Shown: positions 1 through 30,750 of the stretch, piece by piece | How positions within the stretch are numbered: position 1 is the stretch's first letter | Layout of the letters: each line of letters starts with the position of its first letter | DNA from: a virus | Strand: one strand, 5' to 3' | IMG/VR virus record: IMGVR_UViG_3300025086_000142 | Location: 1-30,750 of that record | DNA: 30,750 nucleotides | Made by a program: the position numbers and the translations under genes | Notes under the pieces: model-generated | What the model was told of the DNA's origin: nothing | The model's database searches: none | The model's input: only the letters and a program-made list of their open reading frames with translations

Positions 1-1248
1 GATTATCAAGCCGCTGACAATACATATGTGCAAAATCAAGCATCGTTTACTGATGGGCGTACTCGTGGAATGACGAAAGCCAAAGTGGACCATGTAATTC
101 TCAAGATGCAAGACCGTATAGACAATATGACTCGCAACGCTTGGCGACCTTATTTGGTTTCAGCCGAGTATATCAACTTCGATACCTACAAGCCATACCG
201 ACGACGATATTATACTGATTATGTCGGCACTGCACCCCTGCTTTTTAGGAATATCCAGCAAATCCTTCGCCTTGAATTATGGCAGGGTGATGATTACCGT
301 GAAATTGGTGCGGCAGAAGTCCGTGTCAAGTTCGACGATGTTTCCGACCTTGCTTCGGCGGCTGTTTACATGTCACCCGGTAATGGTAGTGTGGCTACTC
401 TTGCTCAAGGAACAGGTACAGGGCAGTGGCGAGATGACTTTGATGCTTCTACAGTGGCCCAAAACTTTGCTGACCTTGTAAACAAAGAAGACAGAGTAAG
501 TAAAGCGGCTGTAGAGTTTTCACCTACTTTTACACTTGAAGGTTCAACATCAAATGTTGCATTGCATAACGAGTTTTACGCTACTGCGAATGCTGATTAC
601 GGAACAGGTGTTGTCAAAGTTACAAGTATGCGTGGTGTAAAAAGCGGTGAAGTATGCAGTATCGTTACTACATCATCAAACATTGAGATAGACCAAACGC
701 AAACCAACAGCACTACTTTTTCAAGTCTTGATTCTACCACAGTCAATGTAGCATCAACCACAGGATTCGTAAACGCTGGTGTGGCTATTGATGCCAGCGG
801 TGATGTATTCCGATACACTGGTAAAACCGCTACATCGTTTACTGGATGCGTAGCGGTCACAGGTAGTTTGGGTGCAATTACAGGGGCTATCACTCAACAA
901 TCTCTTTTGGTTGACCTACAAGGCGGCTCAAGCAGTGGAGACAGCGCACGACTTCGTGATTGGTGGATGGACCATGAAGTGGGTATTATTTACTTCAACA
1001 ACTCATATCCGTTTTTTGAATGGAATGCAATTAAAGTGTCTTACATTTACGGTGAAAGATATTTAGAAAAGGCTATTGAAGATATTTGCACCAAGATGGT
1101 AGCAATTGAATTACTCATGTCCGATGACCGTTCAGTGCTTATTCCCGAAGGAACTCAAAACATTGACCTTGCCAGCAAGGTGCAACTCTACCAAGCCGAG
1201 ATTGACCGAACTCTACCAAAGTATGTTGAAATGGTGGTCTTTGAATGA
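1..1248 (+). CDS. Head-tail connector/adaptor-like protein, 5' end outside the window
   Basis: The frame is open from base 1 and has no ribosome binding site before the GTG at 28, so the gene probably begins upstream and only its N-terminus is missing. The N-terminal part (DGRTRGMTKAKVDHVI) and the C-terminal helices (YLEKAIEDICTKMVAIELL, then LPKYVEMVVFE) have the look of the small helical connector proteins that dock under the portal. Between them lies a long beta-rich insertion of roughly 200 residues. It includes a bead-like module ending FRYTGKTATSFTGC (DNA 721-849) that recurs in the giant tip protein. At about 406 residues or more it is far longer than a plain connector of the gp6 type. 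It is the first gene of the visible operon and its stop overlaps the next start (ATGA). The role is assigned from position and the helical ends; a different neck or head-decoration role remains possible. Confidence 0.6.
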   Translation, partial: DYQAADNTYVQNQASFTDGRTRGMTKAKVDHVILKMQDRIDNMTRNAWRPYLVSAEYINFDTYKPYRRRYYTDYVGTAPLLFRNIQQILRLELWQGDDYREIGAAEVRVKFDDVSDLASAAVYMSPGNGSVATLAQGTGTGQWRDDFDASTVAQNFADLVNKEDRVSKAAVEFSPTFTLEGSTSNVALHNEFYATANADYGTGVVKVTSMRGVKSGEVCSIVTTSSNIEIDQTQTNSTTFSSLDSTTVNVASTTGFVNAGVAIDASGDVFRYTGKTATSFTGCVAVTGSLGAITGAITQQSLLVDLQGGSSSGDSARLRDWWMDHEVGIIYFNNSYPFFEWNAIKVSYIYGERYLEKAIEDICTKMVAIELLMSDDRSVLIPEGTQNIDLASKVQLYQAEIDRTLPKYVEMVVFE

Positions 1249-1616
1249 GCGTGAGAGAGTTCACCAAAGCCGGAGACAACTTTCACACTCAACTTACTGA
1301 AATGTATGTCAAAGACAAGCAATTGCAACAACAAATGCGAGAAGAGTTTACTCAAGAACCCGAAGACTTTCGTGAACGAATGATGGACATAGAGGCTACT
1401 GCTCACGGATTACGCAAAACCGAGCGTGGTTACTTTAACACTTCAAGTAAAAAACAAGCCACTGATGAAGAGATGGAGAAACTCTTGAAAGCCACCGATG
1501 ATGCAATGCTACGCATGAATCCTAAGATGGCGGAAAATAACCTTCAATTTAAGGATGGTTTTATTATTCCTTTACACTTCAAAGAACTTAGCGACAAAAT
1601 AGAAGGTGGTATCTAA
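1245..1616 (+). CDS. Small charged helical protein of the neck region, function unknown
   Basis: This 123-residue protein has no family I recognise. It is rich in Glu, Lys, Gln and Met and looks largely alpha-helical (for example KDKQLQQQMREEF and ATDEEMEKLLKATDDAM), with a short hydrophobic C-terminal stretch (DGFIIPLHFKEL). It has no signal peptide or membrane segment. The ATG at 1245 overlaps the upstream stop as ATGA, and GGTGG lies 7 bases before it, which supports this start. It sits between the connector-like gene and the tail terminator-like gene. In many siphoviruses that slot holds a head-closure or neck protein, but those are usually beta-barrels, so the positional guess is weak. 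Confidence 0.75.
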   Translation: MSVREFTKAGDNFHTQLTEMYVKDKQLQQQMREEFTQEPEDFRERMMDIEATAHGLRKTERGYFNTSSKKQATDEEMEKLLKATDDAMLRMNPKMAENNLQFKDGFIIPLHFKELSDKIEGGI

Positions 1617-2065
1617 TGGTAGCGACATGGACTGAATCACTTGATGTTGTCATAGGTTTATTTCAAACTGAATGGAATAGGGCGAACACCAGCAATATAC
1701 GCCCGATTGTTCTTGACATTGCAGACACTTCGCCGGAAAGAGGAAAGCGGCTTGACCTTCAACGGCATGATTATGTCCTGTGCTACGAGACAGCACATAA
1801 CGAAGAAGCACCCGAATTATTCTACGATTTCGTCACTTCTCGTATCAATATCACCGTTGACATGCGAACAATTAAGGGTAGGAAGCATCTGCAAGCACTT
1901 GAGAACGAAGTGCGTAGGGTAGTTCATAGTAAACGAAAGGGGGATGGAGTAAGTTTTGACCGTTTAGTTTTCAAGACCCGCACCGACCTTTCCGACCGTA
2001 GCAAACAATTATTCCGCATGACATTCCAAATAGAAGTAGTAATTCTCGCAGAAGCAATACCATGA
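1616..2065 (+). CDS. Tail terminator / tail completion-like protein
   Basis: The 149-residue product has the expected size and pattern of a tail terminator, the ring protein that caps the tail tube and joins it to the head. It shows an N-terminal helix (ESLDVVIGLFQTEWN), a beta-strand region, a central strand-helix with ITVDMRTIKGRKHLQALENEV, and a C-terminal strand (LFRMTFQIEVVILAEAIP) like the closing strand of that alpha/beta fold. It lies directly before the tail tube gene, the usual place. ATG at 1616 overlaps the upstream TAA (TAATG) and AGGTGG lies 6 bases upstream. The assignment rests on position and secondary-structure pattern, not on a unique motif. Confidence 0.6.
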   Translation: MVATWTESLDVVIGLFQTEWNRANTSNIRPIVLDIADTSPERGKRLDLQRHDYVLCYETAHNEEAPELFYDFVTSRINITVDMRTIKGRKHLQALENEVRRVVHSKRKGDGVSFDRLVFKTRTDLSDRSKQLFRMTFQIEVVILAEAIP

Positions 2066-2075
2066 GTTGATTAAG

Positions 2076-4001
2076 ATGCCAAGCACAGTGTATAAGGGAG
2101 ATTTAGCAGAAGTATCATTTGCACCGGAAACGGGTATGGTAATTAGAATCGGTACTGCTTCTTCTGCTGATGTAGGATTAACTCTCGCAACAAGCGGTAA
2201 CATTACTACTTTAACATTCAAATTAGAAGTAAACAATGTTTTATTTGATAGTAACCATAAATTAAACTACCCAAAGAACATGTTAGTTGGCTCTCAAATG
2301 GTTTGGACTACTGCTGGCGGAACTGGTGCTGATGATGTTGTATCGGGTGATTTAGCAAGTAATGGGCGTATTTTTACTATTGTTGAAAATGATGGTGCTA
2401 CTCTAAAAATTACACCCGCTATGCTTACACCCGCTATGGCAACTATGGGGCCGGGTAATACATTTGAAATCCTACCTTACAAAACTCCGCCAATGGATAT
2501 ATCCATGACACACACACTACCTACAGATTCTAATGTAGGTGAAAGAGTCAAAACAGACCAGTTCTTGGGTATTGCTACGGCTCTTACTCTACCGGAAACT
2601 AAAGTAGATTTGAAGCGATACCATGTTGTAGGGCTTGGTCGAGATGTAAGTGTACAAGTTCCCGGCAAACTTACCAATGAAGGCGGCTCATTTGAAGTCG
2701 CTATGCATTCGGCTCGTTGGCTCAAATACTGTCTTGGTAATGAATTGATTTTATCACCCGATAGCGGTACTCTTGGTACTCAACTTGCCAGCGCATCACT
2801 CGCAGGTCAATCATATCTCGACTTAGATGAAACTACCATTAGCGGTGTTCCTATCGCTGTTGGAGATTACTTGGAGATTCGTGATGATGCACCTCTCGTT
2901 CCTATTGTAAGCGACCATGAACCCGATGCAGACTCATCATCAGCATGGGCGGGAAATATGACTGATTTTTTGTTTGACAACGCTAAACCACACGAAGTGC
3001 GCCGTGTTATCGCAATATCCGAACACGCAAGTGATTTTAGGGTATATTTGGATGAACCTTTGGCTTACCCACACTTGGTTAATACAGATGTAGAACTTCG
3101 TGACCCCGGCACTACCGCTTCTTTACCTGTTATAGTAACATCAGCAGGTGTAATCACCAACCCAGTTAAAAGGCTTTTGTTTTCCCGAAGTTCTCAACCT
3201 TCATTTGCTCTTGAAGTATCTCAACGACGACGAGATATGGACACTGATGAATCAACGATAGATGGTGGAGTTGGAGATACAAAGGAGTTGACTCGTGTAT
3301 TCCGTGGCTGTAAGGTCACAGACTGGACTATGACAACTGACAACGATGCGGCACTACGCCTTTCAGTCAATTTCAATGCGGCTCTATGTTACACCGATAC
3401 CGGTCGTTTAGAAGGAACTAATTCACGATACGCCTCTCACCGTATGTTTGATGACACCGCTAATACAGCACAGAAACGCATTGAATCCGGTATTGCACTG
3501 GGAACACAGAAACCGTTTATGTTTTACAACGGTAGTATCACATTGGCTGGACAACAAGTTGCTCAAGTCATGAACTTTTCATTAACCGGACAAACAGGTA
3601 TGCAAGCATTCCATACTATTAACGGTCATTATCAATCAAGTTCCGCTTCTACCGACCAAGTACCATTTGCTGGTGCAAGAAACGCTAATCTCATGATTGA
3701 AGGTCAAACATCGTATGAAATGACAATGGAGATTGCAGTTGATGACCCGCTTTTCTATCATAAAATGCGTACAGGAACCGAGTTTAGTGTTAATGGTGAA
3801 GGTGATTCAACAACCAATCAAATCCGTATTATATTTGAAAAGAACCTTACTGGTGAAAAAATGGTGTTATTGATTGATGATTACTACATTATCGAAGCAC
3901 CGTTACAAATCCCCGAAGACAAAGGTGTAGTAAAATCCACATTGAAAATTATGCCAAAGTCTATCAAAGTCTTAGCAACTGACGCAGTGCCAAAGTATTG
4001 A
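2076..4001 (+). CDS. Major tail tube protein
   Basis: This protein builds the tube through which DNA leaves the capsid. The C-terminal third carries typical tube-protein sequence: KPFMFYNGSITLAGQQVAQV, then VMNFSLTGQTGM, then a strand pair around MIEGQTSYEMTMEIAVDDPL, ending KSTLKIMPKSIKVLA. The N-terminal part (VYKGDLAEVSFAPETGMVI, later MDISMTHTLPTD) is also beta-rich. At about 641 residues it is much longer than simple tube proteins (roughly 150-300), so it probably carries added surface domains; residues about 70-130 and 230-390 are candidates. No sheath gene precedes it, which argues for a non-contractile tail. I chose ATG 2076 over the in-frame TTG at 2067; the ribosome binding site is weak for both. 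A TGA-AGGTG junction leads to the SAP-domain gene. Confidence 0.8.
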   Translation: MPSTVYKGDLAEVSFAPETGMVIRIGTASSADVGLTLATSGNITTLTFKLEVNNVLFDSNHKLNYPKNMLVGSQMVWTTAGGTGADDVVSGDLASNGRIFTIVENDGATLKITPAMLTPAMATMGPGNTFEILPYKTPPMDISMTHTLPTDSNVGERVKTDQFLGIATALTLPETKVDLKRYHVVGLGRDVSVQVPGKLTNEGGSFEVAMHSARWLKYCLGNELILSPDSGTLGTQLASASLAGQSYLDLDETTISGVPIAVGDYLEIRDDAPLVPIVSDHEPDADSSSAWAGNMTDFLFDNAKPHEVRRVIAISEHASDFRVYLDEPLAYPHLVNTDVELRDPGTTASLPVIVTSAGVITNPVKRLLFSRSSQPSFALEVSQRRRDMDTDESTIDGGVGDTKELTRVFRGCKVTDWTMTTDNDAALRLSVNFNAALCYTDTGRLEGTNSRYASHRMFDDTANTAQKRIESGIALGTQKPFMFYNGSITLAGQQVAQVMNFSLTGQTGMQAFHTINGHYQSSSASTDQVPFAGARNANLMIEGQTSYEMTMEIAVDDPLFYHKMRTGTEFSVNGEGDSTTNQIRIIFEKNLTGEKMVLLIDDYYIIEAPLQIPEDKGVVKSTLKIMPKSIKVLATDAVPKY

Positions 4002-4011
4002 GGTGAAATAT

Positions 4012-4497
4012 ATGAAACAATCACTACAAAAATACAGTCGCCTCGGACCAGTTGGGTATGCCAAGTGGGTGTGTCAAGCAAATGGTGTAGAGTTTAGTGA
4101 TGATATGCTTGAACTGATAGATAACCATGCTATCCACGCACATGTCGCTGACATGCTCAACAATCCTGTTGAAGTGGTTGAAGAAGAAATTAACCCACTG
4201 GTGCAAGAAGAAGTACCATCCCCCTTCGTCGTTGACGAAGTACAATACGATTCCCTTACTGTCGCTGAATTGCGAGAACTATGTAAAGAACGAGGCTTGC
4301 CCGTTTCCGGTACAAAAGCCGAGATAGTTCTGCGACTCAACCAAGACGACGAGGGTGTGACTGACGGCCCTACCGAAGAGGTAGCCCCCGAAGAAACGCC
4401 GGATGCCCCCACCGAAGAGGTGGCCGCACCCATTGGAAGTGAAATAGATGAGCAAACAACAAGTAGTGATGAACAAGAGCCTATTATTGAAGAATGA
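4012..4497 (+). CDS. SAP-domain acidic protein in the tail operon
   Basis: The 161-residue product has three parts. Residues 1-55 look helical (YSRLGPVGYAKWVCQANG and DDMLELIDNHAIHAHVADML). Residues about 77-112 match a SAP motif, a helix-extension-helix nucleic-acid-binding fold, with the hallmark VAELRELCKERGLPVSGTKA followed by EIVLRLNQ. The last 45 residues are a low-complexity acidic tail with PTEEVA twice (DNA 4369-4428). ATG 4012 is preferred over the in-frame GTG at 4003 because GAGGTG ends 6 bases before the ATG. It occupies the place between tube and tail assembly chaperones. Its C-terminus overlaps the next gene by 50 bases. SAP domains usually bind DNA or RNA, which is unexpected for a tail-assembly slot; the actual role is unknown. 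Confidence 0.75.
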   Translation: MKQSLQKYSRLGPVGYAKWVCQANGVEFSDDMLELIDNHAIHAHVADMLNNPVEVVEEEINPLVQEEVPSPFVVDEVQYDSLTVAELRELCKERGLPVSGTKAEIVLRLNQDDEGVTDGPTEEVAPEETPDAPTEEVAAPIGSEIDEQTTSSDEQEPIIEE

Positions 4498-4822
4498 CGA
4501 TGTTACCAAGCATAAGATTCGGGTTGACCCCGATGACGAAAGTGCTATCATCGAAGTTTGGGTTCGTGAAATATCATTCCTTGACATTCAAGCCGCCGCC
4601 CAAGAAATGTTCCTTGTATCAAACGGCGATGTAGCATTGAACTTGAAAGGCTACTGGCAATTCGCATTCACCCATTGGGTCACTAAAACAAATCCATCCT
4701 TGACTACAGAAGAAATGCTGTCTCTCAAGGGCTATGTCGGTGAGCAACTCTCCAAAGTGCTACCGCAACCTAATGAGATGGCGGAGGCTTTGCAAGGGGG
4801 GTTTACGAAGCCGACCGAGTGA
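4448..4822 (+). CDS. Tail assembly chaperone, upstream frame (gpG-like)
   Basis: This 124-residue protein sits between the tube and tape measure genes and fits a G-type tail assembly chaperone, which coats the tape measure protein and recruits tube subunits. It starts with beta-like sequence (KHKIRVDPDDESAIIEVWVR) and continues with helices (SFLDIQAAAQEMF; TTEEMLSLKGYVGEQLSKV). The start ATG 4448 lies inside the SAP gene; a second in-frame ATG is at 4469 and neither has a strong ribosome binding site. Near its 3' end the codons GGG GGG (4796-4801) and a strong stem-loop offer a -1 shift into the next frame, giving a fused product of about 218 residues. Sequence similarity to any named chaperone was not evident, so the call rests on position and this frameshift architecture. 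Confidence 0.7.
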   Translation: MSKQQVVMNKSLLLKNDDVTKHKIRVDPDDESAIIEVWVREISFLDIQAAAQEMFLVSNGDVALNLKGYWQFAFTHWVTKTNPSLTTEEMLSLKGYVGEQLSKVLPQPNEMAEALQGGFTKPTE

Positions 4823-4845
4823 GGGTCGAGAAGTTTCTTCGTAAA
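4795..4845 (+). promoter_or_regulatory. Candidate programmed -1 frameshift signal: G6 slip site plus stem-loop
   Basis: The upstream frame reads CAA GGG GGG TTT, giving the heptamer A GGG GGG at 4795-4801. Directly after it TTTACGAAG (4802-4810) is perfectly complementary to CTTCGTAAA (4837-4845). Inside that stem CGACC (4812-4816) pairs with GGTCG (4824-4828), leaving a 7-base loop (4817-4823) that contains the GTG at 4819. The -1 frame is open only from 4777, so the slip must occur between 4777 and about 4820, exactly where these elements lie. Frameshifting between the two tail chaperone frames is a conserved trait of long-tailed phages. The zero-base spacing between slip site and stem is shorter than usual, but the AT-rich base of the stem could open. 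Confidence 0.65.
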
Positions 4846-5103
4846 GATAAAATTGACAGTGAAAGTGATTTAACAACTCAAGTAGAACTTTGGGCCTATA
4901 CAATCGCTAAACATTACTCAATATCTTTGCTTGAAGTTTACTCAATGCCCCCTCGGTTATTCAAGCAATCACTCGTTTGGGCGATGGTTGCGACCGAAGA
5001 AGAGAAAAAGCAAACCGAACATAGCAAACAACAGGCGAAGGCAGGTGACAGGGAGATGGTAAGTTTGGATTACTCGTTTTTAGATTGGGAGGGTACTGAA
5101 TGA
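4819..5103 (+). CDS. Tail assembly chaperone, downstream frame (T-like extension)
   Basis: The frame is in the -1 register relative to the upstream chaperone and is open from 4777. It can be read as a frameshift extension or from its own GTG at 4819, which overlaps the upstream stop (GTGA). The sequence is helical: DLTTQVELWAYTIAKHYS, then PRLFKQSLVWAMVATEEEKK. The length (94 residues from GTG) and pattern are typical of the second tail-chaperone frame, and of small G20-type proteins that precede the tape measure. If read by frameshift after 4801, the junction would be EALQGG followed by VYEADRVRVEKFL. The GTG lacks a good Shine-Dalgarno sequence and lies in the loop of a predicted hairpin, which favours the fusion route. 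The stop overlaps the tape measure start (ATGA). Confidence 0.7.
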   Translation: MRVEKFLRKDKIDSESDLTTQVELWAYTIAKHYSISLLEVYSMPPRLFKQSLVWAMVATEEEKKQTEHSKQQAKAGDREMVSLDYSFLDWEGTE

Positions 5104-6194
5104 CACTCTTAGCCACACTCGCCTCCATGTCAACAATGGTAAACAGTATTGGACCAGCGTTCAAAGGTATAGGCCAAATTGCAAAGAAAATGTTTAGCGA
5201 CCTCAAAACATTCGTTAGTGATAAGTTTTTCAAACCAATTCAAGAAAAACTTGATGAATTAGGGGAGTGGTGGGAAGGATTTAAGACAAGTGCGGCAGAT
5301 GTATGGCAATCAATACAGCAGTTTGCAGTTGATAATTTTTTTACACCAATCGGTGATTTACTAAAGTTTATTGGTACAGGATTTTTTGATTTCGGTAAAG
5401 GTGTATTTGAGGTCTTTACAGACATATGGAACTTTGTAAATGATAATTTTTTCAGTCCTATTGGTGACGCCATATTATTTATTGGTACAGCGTTTTTTGA
5501 TTTTGGTAAAGGTGTTTTTGATGTTTTCAAAGCCATGTGGGATTTTGCTGACTTTGTTTTTATTACACCAATATCAAAAGGAATATCATTTCTTATTGAT
5601 TTAGTAGGTAATATTTGGGATTCATTACCTTCTTTACCGGAGATATTTTCTTTGAAATATTGGATTGGGCTTGGTTTAGCAATCGGCACTTCAATTTTTG
5701 ATGCCTTGAACGGTGTTGGTGATTTATTAGGTGATATTTTTAGTATGGAAAACTTAAGTGATACTTTGGGTGGTGTAACTACTTTCTTGGGAGAGGCATT
5801 TAAGTTGGCTATCGAGCCGTTTAGAATAGGTATAAACAGTTTACTTATTGATGTAATCAACGGTATAACTGGGTATCAATTACCTATTATTGGGGAGAGT
5901 CTTCGTTCAATTACAGGTTTTGGTGAAATCCCTCATCTCGCTAAAGGTGGTATCGTCAACAAGCCTACACTCGCTATGATTGGTGAGGATGGGCCGGAGG
6001 CGGTCGTTCCCCTAAGCCAACGCAACAACCCCAGTGGTGCTGGCATGGGCGGCGGTACATACAACATCACCGTCAATGCCGGAGGTATTACAGACCGCAC
6101 AGACAAACGAGCATTAGCAAGGGAGATTGGTAACATGATTCAACAAGAACTCGCTCGCAGTATCGGCGGCTCAACCATGCGAGGGCGGTACTGA
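5100..6194 (+). CDS. Tail tape measure protein (short)
   Basis: This protein sets tail length and passes through the tube lumen. The C-terminal region carries the well-known tape-measure signature HLAKGGIVNKPTLAMIGEDG followed by PEAVVPLSQ, then a Gly-rich stretch and a helix (ALAREIGNMIQQELARSI). The first 290 residues are hydrophobic and aromatic-rich. Residues 41-151 are three 37-residue repeats beginning DKFFKPI, DNFFTPI and DNFFSPI, with a degraded fourth (FVFITPI). Hydrophobic segments such as YWIGLGLAIGTSIFDALNG could span a membrane. At 364 residues it is unusually short; at the usual 0.15 nm per residue it implies a tail of about 55 nm. GGAGG lies 7 bases before ATG 5100, which overlaps the upstream stop. 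Confidence 0.9.
   Translation: MTLLATLASMSTMVNSIGPAFKGIGQIAKKMFSDLKTFVSDKFFKPIQEKLDELGEWWEGFKTSAADVWQSIQQFAVDNFFTPIGDLLKFIGTGFFDFGKGVFEVFTDIWNFVNDNFFSPIGDAILFIGTAFFDFGKGVFDVFKAMWDFADFVFITPISKGISFLIDLVGNIWDSLPSLPEIFSLKYWIGLGLAIGTSIFDALNGVGDLLGDIFSMENLSDTLGGVTTFLGEAFKLAIEPFRIGINSLLIDVINGITGYQLPIIGESLRSITGFGEIPHLAKGGIVNKPTLAMIGEDGPEAVVPLSQRNNPSGAGMGGGTYNITVNAGGITDRTDKRALAREIGNMIQQELARSIGGSTMRGRY
5220..5552 (+). repeat. Three tandem 111-bp (37-codon) repeats in the tape measure gene
   Basis: Units run 5220-5330, 5331-5441 and 5442-5552, in frame. Units two and three are clearly alike at DNA level (both begin GATAATTTTTT and share TTTATTGGTACAG and GGTAAAGGTGT). Unit one is recognisable mainly as protein (DKFFKPI start, Trp and Phe spacing). 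A weaker fourth unit follows from about 5553. Gain or loss of one unit would change tail length by a fixed step. Confidence 0.85.
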
Positions 6195-7363
6195 TGGCGG
6201 TAAATATCCCTATTCGATTGGTGCGTAAAGACGGTGGTTTGATACCGTTGAATGTAACTACTCTTACATTGGATGTTGACCGTAGTATCAACCCACATAC
6301 CATTCCCTTTGCTGGTGGTGAAAGGTTTGCTTTTGATTTAAATATGGCAAAGGCTGTTATTCTTTTAGAAGGTATCATTACTGATGATGACTTAGTAAGT
6401 ATAGAACTTGGTAAAGGTGCAACCGCTTCTATTGATTTTTCAAGAGTAAGAGATTATGCTAACAGAACTTTCGCCTATGTAAGTAGCACATTGCAAGCAT
6501 TAACCGATGAAATGACTAATGATAGTTTCGACCATGTAGAAACTCCCCAACTCACAATTACCGCAAAAGATGGTGAAACATTTGTAATACATTTAATTAA
6601 GTCATCTACTGCTCATGGATATAACTTAGGGAGTAGTGGTAAATATCACATTGCCATCCATGACACCACTGATTTAAACACGGCTACTGAAATTGCTACT
6701 AATTTACGAGATTTACTTAACAGTAGTGCAGGGCCAAGTAGTAACACTTTGAGTAGCAGATTTACGGCTTCACTTGCTACTTCGACAGTAAGCCATGAAG
6801 CAGATACTACTGTTATTATATCTCTCGACACAGTAGGAGATACAAACAATAACAATACACCTTCATGGAAAGAAACGGGGCGTTACCCTCCTATCACTAC
6901 GCATTTTGTAGGAGGGGTGGATTCTGCATCTCAATTTAACAGTATGAGTGCTGGTGATAAGGTAATGTTCCTTTATGCCACGCTTAACAATTCTAATGAC
7001 GGTGGCTCTATCGTACCTTTAGTAACTGCCGCCCAAAGAGTATTTACTGGTAATAATTTAAACAAAAAATACGGTGATTACATAAAAGGTATTCAAATAC
7101 CGTTCAATTCTTCTGTTAATAATAGCGGTGGTGACAAATATGTTGCTAAAAACTTTTTTATGCCTACTGGCCCCTTACACGATACTGATTCAAAACACCC
7201 CAGTCAAGCCGAAGATGCTTCTACTGAAGTACTAAATCCAAACGCTACTGGTGATAAAGCGTTCATTAAAGGCACAGTAACTAAAGCCACCTTTGTTCAA
7301 TTAGGTGGTGAACCTATTTATCAATTTAATATTCAATTTGTTCCTGTAGAACATATCATATGA
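6194..7363 (+). CDS. Distal tail (Dit)-like protein
   Basis: The gene follows the tape measure directly, the standard position of the distal tail protein, which forms the ring at the end of the tube and connects the tip. Residues 1-100 fit that role: a strand-rich start (NIPIRLVRKDGGLIPLNVTT), then DRSINPHTIPFAGGERFAFD, then AVILLEGIITDDD. Residues about 115-290 look like an inserted Ser/Thr/Asn-rich beta domain, and the last 40 residues return to tail-like strands ending YQFNIQFVPVEHII. At 389 residues it is larger than a minimal Dit core. ATG 6194 overlaps the upstream TGA (TGATG), with GAGG 9 bases before it. The assignment is from position plus the N-terminal pattern. Confidence 0.6.
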   Translation: MAVNIPIRLVRKDGGLIPLNVTTLTLDVDRSINPHTIPFAGGERFAFDLNMAKAVILLEGIITDDDLVSIELGKGATASIDFSRVRDYANRTFAYVSSTLQALTDEMTNDSFDHVETPQLTITAKDGETFVIHLIKSSTAHGYNLGSSGKYHIAIHDTTDLNTATEIATNLRDLLNSSAGPSSNTLSSRFTASLATSTVSHEADTTVIISLDTVGDTNNNNTPSWKETGRYPPITTHFVGGVDSASQFNSMSAGDKVMFLYATLNNSNDGGSIVPLVTAAQRVFTGNNLNKKYGDYIKGIQIPFNSSVNNSGGDKYVAKNFFMPTGPLHDTDSKHPSQAEDASTEVLNPNATGDKAFIKGTVTKATFVQLGGEPIYQFNIQFVPVEHII

Positions 7364-7372
7364 GGTGTATTT

Positions 7373-8080
7373 ATGGTAGGAATAGGCAGAACAAGCAATG
7401 CTTTCTTTTTTGACGGTGTTACTGATTCTATCCTTATCCCTCAAGGTAACTTTACCAGCGTAGGACCAGCACGAGATATTCTCGGTAAAACTGGTAAAGG
7501 TAGTGATGAGTTTACAAATATCAATTCTATGATAAATGGTGGTTTTGCCATTGAAGCATGGGTTATCCCCGATTGCGGTGGAGTAGTTGCACATCGAGAT
7601 GGACAATTTACACTTGAGTTTGGAACGGTAGATACGCCCGGACCCGCAAAGTTTACTGTTCAATTATCATCATCAAGTGGTACAATACCTATAGTGTTAA
7701 GCACTGCTACAGCAACATCTACTCGATGGGATGGTGTGGTATATCCACCGCAAGAAGTTGGGGGCATACACGATACCTACAACCGTTATTTAGAAGGCAG
7801 TAGTGCATTACATAACGATGCTACAAATCTTAATTTTAAACATCGAGGTTTGTATCATATCGTTGCTGGCGTAACAAGAGGTTCTGTATTTTTATATGTT
7901 AATGGGTTAATTGTTGCCAGTCAAAAAATTAGTAATAACACGGTAATAGCAGATTCAACAGACCATGTTTACATTGGCGGTAAAGGTGGAGAGTTTAGAG
8001 GGGCTATCGAGGCTATTCACTTTAACAGTGATTTTGATTCTAATATGGCTGTAGCCACTGTTCCAGTCAACAGTGTTGAG
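7373..8080 (+). other. N-terminal LamG/concanavalin-like domain of the giant protein
   Basis: Residues 1-236 follow the order of a LamG-type jelly roll: an opening strand with FFFDGVTDSILIPQ, then FAIEAWVIPDCGGVVAHRDG, a long loop, HRGLYHIVAGVTRG, VFLYVNGLIVAS, and a closing HVYIGGKGGEFRGAIEAI. The DG.....IP, W and YVNG elements are characteristic of such domains, which in phages and secreted proteins often bind glycans. Ligand binding here is inference. Confidence 0.6.
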
Positions 8081-11000
8081 ACAACCGGTATGTATCGCTT
8101 TGAAGAACCGCTGGACATTGTAGAAGAGTCGTACGATTTTAACGCATTTACAGTCGCCGCTAATGGAACTACTACAACAATCACAGTTGCCGCCGCTGAT
8201 GCTCAAGCCCTTATCGCTCGCTTGACTGGTAAGGCATATGACAGTAGTAGCCCCACTACAACATTCACAGCCACTCCATACAGTATGGGTAATTACAAAG
8301 TCAATGATTTTGTTTCTACACCCGGCACAGAAGCGACACTTGCCATACCCCATACACCGTATAACATACTTATCAATCCCGGCTCTATTAACCGGAATAC
8401 AGAAAAACCAAACGCTTCTCCGCCGGAAAGAGCAAGAATAGAGTCAATAAATGGCTCTACTGGGGTAATTACAGTAAGTAGTATTCACATTGATTTTATC
8501 CTCGGCACTGGTGGTAAGCGTGGTCTTCTTCATTCTCGTACTGCTGATGTTGACAATTATTTTGTTGTAGTGAATGCTGACTTATTGATTGATAACGGAA
8601 CAGGTAAACCATATCAACCGCCCCATTATGGTAGTCAAATCTTTGATAAAACAGGTCAAATGGTGCTTGATGAGAGTGATTTTGCTCAACACGGCTTGGT
8701 GTATTCAACACAGATGGCTACTACTGATAATTCACCAAACAATCCTTTTGCTGTTACTTGGCCCGCTACTCTCGATGCTCTTTACCAAGTCGGACACAGC
8801 GGGCGACACAGGTATTCGCATGTCACAGGACACGAATATATGCGTCGTTATCCTAAACCAGCATACCTTTCAGTGGACCAAATGATGGATGGTTCGGCTG
8901 ATGTTGTTGAAATGGCATATGACAGTAACACCAAAGGTATTTCAAATCTCTTTAGCATGAATGCCCTGTCCGATTTTTATGAAGAAAGTACACAAGTTAC
9001 AATGGCTAATTTTATCAATTCTACCACTGCTACTTTTGTAGTCTCAAACGGATTGCCCGAAAGTAAAGAACAAGCAATTGCTATTGGTGGAACAAACTTT
9101 GACTACCGCCCGTTCATGCTAAAAGGACCAGTACCGGAGTTTGGTGACATCAATGAAGATACCCGCTTGTATCATTTACGACCGGAAAGTGTAAGCCGTA
9201 TCGCTTTACTCAAAGTTCCTACTCTTCAAAGCACACATAACCTTGCACCGTATGTTGAAATACACTACAATGCAATTGATTTGACAGGGGCGAGTATGAG
9301 TAAAACTACACCCTGTTTGATGATAGAAAAGACTGTACCGAGTGGTAATTTTGTCCTTACAGGCACGACTACGGTACTTGATGTCATTGAAGCAGACTTG
9401 GCTGATGCGACAAAAGACACTACACTGTTCGCACCCGGTGGTGTTATTATGGTAGGTAATGCCTATACATCAACTACATTGCATTTGGAAACACCGCATT
9501 CGTTGGTTGGTGACAATACCGGAGGATTTGAACTTGACAGTGAATTAGATTTTAGCCGTTGTCCTGTAAATTATACTCCACCAAACGATGCAACAGCAGA
9601 AGGTAACACAACACCTCAACACCTTACAGCATCACATAATAACGGTGTGCATGATTCAGCATATCATAAATTATGTATTGAACCCCTTAGTAGTAATACA
9701 GTAAAAAAGATGACTGAAAAAGGCATACAATTTATCAAACCTGCGGCTGTCACTAATTCTGGTACAGGTGTTTTTGACGAAGGTTCGACAAACGATGCCA
9801 CTAATAATTTTGAAATGTTTGATATTATAGATAACAGACAAGCGAATACACATGAGTATTCTGCTGTTATTTATGCTCAACCATCCGATAGAACACGAAC
9901 AAATCAGTTGTCTAAAATGCGTACAAATCTTACAGAAGGTAATTCACCAAGTATTGCATCACTGTTATATTTAATGAGTCGCACTCGCATTCGCTCGGTA
10001 AGAGAAGACGAAGACCCCGAAAGCAATGAAAAAATTGTCACAGTATTGGCAACGGGTATTGCAGAAGGACTCGCTAATCAAAATGTCAACATCACTGGTA
10101 GCGGCTCACCGGATTCGCACATCGTCAAAGAGATTGAGCCAAACGCCCCTGTTGTCACTGTCACACTTGGCGGGCCGGGGCAAGGTGCGATTAACACCAA
10201 ACCTACCAATGACCCAAGCCCGTTGATGCGATTACCCGGTTCAACCCGCCGTAGTTGCGCTGTACAGTCTGTAAATGTCAATACCGACATTGATAGGCAA
10301 TACATGTCTGTTCAACCCCTCAATAACTTGTCAACAGACATGGCATCATGGGGAACATATTGTTTTCCTAAAGTCGGTCGTATTTACCTTGAAGATGGTG
10401 CAAGTGCCGCTTACAGTTCAAAAACTGGTGCTGGTTTTAATTTTACTGTAGATACAAGCGCATTAGATATTATTACTCAAAGGTCATTTATAGACGCTGA
10501 TGGTGTAGCATATGCTACTTTTCATGAATGGTTAAACGCCACTGGTTTACTTTCCAATTCCACACCGAATGAATATAGTCTTGTAGCAACCATATACAAC
10601 GACCCTCATTTTGGTGACGATAACCTTTGCGAAGACGGTAGCACAGTTAATGACCGATTGTTTCAAAGTATGGACACGGTAAACCACGATTACCAACTCG
10701 GTACGCAATATGCCAGCACTCGTGCAATGGTAGAGATACCATTTTTCCCAAAACAATTTTTCGACCACGCACCAAGTGGTATTTTTCCCGGCCCCGACAA
10801 CAGTATGAAAGTTCATCTTGATGCTACATACACAGCCCATTCATGGAATCCCACTCCTGTCGGTCGGCGGGCAAACGATGTTGCTGTAAGCGACCGCAAT
10901 GCTCATTCAGCGTATGGATTTAATGCCAACAGTGATGAACACATTTCATCGGCTACCATTACTCAAATTAAAGTAAGTTCTAATTTTACTGACATATATG

Positions 11001-14000
11001 TTTCACACCCAAAGATATTCCCAACTGCCGAATCAGCGGCCAATGAGCATCGAAACATGAAAGATGTAGTGCGCTATCGTCGTGTTTTCTTGTCAAACAA
11101 TCAATGGGGTATTTACCAAAACGACCCTGCTACAGACGGCTATATTCGTATTCCAACAAATGTATCGGGTGGGTTTACTGGTGGTTTTTCGGAGGACTTC
11201 TTTACAGATGCAAGTATAGGTGACTTACTGTATGTAGCCGGTGGCTATCGAAACGAAACACTGATGCCTATTGCATCGGATGAAACTACCCCATCATCCG
11301 ACTTGGAAAATCGCTCACCGTATTACTATGATAATGCGAATATGCAAACTCAAGGCGGCAACCTCGATTACGGATTGCGTCAATATGTAAGCGCAGTTGA
11401 GTTCAAAGAAGGCCCGCTTACCAATCCCCACGCCCCTCGCATACAATCAAAGACGGCTACTGCTACTATCATAGATGTAGCGACATTATTTAGTTTAGTC
11501 TTTATCACATTAGACGATGCTTCGGCTTTTCCCGAAGGTCCAATTCTTGATGCTGTAATGAACGGCGATACCGCCGCTGTTTCCGCTGGTGATACCATCT
11601 ATGCCATAGAAGTTCTTGATGATGAGCCATTTGAAATGTATTATTTTGGCAGTATTACTCTTGATGACCCGAATAAAGTGTTGTGCATAAATGCCAGTAA
11701 TAACGATTTAAGTAATTTAACAGGTAAAAAAATAAGAATTAAAAGTGCAGGTCACGCTGTTATGGGTATTACAGACCCGCAAAATGCATACACTAATGAA
11801 GATATAACAAGTACTTTTAGACCAAGTGTAAGCGGTGAAATATGGACTTACACGGTGGCTGTGGGTGACATTGGTGGTGCAACTACACTTTCAGTAGCAC
11901 CTACTACTGCTACTCTCATGCCGCAAGCAAATACTGTTGGTATGAACTTAAGACCCGGTGATGACATATACCGTGAAGCGGCTGGTGATGCTACTGAAAT
12001 AGATTACATCGGTAAAGTTTTGTTTAGCGAATCACCAATTGCTGGTAGTGGACACGCTACAAACACAGTAATTACTCTTGAAACTTTTACACTTACCAGT
12101 TCAATTACCGCCTCCGATAAAACGGTCACAGTTCCCGACACTACAAGATTGCGTAAGGGGATGGCTATTACTGGTACAGGTATAGACACTGGTGCTTTTA
12201 TTGACAGTATCACCAATGCGACTACATTTAAAATGAGTCATAATCCAACAAGTAGTGGTACAACTACCCCGACACTTACCTTTGGTGGTAACGCACACGC
12301 TATTTCCAGTGGCGACAAACTCCGTATCAATGCCAGTTCAGTATTAGCAGAAGACCCCGATGCTATCTTAAATCTTGACTGGTTAAACCCTTATGCTCAA
12401 GGTGGCCTACGCAATGGTGATACCATATGGATGAACATGACAATGAACAACCCACATGCAGTAGAAGGGTTATTTGCAAAATCTCGTGGCGTATTAAATG
12501 ACAGTCAAGTATGGACAGGTTTCAATGGCGGTAGAGGTGCATTAGCAAACCGCCCTCGTGATTCTATACCACTTGAAAACTTTTTAATTGGAGATACATG
12601 TCTTGAAACAGCAAACAATTTTGTTCAACATGTAAACAAAACGATTGAATTGAATTACGAATCAATGGGGCTGTTATCATCTCAAGCACCCACAGTTGCT
12701 TATCTTGACCCTTATCTTGCTAAGAAAGGTCATGCACGAGTATTGATGTTTGATGTAGCACACGACCGTGAGTTCATCGCATTTCATGATTTACACATGC
12801 AGGTTCAATCCAGTGCCGCTACACCGCACATTGGGTTTGGTCGGCACATTGTAACTGCGGCAGGTGTAACTAATCTTGATAAGTTTACCATGTCGCAAAA
12901 TGGTGGTGCGCCACATTACTTTACCACTCAAATAGATGTAGCAAATGGATTCCCAAGCGAAAATCCGTATATTCGTCGCACTCAACAATCAAAGTTTATT
13001 GAAAGTGCTTATGTTCATAATATCGGTGGTAATACATCCGAGGACATGATGAGTACAACATCGGAGGGAGAAAACCCTGTATTGACTTACATTACGCAAA
13101 ATCCCGCTACTGCTGGAACAGGGGCGGCAAATAATAACTCACACTTAATGGGTAAAAATCACGGTCATTATGTACACACCGGTTTAATGCACGAAGGAAC
13201 AAGTAACTCATTTACAGTTGCAGATAGCACATTACCTCGACTTGAACCGGCAGTTTCTTCTGTATATTGGGCTAATGAGAAACATAAACAATCAATAAAA
13301 ACAACTGCTATATTATCATCTTTAACTCGTGATTTAAAATTACATCGTAAGAGTCACGGTGTAGCCACTTATTCACTTCGTGATTCCAGTACAATGATGG
13401 ACACACCCGATGGAACAAGAGCCATCTCCGCATTCCTTTGCTTGAAAGGTATTCGTAATGAAACGCTCACCCTTACAAATCACGAAGAAAGCCGATTGCA
13501 ATATCTCGACCATTGGAGTAAAATGGACTTCGTGCGCCGACTTACCATTGACTGTGGAGAAGTAGGAATAAAAGAGGGTGTTACGGATATTGAAGCCGCC
13601 GCAAGAGAGATTGTTCGTTTAATCAATCAAGGTGGCGCAAAGAAAGGAACTACAAGAAACATTTCGGTTAATCGAAGTCTTACACCCAATTCCGCCATAA
13701 CAGCAACCAGTAATATACTACCAAGTTTTGATAGATTACAAAACGACGCTATTATGCAAGCGGTAATGACGGGTTCTGTTTACGACCCCGCACCGTGGTG
13801 GTTTGCTGATGAAGCATTTGATACTCAAGACCGTGGTACTCACATGGGTTACATGCGAGCGCATTTAGGGCGTGTTGTTGAAGACCTTGATGGTAATACA
13901 GGTCATTCAGTTATTATTCACTCTACAATACCGGGTGCAAGCGGTCGTAATTTCTGCACATGGTTGGATAACAGCAAAGGACAATCTCAATACAAACCTC

Positions 14001-17000
14001 AATTCCTTATCGGTCATGGTGGGCGATTCCGAAACTTTTGGTGTCAACCGGATGAAACAAGCGGTGAAAACATGCACCCTGCACCTATGCCGATTAACAA
14101 ACACGGCAGACCGTTTGCACCAATTACTACGCTACGAGAATATGTTACGCAAGAAGACGCTGATGATAATTTCTTAAGCAATGGTGACTTTGCTGTAAGA
14201 AACAATTATTTATCCAATGCTCAAAAAAGAGGGGTTTCAGCCTTTAATGGTGGTGGTATGATTGCTAATACAATTAACGACGAGTCATTTGAATCGCAAA
14301 GTGCATCAAAGACTCTTGTTGAAGGGTTAAGAACTGGAACTCAAGCATTTGGTCGAGTTAATTTTGGTGGCATGGTCGCCAGTGGTATTCCGGGTTTTGC
14401 CCCCGATGCGGGTGTATGGGGTCTTGGTGAGCGAGGTAATACTGACTTTGATACTCGATACTCCGATGCTATAACTACTGGTAGCACAGCACCAACGGCA
14501 ATAACTGATTACTCCGACCATGTTACTGAATCTCAAGTTGAAACAGTGGGTAATGGACAACTTTACGGATTCCAATTTGAAGACCACCGTGGTAATACAT
14601 ACGGTGTAAGATTCATTTACCGTAGAATGGGTGATAACTTTAGCAATGATAATACTGTTTTACCGCCTACTCTTGATAATGAAATATGTGTTTATTTCGA
14701 TGACCGAGATGTAGGGCAGGGTGGACTTACCATTGGTAATCACATGCTTGGACACGGAGATGCTACCGGTCGTATTGATACAACCGGCCACCTTACAGAA
14801 GCATCATACCGTGGTAATCGCTGGAATGGTGTACCTTCACCTTCTGTTGGTATTGATGCGAGTGTTACTCTTGGAAATGGTCTTTTGACAGTTGTATTAC
14901 ACACACCATTCAACGGAACTACAGAAGGACTTTCTATACTTGCTAATCATCCCGACATACTCGGTTATCTTGGATTCCCAAAAACAAATGGCCTTCTCCA
15001 AATCAATGATACTTTTACTGGCACTACAGCAAAAGGTATTGTCGGACACACTTTTTCTTACACCCATCGAACAACAAGTATTGCTGGTTTTAGTAGTGAT
15101 GCAACTTGCGATTACAACGACGACCCTACTATTACAATGGATTCAACGGCAGATTTAGTAGTTGGAATGGGCGTTGTAGGCGTAGGTATTCCCGATGGTG
15201 CTACTGTTGCATCAATAACTAATACAACAACATTTGAATTGAGTGTATCAACCACTGGTGGGTCAAAATCAAATCAAATATTGATGTTTACACCGGTACA
15301 TAGATTTTATGGAATAGTAGGTGACGCATTTACTTCTTCACATTATGTCGCTAATAGGGCTGGAACAACCGAGATACATGATGCCGCAAGAGTTCAACCT
15401 CATGCAAGTAACAATACAATGCGTGTTTTACTTTCACCCCGAATTAACTGGACTACACTTGTTACTGATGAATTGATGGCGGCTGTAACAGCGGCGGCGA
15501 TTAACCATGACAATCCAAGTGCCACTCTTAATTTTGATTGTCGGGGGATGTATGCCGCTGATGGATTCACATTCGGTCAATGGGGTGTAGCCGCTGATGC
15601 TATTAAGATACGAGCGCATAACCCGTCAAGAATGACTATGCCTCTTGCAACAATGTTCGAGGCTACATTGCATAAAGACTGGGGCATACACGCCGCCCAT
15701 CTTGAATATGGAGAATACGACAAACTTCACGAAACTACTGGCGGTTGGTCTATAGTAACAACTGATGCTATTAACAATCCATACAGCGATGCTGAACTTG
15801 ATGCAAACCGTAGAATGGATGTAGGATATTTACCATACACGGTATTACAACTACAAAGTAAAGGTCGGGGTTATAATGCAAATACAGCCACTCCTTTACT
15901 GGTTGATTCAGCCAATACCCCTGTATCGGTTACTTCTTGGCGAAGAAATCTCAAAGGTGAAAATTATACATCTATTACCGGCGACCACATATTACCTTGT
16001 TTGAACAACCCAATACTTTTGTTTGAATCATACACACACTCCGGTAATGTTTTCCTCGCAAAAACCAATAAAATAGCACACGCTATGATACCTGCTGGAC
16101 AAGAAGCAGACACTATAGGGGATGCTGATGATGCTGATACCCATGCTAAAGAAGGTTCATTTGGTGAACTACTTGTATATAGATACCCTACTGATGATGG
16201 TATCGGGATTGCCGCATTAGAATCAATTAGAGGTAGCACTTCTCATACTTCTTTGACAAATGCATTTGGTAATGGACATGGGCGATGGAAAACTCACTTT
16301 TATCAAGATATAGGTGATGATTTTATACTTACCCGATTTGCTCAAACCAACCGGTCACTCGGACCCGGTTTTGAGCGTGATGCAATATGCGGGTATCGTT
16401 CTCACGGTAGCGTTGATAGTGAACCTATTATCTTCTTGCGTGGTGCAAGAGACAGTATAGACCACAGTGTACCGCTTTACTTTGGCGGTGGGTTCACTGG
16501 TGTTACACTTGACATCAACGATGGAACGCAAAACGATTACTCATCATTCTACACCCACCCCTACTCCGGTGGGCCAACAGGAACAGCGGGTATTCAAAAC
16601 GCCAATGAAATTAGCGGGTCATTCGCTATGGTGGACTGTAATGCACTGCTCGCTTTCTTCCCCGGCACAGCCCTTCTCAATCAACACCGAGGGTCAATCA
16701 ACAGCCCAGTGTCGAACAAAGACAGCATCCTATCACCCGACCTACGAGGTGGTAATTTAGATGACAACTTCACTTTACTTAATGCGGCGGCGGCTGGCGA
16801 TGTACGAGCAAGATACGCCGCAGGTATTGTTCGCCAACAGCCTGTACCGTTGGTGCTTCGCTTTGCTCATCCTACCGCCCGCTATCATGACAGCCAACCT
16901 ATTGTAGATGCTACCTGCGATTATAATAATGACCCAACGATTACAATGGATTCTACAACGCAACTTGTTGTAGGAATGACGGTCACAGGTACAGGTATTC

Positions 17001-20000
17001 CCGATGGGGCTACAGTATCATCCATTACCAATGCTACCACATTTGAGTTATCGGTTGCTACTACTGGTGGCTCGGTGTCAAACGGAACTTTAACATTTAA
17101 TTATATTGAAAATAAAACTACTTACCTTGTCTATGGGCCGGGTCAAGCATTCCCATTCACCGAAGACGACAACTCCAATGCGGCTGTCGAACCTCACCCC
17201 GGATATGTTGTCACTACCGGTAACACTTGGAGTAAAGTTCCTCACAGTAATTATCTACCAAATGAAATTACCAACAATGATAATTTATACGGCCCGCCCG
17301 ATTCTACTTACCAAACTGCAAGAAACCGTTACCATTGGCGAACTACGCTTAACTGGTCGCCACCGCAAGGTATTCCCAATGTAGGTTATTTACAGCAACG
17401 ACCGGAACACGGTTCTCACTATGGCGAAGTCTTTACCAACCCAACAAGTGGTAAAATTACCAGTGATAATAAAGCAGATTATTGGAAAGCCCACCCTTAC
17501 AAACACTGCGCAGTATCTTATTACGGTATTGCCATGAGTGCAGATATGACATTTCACATGGATGGTGGGTATCATCCCGGTGGTTCATGGCTTGACAACC
17601 AAATCTCGTTCAACCCCCCAAATCCAAACAGTAACTATCGTTATGCTTTGGATGCGGGTAATCAAGTCAACGCTACAGCATACCGAGTATCGGGTGTGAT
17701 GGGTAAGATTATTCTTGAAGGTGCGAACAGCGAAACTGCGCTTAACTTTGACACTGATTATATTGTAGTAGATGGAACACGCTGTCAAAACGGCGAAGAA
17801 CTGGCGACTATCATCGGTCAAGCAATCAACGAAAATCCCGGTAAAGGTGCGCTTAAGGCAATGGGTGGAACATTCCTACCATCTATGGGTAACTCAATGC
17901 GCCAAGACCGATATGGTTGGATTGAAACAGGTAGTTCCGGTAGTATTCTTTATCAAAATATGACTGGCGATTTAGATGTTCGACTACTTGCAGGTACCGC
18001 TTTAGATAACTCAAAGGTGTATGTTCAAACAGTTATTGACGGTGCAACTCAAGAAGAATTAGAACAAATACCTATGAGTGGATGGCTTCGTACACCCGAT
18101 GGTGGGCGAGACCACACAGTAGGCGCAGGGGCCGTTGACCCAAGTTACCATGCTGGTCCTACATGGGGATGTTATCACAGTCGAGAAATATACAATGATA
18201 GCGGAACATATCGTGTAAGGTTTTACCTTGCACCAAATCGAATAAGCGGTCAACCTTTACTTGAAGACCGTACTACATGGCATAATAAATGCGAAAGTGC
18301 AACTTTAACTTACCCTTCTCCGGGTGCTGTAATTGACCCAAACCCGCCAAGTCAACCCGAACCTATTCAATACCCACCACTCACAAAGTTATTTGTTTGG
18401 TCGAAGGCGGGTGTTCATCGCTTTAACAATGAAAACGAAACCCCTCGTAGCCACATGACACAGGCGCACTTTGGTGGATTGGTGGATGCTATTGACCGCA
18501 CACGCCCTGTAGGGGCTGTAGGATGGGCGGGAGAGCGTTATTCCTACCTCAATTCGCTCAAGGTAGATACAACCGTCTTTACCGACGCTACATGTGATTA
18601 CAATAACGACCCTACAATTGCAATGGATTCTACCGCAAAACTAAAAATTGGTATGTTGGTAAGTGGAACAGGTATTCCTACGGGTGCTTATGTCCGTAGC
18701 ATTACCAGTAGCACTGGATTTGAATTATCAGCATCAACAACAGGAGGTTCGGTAACAAATGGCACACTTACCTTTACCACTAATCTTTACGCCGCTGGAA
18801 AGGGTGCTTGGCATCCTAAGATGGGCTTTACTCCGTATGGTTCATCAGCCTCATGTATGAGTGTATTAGGACACCTACCAAGTTCCTATCCAATGTATAA
18901 CAGCCCCGAAGCAAGTCCGAGAGTCAACGGTCAAGAAAGTGTTTCCAATACTTCTTACGATGTTGCGCTTACTACACCTTATACATGGAATATCGGTTTG
19001 GCCGGAGGTGCTGGATGGTACGCGGCTTACGACTTTACAGATGTTGAAAGTACAAAAGACATAATGAGTGCAAAACCTCCACACATGCGAGAAACTGACA
19101 CTGATACTACATTCATACTTAACAAAAAATTACATCACCAGCAAGGAGTATTTAGTCGAGCAATGCTTGTCATCAGTAATGAAAGTGAATTGGCTCTTGT
19201 TGCTAAGACTGACCGTGATGGTATCAAAGCAACCGGTGATTGGTTGTCGGTCGTATCGAAAACTCGTGCTGGCATAGCCGCCGCTACTGCTATTACATTC
19301 GCTGGTACAACACGATGGGATGAACGATTCCATGATGCTGAACGATACATAGCCCCTGCCAACGCTGGTCCAAATGTCGAAGCGTTAATTGCTACAGGAA
19401 CGGCCACACCTACTGCTGATGTTCCGTCTGCGGCTTATGTATTACACACAGCATTAACCAGCGACCAAGATACTAATTTGTTTAACGCCGAACCTTGTTT
19501 CGCTGAAACAGGAGATTTGTTCTTTGACACTGATATTAGCCCCGGTTCTATCAATCTTGAGGTTGCTACTGCTGTTACTCGTAATATTACAAAAGAACTT
19601 GAATTATCAAGCAGTGATGCTGAAATTGATAATTATGATTACACTAATGATGACTTTTGGCTTGGTGACACCAACGGTTACAAGTTATCACAGCGTACAC
19701 CTGCTCAAAACTTTAGCGTTGAGCATGTAGTTTGGAAACGGATGGATGGTGGCAACCTTAGCCTACCTGCTTCTAATGCACGAGGATTGGGTGCTGTTCC
19801 GTTTGTCACTCGTGTAACAGGTAGTAATGCCTACACCACTGGTGAAAAATTATACGGTAACAACCGCTTTACCTTTGAATCAACCAATAGTGCAATGTTC
19901 CCGATTATCCAAGCGCAAGAATTGTCGCATCCGCAATTAGCCGCCCGTCACCCCGATTTACTGCGTAATATTCTTGAAATACCAAATGAAGAGATTCAGT

Positions 20001-23000
20001 TTGAAAGTATTACAGTAATTGATGATACAGGCCAAGAACATAAAATCGAGGGTGGCTCACCATTCGGAACAATTATTCGGGCGTATTCGCAAATACCCGA
20101 CCGAACAACGCAGGGATTAGCACCAGCAATTGCAGGTAGCGGTGTCACACCGAATATGAAAATACGATTACCCGACCCCGATTCAATACCCGGTAACTTG
20201 GTAGTTCGTTCCGGCTTTGACAGACTACAAGCCTATCAAACTGAAACAATGGGTACAGGTGGTATGATGACTAAATCCACCGTAGAACATATGTTCGATA
20301 ATAGTTTGGTGAGTCCAAACCTCGGCCCTACTTACAGCGACCATAACTGGGAACATCTTTCTCAAAATACACCGTTCCCCGAAAGTAAAATGACAGGCTG
20401 GCAAAGTTCCACAGGAAACGCACCTCTTGAAACAGCCTATGAATTACACGACCGTACCTTGTACTTCCATGTAACAAAAATGGGTAACACCAACACTCAC
20501 AAGCATCCTGTCATTTATTCACATAGTGCTGGTGTAGTTAATCACGAACTTACAGGTGTGTCTTTTAGTGGCACTACTTTAACAGTGAATACAAGTGTAA
20601 ACTCCGCTGTCTATGATTCTACCTTTGGAAACAAAGAACGAGTAGGAGAGCGCAGATTCCTTCGATTATACAATCCGACTACCGATGAAGGCGGCGTAGC
20701 ATCCTTTACCGGCATTAGTGGCTCTACATTCACTGGTTGCGTGGGTGATGAAACATTCAACAAACTCGTTCTTAGTAGTATTACAGCACTGAAAGTAGTT
20801 CCATCTTATTACATTCCCGCTGGTAGCACCCGATTCTATGGTTCACGCCGTATTAGAGACCATGCAGAAGTGAGTGGTAACAGCCCCGATATGGCCCACA
20901 CACACTATGTCAATTACTCGGTAACGGGTGAAGAGGCGACTACAGGGTATTCGATATACAGTAAACCGCAACTCACCCCTGCGCCTATACCCCGTATGGG
21001 TCATCACTTTGTCAACGCAACAATGGCTATGTTACCCGGACATTGGGCGCACCCTGCTTATCAAGGATTATACGACAAACACCGAGCCTGTCGCTCGGCT
21101 ACTTTACAATCATTTGAACATGAAGATATGGAAGAAAGAGGTATGAACACTTTAGTTACAAGCCGAGATACTTTCCCTACTTATGACCCGCAATTGGTCT
21201 TTGGCTCATTAACTGCTACACCGAGTGGCCCAAGTGATATACACGGCGGTGGATTCTCATTGATGTTTGAAACCAAGTTGCGTAACGATGGTTATGGTGT
21301 TCTTGCATCCGAGGGGCAAGCCGGTGTTGTTAATTCAAAGGGTGGACACACCGTTGTTCTTGAAGCCGCAGGTACTTACACATTGAAAGAACACTTCCCC
21401 GACCCCGCCGAAGTTGGTGCGTATCAAATTATTATCCAACCTAATATGCACAGTTCACAGTTTATTGGTTATCATGCTAATGGTCCTGCTGATAACAGTG
21501 CCACTCCCGATGGTAGTGTAAATGAATTAACAAGTCAACAAGTTGCTCTCGTCGTAGGTATTCGTGAACCCGACAGTGCCACAGGTGCTTACGCTCTCGT
21601 ATTAGCAAACGCTACGATGGCTGATGTAAGAGGCTGTGAAGTATTCATCAACGAATTGATGATAGACCATGACCCCGATTACGGTAGTCATTTCACCAAT
21701 ATCCCACCGCTGATGTTGTATAATCCATTTGGTGTACAAAGCACAGAATCACCAGCGTTTGTTCGTCGGTCACTACCCTACTTACCAAATATGTTTATTG
21801 ATTCAACACCCGGATTTACAACCAACATTCCGTGGTGGTCTATCGTACACAAGGTTGCCCCCGATAACGCTGATGCTGACCGCTTCAATCATTTGTCTTG
21901 GCATCGGCTTGATAATTACTATGAGTTCTTAAGAGCGAGTAATGGTTCTATTGCATCTCAAATTACACTTGCCGGTTATCCAAGTTTCTATCCCGACTTA
22001 TACTCCGAGATACTTGAGAATATTAGTCTTACACCTGTGTGTAATGTAGTAAGTGTAGCATCTACAGTTATCACAGTAGATGATGCACGAGGATTCCCTA
22101 AGCAACCTTACTATGGTATGGTGCTTGAATACATTGATGCAACAGGAATACGACGAACACATACTTACACTGAACGCAGTAGTTATGATTCAAGTAATAT
22201 GAATAAACCTAAGCAATTTACTATTGTAGCCAACAGTGACTTTACCAGTAATTTAACTGCTGGAACAGGAATACGCCTAAGTCGAGCGTATGATTTTAGA
22301 CCAGCAAATACAATTTTAAATGACAGTGAAACAAGTATCATCACCCGAACATTACCTCAAACCTTAGCAGGTAGTCGTGATACCAACAGCCTACACATGG
22401 CTGATGCATACCTTTGCCTGTGGCATCCAAATCTCGGTCGCCCTCACACCTTTTACAGCGATGCAAGTCGAACATGGTTGAACCCATTGACTGACCGAGC
22501 CATTAACCAAAAGCCACTCAACAGTATGCCGGAACACTTTGAAACGGTTCACTACCATGACGCTACTTACTACGCCAGCATGGGTCCGTTTGCTTTGCGA
22601 ATGAAGACAGCCATGCCGCCTACCGAAGCGCAATCAACATACTACACTGCTACATCAGCGAGTGTGAGTAGTACAACTGTAACTGCTACAGGTACTATAA
22701 TGGCCGGATGGCCTACAAGTGGAACAAACACTGTATATGTCAACAGTGGTAGCGAAGAAGAAACTTTTACCTACACAGGTGGTGGTGCTGGCGGTACAAC
22801 ATTAACAGGATGTGTTAATGTTATAGGAACTCCATTGACTACAATGGCGAGTGGTAATCATTCACTGCGCTACTACAAGACCGCTGACCTCGCCGCTGAT
22901 GGTTCACACACTCGTCAAGTTGTATCTCACACTGGTAATACCATTACAACAAATGGTGGTGAGCCTATCGGAGATGAGGATTACATCTTTGTTGATGGGC

Positions 23001-26000
23001 GTATGTATCAAGTCAACGGTGCTGTTACAGAAGGAGATACAACTATTGTAGTGTTTGATACTTTACCTACTGAAATTACTGTAGGTTCTATCATTTACAC
23101 TGGTGCAGACGGCGCACCCGAAACTGCTCAAACAATTGATACCACTATCGGTACAGGGCTTATGCAAGGTGGACAGTCGGACAGCACCAATACAGCCACC
23201 AAGAGTATGCTCAATCACTTTTGGCCGAGTGGTAGCCGTGGTGGACCATTGGTAAGCCGTCTTGATGGCTACGCTTATGTTTCATCATCATGGGATTATC
23301 CACGAGACTACGGCTTCGATGGGCCTATTTGGTCCGATGCTGACGATGATGGTTCGTATGCTGTAAGTAGCGGTATCAGTAAATCATCATACGATGGTAT
23401 CAGTAACCCAACACGCCCACGCCCATTCGGTTATCGCTTTGGCCTACGCCAACCATACAACAAGCCGCAGTGGTCCATGTATGGATTGCGAGCATTGCGT
23501 GAAACAGCAGTAACAGCCACCAACGCAAGTATAGGTTATACTCATGGCCCATTGGTGCAAACTGAAACTCAAACATCAACATACGCTGGTGGTAGCGGTA
23601 GTTCAACCTCCACTTTCCCGAACACCTACACTGGTATTATGGAACGACAAACCAACTTCTCCGGTATGCTTGGTGTTGACAAACCGGAGTGGCAGGTTCG
23701 ATACAGTGACGGTGTTCGCTATACCCGCCCATTCGGTTGCCCTGTACGCACCCTACGCAACAGTGCTACTGTATTGCGTGACTGGTGGGGCGATGGTAAC
23801 GGTAAGGGCTTAGATTCAATTGAGGATGCCGCTAAGTATTACATTGTTGATTGGTGGGGTAATACTCGTGGTGAGGATATTCGCCGGTTCCCTGTCCGTT
23901 CATTCGGTATTCGCCCATCATGGGATGCAGGTGACGCATACGAATACGACCGACGCAATGACCGTACGCCGTATCAGCGAATACATAACAACGGAAAACA
24001 CCTTGTCAATTTGAAAGGGCTTACCAATGCGGCAGACTCGGCATTAAGTATTTCAGCAACCGTACCGAGATTTGGTGGTCGTTTAAACAACACTAATAGT
24101 AATGATTCAACAACTTTGGTTGATGTATTCATGCCATCAAACGCACAGCGTGTAGGCGACATGGGTAATGGTCGAGGTATTCGATACCCAACTCAATTCA
24201 ACGAGGATGTCTTAACCGCATTGAGTGAACCAATACACACGACAGGACTTGTTCTCTCTCATCACACCGCCGAGCCAATCCTCAATGATGGATTTATTCG
24301 TGCAAGAAACGATACACTGCAAGCCGACGAAGTGCCTCGTGGTATCAGTTCACGCTTGGAGATTGCAGAAGACGGACTACTCAAGCCCGAAGCAGTAGTA
24401 AGTGACCGCATGGAAAACATCGTCGGTGATTCACCGCATAAGGATGCAGTGAGTCGCAGTAGTCCTCGTATTGGTCTTGACACCGAGAATCTACAAGGTG
24501 TTGACACTAATCAAATCATCATCAACACCGAGGCGCATAGCCTACACACAGACCGCAATGTAGGACAGCGTGTTATATTGCAAGGAGGTTTTACCACCGC
24601 TTCGCAAACTATTGGTAACTACGACCTTACCGCACTCAACTTTGGAGGGCAACCTCAAGGTGGCGCAATGCGTATGAGTCACACCTCCAACTTCAACCCG
24701 CTTGGTGGAACTTACCTTGCTGAAACCCGTAACTACCTTTCACCGATTGATGACAGTAGTTGGGGAGATATTCCTAAAACCGATATGGAGTTATGGCTAA
24801 AAGCCGATAGTCTTGATTTGGCTGATGGTGCGGCTGTAACTTCTTGGGAGGATGTAAGCGGTAACAATAAAGATTTCACACAGGGAACAGTAAGTTCACA
24901 GCCGGACTTTGTAGCAAGTGATAGCGATTACAATAACAAACCACTTATTCACTTTGATGGAGATGACGCTTTATCTACTCCTTTCAGTGCTGATTTAAAC
25001 CCGAATAACTTTACAGTGTTTGTAGTTTCAACTGTTGATTCGGATGACGGTAATTATCACGGAATAATAGACACTACAAACGGTAACACTGGATGGCTTT
25101 TGTATGCGAGAATGTCGGGTAGCACCAACTACTGGCAATGGAGAACAGGAACAGGTAGTGGACAGACTATAATATCTGCTGGAAACGATACTGTAGTTCC
25201 TAATACTCCTTCGATAGTCACTTTGAAAATGGCTGGTAGTGATGGTGCGGGTGGTGGAACAACTACTCAAACTCTCTATGTAAACGGTGCTTCTGCCGCA
25301 ACATCAAGTGCGGTGTTTACCAAGAAAACTGCTACTACTGCTACTCCTATATTGGGTGATGTTGGTTCTTTTGAACTGACAGGTCAAATGGCGGAGGTAA
25401 TTATTTATTCTTCGGCATTAAGTGATACTGACAGACAAAGCGTAGAAGGATATTTAGCCAGTAAATATGGTATCAGTGCATCATCTGTATGGAAAAGTAG
25501 CAACCCGTATCTTACTGATACAAATGGTGATACAAGAGGGAATGTTGTTGATAAGACAATCACATACATGATTCGCCCTGTTCGCTTGATGGATAAACAA
25601 CACATCGAAATGTTCCGTTCCAACCTCAACTTGCACTCATCAGCCCCGCAATACGGTAGTAATTACTTCGGTGCTACCGCTGGTGGTAAATATGGTTTGT
25701 ATTTGTATGATGTTGACAATGGTAAGGCTACCGCTGGTGCTTATATTCGTGCTTCAAATCCCGATACAAACCCTCCATACATACCCGCTTATTACATGGA
25801 CATCAGTGCAAGTGACACTGTGCCTATGAGTAAAGGGCCAAAGATTATCGGAACAGGTGATAGCGGCTTTGACAGTAGTAAAATTGACAATGAAGTTACT
25901 CGTGTAATTATCAGTGAAAATACTTTGCAACACTACCGTTCCGACGCATCACGCCGTCGTACATCAGTAGAAAACGATGATGCTGTTGTTCGTAAGGATT

Positions 26001-26098
26001 ACAGCGTACAACCACGCTTCTCCCAGTCTCTTCATCCAAAAGGACATAAAGGGGATGTCTCCTACAACTCAACAGACCACAGTGGTGACGGCGCATGA
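7373..26098 (+). CDS. Giant 6241-residue tail-tip / host-recognition protein
   Basis: One uninterrupted frame of 18.7 kb begins at ATG 7373, with GAGGTG 5 bases upstream, and ends in an ATGA overlap with the next gene. Position after the distal tail gene implies a tail-tip or central fibre role. Residues 1-236 resemble a LamG/concanavalin-type lectin fold (AFFFDGVTDSILIP; GGFAIEAWVIPD; HIVAGVTRGSVFLYVNGL). Residues about 5804-6034 are a second such domain (DMELWLKADSL; LIHFDGDDALSTPF; AEVIIYSSALSDTDRQSVEG, ending YLASKYGI). Three close copies (2576-2639, 3179-3242, 3738-3802) and one divergent copy (about 1573-1638) of a module with TGTGIPDGA-type sequence lie between. FTGC-type beads occur near 20575 and 22663. 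The rest is Asn-, Thr-, Gly-, His- and Tyr-rich without recognised enzyme motifs. There is no signal peptide or membrane segment, and few Cys. Its exact function is unknown; carbohydrate binding is inferred from the lectin folds. Confidence 0.85.
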   Translation: MVGIGRTSNAFFFDGVTDSILIPQGNFTSVGPARDILGKTGKGSDEFTNINSMINGGFAIEAWVIPDCGGVVAHRDGQFTLEFGTVDTPGPAKFTVQLSSSSGTIPIVLSTATATSTRWDGVVYPPQEVGGIHDTYNRYLEGSSALHNDATNLNFKHRGLYHIVAGVTRGSVFLYVNGLIVASQKISNNTVIADSTDHVYIGGKGGEFRGAIEAIHFNSDFDSNMAVATVPVNSVETTGMYRFEEPLDIVEESYDFNAFTVAANGTTTTITVAAADAQALIARLTGKAYDSSSPTTTFTATPYSMGNYKVNDFVSTPGTEATLAIPHTPYNILINPGSINRNTEKPNASPPERARIESINGSTGVITVSSIHIDFILGTGGKRGLLHSRTADVDNYFVVVNADLLIDNGTGKPYQPPHYGSQIFDKTGQMVLDESDFAQHGLVYSTQMATTDNSPNNPFAVTWPATLDALYQVGHSGRHRYSHVTGHEYMRRYPKPAYLSVDQMMDGSADVVEMAYDSNTKGISNLFSMNALSDFYEESTQVTMANFINSTTATFVVSNGLPESKEQAIAIGGTNFDYRPFMLKGPVPEFGDINEDTRLYHLRPESVSRIALLKVPTLQSTHNLAPYVEIHYNAIDLTGASMSKTTPCLMIEKTVPSGNFVLTGTTTVLDVIEADLADATKDTTLFAPGGVIMVGNAYTSTTLHLETPHSLVGDNTGGFELDSELDFSRCPVNYTPPNDATAEGNTTPQHLTASHNNGVHDSAYHKLCIEPLSSNTVKKMTEKGIQFIKPAAVTNSGTGVFDEGSTNDATNNFEMFDIIDNRQANTHEYSAVIYAQPSDRTRTNQLSKMRTNLTEGNSPSIASLLYLMSRTRIRSVREDEDPESNEKIVTVLATGIAEGLANQNVNITGSGSPDSHIVKEIEPNAPVVTVTLGGPGQGAINTKPTNDPSPLMRLPGSTRRSCAVQSVNVNTDIDRQYMSVQPLNNLSTDMASWGTYCFPKVGRIYLEDGASAAYSSKTGAGFNFTVDTSALDIITQRSFIDADGVAYATFHEWLNATGLLSNSTPNEYSLVATIYNDPHFGDDNLCEDGSTVNDRLFQSMDTVNHDYQLGTQYASTRAMVEIPFFPKQFFDHAPSGIFPGPDNSMKVHLDATYTAHSWNPTPVGRRANDVAVSDRNAHSAYGFNANSDEHISSATITQIKVSSNFTDIYVSHPKIFPTAESAANEHRNMKDVVRYRRVFLSNNQWGIYQNDPATDGYIRIPTNVSGGFTGGFSEDFFTDASIGDLLYVAGGYRNETLMPIASDETTPSSDLENRSPYYYDNANMQTQGGNLDYGLRQYVSAVEFKEGPLTNPHAPRIQSKTATATIIDVATLFSLVFITLDDASAFPEGPILDAVMNGDTAAVSAGDTIYAIEVLDDEPFEMYYFGSITLDDPNKVLCINASNNDLSNLTGKKIRIKSAGHAVMGITDPQNAYTNEDITSTFRPSVSGEIWTYTVAVGDIGGATTLSVAPTTATLMPQANTVGMNLRPGDDIYREAAGDATEIDYIGKVLFSESPIAGSGHATNTVITLETFTLTSSITASDKTVTVPDTTRLRKGMAITGTGIDTGAFIDSITNATTFKMSHNPTSSGTTTPTLTFGGNAHAISSGDKLRINASSVLAEDPDAILNLDWLNPYAQGGLRNGDTIWMNMTMNNPHAVEGLFAKSRGVLNDSQVWTGFNGGRGALANRPRDSIPLENFLIGDTCLETANNFVQHVNKTIELNYESMGLLSSQAPTVAYLDPYLAKKGHARVLMFDVAHDREFIAFHDLHMQVQSSAATPHIGFGRHIVTAAGVTNLDKFTMSQNGGAPHYFTTQIDVANGFPSENPYIRRTQQSKFIESAYVHNIGGNTSEDMMSTTSEGENPVLTYITQNPATAGTGAANNNSHLMGKNHGHYVHTGLMHEGTSNSFTVADSTLPRLEPAVSSVYWANEKHKQSIKTTAILSSLTRDLKLHRKSHGVATYSLRDSSTMMDTPDGTRAISAFLCLKGIRNETLTLTNHEESRLQYLDHWSKMDFVRRLTIDCGEVGIKEGVTDIEAAAREIVRLINQGGAKKGTTRNISVNRSLTPNSAITATSNILPSFDRLQNDAIMQAVMTGSVYDPAPWWFADEAFDTQDRGTHMGYMRAHLGRVVEDLDGNTGHSVIIHSTIPGASGRNFCTWLDNSKGQSQYKPQFLIGHGGRFRNFWCQPDETSGENMHPAPMPINKHGRPFAPITTLREYVTQEDADDNFLSNGDFAVRNNYLSNAQKRGVSAFNGGGMIANTINDESFESQSASKTLVEGLRTGTQAFGRVNFGGMVASGIPGFAPDAGVWGLGERGNTDFDTRYSDAITTGSTAPTAITDYSDHVTESQVETVGNGQLYGFQFEDHRGNTYGVRFIYRRMGDNFSNDNTVLPPTLDNEICVYFDDRDVGQGGLTIGNHMLGHGDATGRIDTTGHLTEASYRGNRWNGVPSPSVGIDASVTLGNGLLTVVLHTPFNGTTEGLSILANHPDILGYLGFPKTNGLLQINDTFTGTTAKGIVGHTFSYTHRTTSIAGFSSDATCDYNDDPTITMDSTADLVVGMGVVGVGIPDGATVASITNTTTFELSVSTTGGSKSNQILMFTPVHRFYGIVGDAFTSSHYVANRAGTTEIHDAARVQPHASNNTMRVLLSPRINWTTLVTDELMAAVTAAAINHDNPSATLNFDCRGMYAADGFTFGQWGVAADAIKIRAHNPSRMTMPLATMFEATLHKDWGIHAAHLEYGEYDKLHETTGGWSIVTTDAINNPYSDAELDANRRMDVGYLPYTVLQLQSKGRGYNANTATPLLVDSANTPVSVTSWRRNLKGENYTSITGDHILPCLNNPILLFESYTHSGNVFLAKTNKIAHAMIPAGQEADTIGDADDADTHAKEGSFGELLVYRYPTDDGIGIAALESIRGSTSHTSLTNAFGNGHGRWKTHFYQDIGDDFILTRFAQTNRSLGPGFERDAICGYRSHGSVDSEPIIFLRGARDSIDHSVPLYFGGGFTGVTLDINDGTQNDYSSFYTHPYSGGPTGTAGIQNANEISGSFAMVDCNALLAFFPGTALLNQHRGSINSPVSNKDSILSPDLRGGNLDDNFTLLNAAAAGDVRARYAAGIVRQQPVPLVLRFAHPTARYHDSQPIVDATCDYNNDPTITMDSTTQLVVGMTVTGTGIPDGATVSSITNATTFELSVATTGGSVSNGTLTFNYIENKTTYLVYGPGQAFPFTEDDNSNAAVEPHPGYVVTTGNTWSKVPHSNYLPNEITNNDNLYGPPDSTYQTARNRYHWRTTLNWSPPQGIPNVGYLQQRPEHGSHYGEVFTNPTSGKITSDNKADYWKAHPYKHCAVSYYGIAMSADMTFHMDGGYHPGGSWLDNQISFNPPNPNSNYRYALDAGNQVNATAYRVSGVMGKIILEGANSETALNFDTDYIVVDGTRCQNGEELATIIGQAINENPGKGALKAMGGTFLPSMGNSMRQDRYGWIETGSSGSILYQNMTGDLDVRLLAGTALDNSKVYVQTVIDGATQEELEQIPMSGWLRTPDGGRDHTVGAGAVDPSYHAGPTWGCYHSREIYNDSGTYRVRFYLAPNRISGQPLLEDRTTWHNKCESATLTYPSPGAVIDPNPPSQPEPIQYPPLTKLFVWSKAGVHRFNNENETPRSHMTQAHFGGLVDAIDRTRPVGAVGWAGERYSYLNSLKVDTTVFTDATCDYNNDPTIAMDSTAKLKIGMLVSGTGIPTGAYVRSITSSTGFELSASTTGGSVTNGTLTFTTNLYAAGKGAWHPKMGFTPYGSSASCMSVLGHLPSSYPMYNSPEASPRVNGQESVSNTSYDVALTTPYTWNIGLAGGAGWYAAYDFTDVESTKDIMSAKPPHMRETDTDTTFILNKKLHHQQGVFSRAMLVISNESELALVAKTDRDGIKATGDWLSVVSKTRAGIAAATAITFAGTTRWDERFHDAERYIAPANAGPNVEALIATGTATPTADVPSAAYVLHTALTSDQDTNLFNAEPCFAETGDLFFDTDISPGSINLEVATAVTRNITKELELSSSDAEIDNYDYTNDDFWLGDTNGYKLSQRTPAQNFSVEHVVWKRMDGGNLSLPASNARGLGAVPFVTRVTGSNAYTTGEKLYGNNRFTFESTNSAMFPIIQAQELSHPQLAARHPDLLRNILEIPNEEIQFESITVIDDTGQEHKIEGGSPFGTIIRAYSQIPDRTTQGLAPAIAGSGVTPNMKIRLPDPDSIPGNLVVRSGFDRLQAYQTETMGTGGMMTKSTVEHMFDNSLVSPNLGPTYSDHNWEHLSQNTPFPESKMTGWQSSTGNAPLETAYELHDRTLYFHVTKMGNTNTHKHPVIYSHSAGVVNHELTGVSFSGTTLTVNTSVNSAVYDSTFGNKERVGERRFLRLYNPTTDEGGVASFTGISGSTFTGCVGDETFNKLVLSSITALKVVPSYYIPAGSTRFYGSRRIRDHAEVSGNSPDMAHTHYVNYSVTGEEATTGYSIYSKPQLTPAPIPRMGHHFVNATMAMLPGHWAHPAYQGLYDKHRACRSATLQSFEHEDMEERGMNTLVTSRDTFPTYDPQLVFGSLTATPSGPSDIHGGGFSLMFETKLRNDGYGVLASEGQAGVVNSKGGHTVVLEAAGTYTLKEHFPDPAEVGAYQIIIQPNMHSSQFIGYHANGPADNSATPDGSVNELTSQQVALVVGIREPDSATGAYALVLANATMADVRGCEVFINELMIDHDPDYGSHFTNIPPLMLYNPFGVQSTESPAFVRRSLPYLPNMFIDSTPGFTTNIPWWSIVHKVAPDNADADRFNHLSWHRLDNYYEFLRASNGSIASQITLAGYPSFYPDLYSEILENISLTPVCNVVSVASTVITVDDARGFPKQPYYGMVLEYIDATGIRRTHTYTERSSYDSSNMNKPKQFTIVANSDFTSNLTAGTGIRLSRAYDFRPANTILNDSETSIITRTLPQTLAGSRDTNSLHMADAYLCLWHPNLGRPHTFYSDASRTWLNPLTDRAINQKPLNSMPEHFETVHYHDATYYASMGPFALRMKTAMPPTEAQSTYYTATSASVSSTTVTATGTIMAGWPTSGTNTVYVNSGSEEETFTYTGGGAGGTTLTGCVNVIGTPLTTMASGNHSLRYYKTADLAADGSHTRQVVSHTGNTITTNGGEPIGDEDYIFVDGRMYQVNGAVTEGDTTIVVFDTLPTEITVGSIIYTGADGAPETAQTIDTTIGTGLMQGGQSDSTNTATKSMLNHFWPSGSRGGPLVSRLDGYAYVSSSWDYPRDYGFDGPIWSDADDDGSYAVSSGISKSSYDGISNPTRPRPFGYRFGLRQPYNKPQWSMYGLRALRETAVTATNASIGYTHGPLVQTETQTSTYAGGSGSSTSTFPNTYTGIMERQTNFSGMLGVDKPEWQVRYSDGVRYTRPFGCPVRTLRNSATVLRDWWGDGNGKGLDSIEDAAKYYIVDWWGNTRGEDIRRFPVRSFGIRPSWDAGDAYEYDRRNDRTPYQRIHNNGKHLVNLKGLTNAADSALSISATVPRFGGRLNNTNSNDSTTLVDVFMPSNAQRVGDMGNGRGIRYPTQFNEDVLTALSEPIHTTGLVLSHHTAEPILNDGFIRARNDTLQADEVPRGISSRLEIAEDGLLKPEAVVSDRMENIVGDSPHKDAVSRSSPRIGLDTENLQGVDTNQIIINTEAHSLHTDRNVGQRVILQGGFTTASQTIGNYDLTALNFGGQPQGGAMRMSHTSNFNPLGGTYLAETRNYLSPIDDSSWGDIPKTDMELWLKADSLDLADGAAVTSWEDVSGNNKDFTQGTVSSQPDFVASDSDYNNKPLIHFDGDDALSTPFSADLNPNNFTVFVVSTVDSDDGNYHGIIDTTNGNTGWLLYARMSGSTNYWQWRTGTGSGQTIISAGNDTVVPNTPSIVTLKMAGSDGAGGGTTTQTLYVNGASAATSSAVFTKKTATTATPILGDVGSFELTGQMAEVIIYSSALSDTDRQSVEGYLASKYGISASSVWKSSNPYLTDTNGDTRGNVVDKTITYMIRPVRLMDKQHIEMFRSNLNLHSSAPQYGSNYFGATAGGKYGLYLYDVDNGKATAGAYIRASNPDTNPPYIPAYYMDISASDTVPMSKGPKIIGTGDSGFDSSKIDNEVTRVIISENTLQHYRSDASRRRTSVENDDAVVRKDYSVQPRFSQSLHPKGHKGDVSYNSTDHSGDGA
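12091..12289 (+). repeat. Divergent copy of the TGTGI module in the giant gene
   Basis: Residues about 1573-1638 of the giant protein include MAITGTGIDTGAFIDSITNA followed by TTFKMSHNPTSSGT and TLTFGG. These line up with the three closer copies downstream (VTGTGIPDGATVSSITNA, TTFELSVATTGGS, TLTF), but the leading CDYN.DPTI segment is absent. It appears to be an older member of the same repeat family. Confidence 0.6.
15098..15289 (+). repeat. CDYN/TGTGI module, copy 1
   Basis: This in-frame module of about 64 codons (residues 2576-2639) begins DATCDYNDDPTITMDSTADL and continues VGVGIPDGATVASITNTTTF and ELSVSTTGGS. It is closely related in protein sequence, and visibly in DNA, to the copies at 16907 and 18584. 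Modules of this G-x-G-I-P kind are common in phage virion proteins and probably fold as small beta units. Confidence 0.8.
16907..17098 (+). repeat. CDYN/TGTGI module, copy 2
   Basis: Residues 3179-3242 begin DATCDYNNDPTITMDSTTQL and continue VTGTGIPDGATVSSITNATT, ending SNGTLTF. The module sits between two stretches unrelated to those flanking copy 1, so it behaves as a movable insert or spacer within the giant protein. Confidence 0.8.
18584..18778 (+). repeat. CDYN/TGTGI module, copy 3
   Basis: Residues 3738-3802 begin DATCDYNNDPTIAMDSTAKL and continue VSGTGIPTGAYVRSITSSTG, ending TNGTLTF. It is the most changed of the three close copies in its middle part (LKIGMLV for LVVGMTV) but retains both ends. 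Confidence 0.8.
24782..25474 (+). other. C-terminal concanavalin-like lectin domain of the giant protein
   Basis: Residues 5804-6034 match the familiar phage and bacterial LamG/concanavalin pattern: MELWLKADSLDLADGAAVTS with WEDVSGNN, SQPDF, PLIHFDGDDALSTPF, FTVFVVSTVDSDDG, TLYVNGASA, and the closing AEVIIYSSALSDTDRQSVEG then YLASKYGI. It lies about 207 residues before the end of the protein. Its sequence is cleanly bounded (SWGDIPKT before, SASSVWKSS after), which suggests a discrete, possibly exchanged, domain. Glycan binding is inferred from the fold family. Confidence 0.75.
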
Positions 26099-26409
26099 TG
26101 GAACCAATGAACGAGGCTTGGGCTTTGCTAAAAGCAAAGAAAAAGAGCAAACCGTTTCATGGGTATAATCCCAACAAGCATCATCGAAAAGGGGGCTTGA
26201 ACGCTAAAGGCCGAGCAAAGGCAAAGCGTGAACAAGGCTCTAATCTCAAACCACCTGTAACTACCAAACCGAGTAAACTCAAGCCCGGTAGTAAGTCTGC
26301 AAAGCGACGAAAATCATTCTGCGCCCGCATGACCGGTGTTAAAGGCCCAACCAGTAAAAAAGGTAAATTAACACCGAAAGGGGCTTCTCTTAAACGGTGG
26401 AACTGCTGA
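26095..26409 (+). CDS. Small basic protein with KSFCARM...KRWNC motif (DUF6321-like)
   Basis: The 104-residue product is strongly basic (many Lys, Arg, Gly, Ser) and ends in a conserved block: SAKRRKSFCARMTGVKGPTS, then KKGKLTPKGASLKRWNC. I recall this SFCARM...WNC ending as a small domain of unknown function common in tailed phages (DUF6321); the family name is from memory. The two Cys are at the motif centre and at the last residue. The N-terminal half looks disordered and could bind DNA, RNA or an acidic partner. ATG 26095 overlaps the giant gene stop (ATGA), with GGTGA 6 bases upstream; a second in-frame ATG follows immediately. It lies between two tip genes, so it may act in tip assembly or be a passenger in the operon. 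Confidence 0.75.
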   Translation: MMEPMNEAWALLKAKKKSKPFHGYNPNKHHRKGGLNAKGRAKAKREQGSNLKPPVTTKPSKLKPGSKSAKRRKSFCARMTGVKGPTSKKGKLTPKGASLKRWNC

Positions 26410-27827
26410 TGGCTGTCATAAAGAATACAGTTGTTGGTCGGTTTAGTACCGACATGGCCGCAGTGATGGACCATGTGCGTAAGCCGGTGTTCGTTGACAA
26501 CGCCGTTCATCATGCAAAGGTGGACACGAGTACAGGTGTACAGGCGAAAGTTACCATTGAAAATAGTAACGCATCTACTTTCCAAGTCATGCCCGAAACC
26601 CGCTATCAAATCGTTGAGGGTGAGTCGTCAATTCAAATCACACATAAAGAAACATCGGGGCATAGTAGCACCGCAGTGCCGTTTTTGGGCGACAATATAT
26701 TGAGTTCAACCAACAAACCCATGCTTGTTTACAATGCCGACAACCCCGCCCAACGCTTGTCTATCTCAACACTTGAATCCAGCACCGTTGGTATTCTAAT
26801 GAACCTACAGAACATGAAAGGAAAAACACTTAGTGACCTCGGTTTCTTTGAGCGTGAAGTTAAATTGGGCCAGCCAATTGATGTAGGCTTACGAACAACA
26901 GACATGGCTATCCGTTTAGGACAACAGGCTACTACCAGCATGAACAGTTTCAACATTGGTCGAAACATGGGTTCAACCAATAACAATAACGGTCGGAGGT
27001 TACACTCAACCCGTTTCCTCGGTCAAGACTTTACAAACATCAATTTGATGACCGCCCTCCGCTTTCTCGGTCGTCATGATAGCCGCATGATTTTGATGGA
27101 CCGCTTCGGTAACATGCTCTATGTTCCTATCACATTCAGCGAGGCAACTCGCACCGTTGACGCTAATCTACGCTTTGGCTCTAAAACCAATGACCCTGTA
27201 GATAACACACCTAATCGGGTTACTGTACAAGGTCAACCAATGGCATTGAATGATTTGGTTATTGTTACCGTTGATGACACCGAAAGACAAAGCGGTGTTA
27301 ATGGTGAGATACGAGAAGAACCAGCACCAGTTATAGATATGACAGTGCGTTCTACCAATGGGGCAAGAAAAGTTGCTCGTCAAATCTTACGGGGTAACAC
27401 CTTGACGGCTGGCTCTATCAGTAGCACAGGACACCCCGGTATCACTGATTTAAGACCGGGTATGACTATTGAGTATGACGGTCAAACTCGTGTCATTACA
27501 GAAGCAAGACACATGCCGATTGTAGGAACAACCGACCTTACTTTACTTAACATTGAATCGGGTATAGAAGGAGTGTTACAAGGGATTAGTGAGGGCGCAA
27601 CCTCCGTTTCCAGTGGAGAAGCACCGCTTAATTATGTGCAAATTGTAGAAGAAAACTTGTCAATGTTCGGTAAGATAGAGTTGCGTATCACTTCTCAAGT
27701 AACCGAGCGTGGCGTACATAACACCGCCTTCTTAATCGGAGGGGTTAAAGGCACGAAGACAAGAGGCAAAATTGGTGGCGAAGGGTTGCCGATAGGGGCG
27801 AATAAGACCGAGATTAGGAGATATTGA
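26409..27827 (+). CDS. Baseplate hub-like tail protein (gpD/gp27-type candidate)
   Basis: The 472-residue protein sits after the giant tip gene. Its middle and C-terminal parts resemble hub proteins of the late-control gpD / gp27 type: MTALRFLGRHDSRMILMDRF with GNMLYVPITF, then VARQILRGNTLTAG, then TDLRPGMTIEYDGQTRVITE with ARHMP, a typical hub beta-barrel stretch. The C-terminus is basic with a Gly-Lys-Thr-rich run (GVKGTKTRGKIGGEGLP). There is no lysozyme or peptidase domain. ATG 26409 is preferred to the in-frame GTG 26397 because it overlaps the previous TGA (TGATG) and GGTGG lies about 8 bases upstream. Hub proteins form the threefold opening through which DNA and tape measure pass. Confidence is moderate because the family match is by pattern only. 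Confidence 0.6.
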   Translation: MAVIKNTVVGRFSTDMAAVMDHVRKPVFVDNAVHHAKVDTSTGVQAKVTIENSNASTFQVMPETRYQIVEGESSIQITHKETSGHSSTAVPFLGDNILSSTNKPMLVYNADNPAQRLSISTLESSTVGILMNLQNMKGKTLSDLGFFEREVKLGQPIDVGLRTTDMAIRLGQQATTSMNSFNIGRNMGSTNNNNGRRLHSTRFLGQDFTNINLMTALRFLGRHDSRMILMDRFGNMLYVPITFSEATRTVDANLRFGSKTNDPVDNTPNRVTVQGQPMALNDLVIVTVDDTERQSGVNGEIREEPAPVIDMTVRSTNGARKVARQILRGNTLTAGSISSTGHPGITDLRPGMTIEYDGQTRVITEARHMPIVGTTDLTLLNIESGIEGVLQGISEGATSVSSGEAPLNYVQIVEENLSMFGKIELRITSQVTERGVHNTAFLIGGVKGTKTRGKIGGEGLPIGANKTEIRRY

Positions 27828-27828
27828 C

Positions 27829-28173
27829 ATGCCTGTATCAAATCACATACGCCGTTTGCTTCTACAAACCATCGCTGATACTATCAACGAAGTAGTGGTG
27901 GGTTTCGACGGAACACCTGCTACTGCGGAGGATGGTGCGGCAGGTCGCCCTGCTATTGTTCTCACGCCAACAGTGACGATTATTGACGACACCGCCCTTC
28001 TTGTTGAAGCATCAATGAGTGCTGATAATTCGTTTACTGATAGCATCCGTGAGGTGTATATACAAAATAGAAGCACTTCCGACTTCACACCAGTCGCTCG
28101 CTATACAACTAAACCAATCATCAAAACATCAGCAAATGAAATTAACATTGAAATCTTAATCGAGGTGGCATGA
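27829..28173 (+). CDS. Small tip/fibre-associated structural protein
   Basis: The 114-residue product resembles the small proteins found just before fibre genes in many tailed phages. It has an N-terminal helix (NHIRRLLLQTIADTINEVVV), a central strand pair (IVLTPTVTIIDDTALLVEAS), then IREVYIQNRSTSDFTPVARY and TTKPIIKTSANEINIEILIE. The REVYI...ARY...PI.K....I.IEI layout is the recurrent part. It probably makes a beta-sandwich platform for fibre attachment (inference). ATG 27829 is one base after the hub stop, with AGGAG 8 bases upstream. Confidence 0.6.
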   Translation: MPVSNHIRRLLLQTIADTINEVVVGFDGTPATAEDGAAGRPAIVLTPTVTIIDDTALLVEASMSADNSFTDSIREVYIQNRSTSDFTPVARYTTKPIIKTSANEINIEILIEVA

Positions 28174-28174
28174 C

Positions 28175-29350
28175 ATGGCAGGGAATCCAGTATCGGGGCA
28201 TACAAATCATAACTTGACAGTATCAACAGCGACGAATGTTGATGGCTTAGGCGACGGCGACCACATCTTATCACCCACTCTTACCAACATGATAGAGGGT
28301 GTGCATGGTAATGGTATCATCATGTATGATGACACCTCTGTAGGTGAAGGTGACAGGAACACACCTGCTAATTTACCCGGTGCTGTCAATTACGCAAGTG
28401 GCACTACTTTCACTGTAAAAGGAGGATATGTTGTTCTTGATGGAGTAATGTATGAGTTTGCAGGTGGTGTAGGTGCAACAACAACTTACACGCTGAATAC
28501 CAGTAGTGCAAGTGCCGCAGGTTCTCACACCGCCCTTACCAGTGGTAAAGAAGCACTCGTAGTTGTCTATGCTTGCGCTGATGATACTTCTACTGTAAAA
28601 CATATTTATTGGGAATTAGGAACGGCTACTACTATCGGTGCAAATGCTTACCCTGCTTGTTCGACTTCTTTCCTCAATACACCTACCGCAACAGGTAGTA
28701 GTGCGTTGGCAAATACTCAAACGCTCGTTTTAGCCGTTCTTCGTGTCGTGTTTGCAAGTGGAGGCGATGACCTCAAGTTGGCTATTACGGAAGTGAATGA
28801 CAAGCGTGTATTCATCCGACCGTCACCTATGTACTTCTCACCCGTCACTACCGGCGATATTGCCGCTACTGCCGAGGTTGATTCGCATACTGAACTTGAC
28901 AACTTTCATGCCGCCGAAGTTGGTGGTTTCAGCGCATCACGCTTCGGTGCAATGTGGCAATCATTCGGGGCGCAAGTAGCCAGCACCACTGCCGGAGACA
29001 ATGATAAGGATGTATTGTACTACAGTGGCACTCACGCCGCCCGTTTCACCCGTTCAGTATTCGACCGTGTGCTTACAAGCACTGCTACCAGCATTGACCT
29101 CACATCAACTGATGCCAACATCCTCGTGCTTACACCCGGCGGTACATTCGCTGTAACAACCAGTGGGGCGTTCCCTGCGGGATATGTCATCGAGATAAAG
29201 AACACTCATGGGTCGAACACCGGAACATTCGCTCTTACCAACTCAACGACTTCCGCCATCGGTGATACCGCCGACAGTGATGGTGGTTACGCTAAGTTCG
29301 TTTGCACAGTAAGCCATGCGACCAATCCAACCTTTGTTCGCTTAGTGTGA
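28175..29350 (+). CDS. Tail fibre / receptor-binding-like protein
   Basis: The 391-residue protein is Gly-, Thr-, Ser- and Ala-rich, as fibres are. The N-terminal region includes NLTVSTATNVDGLGDGDHIL and, near residues 75-100, FTVKGGYVVLDGVMYEFAGG, a pattern seen in baseplate and fibre-base proteins. The C-terminal 60 residues (SGAFPAGYVIEIKNTHGSNT, then ADSDGGYAKFVCTVSHATNP) resemble the terminal beta domain that ends many phage fibre proteins. It is the last gene of the + strand unit, and GAGGTGG lies 6 bases before ATG 28175. Receptor binding is inferred from composition, C-terminal pattern and position; a minor baseplate role is an alternative. Confidence 0.6.
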   Translation: MAGNPVSGHTNHNLTVSTATNVDGLGDGDHILSPTLTNMIEGVHGNGIIMYDDTSVGEGDRNTPANLPGAVNYASGTTFTVKGGYVVLDGVMYEFAGGVGATTTYTLNTSSASAAGSHTALTSGKEALVVVYACADDTSTVKHIYWELGTATTIGANAYPACSTSFLNTPTATGSSALANTQTLVLAVLRVVFASGGDDLKLAITEVNDKRVFIRPSPMYFSPVTTGDIAATAEVDSHTELDNFHAAEVGGFSASRFGAMWQSFGAQVASTTAGDNDKDVLYYSGTHAARFTRSVFDRVLTSTATSIDLTSTDANILVLTPGGTFAVTTSGAFPAGYVIEIKNTHGSNTGTFALTNSTTSAIGDTADSDGGYAKFVCTVSHATNPTFVRLV

Positions 29351-29365
29351 ATAGGCCGATTCAAA

Positions 29366-29412
29366 ATAGAAGAAGAAAAATTATTTTTAATTACTTTCAT
29401 TGTTATTTTTCT
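29366..29412. terminator. Bidirectional T-rich terminator between convergent units
   Basis: After the + strand stop at 29350 the + strand has two T5 runs (29384-29388 and 29406-29410, the second followed by CTT). On the minus strand the A-rich segment 29366-29380 reads as TTTTTCTTCTTCTATTTT just past the stop at 29387. Archaeal termination relies on such T-rich tracts without a strong hairpin, and none is seen here. The + strand signal overlaps the end of the minus strand gene. Confidence 0.55.
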
Positions 29413-29572
29413 TAATTGCGGTGTCTTGCCAAAAATGCCCGCATTGCCTACATTGTAGTAGTAAGAAACGCTCACGCTCATCATCAAGGTAGCGAGCCGA
29501 TATGCGTCGTGCTATGTGCCAATGGGCGCAAGACCTACACTTTACTTTCAGTTTTTCCAACAGCCGCCCCAT
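29387..29572 (-). CDS. Zinc-ribbon protein, Ogr/Delta- or TFIIS-like pattern
   Basis: The 61-residue product from ATG 29572 reads as a basic helix (MGRLLEKLKVK), then CRSCAHWHIARRISARYLDD, ERERFLLLQ and CRQCGHFW. The two CxxC pairs are about 30 residues apart and should bind one zinc ion. The spacing and the RxSxRY...QC pattern recall the Ogr/Delta late-gene activators of P2-like phages, while CGHFW and the DE near the second pair recall the TFIIS-type zinc ribbon of archaeal transcription factors. I cannot decide between these. ATG 29572 is preferred because GAGG lies 9 bases upstream; upstream in-frame starts are ATG 29599 and GTG 29623. The gene overlaps the 39-residue gene by 38 bases. 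A role in transcription control is plausible but inferred. Confidence 0.65.
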   Translation of the reverse strand: MGRLLEKLKVKCRSCAHWHIARRISARYLDDERERFLLLQCRQCGHFWQDTAIKKNNNESN

Positions 29573-29654
29573 CGTAACACGCCTCGCAAAAATCTCCATC
29601 AACAAGAACCGAAACTCTTTCACCGCAAAATACGCAAATGAACCTCTTCTTCAT
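29535..29654 (-). CDS. 39-residue CxxC...CxxC zinc-ribbon protein
   Basis: A short frame starts at ATG 29654-29652, overlapping the chaperonin stop as ATGA, and ends at TAG 29537-29535. It encodes MKKRFICVFCGERVSVLVDG, then DFCEACYDGAAVGKTESKV. Two CxxC pairs 13 residues apart make a compact zinc ribbon or knuckle. The overlap with the chaperonin gene suggests translational coupling. A basic N-terminus and acidic middle are visible; the function is unknown. The Cys placement and the exact ATGA junction argue that it is real despite its size and its overlap with the next gene. Confidence 0.6.
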   Translation of the reverse strand: MKKRFICVFCGERVSVLVDGDFCEACYDGAAVGKTESKV

Positions 29655-30750
29655 TGCGCTGGCCTTCTTGCTATAATGTCATCAATACGCAGTATTGAAT
29701 TAGTTACTTCACTGGCACTTAACACTGCTTGACGAACCAATTCAGTAGGTTCGTAAACACCAAGTTCCATCATGTTACATACGCCCCCATTGTGTACATC
29801 GGGGCCAATCTCACGGTTGCCTTGTAGGATTTCGTGGCGGATAGCAAGGATAGTGTCGAGTGGGTCATGACCGGCATTCTCGGCAATAGTGGCAGGGATG
29901 CACTCTAATGCGTCTGCAAAGGCTTCAATCGCCATCTGCGCTCTACCACCTATCTGTGCCGCATGTTGCCGTAGATGCGATGACATACGGGCGTATGCGT
30001 TCCCACCGCCGACAACAAAATTACCGTTCTTTAACACTAAAGATACTACACCGAGTGCGTCATCGAATCCACGCTCAACTTCTTCAAGTGTGTGAGATGT
30101 TGCACCCCTTAGCACGAGTGTTGCCTCATCGCTCTTGACATCACCTTGAACAAAGAGATACCATACATCGTTATGCTTTTGACGCTCAACGGTGCATTCT
30201 GTCGCCTCTTCTACTTCTTCGGGTGTTTGATAGATAGTTGCCCCTGTAACCTTGCTCAATGAGCGTAGTGTTGATTCGGGAACCCTGCGAGCAACCATGA
30301 TGTTATGCTTCTTGAGATGAGCGCATACATGGTCGTTGACCGCATCACGAGCAAAGACAAGTCCACCCTTCGGTAATACTTTCACGAGTAATTTAGCCGT
30401 TGAGATGAGGTTTGCTTTACCCGATGATTTGTATGATTGAAACGATTGAGCATCCAACTGCACTTGTACATTGTCTTCACTCTTCTCGTTTTCAAGACCG
30501 GTGTTCAACAACACTACATTGGAGTAAGCATCATCACCTTCAAGCACATAGTCCTTGTTTACAATCGAACCTTCGTAGAGATAAGAGTCATCAAGTGAGC
30601 CACCGGGGAATGAAACAACCTTGACGCTTTCAGCATCACCGGCTTTCTCAACTGCTGATACACATAGTTCAGCGACAGCATCAAGAGAGTTCTCAAGTGC
30701 TTTACCTGTGATAGCAGTTTTAGCGACTGATACCAATACATCACGCTTAT
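29651..30750 (-). CDS. Thermosome (group II chaperonin) subunit, 5' end outside the window
   Basis: The frame is open to the right edge, so roughly the first 150 residues, including the GDGT ATP-binding motif, are missing. Visible from the TTG at 30736 are: the helix VAKTAITGKALEN; apical domain sequence GGSLDDSYLYEGSIVNKDYV, VVLLNTGLENEKSED, MVARRVPESTLRSLSKVTGA; then ERGFDDALGVV with the Asp expected to act in ATP hydrolysis; GGGNAYARM; FADALECIPATIAENAGHDP; and the closing ILRIDDIIARR. These are thermosome hallmarks, and the chaperonin folds proteins in an ATP-driven double ring with a built-in lid. The usual Glu of GGGAxE is Tyr here, and the Gly/Met-rich C-terminal tail of cellular thermosomes is absent. 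It likely heads an operon with the two zinc-ribbon genes. Viral thermosomes are known from marine archaeal viruses. Confidence 0.93.
   Translation of the reverse strand, partial: KRDVLVSVAKTAITGKALENSLDAVAELCVSAVEKAGDAESVKVVSFPGGSLDDSYLYEGSIVNKDYVLEGDDAYSNVVLLNTGLENEKSEDNVQVQLDAQSFQSYKSSGKANLISTAKLLVKVLPKGGLVFARDAVNDHVCAHLKKHNIMVARRVPESTLRSLSKVTGATIYQTPEEVEEATECTVERQKHNDVWYLFVQGDVKSDEATLVLRGATSHTLEEVERGFDDALGVVSLVLKNGNFVVGGGNAYARMSSHLRQHAAQIGGRAQMAIEAFADALECIPATIAENAGHDPLDTILAIRHEILQGNREIGPDVHNGGVCNMMELGVYEPTELVRQAVLSASEVTNSILRIDDIIARRPAQ

Follow-up and report, generated by a model that had tools for sequence, protein, structure and literature searches.

The closest described counterparts of the gene analyzed here are the CPxCG-related small zinc finger proteins of archaea, such as Brz of Halobacterium and HVO_2753 and HVO_0758 of Haloferax, which have fewer than 100 residues, a single domain, and two Cys pairs 7–40 residues apart (PMC2253796, PMC11241148, PMC10716476). 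Brz adjoins the gene that it regulates and controls the transcription of that neighbor (PMC2253796). Some haloarchaeal C(P)XCG proteins bind no zinc, a distinction that AlphaFold2 cannot make (PMC11241148). Small CxxC proteins are frequent in haloarchaea and in tailed haloviruses (PMC7911831, PMC7230728, PMC11241148). The tailed haloviruses Hardycor1 and Serpecor1 encode many of them, and the halovirus genes lie outside the assembly module in gene runs overlapping by 4 nt (PMC7911831, PMC7230728). Small zinc proteins are already common in archaeal viruses, and the 39-codon gene described below, zr39, is of this known kind.

The chaperonin-zr39-MGRL operon

The window, that is, the whole stretch of viral DNA analyzed (30,750 nt), carries at one end a minus-strand operon of chaperonin, zr39, and a predicted zinc ribbon gene, MGRL, which closes the operon and is convergent with tail genes. 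The features are as follows.

29651–30750, minus strand: thermosome (group II chaperonin) gene, 3' part only, truncated where the window ends; PF00118
29535–29654, minus strand: zr39, gene for a putative 39-residue zinc-binding micro-protein; comparative conservation, pN/pS, structure model
29387–29572, minus strand: MGRL gene, predicted 61-residue zinc ribbon (C-x2-C-x25-C-x2-C-GHFW), start ATG at 29572
29535–29572, minus strand: stretch of 38 nt shared by zr39 and MGRL, each read in its own frame
29582–29585, minus strand: GAGG, Shine-Dalgarno-like, 9 nt upstream of the MGRL ATG, in the Glu-Ala codons of the second zr39 CxxC

The zr39 frame had been pointed out in an earlier note on this DNA, and the position given there is exact. 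The product, MKKRFICVFCGERVSVLVDGDFCEACYDGAAVGKTESKV (39 codons plus stop), contains two CxxC pairs, CVFC and CEAC, and the start ATG sits in an ATGA whose TGA is the chaperonin stop. The next gene overlaps zr39 in another frame, as the note had described, and its product (CRSC, CRQC) is predicted to be a zinc ribbon. That zr39 had been overlooked as lying below the usual gene-calling length is not assertable, because its 120 nt exceed the minimum of some gene callers (90 nt by default in Prodigal). The window chaperonin matches PF00118 with an E value of 1.2e-76 over profile positions 122–489, and the full-length proteins of relatives reach 1.5e-125.

Comparative evidence that zr39 is a gene

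The comparison drew on 80 viral loci that share this chaperonin. The zr39 sample comprised 34 loci (the window, L084, and L102 included) representing 22 distinct DNA sequences. The earlier note had named frame disruption or Cys loss in close relatives as grounds for dismissing the gene; all 34 loci keep the frame and the four Cys. Cys7, Cys10, Asp19-Gly20-Asp21, Cys23, and Cys26 are invariant, and the DGD[FW]C core is unchanged throughout. Substitution in the zr39 frame is strongly asymmetric, with pS 0.607 versus pN 0.229 among the 22 distinct sequences and 0.432 versus 0.124 in the window group; the +1 and +2 frames lack such asymmetry. The pN/pS ratio is 0.29–0.38 in the zr39 frame and about 0.75–1.2 in the shifted frames, and purifying selection is seen within each clade.

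The full pattern, C-x2-C-x8-D-G-D-F-C-x2-C, occurs in 32 viral contigs, and in 31 of these it is zr39 adjoining a chaperonin. The remaining match, in L096, is a recombinase-like frame unrelated to zr39. A collection of genomes from 84,980 species yielded one match, the frame of which is broken by an internal stop. Small two-CxxC ORFs of any kind arise at a mean of 0.6 per window-sized Markov shuffle. A chance ORF would be in keeping with the shortness of the frame and with a predicted structure of only moderate confidence; against it stand the conserved frame, the invariant Cys, the low pN/pS, and the near absence of the pattern elsewhere. Because 31 of the 32 pattern contigs carry zr39 beside a chaperonin, the frame is not a chance ORF; the comparative data refute this reading, which we regard as almost certainly wrong. 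Judged by these comparisons, zr39 is a genuine, conserved gene, and it illustrates that comparison alone can securely establish a gene of fewer than 40 codons.

zr39 as an optional insert between thermosome and MGRL

MGRL lies behind the chaperonin in 80/80 chaperonin loci (one of them cut by the contig end), and the chaperonin is directly upstream in 80/80 loci retrieved by MGRL alone. Across the 80 loci MGRL varies in length from 51 to 75 residues with an invariant MGxL, four Cys, and Trp. Of the 80 chaperonin loci, about 33 carry zr39, which in L057 and L067 has a diverged form. On this comparison the constant unit is thermosome plus MGRL, a conserved, predicted zinc ribbon that accompanies the viral thermosome at all loci examined, and zr39 is an optional insert in the gap between them. 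In L234, which has a distant chaperonin, the order chaperonin-zr39-MGRL is kept with a 32-nt overlap.

The presence of zr39 on the chaperonin tree requires five gains or losses by parsimony, three of them forced by well supported branches. The chaperonin of L036 is 95% identical to that of L034, which is without zr39, and its MGRL is 97% identical to that of L037, which has zr39. L036 is thus a recombinant with its breakpoint at the gene junction where the insert sits, and therefore recombination at the chaperonin-MGRL junction adds or removes zr39. Since it has been lost in many close relatives, zr39 is dispensable in some hosts. In L171 and L188 the gap holds small Cys-rich proteins unrelated to zr39, suggesting a recurrent insertion slot. 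Readthrough from the chaperonin into MGRL, which are in frame in the window group, was considered and rejected, the spacing differing between lineages.

The coupling of zr39 to the chaperonin put forward in the earlier note thus stands only in part. A conserved tiny two-CxxC gene does lie in ATGA overlap with a viral thermosome, and a second tiny putative zinc protein is indeed packed behind it in another frame. A specific coupling is not supported, however: more than half of the loci with a thermosome have no zr39, its relatives occupy other early-gene junctions, many without a chaperonin, and in L056, L196, L202, and L203 an extra gene parts the chaperonin from zr39, which still overlaps MGRL.

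A probable ribosome-binding site for MGRL within zr39

The MGRL ATG is embedded in Asp-Gly codons of zr39 (gATGGg), and in nearly all overlapping loci the start falls within Asp/Asn-Gly codons. Synonymous constraint in the 38-nt overlap, which had been suggested as a test, was not found: in the window group the MGRL codons shared with zr39 diverge more, not less, at synonymous sites than those downstream (pS 0.483 for codons 2–12 versus 0.276 for codons 13–44). Divergence in the overlap tracks the codon positions of MGRL, the frame of which dominates, and the last residues of zr39 are therefore dictated by MGRL. The zr39 proteins of L027/L028 are without this MGRL-dictated tail.

The constrained element is instead a GAG codon just upstream of the overlap. 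At the Glu of the second CxxC, the distinct sequences that have Glu there use GAG throughout (19/19), compared with GAA 25 : GAG 3 at the remaining Glu codons of zr39 and a GAG share of 40% in the neighboring chaperonins. L057 and L067 also have GAGG at this distance from MGRL, and several loci that lack zr39 have it close to there. Where the insert is missing, MGRL keeps a start of its own, frequently together with a Shine-Dalgarno-like motif. The GAGG inside zr39 is probably the ribosome-binding site of MGRL, a suggestive reading, as the sequences compared are not independent. A search for promoters and terminators at the 3' end gave nothing beyond chance. Chaperonin, micro-protein, and predicted zinc ribbon together offer a compact natural case in which stop-start coupling and embedded ribosome-binding sites of archaeal viruses can be tested.

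Predicted structures and relation to known families

The zr39 model has a Cys hairpin followed by a C-terminal helix (residues 24–32), with a pLDDT of 78, and suggests a putative one-domain, treble-clef-like arrangement of a zinc knuckle, a hairpin, and a helix bearing the second CxxC. Its fold matches are weak (GATA, RING, ClpX zinc-domain, and ribosomal L24e-like; Z about 2–3, best 3.1), and searches against profiles of solved structures returned irrelevant matches only, with E values of 0.4 or worse. MGRL is modeled as a β zinc ribbon (pLDDT 80) with RPB9-type ribbons among its best fold matches (Z about 4, best 4.1; Foldseek E above 0.2) and weak RPB9-type matches among solved-structure profiles. 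Neither model supports a specific function.

zr39 satisfies the motif of Tarasov 2008 (CPxCG, CPxCx, or CxxCG with a second Cys/His pair 7–40 residues away, in fewer than 100 residues), having CVFCG and, after 12 residues, CEAC in 39 residues; the strict CPxCG-like motif is found in only 6 of 22 zr39 relatives. Like the CPxCG proteins zr39 is small and single-domained, and like Hardycor1 and Serpecor1 the virus encodes small CxxC proteins. zr39 differs from the CPxCG proteins in belonging to another sequence family, whose DGD[FW]C core is invariant, in being viral, and in having neighbors that overlap it at both ends. The zr39 39-mer had no tblastn match in 50,697 phage records, so homology to halovirus proteins is unsupported; in phage records the chaperonin likewise went unmatched, and MGRL had no credible match.

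The zr39 protein of the window passes no Pfam cut-off and has no PHROG match. There is weak profile similarity to DUF7564 (PF24445, found in Haloferax volcanii; best E 0.0018, 6 of 21 members), for which the cut-off is 32.2 bits and no match was obtained in the window record at E 0.001. Weak similarity was also detected to DZR_2 (PF18912; best E 0.0056, 12 of 21 members), where zr39 scores 16 bits (E 0.011), under the cut-off of 27 bits, and so is not a member by score. The window MGRL likewise passes no Pfam cut-off. It shares with the RPB9, TFIIS, and archaeal TFS zinc ribbons the layout C-x2-C, about 25 residues, C-x2-C-G-x-x-W. Unlike TFIIS and TFS, it is a single domain and does not conserve the acidic D-E pair of the hairpin: the first D (D30) alone is nearly invariant, and the residues after it vary.

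A wider set of DGD[FW]C genes

DNA patterns for DGD[FW]C-x2-C-W identified further tiny genes (28–63 residues) in other viral contigs, nearly all of them among early genes. zr39 thus appears to belong to an unnamed family, marked by DGD[FW]C, of tiny putative zinc proteins at viral gene junctions, which lies outside all tested profile libraries. The viruses carrying it are probably magrovirus-like and infect marine archaea. Homology across the set, resting on a short motif, is likely, not proven.

Family genes lie between a clamp-like gene and PolB in L140–L145, L243, and L257 (the clamp-like identity being based on PHROG 947, E 2.3e-5, for L140 only), after GroEL-type chaperonins in L245, L246, L247, and L251, ahead of one in L255 and L260, and ahead of an RFC-like gene in L248. 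G013, G014, and G018 encode a thermosome, yet their tiny gene is 8–9 kb away, between the clamp-like gene and PolB. For several contexts the record contains no chaperonin at all. Most family starts are –4 to +2 nt from the upstream stop (ATGA, TGATG, or very short spacing), and the gene that follows often starts at –4. There is one copy per record in 15 of 20 searched records and one each in 19/19 records of another set, these having been picked because they carry the family.

Some of these loci have other features. In L252 (IMGVR_UViG_3300030333_004311) a DGDFC tiny gene at about position 1685 lies between two family B DNA polymerase pieces, the upstream covering PF00136 positions 38–199 and the downstream 221–353, with GTGA/ATGA overlaps at its two ends. 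In L140–L145, at about 3780–3995, a second small two-CxxC protein (MRRDVCWLCGGKLIW...) is encoded directly ahead of the DGDWC gene. G013, G014, and G018 have a weak MGRL-like match on the opposite strand, beside or near the thermosome.

Possible roles of zr39

We favor, with a probability of roughly 0.5, the view that the one-domain, putatively zinc-binding micro-protein encoded by zr39 would serve as a small interaction or regulatory factor of the early phase, acting in trans and not as a chaperonin-specific cofactor. A regulatory role is preferred because small CxxC proteins are so frequent in haloarchaea and haloviruses and because Brz controls its neighbor; the CxxC micro-proteins of these organisms are most likely the appropriate analogy. 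Viral records have a single copy of the gene, placed at one or another junction of the early operon. Termination-reinitiation on the abundant chaperonin message would yield the micro-protein, and the body of its gene would supply the GAGG and the start codon for MGRL. The protein itself would act in early viral gene expression or replication, with RNA polymerase, nucleic acid, or a replication protein as candidate partners. The weak fold matches and the loss of zr39 from many close relatives count against this view. Adjacency to two unrelated chaperonin classes does so as well and could mean a chaperonin role after all. Such a role, as a specific accessory (a substrate adaptor or lid-binding factor) held at a fixed ratio by the ATGA coupling, would explain why family genes follow thermosomes (the window group and L234) and both follow and precede GroEL-type chaperonins. 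We nevertheless think it unlikely, given the many thermosome loci, near relatives included, that have no zr39, the thermosome viruses that keep the tiny gene far from the chaperonin, and the contexts with no chaperonin on the record. A broader proposal, which we hold to be quite unlikely, is that the DGD[FW]C gene is a mobile, single-copy junction micro-gene of marine archaeal viruses with start-stop overlaps on both sides and an embedded ribosome-binding site for the next gene, preferring chaperonin (group I and II) and replication genes and serving as a shared partner of these machines.

Two other explanations give the peptide little or no role in the virus. zr39 might be mainly a cis-acting leader carrying the MGRL ribosome-binding site, chaperonin translation setting MGRL output. 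The GAGG with its invariant GAG codon and the placement of the MGRL start in Asp/Asn-Gly codons fit such a leader, but the four Cys and DGD are strongly conserved across contexts with different downstream genes, and MGRL manages with its own start where the insert is lacking; we consider it distinctly improbable. Still less do we incline to a micro-gene without function for the virus, neutral or selfish, and spread through recombination at gene junctions. The patchy distribution (at least three gains or losses, five by parsimony), the L036 breakpoint, and the variety of junctions, a split PolB among them, would suit such an element. Purifying selection in each clade and the single copy per record do not, and neither recombinase nor repeats were seen adjoining zr39.

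The source virus and other features of the window

The window encodes a tape-measure protein. In its relatives replication-type genes and tail genes occupy opposite strands, and two of them (L006 and L010) encode PolB, a thermosome, and ERCC4 and PD-(D/E)XK nucleases. A strand layout opposing PolB, thermosome, and nucleases to tail genes has been described for magroviruses of Poseidoniales (PMC10768690). Assigned by gene content alone, the source is probably an uncultured, magrovirus-like marine virus with archaea as presumed hosts. Our literature search found no paper linking a small zinc protein to a magrovirus chaperonin.

Between the tail genes, positions 7373–26098 of the plus strand form one uninterrupted frame that runs to 6241 codons and takes up about 60% of the window; a LamG-like stretch near its C terminus was noticed by eye. 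At 26095–26409 on the same strand lies a gene for a small basic protein that matches DUF6321 (PF19846, E 5.5e-17) and several PHROGs and that seems to be conserved in relatives, again downstream of the giant gene.
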